From Chitinophagaceae bacterium (GTDB taxonomy: Bacteria; Bacteroidota; Bacteroidia; Chitinophagales; Chitinophagaceae): a stretch of DNA of 48,032 nucleotides. The stretch is taken from NCBI GenBank assembly GCA_025363355.1, contig JANYEB010000220.1, forward strand, positions 1 through 48,032, in the 5' to 3' direction. A program made the position numbers and the translations under genes. Positions 1 through 48,032 of this stretch are shown piece after piece. The notes below the pieces were generated by a model. That model worked only from the letters and a program-made list of their open reading frames with translations, ran no database searches and had not been told where the DNA came from. Position 1 is the stretch's first letter; each line of letters begins with the position of its first letter.

Positions 1-166
1 CCGGCGAACCGTTGCTGCTAGACACCGAACTGTCTTTGCTGAGCATAGCGTTATATTAGCTTTTTGAAATATCGAGTTAGCTTTACAAATTTTAGCAATA
101 TTTTAACATTTTTTTCTTTGTAATCAGCAAGTTAATTAATAATTTCGACCTCTAAATTAATTAAAA

Positions 167-1096
167 ATGAATAATCCTAATCAAACAAAAAGAGATTTTA
201 CTATCTCGGACGATTCAATGCTACAAGATAGCAGAACTACACAGGCACAATTTAAAGCAGACCAATCAACATTTCAAGCTTTTGATGCCGATTTTAAAAC
301 CCCTTTTGAAAAAAATTGGCAAAATGCCATAACTGCTGCCGAAAATGCACCAACAGACGAGCAGGTTTTAGATGTGCAGGGTACTTTAACCGCTAATGTA
401 GAAACTGCTTTGGACGAATGTTGTAAATGTTTTCAAGATGCCAAGTATTTTATTAAAAAAGCGTTCCCCAACCAAACGGGTGTTTGGAACGAATTTGGAT
501 TTGATAATTATGATGATTCAAGGCAATCTCCCGAAAAAATGATAGTGTTTATGAGCGTATTTAGCACCACTGCCAACAACACTAAATACAATGCTGATTT
601 AATTGCAGCAGGGTTTGTTAAAACAAAAATTGATGATATTCTTGTTAAACGAACTGCCCTTGTTGATGCTAAAACTGAACAAGAAGTTGCAAAAAATAGC
701 AGGCTTGGAACTACACAAAGCAGGGTTGCATTAATGAACAATGTTTGGGCATTTAGAACCAAAATTGCCGAAGCTGCTAAAAATATTTATCAAGATGATT
801 TTGCTAAGTATAAAGCCTATTTATTACCTGCAAGTGCCGAGAGTAGTGGTGTTTTTAGCATTCAAGGTACTGTAACAGATAAAGCAACTGGTAATAAATT
901 AGAGAATGTAACCGTTAGCTATGGCACTGCTGCAAATGATGTTGTAACAGATAGTAATGGTGCCTATGGTTTTGCAAAATTGTTTAGCGGCAATTATACA
1001 TTAACTTATAGCTTGGTAACTTATAAAACCATCACTAAAATTGTTGATTTTAAAGGTGATACTTTGGTGGTAGATGTGGAGTTAGAGAAGGAGTAG
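167..1096 (+). CDS. Unknown helical protein with C-terminal carboxypeptidase-regulatory-like domain
   Basis: A 309-residue protein with two parts. Residues about 1-225 are polar, look helical and match no family I can name. Residues about 230-309 match the CarboxypepD_reg-like/CNA-B-type beta-sandwich: SIQGTVTDKATGNKLENV, then DSNGAYGF and a closing strand, as found at the N-terminus of TonB-dependent receptors. There is no signal peptide or membrane segment, which is odd because this sandwich is usually on exported proteins. The helical part has an LDE..C...K....KKAF block, then a W.EFGF segment and an R..P..M..FM segment, resembling the protein at 22501-23211. The gene stands alone and is followed by an intrinsic terminator. 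The ATG at 167 follows an AT-rich leader with no clear ribosome site. The domain call is good; the function is unknown. Confidence 0.8.
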   Translation: MNNPNQTKRDFTISDDSMLQDSRTTQAQFKADQSTFQAFDADFKTPFEKNWQNAITAAENAPTDEQVLDVQGTLTANVETALDECCKCFQDAKYFIKKAFPNQTGVWNEFGFDNYDDSRQSPEKMIVFMSVFSTTANNTKYNADLIAAGFVKTKIDDILVKRTALVDAKTEQEVAKNSRLGTTQSRVALMNNVWAFRTKIAEAAKNIYQDDFAKYKAYLLPASAESSGVFSIQGTVTDKATGNKLENVTVSYGTAANDVVTDSNGAYGFAKLFSGNYTLTYSLVTYKTITKIVDFKGDTLVVDVELEKE

Positions 1097-1140
1097 TAGT
1101 TTGTGGTAAGTAGCAAGTGGTGAATAGAGATTTGCTTTTT

Positions 1141-1177
1141 AGAGTTGCCAACCTTTTGAAGGTTGGCAACTCTTTTT
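1141..1177 (+). terminator. Intrinsic terminator after the gene at 167
   Basis: A 13-bp perfect stem (1141-1153 with 1161-1173, arm AGAGTTGCCAACC) with a 7-base loop is followed by TTTT. It lies 45 bases after the stop codon of the preceding gene. A run of T residues also precedes the stem on the other side, so it could work in both directions. Confidence 0.8.
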
Positions 1178-1390
1178 AAATTTGTTGTAAACCAGAATGT
1201 TTTGAGTATAGTTAGAAGTGAATGGGTGAGTGATTCATCAGCCACAACTTTTTAACAATTAGGTCGGCCTGCTAGTACTAACCTTAAGTTATCATCAGAA
1301 CTTGTAAAGAAGTGCTTAATAAAATGAATTATCGAAGCGGTCTATTATTTACATCTTGGTATATTCAGCTTTGCTTGAATTTTAAATAAA
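1174..1390. other. Non-coding stretch with a short 23S-3'-end-like segment
   Basis: Together with the flanking terminators this belongs to the 330 bases between the first gene and the tRNA. No convincing coding sequence is present. On the minus strand, 1262-1283 reads GGTTAGTACTAGCAGGCCGA followed by CC, which resembles the conserved AGTACTAATAGGCCGA-type segment at the 3' end of bacterial 23S rRNA. The surrounding bases do not clearly continue the similarity, so this is at most a remnant. Confidence 0.25.
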
Positions 1391-1424
1391 AAAAGAGGCT
1401 GTCTTTAAAAAGACAGCCTCTTTG
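1391..1424 (-). terminator. Intrinsic terminator of tRNA-fMet
   Basis: A perfect stem (1392-1406 with 1409-1423, core GAGGCTGTCTTT) with a tiny loop. On the minus strand it is followed by a seven-base T run. It begins a few bases after the 3' end of the tRNA, so it should end a single-tRNA transcript. Confidence 0.85.
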
Positions 1425-1426
1425 TG

Positions 1427-1498
<72 letters not shown>

Positions 1499-1567
1499 GT
1501 GCAATGATAAAGCAAAAATATTTAATAGAAAAATTATATTTATTAAACCTGTTAAATTCACCTAAAA

Positions 1568-1598
1568 ACAAACCCCCACACCAAAGTGTAGGGGTTCT
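1568..1598 (-). terminator. Terminator downstream of katG
   Basis: An imperfect hairpin (AACCCCCACAC paired with GTGTAGGGGTT) lies between the katG stop and the tRNA. On the minus strand it is followed by TGTTTTTAGG, a moderately good T tract. Confidence 0.6.
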
Positions 1599-1662
1599 GT
1601 TTTCACATTTAAAATAAGTCCGTAATTACTGTCCTTATTGACTAACAGTCTCTCTGACTTCC

Positions 1663-3960
<2,298 letters not shown>

Positions 3961-3961
3961 T

Positions 3962-3969
3962 CAAAGCTA
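3962..3969 (-). promoter_or_regulatory. Putative katG promoter -7 element
   Basis: Minus strand reads TAGCTTTG, matching the Bacteroidota -7 consensus TAnnTTTG, 26 bases before the katG start codon. Confidence 0.5.
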
Positions 3970-4028
3970 TGAGGCATTAATGAAAAATGAAATGATTTTT
4001 ATTATGTAGACAAAAGTTTTACTAATAA

Positions 4029-4060
4029 CAAAAACCCCAGCACATTGTGCTGGGTTTTTT
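4029..4060 (-). terminator. Terminator downstream of the SDR gene
   Basis: Hairpin CCCAGCAC/GTGCTGGG flanked by A and T runs, 24 bases beyond the SDR stop codon on the minus strand. Confidence 0.8.
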
Positions 4061-4083
4061 ATCGTAACTAAATCCTTCACCAA

Positions 4084-4944
4084 CTATTTCAATAAATCTT
4101 GCATACCAAATGCTGTTAAGAAATTATCATATTGTTCTTTCACTGCTTTGTTAGCAGTTTCTGTAAATGTGCCTGTTGCAAGATCCACTACAGTACGTAA
4201 GGGTCTTTGTCCTTTTGGTGTTTCAATTAATTTTACAACTGCATCTGCCACTTGTTGAGGATTTGGTTTTACTGCTTCAAACAATTGTCCCATTCCTTCA
4301 CCAATTTTTGCAGGAATATTAGCTAATTCGCCATATCCAGCAACTACAGATTCGTCGCTACCTGTTTTTGTTTTGCCAAAAATTTCTGTAGGAAAAGCAC
4401 CTGGTTGTATCATAGCAACATCAACACCTAAAGGTCTCACTTCATAATGCAATCCTTCGCTTAAACCCTCAACAGCAAATTTAGCTGCATTATAAACCGT
4501 CATAAATGGTGCAGAAAATCTACCTAAACCACTTGAAATATTTACTATCAACCCTTCGCCTTGATTTCTCATTGTTGGCAAGGCTGCTTTAATGGTTCTC
4601 CAAGTAGCGTTTACGTGAACATCAAACATTTCTTGAACATCGGTTACACTATAACTTTCTGCAATTCCTCCACCAAAATAACCAGCATTGTTAACCACTA
4701 CATCAATCCTACCTTCTTTTTCAATAATACCATTAATGGCATTGGTTACTGATTCATTATTGGTAATTTCTACATCTAAAACTGTAATGTTTGGCACATT
4801 ACCCAGCTCAATTGCCTTTGCTTCGTTTTTGCCTTTTGTATCACGCATTGTTGCATATACTGTGTATCCTAAAGCTGCTACTGAGTGTGCAGTTAACCAC
4901 CCAAAACCGCTATTGGTTCCTGTAATAAATACTACTTTTTTCAT
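4084..4944 (-). CDS. Short-chain dehydrogenase/reductase (classical SDR)
   Basis: A 286-residue classical SDR. The Rossmann nucleotide-binding motif TGTNSGFG is at residues 9-16. NNAG follows at about residue 86, a catalytic Ser in NISSG at about 137, and YNAAK (Tyr-Lys) at about 151. It should be an NAD(P)H-dependent oxidoreductase, probably cytosolic; the substrate cannot be read from sequence. It diverges from an HxlR-family regulator, and the spacer carries palindromes that look like that regulator's operators. This arrangement is common where an HxlR protein controls an oxidoreductase responding to reactive electrophiles, so a role in aldehyde or quinone stress is a reasonable but unproven guess. 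A terminator follows. Confidence 0.9.
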   Translation of the reverse strand: MKKVVFITGTNSGFGWLTAHSVAALGYTVYATMRDTKGKNEAKAIELGNVPNITVLDVEITNNESVTNAINGIIEKEGRIDVVVNNAGYFGGGIAESYSVTDVQEMFDVHVNATWRTIKAALPTMRNQGEGLIVNISSGLGRFSAPFMTVYNAAKFAVEGLSEGLHYEVRPLGVDVAMIQPGAFPTEIFGKTKTGSDESVVAGYGELANIPAKIGEGMGQLFEAVKPNPQQVADAVVKLIETPKGQRPLRTVVDLATGTFTETANKAVKEQYDNFLTAFGMQDLLK

Positions 4945-4960
4945 TGTTTATTTTTTAATT

Positions 4961-4975
4961 GTTACGCAAAGTAAC
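4961..4975. promoter_or_regulatory. Operator-like palindrome, SDR-proximal
   Basis: Perfect inverted repeat GTTAC-GCAAA-GTAAC, 16 bases upstream of the SDR start codon. On the minus strand it overlaps TTACTTTG, a one-mismatch version of the -7 element, so a bound regulator would block SDR transcription. Confidence 0.55.
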
Positions 4976-5025
4976 ATTCATTAGTATACATTTGTAACTA
5001 TTGACATAATCATAATATAAAAAAG

Positions 5026-5045
5026 TAGTTACCACTAAGTAACTA
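5026..5045. promoter_or_regulatory. Operator-like palindrome, HxlR-proximal
   Basis: Perfect inverted repeat TAGTTAC-CACTAA-GTAACTA. The same half-site GTAACTA recurs alone at 4994-5000. It lies just upstream of the HxlR coding region and shares GTTAC/GTAAC half-sites with the palindrome at 4961-4975, which suits autoregulation plus control of the SDR. Confidence 0.55.
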
Positions 5046-5075
5046 TTGCTTATGCGAGTTAAAAATGTTTTTAAT

Positions 5076-5417
5076 ATGAAAGCAGATAATCCTAATAAAT
5101 GCCCATTAACAGCAGCTTTGCACATTATTGGTGGTAAGTGGAAACCATTAATTATTTATACGCTTGATAAAACGCCTAAACGCTTTGGGCAATTGGATGC
5201 TATGATTCCTAATATATCTAGAAAAGTATTGACTACACAACTTGAAGAATTATTAACCCACGGTATTGTAGAAAGAAAATCTTATCCTGAAGCCCCTCCA
5301 AGAGTTGAATACACACTCACAAAAAAAGGCAAGAGGTTAATACCAATTTTAAATCAATTATGCAAATGGGGTTGCAATGTTTTAGAAGAAGAAGAGTTGG
5401 TGGTTGTGGTAAGTTAA
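5076..5417 (+). CDS. HxlR-family winged-helix transcriptional regulator
   Basis: A 113-residue DNA-binding protein of the HxlR (DUF24) family. The family core is complete: the N-terminal Cys in CPLTAALHIIGGKWK, then the helix-turn-helix with PNISRKVLTTQL, and the wing EYTLTKKGKRL. The Cys in CPLTAA is at the position used for electrophile or redox sensing in YodB/HypR-type members, so redox control is possible. I chose the ATG at 5076 because family members begin a few residues before this Cys. An in-frame ATG at 5052 would add eight residues and lie six bases from the operator palindrome. It is divergently transcribed from the SDR gene and probably controls it. Confidence 0.9.
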   Translation: MKADNPNKCPLTAALHIIGGKWKPLIIYTLDKTPKRFGQLDAMIPNISRKVLTTQLEELLTHGIVERKSYPEAPPRVEYTLTKKGKRLIPILNQLCKWGCNVLEEEELVVVVS

Positions 5418-5662
5418 ATTGTATTTATCAGATGATTATAATACAATTTATTCAATATTAATATCCGCCATTGGAATTCCTAGTGCTACCTAATTTAATT
5501 AACCACCACGATCGATAGTTAGATAGTTACCTTGATTCTATAGCTTTAATTTTAAATTCTTGGCTGTAACTACGTTTCTTTTATTTCATTAGTTATAAAG
5601 ATAATTTAACCTCGTAGCTGGTTTGTCCACTCAACAAGGATAGAAAATTCAATAGCAACTAT

Positions 5663-7531
5663 CTATCTGCCCATATATACCATCAATATCTGCACATCAC
5701 TTGGGTTTACACCACTAATGCGTGATGCCTGCCCCAATGTTCTTGGTCTTATTTTTTTAAACTTCTGTAATGCTTCGCTAGAAATAGCCTGTACTTTATC
5801 GTAATCAAACACATCAGGTATCATCATATTTTCAAGCAAACTCATTTTATCAACAAGTTCCTGTTCTTTCTCTATATAACGTTCATATTTTACCTGTATT
5901 TCTGTTTGTTCAATAGCATCTGTTGTAAAGTCAACTAATGCGTTTTGTATTTTATCGCCCATCTTCATCATATCCAGTAAAGAGGCATTTGGTCTTAAAA
6001 TTATTTTACTCAGTTTTTGCTTTTCGACTAGTGCAGCTGAGTTAATGGTTTCAAAATAAGGGTTGATATCTTCGGGATCTATCCATAATTCATTTATAAC
6101 CAATTTTATATCACTAACTCCTTTATTTTTTAAGTTTACCTTATCCATTCTTTCATCGCTAGCCAATCCTAGTTTATTACTCATTTCTGTAAGTCGCAGG
6201 TCAGCATTATCCTGTCTCAGCAAGGTTCGGTATTCGGCACGACTTGTAAACATTCGGTATGGCTCATCTGTCCCTTTGCTAATCAAATCATCTATTAATA
6301 CCCCTATATAAGCTTCGTTTCTTTTGAGTATAAATGGTTCTTGATGGTGTACTTTAAGGTGTGCATTCATTCCTGCCATCAATCCCTGGCAAGCTGCTTC
6401 CTCGTATCCAGTTGTTCCATTAATCTGCCCTGCAAAGAACAGGTTCTGAATCATCTTGGTCTCTAAAGTATAAGTCAATTGTGTTGGTGGAAAATAATCA
6501 TACTCAATAGCATAACCTGGTCTGAAGATTCTACAATTTTCAAAACCGGGTACACTCTTCAAGGCTTTCACCTGCACATCTTCTGGTAAAGAGGTAGAGA
6601 ATCCATTGACGTATATCTCGCAGGTATTCCAACCCTCGGGCTCCACAAATAGCTGATGGCGGTCTCTATCAGCAAAGCGGTTTATCTTGTCCTCAATACT
6701 TGGGCAATATCTAGGCCCTCGTCCTTCTATCCTACCCTGAAACATTGGGCTCCTATCAAAGCCGGTTTTTAAAATATCGTGTACTTCTTGGCTAGTGTAT
6801 GTAATATGGCAACTACGTTGTTGCTCAGGCTTAATCTTTGGTGTATCTAAATAAGAGAATCCCACAATTTCATCATCACCAGCCTGCTCTTCCATTTTGC
6901 TATAATCAAGGCTTCTTCCATCCACCCTTGGGGGTGTTCCGGTTTTAAGCCTATCGCTTTCCATACCAAGAGCAACTAGTTGTTCGGTAATTCCCGTTGC
7001 TGCTTTCTCTGAAATCCTTCCTCCTCCTATTTGTTTCTCTCCAATATGAATCACTCCATTAAGGAAAGTGCCACTTGTGACAACAACAGCTTTACTATGC
7101 ACTTCGTGACCCAAGCCAGTAACAACACCACAAGCCACACCATTTTTAATGATGATATTTCTCACCATATCCTGATAGAAGTCAACATTAGGCGTTTCTT
7201 CCAACATTTCTCTCCACTTGGTTGCAAACACCATCCTATCATTCTGGGTTCTTGGACTCCACATTGCAGGACCTTTACTTCTATTCAACATTCTAAACTG
7301 TATGGTACTAGCATCACTAACAATGCCAGAATATCCACCAAGGGCATCTATTTCTCTAACAATTTGACCCTTGGCTATGCCACCCATCGCAGGGTTACAA
7401 CTCATTTGAGCAATAGTTTGCATATTCATAGTAATAAGCAAAACCTTGCTACCCATATTGGCAGCAGCAGCAGCAGCTTCGCAGCCTGCATGTCCGGCAC
7501 CAACAACAATAACATCATAATTTGGAAACAT
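5663..7531 (-). CDS. mnmG: tRNA uridine-5-carboxymethylaminomethyl(34) synthesis enzyme MnmG
   Basis: A 622-residue FAD enzyme (GidA) that works with MnmE to install the carboxymethylaminomethyl group on U34 of certain tRNAs in the cytosol. The N-terminal FAD motif is VVGAGHAGCEAAAAAA. The family signatures GRISEKAATG, LKTGTPPR, GPRYCPSIEDK and GYEEAACQGL are all present, including the Cys of RYCPSIE. The C-terminal helical domain includes RPRTLGQASRISG, the region that contacts MnmE and tRNA. Length is normal. The start codon lies only four bases after a TATCTTTG promoter element, which suggests a leaderless transcript. mnmE is not in this window. Confidence 0.98.
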   Translation of the reverse strand: MFPNYDVIVVGAGHAGCEAAAAAANMGSKVLLITMNMQTIAQMSCNPAMGGIAKGQIVREIDALGGYSGIVSDASTIQFRMLNRSKGPAMWSPRTQNDRMVFATKWREMLEETPNVDFYQDMVRNIIIKNGVACGVVTGLGHEVHSKAVVVTSGTFLNGVIHIGEKQIGGGRISEKAATGITEQLVALGMESDRLKTGTPPRVDGRSLDYSKMEEQAGDDEIVGFSYLDTPKIKPEQQRSCHITYTSQEVHDILKTGFDRSPMFQGRIEGRGPRYCPSIEDKINRFADRDRHQLFVEPEGWNTCEIYVNGFSTSLPEDVQVKALKSVPGFENCRIFRPGYAIEYDYFPPTQLTYTLETKMIQNLFFAGQINGTTGYEEAACQGLMAGMNAHLKVHHQEPFILKRNEAYIGVLIDDLISKGTDEPYRMFTSRAEYRTLLRQDNADLRLTEMSNKLGLASDERMDKVNLKNKGVSDIKLVINELWIDPEDINPYFETINSAALVEKQKLSKIILRPNASLLDMMKMGDKIQNALVDFTTDAIEQTEIQVKYERYIEKEQELVDKMSLLENMMIPDVFDYDKVQAISSEALQKFKKIRPRTLGQASRISGVNPSDVQILMVYMGR

Positions 7532-7535
7532 AGGG

Positions 7536-7543
7536 CAAAGATA
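7536..7543 (-). promoter_or_regulatory. Putative mnmG promoter -7 element
   Basis: Minus strand TATCTTTG, separated from the mnmG ATG by CCCT only. With the usual spacing, transcription would start at or next to the start codon. Confidence 0.5.
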
Positions 7544-7581
7544 GAGGTTGGTTTATAGAGTAAATATGAGTCGAAATATTG

Positions 7582-7648
7582 TGTGACTCGTGGAACATTG
7601 CTGCGTCGCCGTTTCCTTGCGAGACACAGCAATGTTCCACGAGTCACA
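7582..7648. repeat. Large near-perfect inverted repeat between mnmG and ybeY
   Basis: Arms 7582-7607 and 7623-7648 pair over 26 bases with one mismatch (C7604 against A7626). The loop is 15 bases, and its edges (GTCGC and GCGA) can pair further. The arm begins TGTGACTCGTGGAACATTG and is clearly richer in G and C than its surroundings. No T tract follows on either strand, so it is not a standard terminator, though it lies just after the ybeY stop codon. No second copy is seen in this window. Confidence 0.85.
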
Positions 7649-7656
7649 AGGCTATG

Positions 7657-8073
7657 TTAGATATTCTGTATGTACGACAGTTCTTTTTGTCTCATCAAGG
7701 CAATATCAGCTTTTGATTTGTCTTTGTACCCACAAAGGTGTAATGCACCATGAGCAATAACCCTTGCAAGTTCTTTCTTAAAGATCTCATTGTGCATTGA
7801 GGCGTTATCCCTGACCCTATCAAGACTTACATAAATTTCAGCTTGAACAGGCATTCCTTTATCGTGCAGAGGAAAGGTGATAATATCTGTATAATAATCG
7901 TGATTCAGGGCAGTTCGATTGATTTCAAGTAAATATTCATCCGAGCAGAAAATATAGTCTACACAATCTACTTTGATCTTTTCTAAAGAAAAGATATTTT
8001 GAACTAGTTTTTTTAGGACCGACTTGGGTGTAAAGTTTAGTTTTCTATCAGCGTAATTGAATCTTACTTTCAT
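7657..8073 (-). CDS. ybeY: Endoribonuclease YbeY (16S rRNA maturation)
   Basis: A 138-residue metal-dependent RNase of the UPF0054 family, involved in 16S rRNA 3' maturation and ribosome quality control. The family core is visible: DIITFPL at about residues 64-70, AEIYVS, and the metal motif HGALHLCGYKDK near residue 105. The usual third histidine (HGxLHLxGYDH) is replaced, giving GYKDK. I believe this variant occurs in other Bacteroidota homologues, but I cannot check. I chose the ATG at 8073, because the open frame extending upstream to 8142 encodes residues unlike the family and overlaps the divergent feoA. The large inverted repeat lies immediately downstream. Confidence 0.92.
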   Translation of the reverse strand: MKVRFNYADRKLNFTPKSVLKKLVQNIFSLEKIKVDCVDYIFCSDEYLLEINRTALNHDYYTDIITFPLHDKGMPVQAEIYVSLDRVRDNASMHNEIFKKELARVIAHGALHLCGYKDKSKADIALMRQKELSYIQNI

Positions 8074-8111
8074 AATCCAAAATTCGTAACAGTTAATGGA
8101 ATTAAAGCGAA

Positions 8112-8119
8112 TAGCTTTG
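8112..8119 (+). promoter_or_regulatory. Putative feoA promoter -7 element
   Basis: TAGCTTTG matches TAnnTTTG and ends 14 bases before the feoA start codon. Confidence 0.45.
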
Positions 8120-8133
8120 CAGATATTTATAAA

Positions 8134-8373
8134 ATGAAACAATTAAGCTTGCTAAAAGTTGGAGAGTCGGGAATTATAGACTCGTTTATAACCGATGATA
8201 TATCAATTAAATTGATGGAGATGGGCTGTGTTCCTGGTGAAAAAGTAAGAGTAGAGCAAATCGCTCCACTTGGTGACCCAATTTGTATCTCTGTAGCTGG
8301 CTATCAACTCAGCTTAAGGATAGATGAGGCACAAAGTATTCTAATCCAAGAAAACAACTTATCAAATTACTGA
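8134..8373 (+). CDS. FeoA-domain protein
   Basis: A 79-residue protein that is a single FeoA (SH3-like) domain. Typical features are LMEMGCVPGEKVRVEQIAPLGDP and the end SVAGYQLSLRIDEAQSI. FeoA is a small cytosolic partner of the ferrous-iron transporter FeoB. Here no feoB follows: the next gene is nadD, 16 bases downstream and in the same direction. FeoB may be elsewhere, or this may be a free-standing FeoA-like regulator. It is divergent from ybeY. The family call is secure; its role in iron transport is inferred. Confidence 0.88.
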   Translation: MKQLSLLKVGESGIIDSFITDDISIKLMEMGCVPGEKVRVEQIAPLGDPICISVAGYQLSLRIDEAQSILIQENNLSNY

Positions 8374-8389
8374 TTTTCAATACCGTAAA

Positions 8390-8956
8390 ATGAAGATTGG
8401 ACTATACTTCGGTTCTTTTAACCCCATACATATCGGCCATCTAATTATTGCAAGCCACATTATAGAACATACCGATTTAAAAAAAGTGTGGTTTGTGGTA
8501 AGTCCTCACAACCCACTTAAACAAGCTGCAACTCTATTGAACGAATACCATAGGCTGCATTTGGTACAAACAGCAATAGAGGCTGATGGTAGATTCAAAG
8601 CATCAGATGTTGAGTTTAAGCTACCAAAGCCGTCTTACACTATTGACACACTTACTTATCTTTCTGAGAAATATCCTAACTATCAGTTTACTGTTATAAT
8701 GGGTAGCGATAGTTATAGCAACCTGCATAGGTGGAAGAACTATGAACTGCTAGTAAAGAACTACTCCATAATTGTATATAATAGACCAGGTTTTGATGTG
8801 AAAGACAATCTATATAACGCAACTATTTTGAAAGCACCTCTCCTAGATATTTCGTCAACAACAATAAGGGAACATATAAAAGATGGTAAAAGCATTCAAT
8901 ACTTAGTAAGCGATGCGGTTTTTAAAGAACTTACTGAGAATGGATATTATAAATAA
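8390..8956 (+). CDS. nadD: Nicotinate-nucleotide adenylyltransferase NadD
   Basis: A 188-residue nucleotidyltransferase that converts nicotinate mononucleotide and ATP to deamido-NAD, the penultimate step of NAD synthesis. The ATP-binding motif GSFNPIHIGH is near residues 8-17. VVSPHNPLK and the C-terminal ISSTTIRE motif (the SxTxxR phosphate-binding site) are present. Length matches bacterial NadD. It probably shares a transcript with feoA just upstream. nadA, which feeds the same pathway, lies about 5.5 kb away at 14422 and is not in this operon. Confidence 0.96.
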   Translation: MKIGLYFGSFNPIHIGHLIIASHIIEHTDLKKVWFVVSPHNPLKQAATLLNEYHRLHLVQTAIEADGRFKASDVEFKLPKPSYTIDTLTYLSEKYPNYQFTVIMGSDSYSNLHRWKNYELLVKNYSIIVYNRPGFDVKDNLYNATILKAPLLDISSTTIREHIKDGKSIQYLVSDAVFKELTENGYYK

Positions 8957-8982
8957 TACCCTCCCTTATAACATGCAATAAT

Positions 8983-8990
8983 TACTTTTG
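8983..8990 (+). promoter_or_regulatory. Putative promoter -7 element of the PTPS/QueD gene
   Basis: TACTTTTG, matching TAnnTTTG, ends 14 bases before the ATG at 9005. Confidence 0.5.
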
Positions 8991-9004
8991 CACAAAATTT
9001 TTTA

Positions 9005-9415
9005 ATGGTTTACTTAACAAGAAAGGAACATTTTAATGCTGCTCACAAACTTTTTAATCCAAAATGGAGTAAGGAAGAAAATGAAAGCGTATTTGGACCT
9101 TGTGCTAATGAAAACTGGCATGGACATAATTATGATTTATATGTAACCGTAAAGGGTGTACCTGATGAGAACACTGGCTTTGTTTACGATGCAAAGAAGT
9201 TGGGTGAGTTAATAAGAACTAAGATTATTGATAAATTAGATCACAAAAACTTAAATCTAGACGTTGCTTTTTTAGAGGGGCAGCTTTGTAGCACAGAAAA
9301 TCTTGCTATTGCAATTTGGAAGCAACTTCAACCGCTTCTGCCGGCTAATGCTACATTACATTGCATTAAACTATATGAAACACCAAGAATTTATGTAGAA
9401 TACTTTGGTGAATAA
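9005..9415 (+). CDS. 6-carboxytetrahydropterin synthase QueD / PTPS-family enzyme
   Basis: A 136-residue member of the 6-pyruvoyl-tetrahydropterin synthase family (T-fold, zinc enzyme). The zinc histidines are in HFNAAH (first His) and in NWHGHNY. The catalytic Cys lies in FGPCANENWHGHN, and the C-terminal Glu in LYETPRIYVEYFG is the usual substrate anchor. The substrate is dihydroneopterin triphosphate. In bacteria most members are QueD, making the queuosine precursor 6-carboxytetrahydropterin, but some make biopterin-type products. No queC, queE or folE is nearby, so I leave the symbol empty. The next coding region starts one base after the stop codon, implying co-transcription. Confidence 0.9.
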   Translation: MVYLTRKEHFNAAHKLFNPKWSKEENESVFGPCANENWHGHNYDLYVTVKGVPDENTGFVYDAKKLGELIRTKIIDKLDHKNLNLDVAFLEGQLCSTENLAIAIWKQLQPLLPANATLHCIKLYETPRIYVEYFGE

Positions 9416-9416
9416 T

Positions 9417-10649
9417 ATGAATATAGAAACGATACATACAAAAGTTTGCATTGTTGGTGCGGGTCCATCAGGAGCAGCTACCTCAATTTTCTTAAGCAGA
9501 GAAAAAGTAGCTCATATTATTATTGATGCTGCTCAATATCCAAGGGATAAAGTTTGTGGTGATGGCTTGGATTTAAAAGCTATTACAATGTTGAATCACA
9601 TTGATAAATCTATTTTAGAGGATGAGCTAAAACCTAGAGGTAAAATTCAAGCGTGTTGGGGCTTTCGCCTAATTAACCCCAAGGGAAAATATACAGAGTT
9701 TGTTTTTAAGCCTTCCATTGGTGATGAGAACAAACCACCCTATGGGGTATCTAAACGATTTTCACTAGATAATATCTTAGTTGAAAAATTTGATTCTGCC
9801 TTTGCAGATTTTTTACAAGAAACTAAAGCTATTAAAATTGAGCGTGTAGAGAATAAGTGGCATATTTTAGTTCAGCAGAAAGATAAACAGATTACTATTA
9901 TTTCTGATTTGATTGTTGGTGCTGATGGAGATCACTCCATTGTACTAAAGACAGTAGGCGAAAGAAAAATTAATAGAGAACATTATGCTGGAGGCGTAAG
10001 ACAATACTGGCAAGGCGTTGAAGGAATTCACGACAAGAACTTAATGGAGGTTTATTATCCAAAAACTTTTCCTATGAGCTATTTCTGGATATTTCCATTG
10101 GGTGATGGCTTAGCGAATGTTGGCTATGGAATGCTAAGCTCTGTTGCTGCAAAAAATAATTATAATATCAGAGAAATATTTACTGAGCTAATTAAAACAG
10201 ATTCCATTCTTCAATCACGTTTTGCAAATGCAACAGCTTTAGATAATGTAAGTGGCTGGGGTTTGCCTCTTGCAACTTTAAGAAGAAAGTGTAGTGGCAA
10301 TGGTTGGCTTTTAGTTGGAGATGCGGCATCTATGATTTCTCCTACTACAGGTGAAGGTGTTGGAACTGGGATGCAAACTGGGTTTATTGCTGCCAAGTTT
10401 ATTAAACAAGCTACAGAAATAAATAAGTTTGATGAAAGTATTTTTAAAAATTATGATAGAGAAGTTTATAAAAGAATGGAAGATGATATAAAACTATTCA
10501 ACCTTAGTATGTGGGTTTCTCCAAAAATGATGGGTTGGGTGATGAATAATATTGTGCCTTTTAATTATTTCAAAAGACTCTTTCAAACCAAAGTTGGTCA
10601 ATGGTTGAACACAGCTTATCACAAAGAAATTAAGGTTAAGCTAGATTAG
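9417..10649 (+). CDS. FAD-dependent oxidoreductase, geranylgeranyl-reductase family
   Basis: A 410-residue flavoprotein. The dinucleotide-binding motif is VGAGPSGAATS near residues 13-23, RDKVCGDGL follows, and the second FAD motif GADGDHS is near residue 168. LLVGDAASMISPTTGEG lies near residue 300. This order and the CGDG signature are typical of the geranylgeranyl reductase/menaquinone-lipid reductase group, which reduce isoprenoid double bonds, but other members are halogenases or monooxygenases. The exact substrate is unknown. I chose ATG 9417, one base after the PTPS stop codon; upstream TTG/GTG codons overlap that gene. It converges with recX and the two stop codons overlap by four bases. 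Confidence 0.88.
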   Translation: MNIETIHTKVCIVGAGPSGAATSIFLSREKVAHIIIDAAQYPRDKVCGDGLDLKAITMLNHIDKSILEDELKPRGKIQACWGFRLINPKGKYTEFVFKPSIGDENKPPYGVSKRFSLDNILVEKFDSAFADFLQETKAIKIERVENKWHILVQQKDKQITIISDLIVGADGDHSIVLKTVGERKINREHYAGGVRQYWQGVEGIHDKNLMEVYYPKTFPMSYFWIFPLGDGLANVGYGMLSSVAAKNNYNIREIFTELIKTDSILQSRFANATALDNVSGWGLPLATLRRKCSGNGWLLVGDAASMISPTTGEGVGTGMQTGFIAAKFIKQATEINKFDESIFKNYDREVYKRMEDDIKLFNLSMWVSPKMMGWVMNNIVPFNYFKRLFQTKVGQWLNTAYHKEIKVKLD

Positions 10650-11116
10650 TAGTTTTTAGCAACACCATTTATCACATCAATCTCAAAACCTTTTGACTGC
10701 AGGTATTTTAGCGTTTTCAGTTTCTTGATTTGTACTACCCCTTTTTGCTTTTTGAAATATATTTCGTATTGCTTTGTGAGTGTTTTCAAATAATCATCTT
10801 CATCTATTTGAGTAAGTGCTTTTTTAATATTGATAGGGCTTATTTGCTTTGACTTGAGTTCGTACCTAATTTTTACCCTACCCCACTGTTTAATTCTGAA
10901 CTTACCACCAGCAAACATTATTGCAAATCTTTCTTCGTTTAAATAATTATCTTCTATTAAAGTTGCTATGATATTATTTACTTCCAAAACATTTAAACCA
11001 TAATCAAATGCTTTTGACTTTACTTCGTTATGACATCTTTCTTGATAAGCACAATATTGCTTTAGTTTTGAAAGTGCTTCCTTTTGAGATAATTGCTTTT
11101 TAAAACCAACACCCAT
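10646..11116 (-). CDS. recX: RecX-family regulatory protein
   Basis: A 156-residue, lysine-rich, all-helical protein of the RecX family, which binds RecA filaments and limits recombination. Visible marks are QKEALSKLKQYCAYQERC at the N-terminus (the first three-helix repeat, typical of RecX with R.RS/R.H), DNYLNEERFA in the middle, and WGRVKIRYELKSKQI. It starts directly after the stop codon of the DUF2480 gene, so the two form an operon. recA itself is at 40890-41912, 30 kb away. The 3' end overlaps the convergent flavoprotein gene by four bases. Confidence 0.85.
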   Translation of the reverse strand: MGVGFKKQLSQKEALSKLKQYCAYQERCHNEVKSKAFDYGLNVLEVNNIIATLIEDNYLNEERFAIMFAGGKFRIKQWGRVKIRYELKSKQISPINIKKALTQIDEDDYLKTLTKQYEIYFKKQKGVVQIKKLKTLKYLQSKGFEIDVINGVAKNY

Positions 11117-11629
11117 TTATTTTACAAGTTGCTTTTTAAAAATTGGCACTGTGCTACAAGGTTCTCCATACATAATACTTTTTGCTATTGGTCTAAGCAT
11201 ATTTGTAATCTCAACATAAGCAGTTTCAGGTATAGAAACCTCCCCACAGCCTTTTACAACAACTCTCTTATCTCTAAATTCTTCAGTATTAATTTGTGAC
11301 AGTTTCTTTAAAATTACGGATTCAATTAATCTCTTTTCATCGCCAAAAACTACATTCTTTGCTATTGGCTGCAAATTAGTTGCAGCTAACATATAAGCCC
11401 ACATTGGTATAATTGCATCTGCTGAACAAATTATACAAACATTTTTATTTTCAAAAACCGACCAATCTGTAGTTAGCAAAGCAGCTCTATAATCCTTCTC
11501 TTTTAGAATTAGCTCCATAAAAAGAAAAGCCTTTAAATCAAATATTTTAATTTCTTCCTTTGGATAAAACTCTTCCAAGTCAAAAGTTACAATACCACTT
11601 TCTGCAACCTTATTTATAAATTCACTCAT
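11117..11629 (-). CDS. DUF2480 family protein
   Basis: A 170-residue protein matching the Bacteroidota-specific DUF2480 family. Characteristic stretches are NKVAESGIVTFDLEEFYP at the N-terminus, ILKEKDYRAAL, and ICSADAIIPMWAYML, followed by a C-terminal VVKGCGEVSIPETAY segment. No signal peptide or membrane helix is seen and the function is unknown. Two Cys (in ICSAD and KGCGE) are notable and could bind a metal. I chose ATG 11629 (MSEF), the usual family start, over the upstream in-frame codon at 11638. A TACTTTTG promoter element is 25 bases upstream. recX follows without a gap. Confidence 0.88.
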   Translation of the reverse strand: MSEFINKVAESGIVTFDLEEFYPKEEIKIFDLKAFLFMELILKEKDYRAALLTTDWSVFENKNVCIICSADAIIPMWAYMLAATNLQPIAKNVVFGDEKRLIESVILKKLSQINTEEFRDKRVVVKGCGEVSIPETAYVEITNMLRPIAKSIMYGEPCSTVPIFKKQLVK

Positions 11630-11653
11630 TATTACCAATTATTTAAACAGCTA

Positions 11654-11661
11654 CAAAAGTA
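11654..11661 (-). promoter_or_regulatory. Putative promoter -7 element of the DUF2480-recX operon
   Basis: Minus strand TACTTTTG, matching TAnnTTTG, 25 bases before the ATG at 11629. Confidence 0.5.
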
Positions 11662-11701
11662 GCTTTTATAAACAACTGTCTCTTTCGTATTCAGTAAACA
11701 A

Positions 11702-11735
11702 AAAACCCGAATCTTTCGACTCGGGTTTTAAAAAT
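11702..11735 (-). terminator. Terminator downstream of the PpiD-like gene
   Basis: Stem AAAACCCGA (11702-11710) with TCGGGTTTT (11721-11729) and a 10-base loop. On the minus strand it is followed by a T-rich tract. Confidence 0.8.
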
Positions 11736-11750
11736 ATTTTAACAATTATT

Positions 11751-13856
11751 CTAATAAAGATCTCCTCTGTTATCAGTAATATCTGCTACTTTCTTCAGTA
11801 ACTCATTACTGATTCTGCCTCCAGCACCTTTAATAGTATTATTCAACATTCCTTTAACTGAATTGGGATCTGATGGAGCCGCTGCTCTAGTTGCTATATT
11901 TTCAACTTTAACAACGTATACACCACCTTGACCAGCTATTGGTTCGCTAATTTTTCCTTTGTTAGATGCATTAAAAGCAGCACCTGCAAACTTGTAGTCC
12001 ATACCTATAATTGTATTAGCTGCATTTCCTGCCATTAGTGTGTCAACTCTTTGTACAGATGCATTATTACCAGCAGCAGTTGCAATTGCTTCTAAAGTTG
12101 TACCAGTCATTTTAGAAATAATTTGCTTTGCTTTCTTTTCGTTTTTAACAAGATTTTCAACTTGTGGACGAAGTGTTTGAGCAGATGGAACTCCTGGTTT
12201 ATTAACAGCTGTAATTACCCCAACAATATATTTATTATTGAAAGAATGGTATGTTTCTGTAATATCTCCAACACCTTTTTCATAAATCCATCTAACCAAT
12301 GTTCTATTACTTCCAAGCCCAGGAACTGTAAAATCTACTTTCTTAATTCCATCAGCTGGGTATGGAGTTTTATTTAATTTTTTTGCAGCTTCATCAAAAT
12401 CTTTTTTAGATTTTACAGAACTGATGAATTTACTAGCTTCGTTTTTTGTAGCAATATCTGTTTCGTTACTTAATGAAATTTGTTTAGCAAAATATGCAAT
12501 ATTGTATGCTGTACTTGTTCCTTTTTGACCTAACACTTCTACATAGTGATATCCATATTCTGTTTTAACAATACCTTTTGATCCTACTGGTTGAATGAAA
12601 GCAAAATCGTTAAAAGAACCAACCATTCTTCCACTAGTAAAGTAATCATACACGCCACCTTTAGCTTTACTTCCATCATCTTCGCTAGATTTCATACATA
12701 AAGAATCAAAGTTTGCACCAGCTTTAAGTTTCATTTCAATGGTATCAAGCAAATGCTTTGCAGTACTATCATCTCTAACTCTGAAAGACTGACCTGTTTT
12801 TTGATCTCTATCCATAGTTTTAATAAGTATGTGTCTAACTTTTGCACTATCAGCAATAGATCTAACACCAACCATTTTAGCTAATACATAATTGTTACCA
12901 TCTAAATAAGGACCAAAAACACCACCAACAGGTAATTTAACTAAAGTATCTTTTACTTGTTGTTTAATTTCTTTACCTGCTATATAGCCATTATAAAAAG
13001 GCATTTCAGAAGTATTTTTTGCAAAGAATGTTTCTGTATTTGTAGTAGAAGCAAGATCTGCTTTCTTAGTTTCAAGTTTATTTTTAACAGCATCAGAATC
13101 ACTTTTGCTAGGCACAGCATCAAAACTTACATAAGAAAAAGAACGAGTTTCTTCGTCTTTCTCATAAATTTTACTATGCTTTTTTCCATAAGCAGTTATT
13201 TCATCATCAGTTACTTTAATAGTGCTATCAGCTATTGTTGAATAAGGAACTGCAACGTAAGAAACTGTAGAGAAACTGTTATTGTCTGCTTGTTGTTTTT
13301 CAATCAACCATTTTGGAGCATAAGCAGCTTGAGATATAATATTATTGAACTTAGCATATTTAGCTTGTAAAATAGTTGGCTCAACTATACCTTCATAAAC
13401 ACCTTTCTTTTGATCTTCTTTTCCAGATTTTTTAAACTGGCTCCAAGCTTGTTTTGCTTTTTCAACATCAGCTTGACCAGTTTGTTGATCTCTAAACTCG
13501 CCCATTAAAGGAGAATTTGGTTTAAACAACTCTTCACTTAATTGCTTATCCGTACAAGTAAGACCTAATTTATCAAACTCTTGGTTTAATAAAATTTGAC
13601 TAACTTCTTGATTCCAAAGTTGACCAATCAAGTTTTCTCTTTGTTGAGCATTTCCTTGACTTGCATTTTCAACTTTCTTATCAAACTCTTTCCTATCAAT
13701 ACTTTTACCATTTACTTTACCAACAGTTGAGCCTGTTCCTAACAAAGAACCTCTACGGCTTAAACCATCTTGTAATATAAAGGCAATTAATGCTAGAGCT
13801 ATAACTCCACCAACAATCCAAGCTCCACGATCACGAATACTTTGAATAATAGACAT
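11751..13856 (-). CDS. PpiD/SurA-type peptidylprolyl isomerase, membrane-anchored
   Basis: A 701-residue periplasmic foldase tethered to the inner membrane. One transmembrane helix at about residues 13-30 (WIVGGVIALALIAFI) is followed by a SurA-N-like chaperone region. The latter holds VGKVNGKSIDRKEFDKKVE and extends to about residue 200. A parvulin (PpiC-type) domain lies near residues 340-450, starting AKVRHILIKT and ending GYHYVEVLG. The C-terminal third resembles a second, degenerate parvulin domain and ends at a dynein-like helical tail. It should help outer-membrane and secreted proteins fold. A well-spaced promoter precedes it and a terminator follows, so it is a single-gene unit. Confidence 0.92.
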   Translation of the reverse strand: MSIIQSIRDRGAWIVGGVIALALIAFILQDGLSRRGSLLGTGSTVGKVNGKSIDRKEFDKKVENASQGNAQQRENLIGQLWNQEVSQILLNQEFDKLGLTCTDKQLSEELFKPNSPLMGEFRDQQTGQADVEKAKQAWSQFKKSGKEDQKKGVYEGIVEPTILQAKYAKFNNIISQAAYAPKWLIEKQQADNNSFSTVSYVAVPYSTIADSTIKVTDDEITAYGKKHSKIYEKDEETRSFSYVSFDAVPSKSDSDAVKNKLETKKADLASTTNTETFFAKNTSEMPFYNGYIAGKEIKQQVKDTLVKLPVGGVFGPYLDGNNYVLAKMVGVRSIADSAKVRHILIKTMDRDQKTGQSFRVRDDSTAKHLLDTIEMKLKAGANFDSLCMKSSEDDGSKAKGGVYDYFTSGRMVGSFNDFAFIQPVGSKGIVKTEYGYHYVEVLGQKGTSTAYNIAYFAKQISLSNETDIATKNEASKFISSVKSKKDFDEAAKKLNKTPYPADGIKKVDFTVPGLGSNRTLVRWIYEKGVGDITETYHSFNNKYIVGVITAVNKPGVPSAQTLRPQVENLVKNEKKAKQIISKMTGTTLEAIATAAGNNASVQRVDTLMAGNAANTIIGMDYKFAGAAFNASNKGKISEPIAGQGGVYVVKVENIATRAAAPSDPNSVKGMLNNTIKGAGGRISNELLKKVADITDNRGDLY

Positions 13857-13888
13857 AAACTTATATACTTTATTTTTTTAAAGGATGG

Positions 13889-13919
13889 CAAAAATAGGGT
13901 AATTAGGGTATTGAACAAA
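13889..13919 (-). promoter_or_regulatory. Putative ppiD-like gene promoter
   Basis: On the minus strand TTTG (13916-13919), 19 bases, then TATTTTTG (13889-13896). This matches the Bacteroidota arrangement of a -33 TTTG and a -7 TAnnTTTG. The start codon is 33 bases further on. Confidence 0.6.
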
Positions 13920-14319
13920 CTGTGGAAAAAGTATTCAAACGCTTATTAGTAAAAGATTCTTATGTTAATTAGTTTTATTAAAAATGCAGGTAGATTTATC
14001 TGATAAAATATGTTAGTTTTTTCTATTCACATTCGTTTGTTGATAAACCACAAAACCTGTTAGAAAATTACAATTTCTAAAAATTAAATGTTATAAGATG
14101 TAGAATAAGTAAGGGTGTTTTTGGGTACTTGGTTACAATCAGCCAACTTGTATGCCAATTACACTAACTTAATTAACAGTTAATATCTCGACAGTTTATC
14201 AATGTTAAAAAACACATTACTTTTTATAAAGGTTGTTAAAAAGTGATTGAAACTATTGTAAACATTAAATTTTCTTGATTTAATAAAATGTGAATTAGAG
14301 TGAATAAGTTCAAGCTTAT

Positions 14320-14327
14320 TAACTTTG
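14320..14327 (+). promoter_or_regulatory. Putative nadA promoter -7 element
   Basis: TAACTTTG, matching TAnnTTTG, about 95 bases before the nadA ATG, leaving a fairly long leader. Confidence 0.4.
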
Positions 14328-14421
14328 CCTTGTGTGAATAACTAAGTTATAACGATATTAACACCCGTAATAATAGTAGTTGTTTTATATAAATGTATTA
14401 TTAAATACTATTACAAGAGAT

Positions 14422-15423
14422 ATGAACATTGACATTTCAAAAATAGAAGCAACAGGTTTTTTAGATATTGATATTAATCCAACAATTGATTTATTTGCAG
14501 ATATAAACAAATTAAAAAAAGAAAAGAATGCAATTGTACTGGCACACTATTATCAAGAACCAGATATTCAAGATGTGGCTGATTATATTGGTGACAGTTT
14601 GGGTTTAGCACAAAAAGCTGCTAACACCGATGCTGATATTATAGTTTTTGCAGGAGTACATTTTATGGCTGAGACTGCAAAAATATTAAATCCAACAAAA
14701 AAAGTGTTGTTGCCAGATTTAAAAGCTGGATGTTCATTAGCAGATTCTGCACCAGCTAATCTTTTCAAAGCCTTTAAGGATAAGCATCCTGAGCATTTGG
14801 TGATAAGTTATATTAATTGTACAGCAGACATAAAAGCATTGAGTGATATTATTTGTACATCGTCTAATGCTGAAGCTATTTTAAATAGTTTGCCAAAAGA
14901 CCAAAAGATAATTTTTGCTCCTGATAAAAATCTTGGTGGATATCTAAATAAAAAAACGGGTAGAAATATGTTGTTGTGGAATGGAGCTTGTATGGTACAC
15001 GAAATATTTAGTTTAGAAAAGATTACCAAGCTAAAAATTAGGCACCCTAAAGCTCAATTAATTTCTCATCCAGAGTGTGAAGAAGCTGTCTTAAATATTT
15101 CTGATTATGTTGGCAGCACAACGCAATTGTTGAAATATGCACAAACCAGCGATGTTAATGAATTTATTGTTGCAACAGAAACTGGCATATTGCATCAAAT
15201 GCAAATTAGTACACCTAATAAAACATTTATTCCTGCACCACCAAATAACAGCTGTGCCTGCAACGATTGTCCACACATGAAGCTAAATACACTTGAAAAA
15301 TTGTATATCTGTATGCAATATGAATTGCCAGAAATAACAATGAACGAAACTTTAAGAATTGCTGCTAAAAAACCAATTGATAGAATGCTAGAGATAAGCA
15401 AAGCAGCAGGTTTAGTAGGTTGA
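14422..15423 (+). CDS. nadA: Quinolinate synthase NadA
   Basis: A 333-residue [4Fe-4S] enzyme that condenses iminoaspartate with dihydroxyacetone phosphate to quinolinate in de novo NAD synthesis. Three pseudo-repeat domains are visible. [18 protein letters not shown] and [14 protein letters not shown] are diagnostic. Cluster ligands fit Cys104 (KAGCSLADS), Cys190 (WNGACMVH) and one of Cys278/280/283 ([10 protein letters not shown]). Length is normal. I chose ATG 14422 (MNIDIS) over a TTG at 14380 because homologues begin a short way before the ILAHYYQ region. Neither nadB nor nadC is beside it. It heads a 13-kb run of plus-strand genes. Confidence 0.96.
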
Positions 15424-15453
15424 TATTTTTAACATTAAAAATAACTTAAAAAC

Positions 15454-15461
15454 TATATTTG
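15454..15461 (+). promoter_or_regulatory. Putative promoter -7 element of the export operon
   Basis: TATATTTG, matching TAnnTTTG, 19 bases before the ABC gene ATG at 15481. Confidence 0.5.
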
Positions 15462-15480
15462 TGTTTTTGAATTTGATTTT

Positions 15481-17127
15481 ATGGAACAAAACGCACAAGA
15501 AAGTTTATTTAAATCATTAAGAAGTCTATTTAGAATATTAAAGTTAGATAAAAAAGATATTTCAAGTATTTACTTTTTCGCCATTTTGGGTGGATTAATT
15601 GCTCTAACACTGCCATTAGGAATTCAAACCATTATCAATTTTGTTACAGCAGGTACATTATCAACATCTATAATTGTTCTTATCATTATTGTTGTTATAG
15701 GTGTGTTTATAAATGGATTGGTGCAAGTGCGGCAAATGCAGATTACTGAAAAAGTAAAACAGAAAATATTTACACGTTACTCATTAGAATTTGCCAATAA
15801 ACTTCCACATCTTAATATAGAAAAATTAGATAAATACTATTTACCAGAACTTGTAAATAGATATTTTGATGCTCCTTCATTAACAAAAAGTTTAGAAAAA
15901 ATTTTGCTAGATGTTCCTGCTGCAATTATTCAAATCATTTTTGGTTTAATATTATTATCATTTTATCATCCCATATTTATTGGCTTTGGTTTATTTCTCA
16001 TAATTATTCTTGTTATCATTATTAAATACACATCTCCACAAGGTTTGGCTACAAGTTTAAAAGCTAGTGATTATAAATATGCTATTGCAAGTTGGTTAGA
16101 GGAAATGGCTAGAGTAATTAAATCTTTTAAGTACAGTAAAGACACCAACCTACATTTAAAAAAAGCTGATAAATTAGTAAGTGGATATTTAGATGCAAGA
16201 ACTTCTCATTTTAAAATATTGCTTGCACAATATTGGAGTTTAATCACTTTTAAAATTATTATAACTGCTGCAATGCTTATAGTTGGTAGTTATTTGGTAA
16301 TAGATAATCAAATAAATGTGGGTCAATTTATTGCTGCAGATATTGTAATCATTGCTATTATGAGTAGTGTTGAAAAATTGATTAGCAGCTTAGATAAAGT
16401 ATATGATACACTTACATCTATTCAAAAATTAAGTAAAGTAATTGATAGCGAAATTGAAATATCAGGCACAAGAGAATTACCTGAAATAAATACAGGACTA
16501 GCTATTGAATTTATTGATATAAATTTTGGATACGGAGAAAAAGAAGTGTTAAAAAATCTTTCTTTTAAAATACAACCAGGACAAATGATTTGCTTAAGTG
16601 GAGTTTCTGGTTCTGGAAAATCCTCTGTATTAAGACTATTAACAGGAGCATTTACAAATTTTAGTGGAACCATTTTGTTAGATAATGCACCAATAGGAAA
16701 TTATAGTTTAAAAAGTTTACGCGCTCAAACTGGAATTCTGTTAAGCCAGCAAGATATTTTTAATGGAACATTGCTCGAAAATTTAACAATGGGAAATGCT
16801 GACATTTCTTTAGATGAAGTTAATAAACTAAGTGACAAACTAAATTTAAAAGATTTTATAAAAACCTATAAAGATGGTTATGATGCTATATTAGACACGC
16901 AGGGTAAAAAAATAAATGCCAACATTCGTCAAGAAATATTATTGGTAAGAGCCTTAGTAGGGAAACATAGATTACTGTTATTAGAAAATCCATTTAATAA
17001 TTTAGAACCTAAAGAAGTGGTGGCTTTGATGGATTATTTGCAAAACGACAATACAGCAACAATCATCATTACATCTGATGACAACAATGTGAAAAGTAAG
17101 TGCGATATGATCATTAACCTTAAATAA
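15481..17127 (+). CDS. ABC exporter-type protein with a degenerate nucleotide-binding domain
   Basis: A 548-residue half-transporter, the inner-membrane part of a type I export system. Residues about 25-320 form a type-1 ABC membrane domain with hydrophobic segments near 27-55, 60-85, 150-185 and 255-300. There is no N-terminal C39 peptidase domain. The nucleotide-binding domain (about 330-548) has an intact Walker A, GVSGSGKSS (Lys380), and a Q-loop, LLSQQDIF. The remaining motifs are broken. The LSGGQ signature position reads INANI (478-482). Walker B reads LLLLEN, with Glu502 and Asn503 in place of the Asp and catalytic Glu. The H-loop His is Ser532. Nucleotide binding is likely but normal hydrolysis is doubtful. 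HlyD and TolC genes follow directly, so it still looks like an export operon. No substrate peptide gene is seen. Confidence 0.88.
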   Translation: MEQNAQESLFKSLRSLFRILKLDKKDISSIYFFAILGGLIALTLPLGIQTIINFVTAGTLSTSIIVLIIIVVIGVFINGLVQVRQMQITEKVKQKIFTRYSLEFANKLPHLNIEKLDKYYLPELVNRYFDAPSLTKSLEKILLDVPAAIIQIIFGLILLSFYHPIFIGFGLFLIIILVIIIKYTSPQGLATSLKASDYKYAIASWLEEMARVIKSFKYSKDTNLHLKKADKLVSGYLDARTSHFKILLAQYWSLITFKIIITAAMLIVGSYLVIDNQINVGQFIAADIVIIAIMSSVEKLISSLDKVYDTLTSIQKLSKVIDSEIEISGTRELPEINTGLAIEFIDINFGYGEKEVLKNLSFKIQPGQMICLSGVSGSGKSSVLRLLTGAFTNFSGTILLDNAPIGNYSLKSLRAQTGILLSQQDIFNGTLLENLTMGNADISLDEVNKLSDKLNLKDFIKTYKDGYDAILDTQGKKINANIRQEILLVRALVGKHRLLLLENPFNNLEPKEVVALMDYLQNDNTATIIITSDDNNVKSKCDMIINLK

Positions 17128-17131
17128 TTCT

Positions 17132-18496
17132 ATGGAAATTTTACAGCATAATATTGATGAGTTGTATCAGCAAAATGCTTTGCAATCTTATAAAAAAATA
17201 TACAGGATAAATAGACAAAGCAGTGTTAAACGCTGGTTGATAAGTATTCTTTGTGTTTCTGCCGTAGTAATGTTTTTACCCTGGACACAAAACATTAAAA
17301 CAAACGGCACCATCACCACACTAAAGCAAGAAGATAGACCACAAGAAGTGAACACAGTATTAAGTGGCAGTATTGTAAAGTGGTATATTAAGGAAGGAGA
17401 TTTTGTGAAAAAGGGAGATACTATTTTACAACTTGGCGAAGTAAAGGTTGATTATTTTGACCCAAAATTATTAGAAAGAACCAAGCAACAATTAGCATCT
17501 AAAGAACAAAGTGCAGCAGGTTATGAAAGCAAGGCACAAACAGCCAACACACAAATTCAAGCACAGCAAGAAGCACAGGTTTTAAAACTAGCAATGCTTG
17601 ATAATAAAATTAAACAACAGCAATTAAAAATTATTAGTGATAGCAACGATGTGATTGCCATTGCAAATGAATTAAGCATTTATAAACGCCAACAAGATGC
17701 AGGGAAAATAATGCTTGATAGTGGTGCCATTTCATTAGTTGATTTTGAAAAAAGAAAAGCCAATTATCAAAATGGTTTTGCCAAAAAAATAAGTGCCGAA
17801 AATAAGTTGGCACAAAGCAAACAAGAACTCACCAATTATAGAATAGAAAAAAATAGTGTGGTGCAAGAATATATTGATAAAGTTTCTAAAACCGAAGGCG
17901 ATAAGTTTGGTTCTTTATCAAGCCTAGCAACTACACAAGCAGACATTGCAAAACTGCAAAATATTTATGCCAACTACGACATCAGAAATAAACTCTATTA
18001 CATTATTGCACCACAAGATGGACAAATTATAAAAGCAAAAAAAGCGGGTATTGGCGAGTTTGTAAAAGAAGGAGAAATGATGGTGCAAATTGTGCCAACT
18101 AATACCAACTATGCTGTTGAAATGTTTCTAGAGCCAATGGATTTACCATTAATTCATATTGGTGAAAAAGTAAGATTTGTATTTGATGGTTTTCCTGCAA
18201 TTGTTTTTAGTGGATGGCCCAAAAATAGCTACGGAACTTTTAGTGGAAAAATCACAGCTATTGAAACTAATATTAGTGGCAATGGAAAGTTTAGAGTTTT
18301 GGTTGATGAAGACACTTCAGCACAAAATAAACCTTGGCCCAAAAACTTAAAAATAGGAGGAGGAGCCAAAGGCATTGCTTTATTAAAAGATGTAAAAGTT
18401 GGTTATGAACTATGGCGTAATATTAATGGCTTTCCGCCAGAATATTACCAACCAAAAATGAAAGAAGAAAGTAAAAACAAAGACGATAAAAAGTAA
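17132..18496 (+). CDS. HlyD-family periplasmic adaptor
   Basis: A 454-residue membrane-fusion protein linking the ABC protein to the TolC-like channel across the periplasm. One transmembrane helix at about residues 35-52 (WLISILCVSAVVMFLPW) follows a short cytosolic tail. The biotinyl-lipoyl-like half-motif is GSIVKWYIKEGDFVKKGD near residues 78-96. A long coiled coil runs from about 120 to 280, and the second lipoyl half is IIAPQDGQIIKAKKAG, near residues 290-306. The C-terminal barrel includes VRFVFDGFPAIVF. It starts four bases after the ABC stop codon and abuts the TolC gene without a gap, so all three are one operon. Confidence 0.92.
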   Translation: MEILQHNIDELYQQNALQSYKKIYRINRQSSVKRWLISILCVSAVVMFLPWTQNIKTNGTITTLKQEDRPQEVNTVLSGSIVKWYIKEGDFVKKGDTILQLGEVKVDYFDPKLLERTKQQLASKEQSAAGYESKAQTANTQIQAQQEAQVLKLAMLDNKIKQQQLKIISDSNDVIAIANELSIYKRQQDAGKIMLDSGAISLVDFEKRKANYQNGFAKKISAENKLAQSKQELTNYRIEKNSVVQEYIDKVSKTEGDKFGSLSSLATTQADIAKLQNIYANYDIRNKLYYIIAPQDGQIIKAKKAGIGEFVKEGEMMVQIVPTNTNYAVEMFLEPMDLPLIHIGEKVRFVFDGFPAIVFSGWPKNSYGTFSGKITAIETNISGNGKFRVLVDEDTSAQNKPWPKNLKIGGGAKGIALLKDVKVGYELWRNINGFPPEYYQPKMKEESKNKDDKK

Positions 18497-19879
18497 ATGA
18501 AATTCATTAATACACTATTATTTTGTTTAGTAGTATCGAATGTTATAGCACAACAAAAAGTGTTATCGCTTGATGACTTTATTCAACAAGTAAAGCAATA
18601 TCATCCTATTGTTAAACAAGCCAATTTATTGGTAGAAAAAGCCAAAGCAGAGATACTAATTGCCAAAGGAGAATTTGACCCAACCATTTATTTTGATGCC
18701 AGTAGAAAAACACTTGACGAAAAAAATTATTACTATTACACCAATCCAGAACTAAAAATTCCATTGCCCATTGGTAATATAAAAACAGGTATTGAAGATA
18801 ATGGTGGAGATAGAATGAGCAGTGAATTAACACCTGGAAAAAGTAGCTATTTTGGTTTTGAAATACCACTAGCAAAAGGATTAATTATTGATAAAAGAAG
18901 AGCTGCTTTGCAACAAGCCAAAATTTTTAAAAATCAATCGGAGCAAGAAAAATTAATGTTGTTGAACAACGTATTGTACGATGCTTATTCTACTTACATT
19001 CAATGGTTGGCGAGTTATCAATTATCCAACCTTTATTCAAATTTTATTACCATAGGAAAAAATAGATTCAGGCTTATAAAAATAGCTACACAAAATGGAG
19101 ATAGAAGTGCAATGGATACACTAGAAGCATTTACTCAATTACAGAATATTGAAATGCAACAGCTAGATGCCAACCTGAAATTAATGAATGCCAAATTGGA
19201 GTTGTCTAATTTTTTATGGAACGAAAAAGATAGCATCGTTGAACTAGCACAAAATATTATTCCAGAAGATAACCCAGCAAAATTTGATGCCAATAATTTG
19301 AATGTTGAAACTATTGTAAACAGTGGATTACAGCAAAATCCAACCATTCAATATTATAACTTAAAAATAGATGCTTTAAAAGTAGAACAACGTTTAAAAA
19401 AGCAAAATCAGCTGCCAACACTAAATGCTAAAGCTAATATTTTAAACAAAGATTATGCAGTGTTCAATGGCTTTAATACTGCATTTATTCAAAACAATTA
19501 TAAGTGGGGCATCGATTTTAAATTTCCAATTTTTTTAAGAGAAGGAAGAGGAGAAACTAAAAAAGCTGCTATAAAAATTAAGGAAGCCAACTACGAATTA
19601 AACTATAAAAAGCAAGTAACACAAACCAAAATTTTAGCCTACTACAACGAATACTTGCAACTGCAAAAACAATTCAAATTAGCACAAACATCTTTAAACA
19701 ATTACAACAGTTTATATAAAAATGAACAACTAAAATTTAGTAATGGGGAAAGCACATTATTTTTAATAAATAGCAGAGAAAACAAAGTAATTGAAACACA
19801 ACAAAAACTAACAGAAATTAAAGTAAAAATGTACAAAGCCAAATATGCTATTGATTGGGCTAGTGGTTTGATAAATTAA
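18497..19879 (+). CDS. TolC-family outer-membrane channel protein
   Basis: A 460-residue outer-membrane efflux protein. A signal peptide (MKFINTLLFCLVVSNVIAQ) precedes two outer-membrane efflux protein repeats: one around residues 25-230 and one around 260-460. The long helices are rich in Gln, Lys and Asn as usual. Its ATG follows the HlyD stop codon with no spacer, implying translational coupling. It should form the trimeric exit duct for the exporter encoded just upstream. The substrate is unknown. Confidence 0.92.
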   Translation: MKFINTLLFCLVVSNVIAQQKVLSLDDFIQQVKQYHPIVKQANLLVEKAKAEILIAKGEFDPTIYFDASRKTLDEKNYYYYTNPELKIPLPIGNIKTGIEDNGGDRMSSELTPGKSSYFGFEIPLAKGLIIDKRRAALQQAKIFKNQSEQEKLMLLNNVLYDAYSTYIQWLASYQLSNLYSNFITIGKNRFRLIKIATQNGDRSAMDTLEAFTQLQNIEMQQLDANLKLMNAKLELSNFLWNEKDSIVELAQNIIPEDNPAKFDANNLNVETIVNSGLQQNPTIQYYNLKIDALKVEQRLKKQNQLPTLNAKANILNKDYAVFNGFNTAFIQNNYKWGIDFKFPIFLREGRGETKKAAIKIKEANYELNYKKQVTQTKILAYYNEYLQLQKQFKLAQTSLNNYNSLYKNEQLKFSNGESTLFLINSRENKVIETQQKLTEIKVKMYKAKYAIDWASGLIN

Positions 19880-19942
19880 TTTTTTTACATCAATGCAACC
19901 TTTTACTTCCCTTTTGCATTTATAATATTAAGCAACGGTTTT

Positions 19943-20488
19943 ATGGAGTTAAAACTAATTATTAATGAGTGTAAACAACAACGCCTAACAGCACAAAAAT
20001 GCTTGTTTGATTTGTTTGCTACACAAATGTTTTTGCTGTGTAAACGATATTTAAAAAATTCTGAAGTTGCTGAAGAAGTGTTAATAAATGGATTTGTGCA
20101 AGTATATAAATCGCTACAAAAATTTAATTATGTTGATGATGCTAGCACAACAAGTTGGATAAAGAAAATAATGGTAAATGAATGTTTACAAGAACTTAGA
20201 AAAAAACAAAGTTTTCTAACAGTAGCAATAGATATAGTAGAGGATAAAACTATTGATAACACTGTATTTGAGAAACTATCACTAGAAGAAATTTATCAAT
20301 TGATAACACAACTTCCAACAGGGTATAGAACAGTTTTTAATTTATTTGAAATAGAAGGTTACTCACACAAAGAAATTGCAAGTAATTTAAAAATTACTGA
20401 AGGCACAAGCAAAAGCCAATTAAGTAGAGCCAAACAAATGTTGCAAGATTTAATCATCAAAAAAAATCAAGTATATGCAACAAAATAA
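19943..20488 (+). CDS. ECF-type RNA polymerase sigma factor
   Basis: A 181-residue sigma-70 family protein with only regions 2 and 4. Region 2 lies near residues 25-90 (CKRYLKNSEVAEEVLINGFVQV, a DAEDVVQDVF-type segment, then TSWIKKIMVNECLQELRK). Region 4 is near 120-172, with LPTGYRTVFNLFEIEGYSHK and the helix-turn-helix EIASNLKITEGTSKSQLSRA. It probably directs transcription of a small cell-envelope regulon. The next gene overlaps by 14 bases and encodes a single-pass membrane protein, the usual place for an anti-sigma factor. The gene begins 63 bases after the TolC gene. Confidence 0.93.
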   Translation: MELKLIINECKQQRLTAQKCLFDLFATQMFLLCKRYLKNSEVAEEVLINGFVQVYKSLQKFNYVDDASTTSWIKKIMVNECLQELRKKQSFLTVAIDIVEDKTIDNTVFEKLSLEEIYQLITQLPTGYRTVFNLFEIEGYSHKEIASNLKITEGTSKSQLSRAKQMLQDLIIKKNQVYATK

Positions 20489-21173
20489 AACTAAAATATT
20501 TACTGATATTGGTGCATTAAACACACTTCAAAATGGAGATGATTTTGATGCTAATAAAGTGTGGAATAAACTAGAACATAAACTCACAAAAAAGAAATCT
20601 AAAAAAATATATTGGATTTGGTTGGCTGCTTCAATGCTAATATTAATAAGCATTCCAGCATTTTTTAAAACAAATACATCGAATAAAAATATAATAGCAA
20701 CAAAGGTTGCTTTACCACAAAAAATAGCAGTTGATAATACAAGTAAACAAATAGTAGTATCTAAAAAAAGTGTAAAAAAAGAGGTTGAAAAACGTATAGA
20801 AAAACAACAGGCTTTAGCACTAGATACATTGCAAAATATTGTAGAAAATATTCAACCAATAGCACTTGATACATCAATTAAAATTTTGAAAGTAGAAAAC
20901 AAAACAGTTGTTACAAGTACTACAATAAAGCCAATAAGAAAGAAACTTAAAGTAGTTTATGCTGGTGATTTATACGAAGAAAATAATCAGCAAACTGCAA
21001 AACAAGAACTAGCAAAAGAACAACCAAGAAAGTCTTTCTTTAAATTATTTGAAAGCCAAAATAAAGAACCAGAAGAAACTACAACAACAGAAAATCAACC
21101 ACAACCCAATAAAACATTTTTAGGTTTTAAAACAAAACCAACTGCCACTATTTCTATCAACGAAAATCAATAA
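20475..21173 (+). CDS. Single-pass membrane protein, candidate anti-sigma factor
   Basis: A 232-residue protein with a short Lys-rich cytosolic N-terminus (about 1-45), one transmembrane helix (about 47-63, WIWLAASMLILISIPAFF) and a long, low-complexity periplasmic region rich in Lys, Glu, Gln and Thr. No zinc-binding anti-sigma motif (HxxxCxxC) is present and I recognise no named family. The call as anti-sigma factor rests on context: the gene overlaps the ECF sigma gene by 14 bases and has the N-in, single-helix layout. The secreted protein gene starts four bases downstream. The membrane topology is clear, the function inferred. Confidence 0.75.
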   Translation: MQQNKTKIFTDIGALNTLQNGDDFDANKVWNKLEHKLTKKKSKKIYWIWLAASMLILISIPAFFKTNTSNKNIIATKVALPQKIAVDNTSKQIVVSKKSVKKEVEKRIEKQQALALDTLQNIVENIQPIALDTSIKILKVENKTVVTSTTIKPIRKKLKVVYAGDLYEENNQQTAKQELAKEQPRKSFFKLFESQNKEPEETTTTENQPQPNKTFLGFKTKPTATISINENQ

Positions 21174-21177
21174 AACA

Positions 21178-22314
21178 ATGAAAAAATTATGTATGTTATT
21201 GTTGCTTGTAATAGCAACACAGCAGCTTATTGCACAAACAACTAGCGAGTGGATATTTGCAGAAGACAATCACAATAAACCAACAGTGGAATTCGAGTAC
21301 AACCCTATTCAAAAAAACATAGGTGTAAACTTTGAATTTTATAGTCTTAAGCAATTAAAATATTTGCCAAATATTGATTCTATTATGGAGCTAGTAAAAA
21401 ATGATTTGCAGTATTTATCAGACTCTTTAAAAGAAGATGCTATAACAAGAAAGTTAGAGTATGCACTTTACAATAAACCCAATAGAATTAGAATTATTAA
21501 TCACACAGAACAACCAACAGCTTATATTGTTCAAAACAAAGAATTAAAACAATTAAAAATTGATGCAGATACTTTAATGATAAAACTATCCGTGTTTAAT
21601 GAAGATAGTATCGGCTTCACAAACTATAACAAAGTGAAAACAAAGATTGCCTATCTAAAACCTGTTTACATTAAATTTTATTTGAGAAATTTAAAAGATA
21701 TCCTTGATTTAAAAAGTGGATTAGTTAGCGTTTGTTTAAATGATATTAAAGCAAAAAATGAAACGATATTGTCAACGAAACGTTCGAAAGATATTAGCTA
21801 TTACGGAAATGATATTTTTAAAAATGAAGCTTTTGAAAAAGATGTATACAGGTCTTGGAGCATTAAAAAGAAGGCATCAAAAGAACTTGTACCCACAATA
21901 GGTTTTGGTATGCAAAATGCAAATGGAGCTTGGCTAGCATCGTTTAATTTTGGAGCAAGATTAACATCAACATCTGAGTATACAGGTACCACTTACTGGA
22001 ATTTAACCTTAGATAATTATTATAATTTTTATACAGATGCCAATAATAATTTTATTAAGGATAGATATAGTTTTATTAATCTTCTGATGTTTCAAAAAGA
22101 GGAAAAACAAGACCAAAAAGGTTTTCAAACACAAGGTAGTTTTGGATTGGGTTATTTAATAAATCGTACAGGTAATTTGTTTGATAAAGGAACATTCAAA
22201 ATGTCGTTCCCCTCTTTAACAAATGGATGGCTATCTATTACTCCAGAAATTTTTTATAGAGATTTTTTCAAAAACACAACGCTTAGTATTAAGTTATCAA
22301 TTAACTATGAGTAA
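21178..22314 (+). CDS. Secreted protein of unknown function
   Basis: A 378-residue protein with a clear signal peptide (MKKLCMLLLLVIATQQLIAQ, cleavage likely before TTSEW). No family is recognised. The middle is polar. From about residue 235 to the C-terminus the sequence alternates hydrophobic and polar residues with many aromatics (GFGMQNANGAWLASFNFG, TYWNLTLDNYYNFY, LSIKLSINYE at the very end), which suggests a small beta-barrel ending in an aromatic residue region. It is the third gene of the sigma-factor operon and could be the envelope component that this system monitors or produces. Confidence 0.75.
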   Translation: MKKLCMLLLLVIATQQLIAQTTSEWIFAEDNHNKPTVEFEYNPIQKNIGVNFEFYSLKQLKYLPNIDSIMELVKNDLQYLSDSLKEDAITRKLEYALYNKPNRIRIINHTEQPTAYIVQNKELKQLKIDADTLMIKLSVFNEDSIGFTNYNKVKTKIAYLKPVYIKFYLRNLKDILDLKSGLVSVCLNDIKAKNETILSTKRSKDISYYGNDIFKNEAFEKDVYRSWSIKKKASKELVPTIGFGMQNANGAWLASFNFGARLTSTSEYTGTTYWNLTLDNYYNFYTDANNNFIKDRYSFINLLMFQKEEKQDQKGFQTQGSFGLGYLINRTGNLFDKGTFKMSFPSLTNGWLSITPEIFYRDFFKNTTLSIKLSINYE

Positions 22315-22431
22315 AAATTATTAATTGTTTTATAAAAACACTATTATTTATTTTAAATAATATAATAAATTTTATTATGCATTAATATATAATTACAAAT
22401 TAATATACACATTTTATAATACACAATATAT

Positions 22432-22485
22432 TTATTTTAAACAAATATAAATAAATAAAATAATATTTATATTTGTTTAAAATAA
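22432..22485. repeat. Perfect 22-bp inverted repeat upstream of an unknown gene
   Basis: Arms 22432-22453 and 22464-22485 are exact reverse complements, with a 10-base loop. The whole lies in a 186-base, extremely AT-rich gap. Each arm holds the promoter-like octamer TATATTTG (plus strand 22468-22475, minus strand in the left arm), so it could be a two-way promoter, an operator, or a hairpin in the leader of the next gene. Confidence 0.8.
22468..22475 (+). promoter_or_regulatory. Putative promoter -7 element of the gene at 22501
   Basis: TATATTTG, matching TAnnTTTG, 25 bases before the ATG. It is inside the right arm of the inverted repeat. Confidence 0.4.
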
Positions 22486-22500
22486 GTTAGTATATTATTT

Positions 22501-23211
22501 ATGAAACGCAATAAAAATTTTGTTGATAATAGCACAAATACAACTAAACAAATAGCATCAAAAAAGAAACTACAAACAAATATTCCTAGAAAAGATGCAG
22601 ACTTAGCCACCCTTGCAAAAGCTGTTGACGATAAATGGGCTACCACCCCAGCAATCACTTTATTGTGGATAGATGAACCAAAGTTTAAAATATTAGTGCA
22701 TAGTTTCAACACCAATTTAACCAATAGATTGTTGGTAGGCAGCAATCGTCCATCGCTAACCCAAAGCCTAGCACAAATCAATAAAAGCATTGACGAAGCT
22801 ACAGATTGTGTAAAGGTTTATATACTAAAAAAGTTTAAAAAAGCCAGTGCAAAAGCACAATACGAACGCTATGGCATAGTAAAAGAAGGCACTAATTATA
22901 GGTTGCCTTTTGATAATGATAAAAGAAAATTAGCTCTGCCACTAATGCTTGCTGCTATTAATGAAGATGGCTTTATCAACGAAGAATATGGAACAAATTT
23001 TTGGCAAAACATTAAAACCACATTTGCAAATGCCTTAAACAATAGCAGTGATATTGCAAAAAATGTAAGTAATAAAGTAGCAGCAAAAGAAGCTGATAAG
23101 CAAAAAATAAAACAAGTATTGGTATCAATAATATTATTGATAAAAGCCAATTATCCAACAACCCACCATAATGTTTTAAGAGAATGGGGGTTTATAAAAG
23201 AAAATTATTAG
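22501..23211 (+). CDS. Unknown helical protein
   Basis: A 236-residue, Lys- and Asn-rich, probably all-helical cytosolic protein with no signal peptide, no membrane helix and no known motif. The sequence has the block IDEATDCVKVYILKKF, then YERYG, then a polar loop and KRKLALPLMLAAI, and then a W near residue 168. This order resembles the N-terminal part of the protein at 167-1096, so the two may be distant paralogues. A perfect inverted repeat lies just upstream. The HerA-like gene follows 52 bases later but has its own promoter-like element. I cannot assign a function. Confidence 0.75.
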   Translation: MKRNKNFVDNSTNTTKQIASKKKLQTNIPRKDADLATLAKAVDDKWATTPAITLLWIDEPKFKILVHSFNTNLTNRLLVGSNRPSLTQSLAQINKSIDEATDCVKVYILKKFKKASAKAQYERYGIVKEGTNYRLPFDNDKRKLALPLMLAAINEDGFINEEYGTNFWQNIKTTFANALNNSSDIAKNVSNKVAAKEADKQKIKQVLVSIILLIKANYPTTHHNVLREWGFIKENY

Positions 23212-23227
23212 GAATGTTTTTTACTTA

Positions 23228-23235
23228 TATGTTTG
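23228..23235 (+). promoter_or_regulatory. Putative promoter -7 element of the HerA-like gene
   Basis: TATGTTTG, matching TAnnTTTG, 28 bases before the ATG at 23264. Confidence 0.4.
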
Positions 23236-23263
23236 TCATACTATTTAACAATTAAACTAACGT

Positions 23264-24799
23264 ATGCCAACACAAGAACAATTCCTCTCAACAGTAAACA
23301 CAGGCTATACATTTAAAGGCGATAAAGTAAAAATTGGAGTAGCAATGCTTGATGGTCAAGTAGTGCCTGGAGCAGATGTTTATTTACCATTAAAAACAAT
23401 GAATAGGCATGGGTTAATTGCTGGTGCAACAGGCACTGGCAAAACCAAAACCTTGCAAATGATTAGTGAGTGTTTAAGTGATAATAGTGTGCCTGTTGTG
23501 TTGATGGATATTAAAGGAGACCTTAGTGGCATAGCAGCTTCTGGCATTTTGAACGATAAAATTACAGACCGTTGCAATCATTTAAACATTACATATTCAC
23601 CATCAGCTTTTCCTACAGAATTGTATAGTTTAAGTGACCAAAAAGGAGTAAGATTGAGAGCCACTGTTACAGAATTTGGTCCTATTTTACTAAGCAAAAT
23701 TTTAAACTTAAATGATACACAAGAAGGCTTGGTTGCAATGATTTTTAAATATTGCGATGATAATAAAATGCCTTTGGTTGACCTAAAAGATTTTATAAAA
23801 GTATTGCAATACATAGCCAATGAAGGCAAGGATGAATTGCAAAAACAATATGGAAATATTTCTTCAACAAGCACAGGAACCATACTTAGAAAAATTATAG
23901 AACTGCAACAACAAGGTGCAGATATTTTTTTTGGAGAAAGAAGTTTTGAAGTAGATGATTTAATGAGAATAAGTGATGATGGACGTGGAATGATAAATAT
24001 TTTAAGGGTGATGGATATGCAAAATCGTCCAAAATTGTTTAGCACATTTATGTTGCAATTGTTGGCAGAATTATATGCAACTTGCCCCGAAGAAGGCGAC
24101 CTTGATAAACCCAAATTAGTGTTGATAATTGATGAAGCACATTTGGTGTTTCAAGAAGCTACAACTGCATTGCTACAACAAATAGAAACTGTTATCAAAC
24201 TAATACGCAGCAAGGGAATTGGCATTTTCTTCTGCACTCAAAATCCACAAGATATTCCTGCAAGTATATTGGCACAATTGGGTTTAAAAGTGCAACACGC
24301 TTTACGTGCATTTACTGCTGCCGATAGAAAAACTATTAAAACAGCAGCAGAGAATTTTCCTGAAACCGAATACTATAAAACCGATGAATTGCTAACGCAA
24401 ATGGGCATTGGCGAAGGCTTTGTAACCTTGTTAAACGAAAAAGGAATTCCAACGCCATTAGTGCATACAATGCTTTGCCCACCACGCAGTAGAATGGATG
24501 TATTGAACGATAATGAAATTGATACATTAATTTCAAAAAGCAAACTTGTTAAAAAATATAGTGAGGTTATAGATAGTGAAAGTGCTTATGAAATTCTTAG
24601 TAAAAAATTAGAAGCAGCAACACAACAGCAAGAAGAAGAAAAGCAAGAAAAAGAAGATAAAAAATCAACAGGAAAGGAAGAAAGTTTTTTTGATAATCCA
24701 ATTGTAAAAACTGTGGGTCGTACAGCTGCAAATATGATTACAAGAAGTTTATTAGGAGCATTGGGTTTAACAGGACGAGGAAAGAAAAGTTTGTTTTAA
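23264..24799 (+). CDS. HerA-like P-loop ATPase (DUF853 family)
   Basis: A 511-residue ATPase of the DUF853/YjgR group in the HerA-FtsK superfamily. Walker A is GATGTGKTKT near residues 51-60. Walker B is LVLIIDEAHLVF near residue 285. A sensor-like FFCTQNPQDIP follows near residue 325, and ALRAFTAADRKTI carries the arginine-finger-like Arg. The C-terminus (about 430-511) is a charged Gln/Glu/Lys linker and a short hydrophobic Gly-rich tail. The group is thought to act as hexameric DNA translocases or pumps, but the cellular role is not known. No NurA nuclease gene is adjacent, so it is not the standard HerA-NurA pair. Confidence 0.9.
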   Translation: MPTQEQFLSTVNTGYTFKGDKVKIGVAMLDGQVVPGADVYLPLKTMNRHGLIAGATGTGKTKTLQMISECLSDNSVPVVLMDIKGDLSGIAASGILNDKITDRCNHLNITYSPSAFPTELYSLSDQKGVRLRATVTEFGPILLSKILNLNDTQEGLVAMIFKYCDDNKMPLVDLKDFIKVLQYIANEGKDELQKQYGNISSTSTGTILRKIIELQQQGADIFFGERSFEVDDLMRISDDGRGMINILRVMDMQNRPKLFSTFMLQLLAELYATCPEEGDLDKPKLVLIIDEAHLVFQEATTALLQQIETVIKLIRSKGIGIFFCTQNPQDIPASILAQLGLKVQHALRAFTAADRKTIKTAAENFPETEYYKTDELLTQMGIGEGFVTLLNEKGIPTPLVHTMLCPPRSRMDVLNDNEIDTLISKSKLVKKYSEVIDSESAYEILSKKLEAATQQQEEEKQEKEDKKSTGKEESFFDNPIVKTVGRTAANMITRSLLGALGLTGRGKKSLF

Positions 24800-24839
24800 A
24801 TAAAAAAGAACCTATAAATTCGTTAACAAATAACTACTT

Positions 24840-25304
24840 ATGGAAATTTCTTCTCAAGAAAATTTATTGACAGAATTTGAAAGCAATTTAGTATTGGCAA
24901 GTTCAGGCCAACGATTTTTAAATTATATTATTGATGTAATATTATTCTATGGTTTTATGTTTTGCTTGGGTATGTTAATGGCACTTACAGCACCAGGTAG
25001 CTTATCTATTTTCGATGGATTTAAGGGAAACATAGTTAGCTTGTTATTTTATGCAATTTTTATGGGAGCAATAGAAACCATAACAAAAGGTCGTTCTTTA
25101 GGAAAGCTAATTACAAAAACAAAAGCAGTAAATGAAGATGGAACAGATATTTCAGCATCCACAGCTTTTGCAAGAGGCTTATCAAGAGCTGTACCTTTCA
25201 ATCAAATTAGTGCATTGGGTAATCCACCACATCCTTGGCACGACAAATGGAATAAGACTTATGTTATTGATATTAAAGATTCATTTATTGTAGAAAAACA
25301 ATAA
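24840..25304 (+). CDS. RDD-family membrane protein
   Basis: A 154-residue inner-membrane protein. The N-terminal SSGQRFLNYIIDVILFYGFMF has the family Arg and Asp at the start of the first helix, followed by a second helix near residues 60-75 (VSLLFYAIFMGAIETI). GRSLGKLITKTKAV is the family's conserved loop. The role of most RDD proteins is unknown; some are linked to ion transport. It lies 40 bases after the HerA-like gene and just ahead of the DUF2892-rhodanese pair, in the same direction. Confidence 0.88.
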   Translation: MEISSQENLLTEFESNLVLASSGQRFLNYIIDVILFYGFMFCLGMLMALTAPGSLSIFDGFKGNIVSLLFYAIFMGAIETITKGRSLGKLITKTKAVNEDGTDISASTAFARGLSRAVPFNQISALGNPPHPWHDKWNKTYVIDIKDSFIVEKQ

Positions 25305-25332
25305 ACTATTTTTATTGGTTTAAAAAAATTAT

Positions 25333-25551
25333 ATGAAAAAGAATATGGGCTCTGCCGACAAAATAATTCGTGTAATTATTGCTATTATTTTTTCTGTGTT
25401 GTTTTTCACACAAACTGTTACTGGTACACTTGGTATGGTGTTATTAATAGTTGGAGGAATTTTTCTGCTAACCAGTGTTATTAGTTTTTGTCCACTCTAT
25501 TTACCATTAGGTATTAACACTTGCAAAACAAAAGAAAAAAATGTTAAATAG
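25333..25551 (+). CDS. DUF2892 small membrane protein
   Basis: A 72-residue protein with the DUF2892 pattern: KNMGSADKIIRVIIAII starts the first helix, and the second helix is GMVLLIVGGIFLLTSVISF. It ends with CPLYLPLGINTCKTK, typical of this family. The same domain is the membrane anchor of E. coli YgaP, where it is fused to a rhodanese domain. Here the rhodanese domain is a separate gene, overlapping this one by 11 bases. Confidence 0.85.
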   Translation: MKKNMGSADKIIRVIIAIIFSVLFFTQTVTGTLGMVLLIVGGIFLLTSVISFCPLYLPLGINTCKTKEKNVK

Positions 25552-25855
25552 AATTATGAATTTTTTTGGGATGGGAACGTCAACTAACTTTTCTGAATTG
25601 ATGAAAAATGGAGCTGTTATTATTGATGTTAGAAGCAAAAGAGAATTTGATGGAGGACATATTGATGGTTCTATAAATATACCTGTAGATGAATTAACCA
25701 ACAATCTTAATAAGCTAAAAGATAAAGGCAAAACCATCATAGCTTGTTGTGCATCTGGTATGAGAAGTGCATCTGCTACATCTATTTTAAAAGCTAATGG
25801 TTACACACAAGTTTATAATGGTGGAGGATGGAGTAGCTTGAAAAATAAGTTATAA
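25541..25855 (+). CDS. Single-domain rhodanese-like sulfurtransferase
   Basis: A 104-residue rhodanese domain. IIDVRSKREFDGGHIDGSIN is the first conserved block, and the active loop is CCASGMRS with the catalytic Cys at residue 70. It should carry a persulfide sulfur in the cytosol. The start codon ATG 25541 overlaps the end of the DUF2892 gene, which points to coupled translation and a shared role, as in the fused YgaP protein. The 185 bases that follow are non-coding apart from the fumC promoter. Confidence 0.9.
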   Translation: MLNRIMNFFGMGTSTNFSELMKNGAVIIDVRSKREFDGGHIDGSINIPVDELTNNLNKLKDKGKTIIACCASGMRSASATSILKANGYTQVYNGGGWSSLKNKL

Positions 25856-25990
25856 CAAACCTTTGTTGTTTTTTAATTTAAAAGAGGATCTATATTTTTT
25901 TGAATATGGGATACTCTTGTTGTTTTCATCACTCCTTTTAGATTCTACCCTCAAATGTTAATTATCATATCAACCTTTTATTTCTTCAAT

Positions 25991-25998
25991 TACATTTG
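25991..25998 (+). promoter_or_regulatory. Putative fumC promoter -7 element
   Basis: TACATTTG, matching TAnnTTTG, 42 bases before the fumC ATG. The 11 bases TTACATTTGCA are shared with the valS and metG upstream regions. Confidence 0.5.
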
Positions 25999-26040
25999 CA
26001 CCAGTCAAAAAATCATCAATCATTAAATTAAAAATAGTTT

Positions 26041-27441
26041 ATGGAATTTCGTATTGAAAAAGACACAATGGGCGAAGTAAAAGTGCCTCTAAATGTATAT
26101 TGGGGAGCTCAAACGCAACGTAGTATTGACAATTTTAAAATTGCCCAAGATATTAATAAAATGCCCAAAGAAATTATTGCTGCATTTGCCTATTTAAAAC
26201 ACGCAGCAGCTTTAGCAAATAACGAATTGGGTGTGTTGCCAAACGAAAAGAAAGATGCTATTGGTGTTGTATGTAACGAAATTTTAGAAGGTAAATTAAA
26301 CGACCAATTTCCTTTGGTGGTGTGGCAAACTGGTAGTGGCACACAAAGCAATATGAACGTGAATGAAGTGGTGGCTTATCGTGCACACGTTATTAGTGGT
26401 GGTGCTTTGGGCGATAAAGAAAAATTTTTGCATCCTAACGATGATGTAAATAAATCGCAATCCAGCAACGATACTTTTCCTACTGCAATGCACATTGCTG
26501 CTTACAAAATTTTAATCGAAAATACCATTCCAGCAATTGAAAAATTGCGTGATACTTTGGCTGCAAAAAGCAAAGCATTTATGCACGTTGTAAAGATTGG
26601 CAGAACCCATTTTATGGATGCAACACCATTAACGGTTGGTCAAGAATTTAGTGGTTATGTTTCTCAATTAAACCACGGCTTAAAAGCTATTAAAAACACA
26701 TTGGCTCACCTTAGCGAATTGGCTTTGGGTGGCACTGCTGTTGGCACAGGAATCAATACACCAAAGGGTTACGACGTTTGTGTTGCAAAACATATTGCTG
26801 CATTAACTGGCTTGCCTTTTATTACTGCCGAAAATAAATTTGAAGCATTGGCTGCACACGATGCTATTGTAGAAGCCCACGGTGCATTAAAAACTGTTGC
26901 AGTTAGTTTAATGAAAATTGCCAACGATTTTCGTATGCTTTCTAGTGGTCCAAGAAGTGGTATTGGAGAATTATTTATTCCAGATAATGAACCTGGGAGT
27001 TCTATTATGCCTGGCAAAGTAAATCCTACACAATGTGAGGCTTTAACAATGATAGCAGCACAGGTCTTAGGTAACGATGTTGCTATTAATATTGGTGGCA
27101 GTATGGGTCATTTTGAATTGAATGTTTTTAAACCAATGATGATTTATAACTTCTTGCACAGTGCAAGATTAATTGGCGATGGCTGTGTAAGTTTCAACGA
27201 TAAATGTGCTGTTGGCGTTGCACCTTTGGAAGCAAATATTAAAAAACACGTTGATAATAGCTTGATGTTAGTTACGGCACTAAACACAAAAATTGGTTAT
27301 TATAAAGCTGCTGAAATTGCACAAACTGCACACAAAAATGGTAGTACTTTAAAAGAAACTGCCATTGCCTTGGGCTATGTAACTGCCGAAGAATTTGATG
27401 CTTGGGTAATACCTGTTGAAATGTGTGGAGAGATCAAGTAG
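26041..27441 (+). CDS. fumC: Class II fumarate hydratase FumC
   Basis: A 466-residue enzyme of the aspartase/fumarase superfamily, interconverting fumarate and L-malate in the citric acid cycle. The signature [11 protein letters not shown] is at about residues 319-329, and it carries the catalytic Ser. [14 protein letters not shown] and [11 protein letters not shown] are the other substrate-binding stretches, and the His of [16 protein letters not shown] is the second catalytic region. The length is as expected, and class II fumarases do not need iron. It ends the long plus-strand block and converges with cysS across a strong terminator. Confidence 0.97.
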
Positions 27442-27464
27442 TTGTTAGTGATTAGTTATTAATT

Positions 27465-27501
27465 AAAAAAGGGTTCAGCAAAAATTGCTGAACCCTTTTT
27501 T
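27465..27501. terminator. Bidirectional terminator between fumC and cysS
   Basis: A 17-base perfect stem (core AAAAAAGGGTTCAGCAA) with a 3-base loop, flanked by A and T runs. It can end transcription from both convergent genes. Confidence 0.9.
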
Positions 27502-27523
27502 AATTTTATACTTATGTTTTTGT

Positions 27524-29089
27524 TTATGCTAAACTCCAACTCATTTCTCCATCTTTTTCATCTTTTAAGTTAATACCAGCTATACTTAATTCATTTCTTA
27601 TTTTATCGCTGGTTACAAAATCTTTTTTTGCTTTTGCATCCTTACGTAGGCTTATTAAAACTTGCACAGCTTCGTCTAGTTTATTATTACTTACAGCAGC
27701 ATTCTCATTTCTTAAACCGAATACATCAAACAAATAATTTTGTAAAGTGTTTTTCAATAAGTCAAGTCCAATACTACTAATTTCTTCAGGCTTTATTTGA
27801 CCGCCTTTTAAAGAGTTTACAATTGTTGCCAACTCAAACAAATTGCCAATTGTTTTAGCCGTGTTAAAATCATCGTCCATACATTTCTTACAAGCATCTA
27901 CAATTAATCTTATTTTTCTGTCTAAATCAGTTTCTTTATTATCCTCTGTGTTATATCTATGTCCCAATTTAAAACCACTTAATTCGCCTATTAGTTCATC
28001 TAATGTTGGCTTTCTATCAGTCGGGTTTAATTGAAAATTCTTAATTAAATCAACCGCTTCCATCAAGCGTTTCAGCCCTTTTTCAGCATCTTGTAAGCCT
28101 TTAACGTTTATATCTAATTCTGAGGAATAGTGTGATTGTAAAAACAAAAACTTCAACACACTTGGTGCATAACCTTTATCAAGCAAAGGATGATTGCCAC
28201 TTACAAATTCCATTGGCAATATAGAGTTACCAAGGCTTTTGCTCATTTTTTGACCATTGAAATTTAGCATATTGGTGTGCAGCCAATATTTTGCTCCACC
28301 TTGTTTGCAGCTGCCTGTGTTTTGTGCAATTTCACATTCGTGATGAGGGAATTTTAAGTCCATTCCACCACCATGTATATCAAAAGTTTCGCCCAAATAT
28401 TTTGTACTCATTGCACTGCACTCTAAATGCCAACCAGGAAAACCCTTACCCCAAGGGCTATTCCATTGCATAATATGCTCTGGCGATGCTTTTTTCCATA
28501 AAGCAAAATCAATTGAGTTTCTTTTTTCTTCCTGTCCATCTAAATCTCTATAACCAGCCATTAATTCATCAATATTTCTTCCACTTAAAACGCCATAATT
28601 ATGTTGGTCATTATACTTTTTTACATCAAAATAAACCGAGCCATCTACTTCGTAAGCAAAGCCATTTTTTAAAAGTGTTTCAATCATTTCAATTTGCTCA
28701 ACAATATGTCCTGTGGCTGTAGGTTCAATGGTTGGAGGAATAGTATTGAAAGCATCCATAATTCTATGAAAACTTACTGTGTATTTCTGCACAATTTCCA
28801 TTGGTTCTAAGCTTTCTAATTTAGCCTGACTTTCCATTCTGTTCACACCTTCACCACGCTCATTTGTTAAATGTCCAGCATCAGTAATGTTTCTTACATA
28901 TCTTACTTTATAACCTAAAAAAATAAGATATCTATAAATCATGTCAAATGAACAAAAAGTTCGCAAGTTGCCCACGTGTGGTTCACTATATACAGTTGGG
29001 CCACACACATACAAACCAACGTGGTTGGGGATTATAGACTTAAATTCTTCTTTTTGTCGAGATAGTGTATTGTATATTTTTAAACTCAT
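27524..29089 (-). CDS. cysS: Cysteine--tRNA ligase
   Basis: A 521-residue class I aminoacyl-tRNA synthetase. The zinc-binding Cys and the HIGH-like motif are together in YVCGPTVYSEPHVGNLRTF near residues 26-45. FPHHECEIAQ carries further zinc ligands and KMSKSLGN lies near residue 285. The C-terminal helical tRNA-binding domain ends with DEKDGEMSWSL, usual in the family. A TATTTTCG element, one base from the TAnnTTTG consensus, lies upstream on the minus strand. The EEP-fold gene that follows upstream has its own start region. Confidence 0.97.
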   Translation of the reverse strand: MSLKIYNTLSRQKEEFKSIIPNHVGLYVCGPTVYSEPHVGNLRTFCSFDMIYRYLIFLGYKVRYVRNITDAGHLTNERGEGVNRMESQAKLESLEPMEIVQKYTVSFHRIMDAFNTIPPTIEPTATGHIVEQIEMIETLLKNGFAYEVDGSVYFDVKKYNDQHNYGVLSGRNIDELMAGYRDLDGQEEKRNSIDFALWKKASPEHIMQWNSPWGKGFPGWHLECSAMSTKYLGETFDIHGGGMDLKFPHHECEIAQNTGSCKQGGAKYWLHTNMLNFNGQKMSKSLGNSILPMEFVSGNHPLLDKGYAPSVLKFLFLQSHYSSELDINVKGLQDAEKGLKRLMEAVDLIKNFQLNPTDRKPTLDELIGELSGFKLGHRYNTEDNKETDLDRKIRLIVDACKKCMDDDFNTAKTIGNLFELATIVNSLKGGQIKPEEISSIGLDLLKNTLQNYLFDVFGLRNENAAVSNNKLDEAVQVLISLRKDAKAKKDFVTSDKIRNELSIAGINLKDEKDGEMSWSLA

Positions 29090-29147
29090 TGTGTTTGTTC
29101 TGATTGCTGTGTTGTATTAATGCAGCGAAAATAAGAATGTAACCTCT

Positions 29148-30275
29148 TTAGTTCTTTGTTTTTTCTGTTTGATATTTCTTTAGCATTAAATCTACTACAA
29201 GCATTTTGTGGTCGCTCATTTTCTCGTCTACTAAATTAAACTGTTTAACTTCAAAATTATTATCAGGCATTACATAATCAATTCGTAAAACTGGCGATAA
29301 GGAGTTGAAGGTTTTACCCAAACCAAAACCCTTAGCTAAAAAAGCATCTTGCCTTTCGCCTCTTATTTTCCAGTAAGTATTGTTATTTGAAACCTCATTC
29401 AAATCACCACAAAAAATACTAGGATAGTTGGTTTTATTAATATATTCTTTTACTACATCTGCTTGTTGACTATGTATTTCTAAGGTGTTCTTCATTTTAG
29501 AAAAAATACCACTTAAATTATTTTTGGATATAGGCTCATCTTTAACAACATTATCAATCTCTTTAAATTCATCTCTAGAAAATTTATAAGAATCTAAGTG
29601 AGTAGTAAAAAAAGATAAGGTATCGTTTTCAACTACGATATCTGTAGTAATGATATTTTCTCCATTTTCAAATCTTGTGCTATCGTTTTTTATAATTGAA
29701 TATTTTGAAAAAATAGCACTACCACTTCTATGTCTATGAGGTCCAATAATCCATCCAGGAAAATAATAGTATTGATATTTTTTTTTGATTAATTCTAAAG
29801 ACTTGCAACCGTGCTGACACTCTTCGAACTCTTGCAAGCAAATAACATCGGCATTTTGCTTGATTAATGAATTGATAATTTCTTCTACAGAATGTCTTTT
29901 AGAATTATTAGTTTGAGGTCTACCACTCATATTACCTATGTTCCAACTAACAATTCTTAGATTGTAGTTTGACTTAACTTTTTTAAAAGAATCGTTTGTA
30001 TTGAATGCAAACATTACACTAATTTGCTTATAACCCAAGCAAAGAACAATCAATAGAAAAATAGCATATTTCTTTTTTATAAAAAACCAAAAAAGAACAC
30101 CAAAAATTAGTGTAACAAAAAGGTATGGCATTGATATACCAACAAAGCCTAACAAGGCAAAAGCACTAGCAGATATCCAAGGCAATAAACAGCCAACTAA
30201 AAAAAGAAAAGCAATAAGTAGGGTTATGCCAACCAATAAATACTTGGTGTACTTTCTTAACCAACTTTTTTTCAT
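29148..30275 (-). CDS. Endonuclease/exonuclease/phosphatase-fold membrane protein
   Basis: A 375-residue protein with an N-terminal hydrophobic part of about 85 residues. That part has three likely helices (LLVGITLLIAFLFLVG; ALLGFVGISMPYLFVTLIFG; the YAIFLLIVLCLGY region). An EEP-fold catalytic domain follows from about residue 105 to the end. Active-site stretches are RIVSWNIGNM, DVICLQE, FCGDLNE and SDHKMLVVD at the C-terminus. It probably cuts a phosphodiester or phosphomonoester in the periplasm or at the membrane. The substrate is unknown. A similar membrane-anchored arrangement is common in Bacteroidota. Confidence 0.9.
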   Translation of the reverse strand: MKKSWLRKYTKYLLVGITLLIAFLFLVGCLLPWISASAFALLGFVGISMPYLFVTLIFGVLFWFFIKKKYAIFLLIVLCLGYKQISVMFAFNTNDSFKKVKSNYNLRIVSWNIGNMSGRPQTNNSKRHSVEEIINSLIKQNADVICLQEFEECQHGCKSLELIKKKYQYYYFPGWIIGPHRHRSGSAIFSKYSIIKNDSTRFENGENIITTDIVVENDTLSFFTTHLDSYKFSRDEFKEIDNVVKDEPISKNNLSGIFSKMKNTLEIHSQQADVVKEYINKTNYPSIFCGDLNEVSNNNTYWKIRGERQDAFLAKGFGLGKTFNSLSPVLRIDYVMPDNNFEVKQFNLVDEKMSDHKMLVVDLMLKKYQTEKTKN

Positions 30276-30326
30276 TTGGTAAAAATAGGTAATCAGATTT
30301 TATATATACTTATGCTTTAGAATTAC

Positions 30327-31730
30327 TCAACCTAATCTAAATTCTTGGTGCATTTCAGGAACAATTACATCTTTAAATCCTTTTTTTATAAGGCTATTTC
30401 TAAAATCAAATTGCACATCTTCTTCGCCATGAACAACAAAAACTGTTTTAACTAAAGCTGGATTTTGACAACTTAAATATTGACATAAATCATCATAATC
30501 GCCGTGGGCACTCATACTTCGCATACTACCAACCTCTGCAACAACATCATAAAATTCACCAAAAATTCTTATTTCTTTTTGTCCATTCATTAACCTGCCA
30601 CCAAGACTATTTGGTTCACAATATCCAACTAAAAGAATGGTATTTTTTTCGTTGCCAATATTATTGGCAATATGATGTTTTATTCTTCCTGCATCTGCCA
30701 TTCCACTTGCAGAAATTATAATGCAAGGTTGGTGCAAATCATTTAAAGCTTTGCTTTCATCAGTACTTTCAATGAAATGCAATCCAGGAAAATCAAATGG
30801 ATCATCATCGTGTTCTAATATCTTTTGCACTCGATTATTAAACAGTTTTGGGTAATGCTTTACTATTTGAGTTGCTTTACTACTTAAAGGACTATCAACA
30901 TAAACAGGCACTCTGGGCAAACGTTTTTCTAAACTTAATTGATTTAAGGAATACAATAATTCTTGTGTTCGTCCAACACTAAATGCAGGAATAATCAATT
31001 TGCCTTTTTTCTCTACCACAGTTTTGTTAATCCATTGCAATAAAACCTCTGTTGAATTAATAACATCATCGTGCAAACTATTGCCATAAGTGCTTTCAAT
31101 AATAATATAATCTGCTTGAGGAAATGTTTCAGGCGATTTTAAAATAAGGTCTTTATACCTACCAACATCGCCACTAAAAGTTAGTGCTGTTGTTTGTCCA
31201 TCTTCTTTAATTTTTAAATGAATAGATGCACTACCAATGATATGTCCTGCATCTGTAAACATTGCTTCAACATCATCAATTACTTTAAACCAAACATTAT
31301 ATTCAATTGTTTGAAACTGTTGTACAGCAAGGGTTTCATCATCAATATCATATAAAGGCTCAATAGGTTTTTGCCCAAGCGAAGCTCTTTTTTTATTGAT
31401 ATATTTTGTATCATCTCTTTGTATCACAGCACTATCTTCCATTAAAACAGCTGCTAAATCTTTAGTTGCTGGAGTGCTAAAAATAGTTCCTGTAAAACCC
31501 TCTTTCACCAACTTTGGAATTAATCCAGAATGATCAATATGGGCGTGAGATAAAATCATTGCAGTTACTTCTGTTGCATCAAAACCCAAGCTGGCATTAT
31601 AGTTTGACGTTTCTTTTCCCAAGCCTTGAAACATACCACAGTCAAGCAAAATTTGGTTGCCATTTTTTAGTTTCAATAAATGTTTTGAGCCTGTTACAGT
31701 TCTTGCTGCACCGTGAAATGATAGTTTCAT
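30327..31730 (-). CDS. Beta-CASP metallo-hydrolase (RNA-processing type)
   Basis: A 467-residue metallo-beta-lactamase-fold protein with a beta-CASP insert. SHAHIDHSG (the HxHxDH zinc motif) is near residues 60-68. Further zinc ligands are in DAGHIIGSA near residue 172 and FSGDVGR near 192. The beta-CASP motifs (ESTYGN, SGMADAGRIKHH and VVHGEE) follow. This layout is shared with the CPSF-like RNases such as the archaeal/bacterial YbhM-like group, so RNA cleavage is likely. It lies between the two arms of a palindromic repeat pair and the EEP gene, all on the minus strand. Confidence 0.9.
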   Translation of the reverse strand: MKLSFHGAARTVTGSKHLLKLKNGNQILLDCGMFQGLGKETSNYNASLGFDATEVTAMILSHAHIDHSGLIPKLVKEGFTGTIFSTPATKDLAAVLMEDSAVIQRDDTKYINKKRASLGQKPIEPLYDIDDETLAVQQFQTIEYNVWFKVIDDVEAMFTDAGHIIGSASIHLKIKEDGQTTALTFSGDVGRYKDLILKSPETFPQADYIIIESTYGNSLHDDVINSTEVLLQWINKTVVEKKGKLIIPAFSVGRTQELLYSLNQLSLEKRLPRVPVYVDSPLSSKATQIVKHYPKLFNNRVQKILEHDDDPFDFPGLHFIESTDESKALNDLHQPCIIISASGMADAGRIKHHIANNIGNEKNTILLVGYCEPNSLGGRLMNGQKEIRIFGEFYDVVAEVGSMRSMSAHGDYDDLCQYLSCQNPALVKTVFVVHGEEDVQFDFRNSLIKKGFKDVIVPEMHQEFRLG

Positions 31731-31734
31731 AATA

Positions 31735-31755
31735 CCCCAAACCCCTAAAGGGGCT
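31735..31755 (+). repeat. Palindromic repeat, copy A (core CCCCTAAAGGGG)
   Basis: A 21-base element with core CCCCTAAAGGGG, preceded by CCCCAAA and ending in CT. It lies just upstream of the beta-CASP gene. With copy B (31804-31824), which is inverted, it can form a larger hairpin around a 48-base loop; 20 of 21 positions match between the two. Confidence 0.85.
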
Positions 31756-31800
31756 ATTTAAAATTTAATAATAATTTTTCTGCAAGCAATATTACTGTTT

Positions 31801-32298
31801 TTAAGCCCCTTTAGGGGTTTGAGGTTTAAAACTCCAAGTGAATATGAACCTTGCCACATCTTCTCCTTCATTATTCTTTCCTACAGAAACACATTGAATT
31901 GTAGTACCAATATTTTGTTGAATACTTTGTTCAATTGCAGAAATAATTTTATCGCCATCGTTGCAAGTAAAGTGAATTGTACCAACAGCTTTTTTATAAA
32001 ATTCAGCTTCTAACTTCACCACCAACATACTCACTTTTGGATTGCGTTTATATGTTTGTCCAAAAGCTAAAATGCCAGTACTTAATTCAGCAGCCATACT
32101 AAGTACAGCAAAATATATTGACTTAAAAGGGTTTTGATTTATCCATTTAAACTTAACACTCACAACTGCATTCTGTGGAGATAGCTCAATAATTTTTAAT
32201 CCACTAACAAAAGCCATTGGCAGTTTGCTTAACATAAACAAACGATACTTAATAGGGTTTGTAATTTGTTTTTTAAAAAGATGAAATTGTGAATTCAT
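31801..32298 (-). CDS. DUF4442 (thioesterase-like) protein with a repeat-derived C-terminus
   Basis: A 165-residue single-domain protein of the DUF4442 group, related to hot-dog-fold thioesterases. LPMAFVSGLKIIELSPQNAV and the central SIYFAVLSMAAELSTG (the Glu region of the fold) fit, and no membrane segment is seen. The last residues, QTPKGA, are encoded by the palindromic repeat and are not part of the fold. I chose ATG 32298 (MNSQFHLF) because the frame upstream overlaps the divergent aminotransferase region. The substrate is unknown. Confidence 0.8.
   Translation of the reverse strand: MNSQFHLFKKQITNPIKYRLFMLSKLPMAFVSGLKIIELSPQNAVVSVKFKWINQNPFKSIYFAVLSMAAELSTGILAFGQTYKRNPKVSMLVVKLEAEFYKKAVGTIHFTCNDGDKIISAIEQSIQQNIGTTIQCVSVGKNNEGEDVARFIFTWSFKPQTPKGA
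31804..31824 (-). repeat. Palindromic repeat, copy B
   Basis: The inverted copy of the element. It makes up the last codons of the DUF4442 gene: the reading frame through it gives Q-T-P-K-G-A followed by a stop codon. Confidence 0.85.
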
Positions 32299-32348
32299 AA
32301 TATAAGATGCAATGTAGGGAAATAATAACAATCTTATATCTTCGTTCT

Positions 32349-33500
32349 ATGCAAATTCAATCAAAATTGCCCGATGTTGGCACAACAATTTTTACTGTGA
32401 TGAGTTCTTTGGCTGTGCAACATAATGCAATAAATTTAGGTCAAGGTTTTCCTGATTTTATGATGAGTGAAGAGCTTGTAAGTCTTGTAAACACTGCAAT
32501 GCAGCAGGGACATAATCAATATGTTCATATGAATGGTTTGCCTTTGTTGAGAGAAAGACTTGCAGAAAAATGTTTGAAGCTTTACAATAATAATATCAAT
32601 CCAAATGATGAGATAACCATTACCCCTGGTGGCACTTATGCAATTTATACAGCACTTACTGCTGTGTTAAATAAAGGCGATGAAGTGATTGTTTTTGAAC
32701 CAGCGTATGACAGTTATATTCCTAATATAATAATCAATGGAGGCGTACCTGTTTTGATTTCTTTGGAATATCCATCTTACAGAATTCCTTGGGATGAAGT
32801 GAAAGCAAAAATTACTAGTAGAACCAAAATGATAATGATTAATAGTCCTCACAACCCAACAGGAATGGTGCTTTGCGAGGATGATATTATTCAGTTAAAA
32901 GAAATTGTTGCCCAACACGATATTTTTATTTTGAGTGATGAAGTATATGAGCATTTAATTTTTGATAATAAACTCCATTTAAGTATGCTTCATTATCCTG
33001 AACTATTTGAACGAAGTTTTATATGTTTTTCGTTTGGCAAAACTCATCACTGTACAGGCTGGAAATTAGGTTATTGTATTGCTCCAAAAGTGTTAACAAG
33101 TGAGTTTAGAAAAGTGCATCAATTTAATTGCTTTAGTTGCAATAGTCCAACACAGGTAGCACTTTCAACATATTTACAAAATGAAAATGCTTACTTAAAT
33201 CTTGGAAAAGAAATTCAAGCAAAACGAGATTATTTTCGACAACTAATGTTGGCAACTCCATTCAAATTAATTCCTTCTTATGGTAGTTATTTTGAGTGTT
33301 ACAGCTACGAACATTTTAGTAACGAAAGAGATTTTGATTTAGCTGTTCGTTTAACAAAAGACTATGGCATAGCCACCATTCCAATTTCATCTTTCTACAA
33401 CAATAAAACCGACAATAAAGTGCTACGTTTTTGTTTTGTTAAAAACGAAGAAACACTTAAAAAAGCCGTTGAAAGACTGGACAAATGGCAGGGTTATTAA
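32349..33500 (+). CDS. Class I/II aminotransferase, methionine (YbdL) type
   Basis: A 383-residue pyridoxal-phosphate enzyme. The lysine that binds the cofactor is in SFGKTHHCTGWKLGYCIAP, a signature close to E. coli YbdL (methionine aminotransferase) and kynurenine aminotransferase. NLGQGFPDF is near the N-terminus, NSPHNPTG near residue 165 and SDEVYEHLIFD near residue 197. It probably transfers an amino group from methionine, its keto analogue or an aromatic amino acid to 2-oxoglutarate. I chose ATG 32349 because homologues begin at this point. It diverges from the DUF4442 gene with a 50-base spacer. Confidence 0.92.
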   Translation: MQIQSKLPDVGTTIFTVMSSLAVQHNAINLGQGFPDFMMSEELVSLVNTAMQQGHNQYVHMNGLPLLRERLAEKCLKLYNNNINPNDEITITPGGTYAIYTALTAVLNKGDEVIVFEPAYDSYIPNIIINGGVPVLISLEYPSYRIPWDEVKAKITSRTKMIMINSPHNPTGMVLCEDDIIQLKEIVAQHDIFILSDEVYEHLIFDNKLHLSMLHYPELFERSFICFSFGKTHHCTGWKLGYCIAPKVLTSEFRKVHQFNCFSCNSPTQVALSTYLQNENAYLNLGKEIQAKRDYFRQLMLATPFKLIPSYGSYFECYSYEHFSNERDFDLAVRLTKDYGIATIPISSFYNNKTDNKVLRFCFVKNEETLKKAVERLDKWQGY

Positions 33501-33585
33501 TGCCTTAATTCGCTATATAATTCTGTATTTATAAGTCTTTCTCCCAAAACCGTTATCATACATATTCCTGTTTCAGCTACAGCCT

Positions 33586-33593
33586 TACATTTG
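33586..33593 (+). promoter_or_regulatory. Putative valS promoter -7 element
   Basis: TACATTTG, matching TAnnTTTG, 21 bases before the ATG. The 17-base TTACATTTGCAGCAATT here (33585-33601) is identical to the metG upstream region (47847-47863). Confidence 0.6.
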
Positions 33594-33614
33594 CAGCAAT
33601 TGAAGAAATAATTT

Positions 33615-36287
33615 ATGAGTGAGATTAGCAAAAATTTTGAGCATCAATCTGCCGATAATAATTGGTATGAGCATTGGGTAAACAAAGGATATTTTAGTAG
33701 TATTGTTGATAACACAAAAGAACCTTACACTATTGTAATGCCTCCCCCAAATGTTACTGGCATTTTGCATATGGGACATTGTTTAAACAATACCATTCAA
33801 GATATTTTAATTCGTCGTGCAAGAATGCAAGGTTTTAATGCTTGTTGGGTTCCTGGTACAGACCACGCTAGCATTGCAACAGAAACTAAGGTGGTGCAAA
33901 TGCTTAGAGAAAAAGGCATCACTAAGTCTTCTTTAACAAGAGAAGAATTTTTAAGTTATGCTTGGGAATGGAAAGAAAAATATGGTGGTATTATTTTGCA
34001 ACAATTAAGGAAATTGGGTTGCAGTTTAGATTGGAACAGAACATCATTTACAATGGATGATGATTACTATAAAGCTGTCATCAAAATATTTGTTCAGTTG
34101 TATAATGATGGTGTTATTTATCGTGGTTTAAGAATGGTGAATTGGGATCCTGCAAGTAAAACAGCATTGAGTGATGAAGAGGTTATTTTTAAAGAAATTG
34201 ATTCTAAACTTTACTATGTAAAATATCAATTTGTAGAAGATAGTAGTAAGTTTATGATGGTAGCTACAACAAGGCCAGAAACTATTTTAGGCGATGTGGC
34301 AATATGTGTTAATCCAAATGACGAACGTTATAAAACTTGGATTGGTAAAGAAGTAATAGTGCCTATCATCAACAGAAAAATAAACATTATTGCTGATGAA
34401 TATGTTGATGCTGAGTTTGGAACAGGTGCTTTGAAAATTACACCTGCACACGATAAAAATGATAATGAAATTGGTCGTAAGCACAACCTTAAAACCATTG
34501 ATACATTGGATGCAGATGGCAGGTTTACTGCTCAACAATTGGAAGAAGAAAGTATCAATGATTTAGTAAAAACATACATTGGTATTGATAGATTTGATTT
34601 AAGAAAAAAGATTGTTGAAGATATTGCTGCATTGGGTCAAATAGAAAAAATTGAAGAGTATAAAGGGCAAGTTGGAACGAGTGAAAGAACAGGTGCTGTT
34701 ATAGAATCTCGTTTGAGTATGCAGTGGTTTATGGATATGAAAAAGTTTATAGCCAATAACCCTGAAACCCTTACTGCTGTTATGAATGATGAGATTGCAT
34801 TTCATCCTGCAAAAGCAAAAAATACCTACAAACATTGGATAGAAAATATTAAAGATTGGTGCATTAGTCGTCAGCTTTGGTGGGGACAACAAATACCTGC
34901 TTGGTACGATGAGAATGGAAATTATGTAGTTGCTGCAACTGAAAAAGAAGCTCTAGAAATTTATAATAAAAAAATAGACCCACAGACAACGATTAAAGGC
35001 GTATTAAAACAAGATGAAGATTGCCTAGACACTTGGTTCTCTTCTTGGATTTGGCCAATGGAAGTTTTTAAAGGAATCAGCAACCCAGATAACGAAGAAG
35101 TAAATTACTATTATCCAACAACCACGCTGGTTACAGGTCAAGATATTATTTTCTTTTGGGTTGCGAGAATGATAATGGCTGGTTATGAATTTAACAAGCA
35201 ACTGCCGTTTAAAGATGTTTATTTCACAGGAATGGTGCGTGATAAACAAGGTAGAAAAATGAGTAAGCAACTAGGCAACAGCCCTGATTTGTTGGGTTTG
35301 ATAGATAAGTATGGTGCAGATGCTGTTCGTTTTGGTATTATGATTTCGAGCCCTGCTGGTAATGATTTATTGTTTGATGAAGGTAGTTTAGAACAAGGTA
35401 GAAATTTCAACAATAAGTTATGGAATGCAATGAAGTTGGTGAAAATGTGGGAAGGAAGACAGGCTACAGTTGACAGTAAACAGTTGACAGAAAACTTTGC
35501 GATTGTTTGGTTTGAAAACAGATTAAATGAAGCCAAACAAGAAGTTGAAAACTTAATGAAGCAATTTCAATTAAGTGCTGCTTTAAAAGTTATATACAGT
35601 TTAATTTGGGATGATTTCTGTAGCTGGTATTTAGAGTGGATTAAACCAGGATTTGAACAACCAATTGAAACAAGTGTTTACAACAAAACAGTTGAATATT
35701 TTGATGAGTTGTTGCAATTATTGCATCCTTTTATGCCAATAGTGACCGAAGAAATTTATCATCAATTAAAAGAAAGAAAAGAAGACCTAACAATAAAACA
35801 ATACTCTAAACACGAAACTCCAAACAGTCAAATATTAAAGCAAGGAAAACTATTACAACAAGTAATTACAACCTTACGTGAAGCTCGTGCAAAAAACAAT
35901 CTAAAACCTAAAGAAGAAATTGTATTGCATATTCAAACACAACAACAAGATAGCTATTCATCTATACAAAACATTTTAGCAAAACAAGTAAACGCAAGTG
36001 CTATACATTTTGTGGCTGAAAGTGTTGCTAACACTACTGTTGTTGCAATTGAAAGTGATAAGTTCTACATAGAATCAGATAAAGAAATTGATACAATTGC
36101 GTTAAAAGACGAATTGATAAAAGACCTAAACTATCAAAAAGGGTTCTTAGAATCTGTAATGAAAAAGTTGGGCAACGAAAAATTTGTAGCCAATGCAAAA
36201 CCAGATGTGCTTGCTTTTGAAGAAAAGAAAAAAGCTGATGCAGAAGCAAGAATTAAAACTATTGAAGAAAGCTTAGCAACTTTATAA
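33615..36287 (+). CDS. valS: Valine--tRNA ligase
   Basis: An 890-residue class I aminoacyl-tRNA synthetase. PPPNVTGILHMGH (HIGH motif) is near residues 43-55, WVPGTDHASIATE follows, and an editing domain spans about 200-350. KMSKQLGNSPD is the KMSKS motif, with Gln in place of the last Ser. The C-terminal anticodon-binding region is near residues 620-760 and the coiled-coil tail (about 825-890) is typical of ValRS. Length is normal for Bacteroidota. It has its own promoter and a terminator shared with the convergent hydrolase gene. Confidence 0.97.
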   Translation: MSEISKNFEHQSADNNWYEHWVNKGYFSSIVDNTKEPYTIVMPPPNVTGILHMGHCLNNTIQDILIRRARMQGFNACWVPGTDHASIATETKVVQMLREKGITKSSLTREEFLSYAWEWKEKYGGIILQQLRKLGCSLDWNRTSFTMDDDYYKAVIKIFVQLYNDGVIYRGLRMVNWDPASKTALSDEEVIFKEIDSKLYYVKYQFVEDSSKFMMVATTRPETILGDVAICVNPNDERYKTWIGKEVIVPIINRKINIIADEYVDAEFGTGALKITPAHDKNDNEIGRKHNLKTIDTLDADGRFTAQQLEEESINDLVKTYIGIDRFDLRKKIVEDIAALGQIEKIEEYKGQVGTSERTGAVIESRLSMQWFMDMKKFIANNPETLTAVMNDEIAFHPAKAKNTYKHWIENIKDWCISRQLWWGQQIPAWYDENGNYVVAATEKEALEIYNKKIDPQTTIKGVLKQDEDCLDTWFSSWIWPMEVFKGISNPDNEEVNYYYPTTTLVTGQDIIFFWVARMIMAGYEFNKQLPFKDVYFTGMVRDKQGRKMSKQLGNSPDLLGLIDKYGADAVRFGIMISSPAGNDLLFDEGSLEQGRNFNNKLWNAMKLVKMWEGRQATVDSKQLTENFAIVWFENRLNEAKQEVENLMKQFQLSAALKVIYSLIWDDFCSWYLEWIKPGFEQPIETSVYNKTVEYFDELLQLLHPFMPIVTEEIYHQLKERKEDLTIKQYSKHETPNSQILKQGKLLQQVITTLREARAKNNLKPKEEIVLHIQTQQQDSYSSIQNILAKQVNASAIHFVAESVANTTVVAIESDKFYIESDKEIDTIALKDELIKDLNYQKGFLESVMKKLGNEKFVANAKPDVLAFEEKKKADAEARIKTIEESLATL

Positions 36288-36308
36288 AATGAAATTTAAA
36301 CCTTTTAA

Positions 36309-36339
36309 AAAAGCATCCCACAATAACTAAGATGCTTTT
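36309..36339. terminator. Hairpin terminator between valS and the hydrolase gene
   Basis: AAAAGCATC (36309-36317) pairs with GATGCTTTT (36331-36339) around a 13-base loop, between two convergent genes. Confidence 0.65.
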
Positions 36340-36373
36340 ATGAAAGATATGTAACTAGAGATTAGTTTATCAA

Positions 36374-37288
36374 TTAATCTCTCGTCACCAATGCATCATT
36401 ATCTGGTAATATTTCATAAGCTTCTTCTGGTTCAATAGAAATTTCTATTGAACTTGTTTTGGCAAATGATATGATATCAGCATTAAGCTTGTCTTTTTCT
36501 GTATAAAACAATCCATGTGGTGCACCTTCATATTCAATCAATTTACAATTGGTAATTAGTGTAGCCAATTTTCTGCTGCTAATATCAATAGAAACTGTTT
36601 TGTCTTCATCGCCATGGATGATGAGTGTTGGTACTGTAATATGTTCTACATCGTTTTTGAAATTGGTATGAATAAAAGCTTTCATACACTCTTTAGTTGC
36701 TCTTGGAGAAGCAAATGATGCTAACATACGATAATATTCTAGTAGCGAATCGCTAACAGGTTGACTCAAAAAGCCAATGTTAAAAAAATCATTGCCAAAC
36801 GCATTTAAAAAATCAATCCTATCTGTTTCTATAGCTTCTAGCCTTTCACTATATTGTTCCTCAGAAACACCATCAGGGTTTTCTTCTGTTTGTTTTAGAC
36901 CAGGTAATATGCTACTTATTAATATCACATTGCTCAATCTACTTACACCATACTTGCTACAATAACGTGCCACTTCACCTCCACCCATAGAGAAGCCAAC
37001 TAAGGTTACATCTTGTAAATCTAATTGGTTTAAAACAGCATTCAAATCATCAGCTAAGGTATCATAATCATATCCATACCAAGGTTTTGAAGAATTGCCA
37101 AAGCCACGACGATCATAAGCTATTACCCTCAAACCAGCATTTATAAGGTCGTCTAATTGGTATTCCCACATTTCTTTACAAAGAGGCCAACCGTGTAACA
37201 ATACTACAGGTTTACCCTTTCCATAATCCTCATAATTTAAATGAATGGATTCATTGTTTTCGTTGCTGAATGTTGTAATAAATTTCAT
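36374..37288 (-). CDS. Alpha/beta hydrolase (haloperoxidase/esterase type)
   Basis: A 304-residue serine hydrolase. VLLHGWPLCKEMWEYQ holds the oxyanion region, and GFSMGGGE, near residue 97, holds the nucleophile Ser. HGDEDKTVS is the acid-residue loop and GAPHGLFYT carries the catalytic His. It resembles non-haem chloroperoxidases and related esterases. There is no signal peptide. A C-terminal tail of about 30 residues rich in Glu and Ile, after the fold ends, is longer than in typical members. The substrate is unknown. Confidence 0.9.
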   Translation of the reverse strand: MKFITTFSNENNESIHLNYEDYGKGKPVVLLHGWPLCKEMWEYQLDDLINAGLRVIAYDRRGFGNSSKPWYGYDYDTLADDLNAVLNQLDLQDVTLVGFSMGGGEVARYCSKYGVSRLSNVILISSILPGLKQTEENPDGVSEEQYSERLEAIETDRIDFLNAFGNDFFNIGFLSQPVSDSLLEYYRMLASFASPRATKECMKAFIHTNFKNDVEHITVPTLIIHGDEDKTVSIDISSRKLATLITNCKLIEYEGAPHGLFYTEKDKLNADIISFAKTSSIEISIEPEEAYEILPDNDALVTRD

Positions 37289-37483
37289 TGGTTGATTATT
37301 TTAATGTTTGATTTTATAATGACGCTATTGTCTGATTATTTAATATTTTTACGTCTTTAAACTAATGCAAAACTGATAATTTTTAACTGGGTGTGTCTTA
37401 CACAATGCATAAAAAAAGTTATAAAATATATACTGTTAAATGTATTCAATGATGATTAAAACAAAGTGTGATTAATTTGTAAA

Positions 37484-38113
37484 ATGAATATCAAAAGAAG
37501 CCCTATAAAAAGCATCATCTTAATTGCAGGATGTTTCTTTTTCCATATTGCAAATGCCCAAAATTGGGAAATTGATTTACTTAAAAATATTAATTCAAGT
37601 CAATCTCACCCTGCATTTCAGCAAAATATTTCAAAGTCTGTTTATCCTTTAGCATTAGCAACGCCTATTACAATGTTTGCAGTTGGTTTAATTAATAAAG
37701 ATAAAAAATTGCAACAACAAAGCTATAAAGTAGTTGGTTCATTGCTCATTAATACAGCCATTACTCAAGCAATGAAATACACTATCAATCGTAATCGTCC
37801 ATATCAAGATTATCCAACAATTATTTTTCCAGACAATATAGAAAATGATGCTTCTTTTCCAAGTGGGCATACTTCAACTGCATTTGCACTTGCAACATCA
37901 ATGTCTATTCAATACAAAAAATGGTATGTTGTTGTGCCTGCTTTTGCTTGGGCTAGTAGTGTTGGTTATTCAAGATTATATTTAGGCGAGCATTATCCAA
38001 CAGATGTTTTTGCTGGTGCTGTAATTGGCGTTAGCAGTGCTTATTTAAGTGAATGGTTGAACAAAAAATTATTTACCCCAACCCCTAAAGGGGCGAATAA
38101 AACACCTCGTTAA
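37484..38113 (+). CDS. PAP2-family phosphatase with a repeat-derived C-terminus
   Basis: A 209-residue phosphatase of the PAP2/type-2 phosphatidic-acid group with an N-terminal signal peptide (cleavage likely after HIANA). The three active-site motifs are complete: KYTINRNRP (KX6RP), FPSGHTS, and SRLYLGEHYPTD (SRX5HX3D). It probably dephosphorylates a lipid such as undecaprenyl diphosphate or phosphatidate, facing the periplasm. The protein's last residues (TPTPKGANKTPR) are read through the palindromic repeat and are not a feature of the family. A GNAT gene starts six bases downstream. Confidence 0.92.
   Translation: MNIKRSPIKSIILIAGCFFFHIANAQNWEIDLLKNINSSQSHPAFQQNISKSVYPLALATPITMFAVGLINKDKKLQQQSYKVVGSLLINTAITQAMKYTINRNRPYQDYPTIIFPDNIENDASFPSGHTSTAFALATSMSIQYKKWYVVVPAFAWASSVGYSRLYLGEHYPTDVFAGAVIGVSSAYLSEWLNKKLFTPTPKGANKTPR
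38076..38094 (+). repeat. Palindromic repeat, copy C, inside the PAP2 gene
   Basis: A 19-base element with the core CCCCTAAAGGGG, one A shorter in the spacer than copy A. It is in frame at the 3' end of the PAP2 gene and encodes T-P-T-P-K-G, then a further six residues before the stop codon. Confidence 0.85.
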
Positions 38114-38119
38114 ATTTTT

Positions 38120-38608
38120 ATGCTAATACGTAAAGCAACACAAAAAGATATTGAAGCAATTCAATCTATTTCTAAAATTACTTGGGCAGTTACTTATACT
38201 TTTTTGCCAAAAGGGCAAATGGAATATATGCTTGATTGGATGTATAGTAGTAAATCTCTTCAAGAGCAAATGCAAAATGGTCATCAGTTTTATGTTGCAG
38301 AAGTTGATGAAGTCATTGTTGGTTTTGCTTCTATTTCTAAAGAAAAATGTGAAACTATTTTTAAGTTAAATAAGTTATATGTTTTACCAACTACACAAAA
38401 AACAGGAGCTGGAAAAGCATTGCTACAAAGCGTTGTAGCTTATGCAAAAGAAAATAATGGCAAAGAAATTCAACTGCAAGTAAATAGGAATAACAATGCT
38501 AGAGACTTCTACTTAAAACAAGGATTTACAATTTTAGATGAGGCAGATTTTGAAATTGGTAATGGATTTTTAATGAATGATTATGTGATGAGTTTTAAGC
38601 TTTCTTAA
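38120..38608 (+). CDS. GNAT-family N-acetyltransferase
   Basis: A 162-residue acetyltransferase. It starts MLIRKATQKDIEAIQSIS, the usual first strand and helix. KLYVLPTTQKTGAGKALL contains the acetyl-CoA-binding Q/RxxGxG/A loop (KTGAGKA), and VNRNNNARDFYLKQGF is the C-terminal motif B. The substrate is unknown. It lies six bases after the PAP2 gene, and its 3' end overlaps the convergent MFS gene by 14 bases. Confidence 0.92.
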   Translation: MLIRKATQKDIEAIQSISKITWAVTYTFLPKGQMEYMLDWMYSSKSLQEQMQNGHQFYVAEVDEVIVGFASISKEKCETIFKLNKLYVLPTTQKTGAGKALLQSVVAYAKENNGKEIQLQVNRNNNARDFYLKQGFTILDEADFEIGNGFLMNDYVMSFKLS

Positions 38609-39818
38609 GCTTCTTTCTCACCAAAGTATTGTAAGCTAGAAAGCTACTTATAATTGTTAAAATGCAACCCAAATACATTGCAGCTCCAGGAATATAAACA
38701 ACGGCTTTGGGAGATGAAAAATAAGCAAATACATTGGTCATAATTAGTGGACCAACAATTAGAGCTAAACTCATCAAACTTGTCATTCCCCCTTGCAACT
38801 CTCCTTGTTCGTTAGTTGGAACTTCATTACTCATTATACCTTGTATGGCAGGCATTGTTAAACCACCTAATCCATAAACCACCATAAATGCATACATCAT
38901 CCAGCCTTGTGTTGCAGCACCAAATAATAGAAAACCTAGGGCATAAAATGCTAATCCAATATAAACACTTTTTTCATAGCCAAGTTTTGGAATCATTATT
39001 CTTATTAATCCACCTTGTACAATTGCTACAACTACTCCTACAAACGCCAAAGACCAGCCAACTTGTGTTAATGACCAACTGAACTTATGAATACAATAAT
39101 AACTCCAGGTTGTTTGCACTGCGTGAGAAGCAACATATAATAGAAAAAGAGAGATCACTAAGCCAAGTATTACAGGATACTTTTTAAAATGAATGATGGT
39201 TCCAATAGGGTTTGCTCTGCTCCAACTAAAGGCTCTTCTTTTTTCTTTTGGTAGAGATTCTGGTAAAATTATATAACCATACAGAAAATTTATCATCGAT
39301 AAAAATGCTGCTGCAAAAAAAGGTAATCTAACATCATACTTACCTAAAATCCCACCTAATAAAGGTCCAATAATAAATCCTAACCCAAATGCAACACCAA
39401 TCATCCCAAAATTTTGTGCTTTCTTTTCAGGGGTGCTAATATCGCCAATGTATGCACTTGCAGTTGAAAAACTTGCACCAGTAATACCTGCAATTGTTCT
39501 ACCAACAAACAACCAAAATATAGTGGGAGCAAAAGCTGTAAAAAGATAATCTAATGAAAAGCCAAATAAAGCAAAAAGCAATATTGGTCTTCTTCCAAAA
39601 CGATCGCTTAAATTACCAAGTATGGGTGCACAAAACAATTGCATTACTGCATAAGTTGCTTGCAACCATCCTCCATAAACAGCAGCTTGGCTAATGGTAC
39701 AATGTGTTAGTTGTTGTAATAATGTTGGAATTACTGGAATGATAATACCAAAGCCTGTTATATCAATTAATAAAGTAATAAATATAAAGCTAAGAGCAGC
39801 TTGCTTTTTTATTGCCAT
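38595..39818 (-). CDS. Tet-type (DHA1) MFS multidrug/tetracycline efflux transporter
   Basis: A 407-residue inner-membrane proton antiporter with 12 predicted helices. The first helix contains IDITGFGIIIPVIPTLL, a pattern of the TetA group (DxxGxGxIxPxxP). Motif A is GNLSDRFGRRP and motif C-like GASFSTASAYIGD and GVAFGLGFIIGPLLGG follow. The substrate could be tetracycline or another drug; resistance cannot be read from sequence. I chose ATG 39818 (MAIKKQ). The frame upstream (to 39839) gives seven extra residues of uncertain worth. The 3' end overlaps the convergent GNAT gene by 14 bases. Confidence 0.88.
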   Translation of the reverse strand: MAIKKQAALSFIFITLLIDITGFGIIIPVIPTLLQQLTHCTISQAAVYGGWLQATYAVMQLFCAPILGNLSDRFGRRPILLFALFGFSLDYLFTAFAPTIFWLFVGRTIAGITGASFSTASAYIGDISTPEKKAQNFGMIGVAFGLGFIIGPLLGGILGKYDVRLPFFAAAFLSMINFLYGYIILPESLPKEKRRAFSWSRANPIGTIIHFKKYPVILGLVISLFLLYVASHAVQTTWSYYCIHKFSWSLTQVGWSLAFVGVVVAIVQGGLIRIMIPKLGYEKSVYIGLAFYALGFLLFGAATQGWMMYAFMVVYGLGGLTMPAIQGIMSNEVPTNEQGELQGGMTSLMSLALIVGPLIMTNVFAYFSSPKAVVYIPGAAMYLGCILTIISSFLAYNTLVRKKLKKA

Positions 39819-39940
39819 AAACATAATTAAGGGTTGCAATGTAGTAAAAGCATCTTTAAAATATATTCTAGTCTTTAGTTTAATAATTATAAATAACAGA
39901 TTGATTTAAAATCTTATTTAATTGAAATGTTTCATAACCT

Positions 39941-39948
39941 TACTTTTG
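39941..39948 (+). promoter_or_regulatory. Putative fabI promoter -7 element
   Basis: TACTTTTG, matching TAnnTTTG, 14 bases before ATG 39963. A TTG lies 16 bases upstream of it. Confidence 0.5.
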
Positions 39949-39962
39949 TTAAAAATAACTGT

Positions 39963-40775
39963 ATGTCTAATAATTTACTGAAAGGCAAAAATGGAATCAT
40001 ATTTGGTGCTTTAAACGACCAATCTATAGCTTGGAAAGCTGCTCAAAAATGTGTTGAGCAGGGAGCGAATATAGTTTTAACTAATGCACCCATTGCATTG
40101 CGTATGGGAGAAATTAATAAACTTTCTGAGGAATGTAATGCTCCTGTAATTGGTGCTGATGTTACCAATATGGATGATTTAAAAAATCTTTTCACCAAAT
40201 CAATGGAACATTTTGGTGGTAAAATTGATTTTGTTTTACATAGTGTTGGAATGAGTATGAACATTAGAAAAGGAAATCACTACACAAAACTTAACCATGA
40301 ATTAGAGTATAAAACCTTAGATATTTCTGCGTTGAGTTTACATAGGGTTTGTCAAACAGCATACGAAATGGATGCAATGAGTGAATGGGGTAGTATTGTT
40401 GGATTAACATATATAGCTGCACAAAGAGTTTTTCCTGATTATAACGAAATGGCTGATGCTAAGGCTTTACTTGAAAGCATTGCACGTAGTTTTGGATACC
40501 ATTATGGGGTTAAAAATAAAGTTCGTATAAACACAATTTCTCAATCTCCAACTCGTACTACTGCTGGTAGTGGTGTAAAAGGATTTGATGGCTTTATTAA
40601 TTATGCAGAAAAGATGAGTCCTTTGGGTAATGCAAGTGCCGAAGATTGTGCTAATTACTGTGTAACATTATTTAGTGATTTAACTAAAATGGTTACAATG
40701 CAAAACCTTTTTCATGATGGTGGATTTAGTTTTACAGGTGTTACTCAAGCTGTGATTGAGCAAATGGAGAAATAG
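39963..40775 (+). CDS. fabI: Enoyl-[acyl-carrier-protein] reductase FabI
   Basis: A 270-residue NADH-dependent reductase of the SDR superfamily that completes each cycle of fatty-acid elongation; the target of triclosan-type inhibitors in other bacteria. GIIFGALNDQSIAWKAAQ is the FabI-type nucleotide-binding motif. The catalytic Tyr-X6-Lys is in YNEMADAKALLES, and INTISQSPTRTTAGSG is the substrate-loop region. I chose ATG 39963 (MSNNLLKG) over an upstream in-frame codon because it fits the family start. It converges with recA over a strong terminator. Confidence 0.95.
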   Translation: MSNNLLKGKNGIIFGALNDQSIAWKAAQKCVEQGANIVLTNAPIALRMGEINKLSEECNAPVIGADVTNMDDLKNLFTKSMEHFGGKIDFVLHSVGMSMNIRKGNHYTKLNHELEYKTLDISALSLHRVCQTAYEMDAMSEWGSIVGLTYIAAQRVFPDYNEMADAKALLESIARSFGYHYGVKNKVRINTISQSPTRTTAGSGVKGFDGFINYAEKMSPLGNASAEDCANYCVTLFSDLTKMVTMQNLFHDGGFSFTGVTQAVIEQMEK

Positions 40776-40808
40776 GAATCGACAAATAATTGAATAGATA
40801 TATCAAAC

Positions 40809-40840
40809 AAAAAACCATCTCAATTTTGAGATGGTTTTTT
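40809..40840. terminator. Bidirectional terminator between fabI and recA
   Basis: Fifteen-base perfect stem (AAAAAACCATCTCAA with TTGAGATGGTTTTTT) and a 2-base loop, with A and T runs on both sides. Confidence 0.9.
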
Positions 40841-40889
40841 CACTTACTAGTCCGTGTGCCTTATAAAAGTCCAAATAAACTATTCATTT

Positions 40890-41912
40890 TTATACTGCTA
40901 CAACTCCAGATTGTATTTCTGCAAGTTTAGCTCTGATCTTCACTTCAATTTCTGTTGCTAAAGCTGGGTTGTCAAGCAAAAGTTGTTTCACCGTATCTCT
41001 ACCTTGACCCAATTTATTGCTATCATAACTAAACCAACTTCCACTTTTATTTACAATGCCCAACTCAACACCCATATCAACAATTTCTCCTACTTTGCTA
41101 ATTCCTTCACCAAATATAATATCAAACTCTGCCATTCTAAACGGTGGAGCAACCTTGTTTTTTACAACTTTAACTTTAGATCTGTTTCCTATTGCAATAT
41201 CCCCATCTTTAATTTGAGCAACTCTTCTAATATCTAATCTTACAGAAGCATAGAATTTAAGTGCATTACCACCAGTTGTTGTTTCTGGACTTCCAAACAT
41301 TACTCCTATTTTTTCTCTTAACTGATTAATAAAAATACAAACTGTATTTGTTTTATTAATAGTAGCAGTTAATTTTCTTAATGCCTGGCTCATTAATCTA
41401 GCGTGAAGTCCCATTTTGCTATCTCCCATTTCACCTTCTAATTCACTTTTAGGAACAAGGGCTGCAACAGAATCTATCACCACAACATCTAATGCTCCAG
41501 ATAAAATTAATCTATCTGCAATTTCCAAAGCTTGTTCTCCATAATCTGGTTGAGAGATTAAAAGATTATCAACATCAACTCCTAATTTTTGAGCATAGCT
41601 ACTATCAAAAGCGTGTTCTGCATCTATAAAAGCACAAATGCCACCACGTTTTTGAGCTTCAGCAATTATATGTGTAGCAATGGTTGTTTTACCACTACTT
41701 TCTGGTCCATAAATTTCAATAATTCTACCTTTTGGTACACCACCAACGCCAAGTGCTGCATCTAATCCAATTGAGCCTGTGCTGATAACTTCCATTTCGT
41801 GTTCTGGCTTATCGCTCATCATCATCACACTTCCTTTACCATAATCTTTATCAATTTTATCAATGGTAAGTTTTAGTGCTTTTAGTTTATCGGCATTTGT
41901 ATTTGTACTCAT
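40890..41912 (-). CDS. recA: Recombinase RecA
   Basis: A 340-residue ATP-dependent strand-exchange protein. Walker A is GPESSGKTT near residues 69-77. The Walker B region is [15 protein letters not shown], and [20 protein letters not shown] contains the DNA-binding loop L2 region. The N-terminus [20 protein letters not shown] is typical. A TACATTTG promoter element lies 20 bases upstream. No LexA-like palindrome was recognised there. RecX, its regulator, is encoded 30 kb away at 10646. Confidence 0.98.
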
Positions 41913-41931
41913 TTTAATTTATTTTAGTGTT

Positions 41932-41939
41932 CAAATGTA
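41932..41939 (-). promoter_or_regulatory. Putative recA promoter -7 element
   Basis: Minus strand TACATTTG, matching TAnnTTTG, 19 bases before the recA ATG. Confidence 0.55.
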
Positions 41940-42058
41940 ATAAGGCAACAAAACTAAAGGAAAAACATTTATAAACACTAATATTTTTAGTAATTTTTGC
42001 TAATTTTTTTTGTAAGCGGATTAGCAACTATATGGCTTTAATGTGATAATGGTTTAAA

Positions 42059-42580
42059 CTATGGTATGATTTCTACCCTTGTACCAACAGGAAGTTGGCT
42101 ATATATTTCTTGAACATAATCATTTTTTGTACTAACACAACCTTCTGTCCAGTTTTGATGCTCATCAACAGCAAAATCTTCTCGTGGCCAAGTGCCATGA
42201 ATACCTATTGAACCACCAATTTTTGCATTAGCTGGTATCTCACCATTGGCTTTTCTTTGATTAAATTTTCGATAACTTTCTGCATTTGGATAATCGATAG
42301 CCATAAATCTATTCCATTTTGGATGAACTCTTTTTGCAGCAATATGAAAAGTTCCTTCGGGTGTTCTTCTATCGCCTTCATACATTTTATCGCTTTGATC
42401 ACTATTGCCAAATGTAACAGGATAGCTTACAACAAAAGCATTTTCAGCATCGTAAATATTCATTGTGTAGTTGCTTTTGCTAACTACAATATAAAAATCA
42501 TCTTTACCAGGCAACTTGGTAAATGAAGCGTGTGCAAAGAAAATAATGGATAATAGTAGGGATGTTTTTAGTGTTTTCAT
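42059..42580 (-). CDS. L,D-transpeptidase (YkuD family)
   Basis: A 173-residue exported enzyme with a signal peptide (MKTLKTSLLLSIIFFAHASF). The YkuD catalytic motif is complete: IGIHGTWP with the first His, then EGCVST with the nucleophile Cys. It probably makes 3-3 crosslinks in peptidoglycan or attaches proteins to it. DRRTPEGTFHIAAKR is the conserved upstream segment (the TPxG motif). It is monocistronic. Confidence 0.92.
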   Translation of the reverse strand: MKTLKTSLLLSIIFFAHASFTKLPGKDDFYIVVSKSNYTMNIYDAENAFVVSYPVTFGNSDQSDKMYEGDRRTPEGTFHIAAKRVHPKWNRFMAIDYPNAESYRKFNQRKANGEIPANAKIGGSIGIHGTWPREDFAVDEHQNWTEGCVSTKNDYVQEIYSQLPVGTRVEIIP

Positions 42581-42752
42581 ACTTAGAATATGAAACGCAA
42601 TTTAATAGAAAAAATTATAGATTAAAACATATTTATTACAAAATTTTGTTAAACATTTTTTCGCAATAGATTTATTGAACCTTTTATAAAATTTTATTCT
42701 TAAAAATAGGCAAAGAAAAAGCGTCTTTTTTTCTAAACATATCCTTCAAAAC

Positions 42753-42787
42753 AAAAAAGCAACTTCAAATTTTGAAGTTGCTTTTTT
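42753..42787 (-). terminator. Terminator of the Kelch-DUF4907 operon
   Basis: Stem of 17 bases (core AAAAAAGCAACTTCAAA), almost no loop, A run before and T run after. It begins at the DUF4907 stop codon. Confidence 0.85.
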
Positions 42788-42788
42788 G

Positions 42789-43118
42789 TTATCTTGTTAT
42801 TTTTAAACTATCTATTTCTTCAATCGTTATTTGTGGTAAACCACCACCTTTTCCTTGTTTTATTTTGCTAACTACTAATTCTCCTAATCTAATTGCCTCA
42901 TCTTTACTAGCAAAACTTTTTCGTCCCTCAATGGCTGGTATTATTTCTTGATGTATAAAAATAGTATCATTCCTAAGAATGTTATACCCCCATCCATAAT
43001 GAGTTTTAAAGGGTTTAACTTGCCATCCCTTCTTTTCCTTGATTAATATTTGATATAAGAAAAAAACAAAAGAACAGAGTAATAGCAAATAAGTCCAATA
43101 TTTTTTAATCATTAACAT
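42789..43118 (-). CDS. DUF4907 membrane-anchored protein
   Basis: A protein of 109 residues if read from ATG 43118 (MLMIKK); an in-frame ATG at 43112 (MIKK) is equally possible. A single helix (about 8-24, WTYLLLLCSFVFFLYQIL) precedes the domain, which has GWGYNILRNDTIFIHQEIIPAIEGRK in separate conserved parts (GWGYNI, IFIHQ, PAIEG) and IEEIDSLKI at the end. This matches the DUF4907 family seen in Bacteroidota. Function unknown. The start overlaps the end of the Kelch gene, so the two are translated together. Confidence 0.82.
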   Translation of the reverse strand: MLMIKKYWTYLLLLCSFVFFLYQILIKEKKGWQVKPFKTHYGWGYNILRNDTIFIHQEIIPAIEGRKSFASKDEAIRLGELVVSKIKQGKGGGLPQITIEEIDSLKITR

Positions 43119-44151
43119 TATATGTTTCACTTGGTTTAAACTCGTCTAAATTATCAAAATAGTAAGTTGAGTTTGTACCTAAACCAACAAATCCTTTACC
43201 ACCAGCAGTAAAGCCAACAGCAGCATTTCTAGTGCTTCTTTCAAAGTTTGTTTTTTGAACCCATACATCAGTAGCAAAATTATATTCCCAAACTGTATTT
43301 ACGTTTGAACCATTTTGACCTGTTGCTAAATAACCTTTCTCACCAACTACAAATCCAACAGCACTGCCTCTAACAATTGAAGCATAAGCATCATCATAAG
43401 TTTCAGAACTTAAATTTGCAATATCTCTTAGTTTGGTCCATTTATCAGTTCCTGGATTGTATTTAGCCATTTCAGTAACCACTGTTCCATTGTTTGTACC
43501 AGAAACAATATATGCTTCTCCACCATAAACCATTGCTACAGCATCTCTTCTTTTATCAGAAGTATTCATACTTGCTTTTGAAGTCCAAGTACCTGTAGTA
43601 CCAGTAGGATCAAATTCCCATAAATCTTTTGTATGGCTACCTGTATATCCACTACAGATATAACCTTTTGCACCAATACCAAAACCAACAGCACCATAAC
43701 GTGCACCACTACCAACAACACCATTTGCAGGGTCTGGCAAATTTGCTTTTTGTGCCCAAGTATTTGTTCCTGGACTATACTCCCAAGTATCTTGTAATTT
43801 ATTTACACCATCGTATCCTGTTGCAACATATCCTTTTCCACCAGCAGCAAATGCAGCAGCAGAATTTCTTTTTGCAGCACCAGTCATTAATGCAATTTGG
43901 CTCCAAGTATCAGTACCAGGATTGTAAGCCCAAAAATCATTGTATCTGATAGTGCCATCAAAACCAGTTCCAACGTACGCAATATCGTTTATAACAAAAC
44001 TTACAGCTCCAGCTCTACCATTGCCATCAAATGCAGAACGTTTAACCCAATTACCAACAGTTGCTACTGTTTCATCAGTTTTTGATGTGCAGGCAACGCC
44101 AATTAAAACAAAACTGGTTGCAACAACTACTAATTTTTTTAAATGCTTCAT
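43105..44151 (-). CDS. Kelch-repeat lipoprotein
   Basis: A 348-residue lipoprotein. The signal (MKHLKKLVVVATSFVLIGVAC) ends in the lipobox IGVAC. The body is made of about six Kelch-type blades, each with a GY.. or G.. core and W.Q/W.K, such as GGKGYVATGYDG and GAKGYICSGYTG. These build a beta-propeller, a binding surface for protein or carbohydrate. It is the first gene of an operon with DUF4907 and is divergent from the DUF4270 lipoprotein. A four-gene arrangement of this kind suggests a joint role at the cell surface. Confidence 0.9.
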   Translation of the reverse strand: MKHLKKLVVVATSFVLIGVACTSKTDETVATVGNWVKRSAFDGNGRAGAVSFVINDIAYVGTGFDGTIRYNDFWAYNPGTDTWSQIALMTGAAKRNSAAAFAAGGKGYVATGYDGVNKLQDTWEYSPGTNTWAQKANLPDPANGVVGSGARYGAVGFGIGAKGYICSGYTGSHTKDLWEFDPTGTTGTWTSKASMNTSDKRRDAVAMVYGGEAYIVSGTNNGTVVTEMAKYNPGTDKWTKLRDIANLSSETYDDAYASIVRGSAVGFVVGEKGYLATGQNGSNVNTVWEYNFATDVWVQKTNFERSTRNAAVGFTAGGKGFVGLGTNSTYYFDNLDEFKPSETYNVND

Positions 44152-44290
44152 CTTTTAAAATTTACTTTTATTTTAGGTTTAATATTTTTCTATTCAAATA
44201 GTTTTGAATAGCATCAAAATATAAAGACCGCAAAAATAGTAGTGTGCTGCTTACATAAAGTTAAAACTTTCATAAATTAATAAACTGTCT

Positions 44291-44319
44291 TTTGGGCTAA
44301 TCGTCAACTTGTATATTTG
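44291..44319 (+). promoter_or_regulatory. Putative promoter of the DUF4270 gene
   Basis: TTTG (44291-44294), 17 bases, then TATATTTG (44312-44319), close to the Bacteroidota consensus. The start codon is 52 bases further on. Confidence 0.6.
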
Positions 44320-44371
44320 CCACCCAATAAATTGTTTATGCTTTTAGCTTAAACAGAATCAGAAATTGTAT

Positions 44372-45712
44372 ATGAACAAAAAAATTATAATACCATTTGT
44401 ATTGCCAATGTTTTTTGGTATGCTGTATTTTACATCGTGCAAAAAGGCAGATATTAAGTTTGGAGAAGAATTTTTGGATAATGATATTACCCAAATTTTT
44501 AAAACCGATTCATTCTCTGTTGACCTTTCAACAGTTTATATGGATTCTTTTGTTACATCGGCAAAAGGAACAGTTTTGATTGGTGAATATACAGACCCAC
44601 ATTTTGGCAGAGTTTCTACTCAATCTTATTTTGAAATTATTCCCCCGGCTTATGAAGATGCTTATGCAAACACAACATTTGATTCGCTTTGTATTATACT
44701 AAAACCCAATGCAAATTTTTATGGCGATAGCAGTGTTGCTGTTAATGTTGTTGTTGATGAATTGCAAGATTCTATTAATTTGCCAGAGAATGTTTTCAAC
44801 TTTTATAACACCTCTCACTTTGCTATTAAAAATAATCCTTCTTTAGCAAATATAAATATTGGCATTCGCCCACAGGCAGATAAAGAGATTAACATAAAAC
44901 TACCCAATTCTTTAGGTACAACTTGGTTAAATAAACTTAAAGATCCAACTGATAATAATCTTAAAACAACAGCAGCTTTTTTAAGTTATTTCAAAGGTAT
45001 TAGACTTAGTAGTGATGCTAACACTAAAATGATTGTTGGTTGCAGCGATGCTGTGGTTGTTAGATTATACTACAAAAAACCAGGATTGATAACAGAAAAC
45101 AAATCAATTGATTTTACCCTTTCAAATAAATATCATCAATTTAATAAAATTGCTATTGCAAGAACAGGAGTTTTGGCTACTGCTGGTTTTGGACCAAGTA
45201 ACAGAGAAATATCAAGCAAGTTAACAAACGATGCTGCATACACACAATCCACAACAGGCAGTATGATTAAGTTAACTTTTCCAACAGTTAAAGACATTCT
45301 TAAAGTGCCAAATTTTGCAAAAGTTTTAAAAGCTGCGTTGATTATAAAACCCGTAAAAGGCACTTACAACACAACTAATTTTTTACCACCGAATTTAAGA
45401 TTATCATACACCAATCAAAACAATACAATTGGTAGTGATTTGGCTTATGTAAGTAATAATGGTGCGTTGGCAATACAATATGGTTTATTGCAAACAGACT
45501 ATTATTTAAACGAGAATACACAATATCAATACGATTTAACAGAATACGTAAAAGAGGTTTTAAGAACGTCTAATATTACTGCTGGTGAGGGGTTATTATT
45601 AACGCCTCCTTCTCCTGCATTTGAAAACCAATTTGCAAGAGTTATTGTAGGAAATAAAAACAATCCATTAGGAAAAATTCAATTGGTTATTTACTATGCT
45701 GCTGTTAAATAA
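44372..45712 (+). CDS. DUF4270 lipoprotein
   Basis: A 446-residue lipoprotein of the DUF4270 family. The signal MNKKIIIPFVLPMFFGMLY ends in the lipobox FTSC. The family pattern follows: GEEFLDND, then SVDLSTVYMDSF and GTVLIGEYTDPHFG, a beta-rich middle, and YYLNENTQYQYDLTEYV near the end. Function is unknown, but the family is confined to Bacteroidota. I chose ATG 44372 over an upstream TTG. The outer-membrane protein gene starts 10 bases after its stop codon. Confidence 0.88.
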   Translation: MNKKIIIPFVLPMFFGMLYFTSCKKADIKFGEEFLDNDITQIFKTDSFSVDLSTVYMDSFVTSAKGTVLIGEYTDPHFGRVSTQSYFEIIPPAYEDAYANTTFDSLCIILKPNANFYGDSSVAVNVVVDELQDSINLPENVFNFYNTSHFAIKNNPSLANINIGIRPQADKEINIKLPNSLGTTWLNKLKDPTDNNLKTTAAFLSYFKGIRLSSDANTKMIVGCSDAVVVRLYYKKPGLITENKSIDFTLSNKYHQFNKIAIARTGVLATAGFGPSNREISSKLTNDAAYTQSTTGSMIKLTFPTVKDILKVPNFAKVLKAALIIKPVKGTYNTTNFLPPNLRLSYTNQNNTIGSDLAYVSNNGALAIQYGLLQTDYYLNENTQYQYDLTEYVKEVLRTSNITAGEGLLLTPPSPAFENQFARVIVGNKNNPLGKIQLVIYYAAVK

Positions 45713-45722
45713 AAAAATTACA

Positions 45723-47006
45723 ATGAAGAAATTATATATAGCATTTGTTGCTTGCATTTGTTTAGGAAAACTTTCTGCACAAAACACAAGTTCTCCTTAT
45801 TCAATAATTGGATTGGGGGATATGGAGAAAAGTTATTTTGATAGAACATCTGGTTTGGGTTATGGAGGTCTTGCACTATCAAGCGATAGATATTTATTAT
45901 TATCTAATCCTGCATCACTTTCTTTTTTAATGAATCCATCTTATTCAAACCCATTTTATTTTGAAGTAGCAGCAAGATATAAAAATGTAAACTATTCTGG
46001 CTCTGCTGTTACAAGCAATACAGCCAACCAAAGTAATGATTTGCAATTTAAAAAAATTGCCTTTGCCATTAAGCCAAAACCAAGATGGGGTTTAAGCTTT
46101 GGACTGATGCCATTTAGTAGTTCAAACTATTCTTTCTCTGGAATTAAAAAAGTTCAAGGAGGAACTTTTAATGTTGATGCTAGTTATCAAGGTACTGGAA
46201 GTACCAACCTTTTATACCTTTCTAATAGTTTTTTACTTGCAAAGAATTTAAGTATTGGTGTGCAATCTTCTATTTTATTTGGGCAAATTGATGATAAAGA
46301 AACAGTTTACAGCTCAATCACAGATAGCGTTTTAGCAACTACAAGAAGTTTGTTTTTATCAACACCTTATTTCAAAGGGGGAATTTTATACAACCTGAAA
46401 TTTAATAGAGATTTAAAATTTGCTTTAGGTGCTACTGGGTCTTTAAAAACTAATGTAAATGCAAATTATCAGCTAACAGTAAAAGATGGAAATACAACTT
46501 TAAAAAATGTTAATGAGAAAAGAAATAACTACACAACATTACCAATAATGGGAGCAATTGGTTTAGCGGCAACCTATAAAGATAATTACACATTTGTTGT
46601 GGATTATACTGCACAAAACTGGAGTAGTTTAAAATACCAAGGCACCAATTATTCTTTAACCAATAGCAGTAAAATTAGTGCTGGACTTCAATATTCAAAT
46701 ACTGTTTTGGTAAAGGATATTAAAGGAGGTAAAGCTGGTATGTATGAAAAAAATTCTTTTCAAATTGGATATTATCAAAGTAATTCTTATCTAAATATTT
46801 ATGGTCAACCAATTAAAGAATGGGGAATTACTTTAGGTGCAGGAACACAATTTGCACGAAGTGGATTAGGCATTCAAGGAACTATTGATATTGGTAGCAG
46901 AGGAACTACAAATAACGGTTTAATAAAAGAGAATTTTACACAAGTTGGATTAACAATTAGCTACAGAGATTTTTGGTTTACTAAAAAGGTTAAAAAGTAT
47001 AATTAG
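45723..47006 (+). CDS. Outer-membrane beta-barrel protein
   Basis: A 427-residue protein with a signal peptide (MKKLYIAFVACICLGKLSAQ) and a repeated pattern of alternating residues with many aromatics, typical of a transmembrane beta-barrel. The N-terminal SSPYSIIGLGDMEKSYFDRT and LLSNPASLSFL fit the OmpP1/FadL-like or PorV-like barrels of Bacteroidota, but I cannot place it exactly. It ends ISYRDFWFTKKVKKYN. It is probably co-transcribed with DUF4270. I chose ATG 45723 because the signal peptide starts there. Confidence 0.8.
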   Translation: MKKLYIAFVACICLGKLSAQNTSSPYSIIGLGDMEKSYFDRTSGLGYGGLALSSDRYLLLSNPASLSFLMNPSYSNPFYFEVAARYKNVNYSGSAVTSNTANQSNDLQFKKIAFAIKPKPRWGLSFGLMPFSSSNYSFSGIKKVQGGTFNVDASYQGTGSTNLLYLSNSFLLAKNLSIGVQSSILFGQIDDKETVYSSITDSVLATTRSLFLSTPYFKGGILYNLKFNRDLKFALGATGSLKTNVNANYQLTVKDGNTTLKNVNEKRNNYTTLPIMGAIGLAATYKDNYTFVVDYTAQNWSSLKYQGTNYSLTNSSKISAGLQYSNTVLVKDIKGGKAGMYEKNSFQIGYYQSNSYLNIYGQPIKEWGITLGAGTQFARSGLGIQGTIDIGSRGTTNNGLIKENFTQVGLTISYRDFWFTKKVKKYN

Positions 47007-47026
47007 TATTATCAATATATTTCTAA

Positions 47027-47061
47027 AAAGCGGCGTAGAAAAATAAATTCTACGCCGCTTT
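47027..47061. terminator. Bidirectional terminator after the outer-membrane protein gene
   Basis: AAAGCGGCGTAGAA (47027-47040) pairs with TTCTACGCCGCTTT (47048-47061), 7-base loop, between two convergent genes. Confidence 0.85.
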
Positions 47062-47076
47062 AATTTTTAACCCTGA

Positions 47077-47712
47077 TTAAAAATCAAAACCCTCTAATTC
47101 TCTAAAATGACCATTCAGTTTTATTTTATCTTTTAAATTTTCTACACCAGTAACAACTTCAATAGTTTTAACAATATGCCTGCGTATATATTCTAGTCTT
47201 TGATTTTCGTGCAGCAACTCAAGCATTTCATATTCTTCATTCACAGACAAACCAACATGATGTGCAATGTCATAGCTGCATAGTGTTTCATCAGGTTTTT
47301 TAAAATCTTTTGTAACGTTTAGCAGCTTATGCAAGTGTCTAACATCTTTCAAAATTTTACTCATCAATTTAGCATTGATATGCTCTATATTATTTGGATA
47401 ATTTACAATAGCTCCACCATAAAATTTATCAGGTAATTCTTTAATTATTTCAAGAACTACAAATACTTTGGTTGCTTTTGTTTTAATATCCATTTTGCCA
47501 TCATCATATTTTTTCGATATTTCTTCAACATTTATCAATGTGCCAAAATCTCTTAGTTTTCCATCAGTTGCAGATACAATACCAAAAGTTTTTTTTTGTT
47601 CAACACAATCATTAATTAGTTGTTTGTACCTTGCTTCAAAAATGTGCATATTCAATTTTTCGCCTGGGAAAACAACGATATTTAAAGGAAATATGGGGAT
47701 GAAATTGGTCAT
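47077..47712 (-). CDS. Lon N-terminal-domain (substrate-binding) protein
   Basis: A 211-residue protein that is a lone LON substrate-binding domain, without ATPase or protease parts. FIPIFPLNIVVFPGEKLNMH and IFEARYKQLIND are the typical first block, and GIVSATDG the second. The C-terminal half is helical. Such stand-alone domains may bind unfolded or regulatory peptides, but the role is not known. The promoter element (47718-47725) is five bases from the start codon. Confidence 0.9.
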   Translation of the reverse strand: MTNFIPIFPLNIVVFPGEKLNMHIFEARYKQLINDCVEQKKTFGIVSATDGKLRDFGTLINVEEISKKYDDGKMDIKTKATKVFVVLEIIKELPDKFYGGAIVNYPNNIEHINAKLMSKILKDVRHLHKLLNVTKDFKKPDETLCSYDIAHHVGLSVNEEYEMLELLHENQRLEYIRRHIVKTIEVVTGVENLKDKIKLNGHFRELEGFDF

Positions 47713-47717
47713 ATTTA

Positions 47718-47725
47718 CAAATTTA
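47718..47725 (-). promoter_or_regulatory. Putative promoter -7 element of the Lon-domain gene
   Basis: Minus strand TAAATTTG, five bases before the ATG at 47712, which suggests a leaderless or nearly leaderless transcript. Confidence 0.4.
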
Positions 47726-47847
47726 ATAAGTGAGGCATATCAACCAAAATCTTGGCAGAAAATAAAGTAGATTTTATTTTTCAGTTGAAAAAATGCAGTT
47801 CTCTAGTTTAAAAAGTAATCACAAAACCAGCAATAACTTTCAACAAT

Positions 47848-47855
47848 TACATTTG
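47848..47855 (+). promoter_or_regulatory. Putative metG promoter -7 element
   Basis: TACATTTG, matching TAnnTTTG, 16 bases before the metG ATG, inside the 17-base segment shared with valS. Confidence 0.6.
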
Positions 47856-47871
47856 CAGCAATTATAAACAA

Positions 47872-48032
47872 ATGAATCAACCTAAAAGATACTTAATAAC
47901 AAGTGCTTTGCCTTATGCCAATGGATTAAAACATATTGGGCATTTGGCTGGTGCATATATTCCTGCTGATATTTATACACGTTATTTAAAAGCACAAAAA
48001 CGTGATGTGGTGTTTGTGTGTGGAAGCGATGA
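47872..48032 (+). CDS. metG: Methionine--tRNA ligase, 5' part (cut by the window end)
   Basis: The first 53 codons of MetRS, cut off by the window edge. It starts [18 protein letters not shown] and continues with [11 protein letters not shown], the HIGH motif of this class I synthetase, then [16 protein letters not shown], the usual core. The remaining zinc knuckle, KMSKS and anticodon-binding domain lie outside. The upstream region is identical over 17 bases to that of valS. Confidence 0.95.

Follow-up and report, generated by a model that had tools for sequence, protein, structure and literature searches.

The window, a 48,032-nucleotide stretch, is contig 188 in the 3.6 Mb draft genome of a Chitinophagaceae bacterium, with Chitinophagaceae as its closest named relatives, and carries an export operon headed by an ABC-exporter-type protein in which the catalytic motifs of the nucleotide-binding domain (NBD) are degenerate. 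Comparison with relatives across the Bacteroidota suggests, at a probability of about 0.6, that such proteins serve a tripartite HlyD-TolC exporter with an NBD that would bind ATP and not hydrolyse it or, in some members, with no NBD at all. The ORF at 15481-17127 holds ABC_membrane and ABC_tran domains (Pfam; Table 1), its stop codon lies 4 bases from the HlyD start, and TolC begins at the first base past the HlyD stop codon. The tight packing with HlyD and TolC and the undamaged frame that had been described in a sequence-only reading of this DNA are borne out by the ORF positions, the Pfam domains, and the intact 548-aa ORF. Amongst the family loci with room to see the neighboring gene, HlyD adjoins the ABC gene in 136 of 144, with a median spacing of 3 bases. 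Neither the ORF lists nor the neighbor survey revealed a second half-transporter gene as a partner in the operon of the window or of the family loci.

Table 1. Coordinates of the ABC-exporter-type protein, its functional positions, and the two partner genes in the window.
Feature	Position	Strand	Basis or remark
ABC-exporter-type protein, 548 aa, degenerate NBD	15481..17127	+	Intact ORF; PF00664, PF00005; motif loss family-wide
Membrane domain, residues 12-326	15514..16458	+	Alignments; kept in all relatives including NBD-less
NBD, residues 342-545	16504..17115	+	Pfam match; dN/dS 0.046
Walker A GVSGSGKS, residues 374-381	16600..16623	+	Gly374, Gly379, Lys380 amongst the 2-3% most conserved NBD columns
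Degenerate signature INANI, residues 478-482	16912..16926	+	Alignment
Walker B/catalytic positions Glu502-Asn503	16984..16989	+	Alignment
H-loop position Asp533	17077..17079	+	Alignment with canonical relatives
Lys258, predicted TM5	16252..16254	+	Residue counts; helices from structure model
Asp287, predicted TM6	16339..16341	+	Residue counts; helices from structure model
Glu298-Lys299, predicted TM6	16372..16377	+	Near-invariant in full-length, NBD-less, and fusion forms
HlyD-family adaptor, 454 aa	17132..18496	+	PF13437
TolC-family outer membrane channel, 460 aa	18497..19879	+	PF02321

Five ATPase elements were scored in the NBD: Walker A, a signature glycine, the Walker B Asp, the catalytic Glu, and the His. 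The sequence-only reading had proposed that Walker A and the Q-loop were retained while the LSGGQ signature, both Walker B acids, and the H-loop His were lost. Walker A, with its Lys380, and the Q-loop (QQ at 423-424) are indeed present, and INANI aligns with LSxGQ. Asn503 replaces the catalytic Glu as described, but the loss of both acids was too strong a statement, as residue 502 is an Asp-to-Glu change; Glu is the majority residue at this position in the degenerate family (118/146), so that the change reads as a substitution common to the family and not as haphazard damage. The His is absent too, though its column corresponds to Asp533 and not Ser532 (canonical relatives read I-A/S-H533). 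Two canonical exporters encoded in the same genome retain all five elements in the same alignment, and the joint loss of the motifs is therefore not an alignment artefact.

Homologues were collected from the organism’s own family (123/296 genomes), from the order, from the class (172/395 genomes), and from the phylum (97/395 at E 1e-90), and named contigs were added. The sequence-only reading had suggested checking whether orthologues share the four changes as a group; they do in the NBD alignment, in which none of 146 family members possesses all five elements; Walker A alone is kept in 72, Walker A and the catalytic Glu in 47, and nothing in eight. Canonical motifs were looked for in close relatives, where they would have pointed to recent loss, and were not found. 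Other classes of the phylum supply a related group of 15, of which 11 keep all five elements. The motif changes are common to a Bacteroidota-wide family, and the degeneration is therefore old and shared. Recent decay was ruled out by the phylum-wide occurrence of the changes and by purifying selection on the frame.

Most members of the related group of 15 have an N-terminal extension of 150-270 aa. An extension of about this length precedes the membrane domain in L183-L185, L187, L189-L191, L194, L195, L197, L198, L208, L209, and L213-L216; no Pfam family covered it in four tested relatives. At two loci (L196 and L210) Walker A is destroyed as well, with the ORF and the operon intact, and these may possibly represent a stage between the degenerate and the NBD-less forms.

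Column entropy within the degenerate family separates the elements. The two glycines and the lysine of Walker A rank amongst the most conserved 2-3% of NBD columns, whereas the percentile ranks are 93 and 52 for the signature glycines, 40 for the catalytic Glu, and 69 for the His. Compared with the nearest orthologue (94% identity), the membrane domain of the window protein has a dN/dS of 0.009 and the NBD one of 0.046. Across 22 pairs, one of which is formed by the two HlyD fusions (L203 and L204; see below) and has a second value that does not describe an NBD, the medians are 0.027 and 0.075, respectively, with the NBD value higher in 21 of 22. These values indicate purifying selection on both domains, stronger on the membrane domain, and, being far below 1, agree with the earlier suggestion that the gene is kept by selection. 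As Walker A is conserved, the columns required for hydrolysis drift, and both domains are under selection, we infer that the NBD of the window protein may bind ATP without appreciable hydrolysis.

Relatives without an NBD were recovered in the same searches. Seven homologues from the organism’s own family match only residues ~14-326, and more occur in other families of the class. Thirteen of the NBD-less homologues were read over their whole length; they have 330-350 aa and end at the linker between the membrane domain and the NBD, and in 12 of them HlyD and TolC lie directly behind the NBD-less gene in the ORF lists. At the remaining locus (L179) TolC is in place and longer overlapping frames mask the first two genes in the ORF list. 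Three further loci (L218-L220) have the same three-ORF layout by length. Phylogenetically, the 13 NBD-less loci form one clade (SH-aLRT 99%) nested among the degenerate full-length members. Two genomes (G163 and G260) possess both a full-length and an NBD-less operon, and the other NBD-less genomes of the own-family search possess the NBD-less form only. One candidate for an independent loss (L217 in G1075) was rejected as a truncation, the contig ending 77 bases past the match.

A small gene encoding 109-128 aa lies just upstream of many of the NBD-less operons (L077, L078, L080-L083, L181, L182, and L220). Its product has a hydrophobic N-terminus, an acidic middle, and a C-terminus that often reads TPPP; three tested examples had no Pfam match, and only very weak matches were found beside three full-length operons.

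Two further genomes (G381 and G367) encode the membrane domain and HlyD as one direct fusion, in a single ORF of 774-777 aa (L203 and L204), an arrangement that fits the topology because TM6 is expected to end, and HlyD to begin, in the cytosol. The best tree places the HlyD fusion apart from the NBD-less clade, and the HlyD part of the fusion finds its best match in the HlyD of full-length members. On these two grounds two independent losses of the NBD, one in the clade and one in the fusion, are favored, though the AU test does not reject one common origin (p 0.20).

A fold search with a structure model of the window protein (Foldseek; mean pLDDT 74.8) returned type IV ABC exporters, including HlyB in complex with HlyD, PCAT1, and TM287/288. 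The type IV fold and the ABC-HlyD-TolC operon are shared with the type 1 secretion ABC exporters (HlyB, PrtD, and LssB), but the window protein lacks their complete ATP site and falls far under the curated NCBIfam cut-offs for these proteins (best, TIGR01842 for PrtD, 166.8 vs. 510.15 bits). Two other clade proteins and one fusion that were tested likewise fell under the NCBIfam ABC-exporter cut-offs shown. No SbmA_BacA match was reported by Pfam for the window protein, two NBD-less proteins, or one fusion.

Charged residues in the membrane domain are conserved across the full-length and NBD-less forms. In TM6, positions 287 and 298 hold Asp or Glu in every one of the 127 full-length and NBD-less sequences counted. 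In TM5, Lys or Arg occupies position 258 in all NBD-less relatives and in 95% of the full-length ones; at 258 and 287 the two canonical exporters encoded in the same genome carry neutral residues. The charged residues also occur in relatives with complete NBDs and so are neither peculiar to ATPase loss nor proof of coupling. The comparison with the glutamate ladder of SbmA went as far as the presence of conserved acidic residues, at 90, 287, and 298. Further, the motif of the first coupling helix (Glu123, Asn126, and Arg127) is kept in the window protein and the NBD-less clade, and in the HlyD fusion Glu123 and Arg127 are lost. Its retention in the NBD-less clade could reflect the docking of a partner there.

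The surroundings of the operon differ amongst the family loci. A TetR-family regulator of about 225 aa is encoded directly upstream in 52 of 145 loci (e.g., L093:5753-6424 and L095:5639-6313), which hints at induced efflux of toxic compounds. In the window, nadA takes the place of the TetR gene, an arrangement common only to the closest relative (L027). Directly after tolC, at 19943-22314, lie an ECF sigma factor and two proteins that match no Pfam family and may be an anti-sigma factor and an outer-membrane protein; near the other family loci no such ECF sigma gene turned up. A promoter and terminator scan found sites no commoner than in shuffled sequence. The sequence TATATTTG at 15454-15461, 19 bases upstream of the ABC start codon, resembles the Bacteroidota -7 promoter element, TAnnTTTG, and given this likeness the operon may be transcribed from a promoter of its own even though nadA lies 57 bases upstream.

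The reading that we prefer is that the window protein would be the inner-membrane subunit of a tripartite HlyD-TolC exporter in which the ABC ATPase has been retired. The NBD would bind ATP and act as a regulatory or stabilizing cap, while the membrane domain, without hydrolysing ATP, would pass substrate from the inner membrane to the conduit formed by HlyD and TolC. As NBD-less operons and HlyD fusions exist, ATP hydrolysis is evidently not needed for the membrane domain to work with HlyD and TolC. A proton gradient as the driving force would be a guess by analogy with SbmA and with NBD-truncated MsbA, and Lys258, Asp287, and Glu298-Lys299 would be the first candidate coupling residues. A broader claim, that in the Bacteroidota an ABC-exporter membrane domain was converted into a secondary transporter that powers HlyD-TolC, with surviving intermediates that lead from canonical through non-hydrolysing and NBD-less forms to the HlyD fusion, is tentative and somewhat short of even odds.

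Several explanations compete with a retired ATPase. That the gene is decaying and functionless would account for the lost catalytic motifs, but it can be dismissed almost entirely in view of frames that are intact family-wide, an NBD dN/dS of about 0.01-0.14 in all pairs measured, a conserved operon, and the phylum-wide distribution. It is improbable that the window protein still hydrolyses ATP at a rearranged site, with Glu502 in place of Asp and other residues in place of Glu and His. The strong conservation of Walker A and the majority status of Glu502 would fit such a site, and the 47 of 146 relatives in which Glu503 persists alongside Walker A favor it and count against the retired ATPase; both signature glycines and the His vary freely, however, and the system is kept in relatives without any NBD. 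Pairing with a canonical half-transporter, or the borrowing of an NBD, with hydrolysis at a composite site or in trans, appears more improbable still, despite the coupling-helix motif of the NBD-less clade and the canonical exporters encoded in the same genome. The operon offers no partner gene, and from ABC architecture neither composite site should be complete, as the Walker B/H side and the signature side are both degenerate. As for an NBD borrowed in trans, the genomes with NBD-less or fused forms contained no family-like NBD elsewhere among the matches listed (search to E 1e-22); the best NBD matches listed there scored about 130-170 bits, nearly all within exporter-length ORFs, compared with 220-367 bits for true family NBDs.

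The alternative that carries the most weight, though unlikely, is that the membrane domain no longer pumps and serves HlyD and TolC as a passive anchor, a gate, or an assembly platform, the NBD being an ATP-sensing latch. It would explain why HlyD and TolC stay in relatives that have done without the ATPase, or even without the whole NBD. The membrane domain is the most conserved part, including the TM5 and TM6 charges, beyond what an anchor would seem to need, an argument that is not decisive. Of the three mechanisms offered by the sequence-only reading, namely a nucleotide-gated channel, pairing with another half-transporter, and an unusual mechanism, the relatives without an NBD strengthen the last, and pairing is the least likely.

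Known systems share parts of the retired-ATPase exporter proposed here. In the heterodimers TM287/288, TmrAB, and TAP, NBD motifs are likewise degenerate and the fold matches, but these keep one consensus site with a partner chain and the window operon has no partner gene; a heterodimer with one degenerate site fits poorly, since here a single chain is degenerate on both sides of the ATP site. The HlyD-type adaptor and TolC of EmrAB-TolC are served by a proton-driven inner-membrane transporter. EmrAB-TolC would thus be an analogue in how it works, though the fold of EmrB is MFS and not that of an ABC exporter. SbmA imports peptides on the proton gradient, and a proposed origin for it is the membrane domain of an ABC exporter after loss of the NBD (PMC13316013). 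The NBD-less clade would be a parallel case to SLiPT (SbmA/BacA) of an exporter membrane domain without an NBD. SLiPT transporters have no NBD, which is also true of the NBD-less clade and of the HlyD fusion and not of the window protein, which retains its NBD, and the membrane domain here, unlike that of SLiPT, stays with HlyD and TolC. Additionally, SbmA is described as being without coupling helices (PMC13316013), whereas the coupling-helix motif is kept in the window protein and the NBD-less clade. MsbA lacking its NBD uses a pH gradient to export ethidium (PMC4979069) and is likewise an exporter membrane domain alone, but it is an engineered truncation rather than a natural family and has neither HlyD nor TolC. 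No description of the exporter family studied here was found in the open-access literature searched.

ABC exporters are defined by ATP hydrolysis, and a large family under selection that loses its ATPase stepwise, with the membrane domain and its HlyD-TolC partners retained, is a natural experiment on the role of the NBD. The family bears on how a primary pump can become a secondary one and, as the intermediates survive, the question is directly testable by comparison; a conversion of this kind has been described for SbmA, but SbmA imports and has no HlyD-TolC partners. As a caution, genes of the degenerate family should not be annotated as ATP-driven. If the proposed reading is true, the family would represent a further way to power a HlyD-TolC exporter, besides ABC ATPases, MFS, and RND pumps.

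Follow-up and report, generated by a model that had tools for sequence, protein, structure and literature searches.

A perfect inverted repeat of 22 bp per arm, placed directly in front of a gene and carrying a promoter-like octamer in each arm, raises the question whether the pairing itself has a function or whether it merely surrounds an ordinary promoter. We addressed this question for positions 22432-22485 of a 48,032-nucleotide stretch of contig JANYEB010000220.1 from a Chitinophagaceae bacterium (the window). The left arm (22432-22453, TTATTTTAAACAAATATAAATA) pairs with the right arm (22464-22485, TATTTATATTTGTTTAAAATAA) with zero mismatches, and the two are separated by a loop of 10 bases (22454-22463, AATAAAATAA). 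The arms are thus exact complements, as stated in the original prediction. Each arm contains one G or C, giving a single G-C pair in the stem. The right arm carries the octamer TATATTTG (22468-22475, plus strand), likely the Bacteroidota-type -7 element of gene 22501, and the left arm carries its mirrored copy CAAATATA (22442-22449, minus strand), which would point leftward. The loop had been described as separating the two octamers by 10 bases; it does separate the arms, but the octamers themselves lie 18 bases apart. The right octamer does lie 25 bases ahead of the ATG at 22501, as given, which corresponds to 33 bp counted from the octamer start. The stem begins 117 bases past the upstream stop codon and ends 15 bases before the downstream start codon.

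The palindrome resides in an intergenic gap (22315-22500, 186 bp) of extreme composition. With 7.5% GC (92.5% A+T) it ranks last among the 212 gaps of 80 bp or longer that a 621 kb sample of the genome contains, the next one having 18.3%. Likewise, the lowest 150-bp window in the sample has 7.3% GC and the next 14%. The flanking genes have a GC content of 28.4% and 32.2%. Short inverted repeats are abundant throughout the gap. The sample (621,507 bases, 17% of the genome) comprised the window, parts of two contigs carrying homologues of gene 22501, contigs taken by number, and contigs named by earlier searches for sigma factors or arm-like words; genes in it were called by a crude rule (ATG only, 90 aa). 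The best matches of the gap within the same genus had E values of 2.1e-5 (genome G003, contig 12), 1.3e-4 (G001, contig 99) and 0.0032 (G002, contig 171, at the contig end), and no perfect repeat of at least 8 bp was found around these three matches. Those in G003 and G001 are AT-rich stretches, each of which abuts the start of an unrelated gene or overlaps with it. An orthologous gap was not found in the same-genus relatives. The extreme AT content is the oddest fact left over from this analysis.

The original prediction held that 22 bases without a mismatch are much longer than expected. This is correct when judged against the composition of the gap. Dinucleotide shuffling of the 186-bp gap reached 22 pairs in 3 of 30,000 shuffles (loops of 3-20 bases), a figure that applies to this single gap, picked since the repeat had already been seen there, and not to the genome as a whole. 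Under a slightly stricter rule, none of 3,000 shuffles reached 22 pairs, the maximum being 18. RNA folding of 22425-22500 yielded -20.7 kcal/mol (z -6.84), which was equalled in 0 of 200 shuffles, and beyond the arms the pairing continued imperfectly with a 4-base bulge. Judged against the stock of perfect hairpins in the genome, the expectation does not hold, since perfect inverted repeats of 18 bp or more (loop 3-20) number 22 in the sample, four of them reaching 22 bp or more. The same-genus genome G003 contains one perfect repeat of at least 18 bp in a sample of 403 kb. Most of the perfect hairpins in our sample look like terminators: 17 of the 22 have a stop codon within 60 bp. A T run of 5-7 past the final G or C in the stem is present on at least one strand in 11 of the 21 other repeats and a run of 4 in three. 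The remaining seven have no T run longer than 3, and four of these seven lie within 60 bp of a stop. Absence of a T run alone is therefore not distinctive for 22432-22485. This repeat is set apart by other properties. It alone among the 22 has a start codon within 40 bp, it alone contains a TAnnTTTG octamer, and it has the fewest G-C pairs. Hence, what is rare here is the single G-C pair and the location on a promoter octamer, not the length. The observation is real and lies beyond chance for the gap.

Three further repeats were noted in the window. Perfect hairpins of 21 and 19 bp (27461-27505 and 42750-42790) are located at or just past stop codons, and in this placement they resemble most perfect hairpins of the genome. 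An inverted repeat of 26 bp at 7582-7648, 96% complementary and G-C-richer, lies between two minus-strand genes; it is probably a terminator and did not recur within the 621 kb sample.

Since such hairpins are common at gene ends, the palindrome might serve the upstream operon. The gene in front of the gap (21178-22314, plus strand) encodes a 378-aa protein to which no function was assigned, and it is the last of a run opened by an ECF-type sigma factor (19943-20488). Read-through RNA from the 21178 gene would form the 22-pair stem, and this hairpin would protect or end the transcript. The placement of most perfect hairpins near stop codons, the fold that is strong against shuffles, and the lack of a T run in other hairpins close to stops are consistent with such a role. 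Furthermore, a consensus scan of 21000-24500 detected no terminator-like site elsewhere (0, against 1.8 expected from shuffles). However, the same scan also misses the palindrome, which has neither the G-C-rich core with T-tract nor the short distance to the stop of a Rho-independent terminator. Like the terminator-like hairpins of its own genome it is intergenic and has a perfect stem of about 20 bp; unlike them it has one G-C pair, a distant stop and an adjacent start, and it shares the absence of a T run longer than 3 with seven of the 21. The energy of the bare 54-base hairpin (-17.6 kcal/mol) is the weakest among the 22 repeats, and its longest T run of 3 compares with runs of 5-7 in 11 of the 21 others. 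Comparison with relatives also argues against a 3'-end function. The upstream operon is well matched in the same-genus genome G002 (82% for the sigma factor, 52% for the last gene), where no perfect repeat of at least 9 bp occurs in the 200 bases after the operon. There, a facing gene ends 3 bases past the operon stop, so that the gap does not exist. The last gene has weak matches in G010, with no such repeat behind it, and in G008, where a 10-bp repeat occurs. The terminator suggested earlier is weakly supported: other perfect hairpins also lack a T run, but this one sits 117 bases past the stop and has one G-C pair. We regard a 3'-end hairpin as unlikely, though worth weighing.

The arrangement of the octamer points to transcription initiation. 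Promoters of the Bacteroidota primary sigma factor (sigma-ABfr) are described in PMC6847099 as having a -33 TTTG and a -7 TAnnTTTG element, and the same source places transcription starts in F. johnsoniae 4-5 nt past the -7 element. In our genome TAnnTTTG occurred within 80 bp of the start in 58 of 240 genes on the sense strand and in 18 of 240 on the antisense strand, and the octamer in the right arm lies at the usual distance. A smaller sample gave the same picture within 120 bp of starts (30 of 106 sense, 10 of 106 antisense), with 19 of 31 TAnnTTTG sites falling 10-39 bp from the start codon. The proposal that the octamer is a promoter element is therefore supported. Within the 200 bases upstream of 22501, the only TAnnTTTG is the one inside the right arm. 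A TTG is absent 17-23 bases upstream of the right octamer, leaving no match to the -33 element. Among the 106 starts, 11 combine the octamer with a TTG at 17-23 bp, as against 30 with the octamer. We treated the -33 element as optional because the motif was not identifiable in F. johnsoniae, as told in PMC7366714. Compared with the sigma-ABfr promoter as described in PMC6847099, TATATTTG agrees with the -7 consensus, lies on the sense strand with 25 bases to the ATG, and has a motif that is enriched upstream of the sampled genes of this genome; the site differs in the missing TTG 17-23 bases upstream and in being embedded in a perfect palindrome.

Applying the spacing of 4-5 nt from PMC6847099, transcription of gene 22501 is predicted to start at 22480-22481 on the plus strand, within the right arm. 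The gene's own mRNA would consequently not contain the hairpin, and the RNA 22480-22560 has no unusual structure (z 0.16). A hairpin could form in read-through RNA of the upstream gene or in DNA. The next gene downstream, a HerA-like gene at 23264, carries its own TATGTTTG at 23228-23235, and hence the palindrome probably bears on gene 22501 alone.

In the window, this HerA-like gene (23264-24799, plus strand) and a SurA/PPIase-like gene (11751-13856, minus strand) are 9.4 kb apart. Their matches in G003 (81% and 67% identity, respectively) are 0.6 kb apart, the HerA-like match lying beside a different gene. The intervening block contains nadA, an ABC/HlyD/outer-membrane-efflux set, the ECF-type sigma factor and gene 22501. 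The block 11751-23264 between the SurA/PPIase-like and HerA-like genes was either gained here or lost in G003.

Gene 22501 (22501-23211, plus strand) encodes a 236-aa protein to which no function was assigned and belongs to a patchy family. The taxonomic family was covered by 394 genomes; 10 of them have the gene family, counting its own genome and one marginal match, and five of the 10 carry it at two or more places. Searches of Pfam, NCBIfam, PHROGs and PADLOC returned nothing above cut-off, and a scan of genome_contigs with the protein gave zero matches. An AlphaFold model based on 6 sequences was mostly helical (mean pLDDT 78.1, pTM 0.51), and Foldseek against the PDB found no match at E 0.001 or better. 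The top Foldseek rows, at E 0.15 and above and mostly long-helix proteins, were taken as chance. The family is characterized by two predicted 53-residue helices and a REWGFIKxNY-like end. One paralogue is broken into two pieces, both of them matched and one with an internal stop (G000 contig 3, 9080-9792; loci L008, L009 and L011). A second one, on contig 146 of the window's own genome, is intact.

We then asked whether the palindrome accompanies the family. None of 16 homologous loci, which include two other places in the own genome, has a perfect arm longer than 12 bp in the 200 bp upstream (the longest being 12, 11 and 10 bp), and a conserved regulatory palindrome of the 22501 family was therefore rejected. 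Within this set the starts of L066 (146 aa left) and L067 (the marginal match) are unreliable, and L072 and L073 are front pieces of split genes, the set leaving out the rear pieces (L074 and L075). The flanking gene order of the window was present in none of the five homologue neighbourhoods that were read out of the 16; two of these five, one from G001 and one from contig 146 of the own genome, have the same divergent neighbour. The palindrome arrangement was found in the own genome alone. One locus, L064 in genome G377, has an 11-bp perfect repeat from 43 to 10 bases before the start. It consists of other letters than the palindrome of the window and has no TAnnTTTG inside, but its similar place leaves some room for an operator.

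Such an operator would be bound by a regulator dimer, or by two, on the symmetric arms, and the enclosed -7 element would thereby be blocked. The palindrome spans the -7 element and the expected -33 region, and a gene whose own RNA lacks the hairpin, as predicted here, is compatible with control at the DNA level. Arms of 22 perfect bases in a site of 54 bp exceed what operators usually need. Moreover, no second copy of the palindrome was found in the genome, and nothing comparable lies ahead of the two other own-genome places or of the homologous loci other than L064. In the vicinity, the sole regulator-like gene among the nine proteins scanned (15481-25304) is the ECF-type sigma factor of the upstream run. 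Taken together, binding of a dedicated regulator appears rather improbable.

The mirrored octamers, 18 bases apart, also suggest a symmetric two-way promoter. Each arm would provide a -7 element, and polymerase would bind in mutually exclusive orientations to transcribe either the gene to the right or an antisense RNA to the left. The expected -33 region of each octamer would fall on the other octamer, and mutual exclusion is described for E. coli in PMC12825309. As in the E. coli promoters of that account, an element recognised by a sigma factor is inversely symmetric. However, in the five E. coli two-way promoters tested in PMC12825309 the two starts are separated by 10-23 bp, and promoters of this kind are described there as sharing one -10 element, whereas the elements here are separate and more widely spaced, with predicted starts about 43 bp apart. 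A mirrored pair with a spacing of 0-45 bp was found at 2 of 240 starts, 22501 included, and leftward transcription would run through the upstream gene in antisense, with no gene to serve. We therefore consider two-way initiation quite improbable. An extended form, in which cruciform extrusion or a bound dimer decides whether the mirrored -7 elements serve gene 22501 or the leftward antisense RNA, is very improbable. Finally, the transcript hairpin that had been suggested is hardly credible as a leader hairpin in the 22501 mRNA that controls translation: the stem ends 15 bases before the ATG, but transcription would have to start left of 22432, yet the sole upstream TAnnTTTG within 200 bases, and with it the predicted start, lies inside the right arm, and the RNA downstream of that start has no unusual structure.

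Several other identities were discarded. A mobile or repeated palindromic element (MITE/REP) was rejected since no second copy was found in the 268 contigs of the genome (94.86% complete), the best other match having an E value of 0.027. Nor does the arm recur as a motif: when up to 3 mismatches were allowed, the 22-mer had 6 matches, two of which are the arms themselves, and its reversed control had 3. Counted with overlapping words over the 621 kb sample, 10-mers of the arm occurred 223 times against 197 for their reversals, and 12-mers 19 times against 12. A pattern of the exact core that allowed a gap of up to 24 bases was present in 4 contigs of genome_contigs, which we take to be Bacillota from their titles, and these matches were regarded as chance. 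No known RNA family matched 14000-28000 in Rfam at E values up to 1. As to target-site duplications around the gap and the gene, we found only five short two-copy direct repeats. Invertible promoters are a Bacteroidota kind of control; here, inversion was ruled out on anatomy, as the loop of only 10 bases is too short for a promoter.

We favor, with moderate confidence, an ordinary -7 promoter that lies within a one-off palindrome, the latter probably derived from template switching and its pairing most likely without a dedicated function. In this explanation gene 22501 would have an ordinary promoter of the Bacteroidota type whose -7 element lies in the right arm, and transcription would start at about 22480 within that arm, so that the leader has about 20 bases and no hairpin. 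The short imperfect inverted repeats of the AT-rich gap may have seeded template switching during replication, and a single event of this type could have produced the perfect repeat, copying the -7 octamer as a mirror image. Imperfect palindromes are made perfect through template switching in E. coli, as reported in PMC7202029, and PMC8794818 proposes that template switching creates perfect stems in one event. The palindrome shares with the quasipalindromes of these two sources the perfect repeat, the short loop and a location in DNA rich in short inverted repeats. It differs from them in that, for 22432-22485, our comparison did not find a relative with the ancestral, unswitched and imperfect state. 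That only 3 of 30,000 shuffles reached this length leaves room for selection on the pairing.

If the arms do act, they would constitute a symmetric promoter that is unlike the E. coli two-way promoters as described in PMC12825309. If instead the promoter is ordinary, the locus would be a clean case of a long perfect palindrome that lies on a promoter in an AT-rich genome and is not a conserved control element. It would then also be a caution that the length of a palindrome alone does not equal function.
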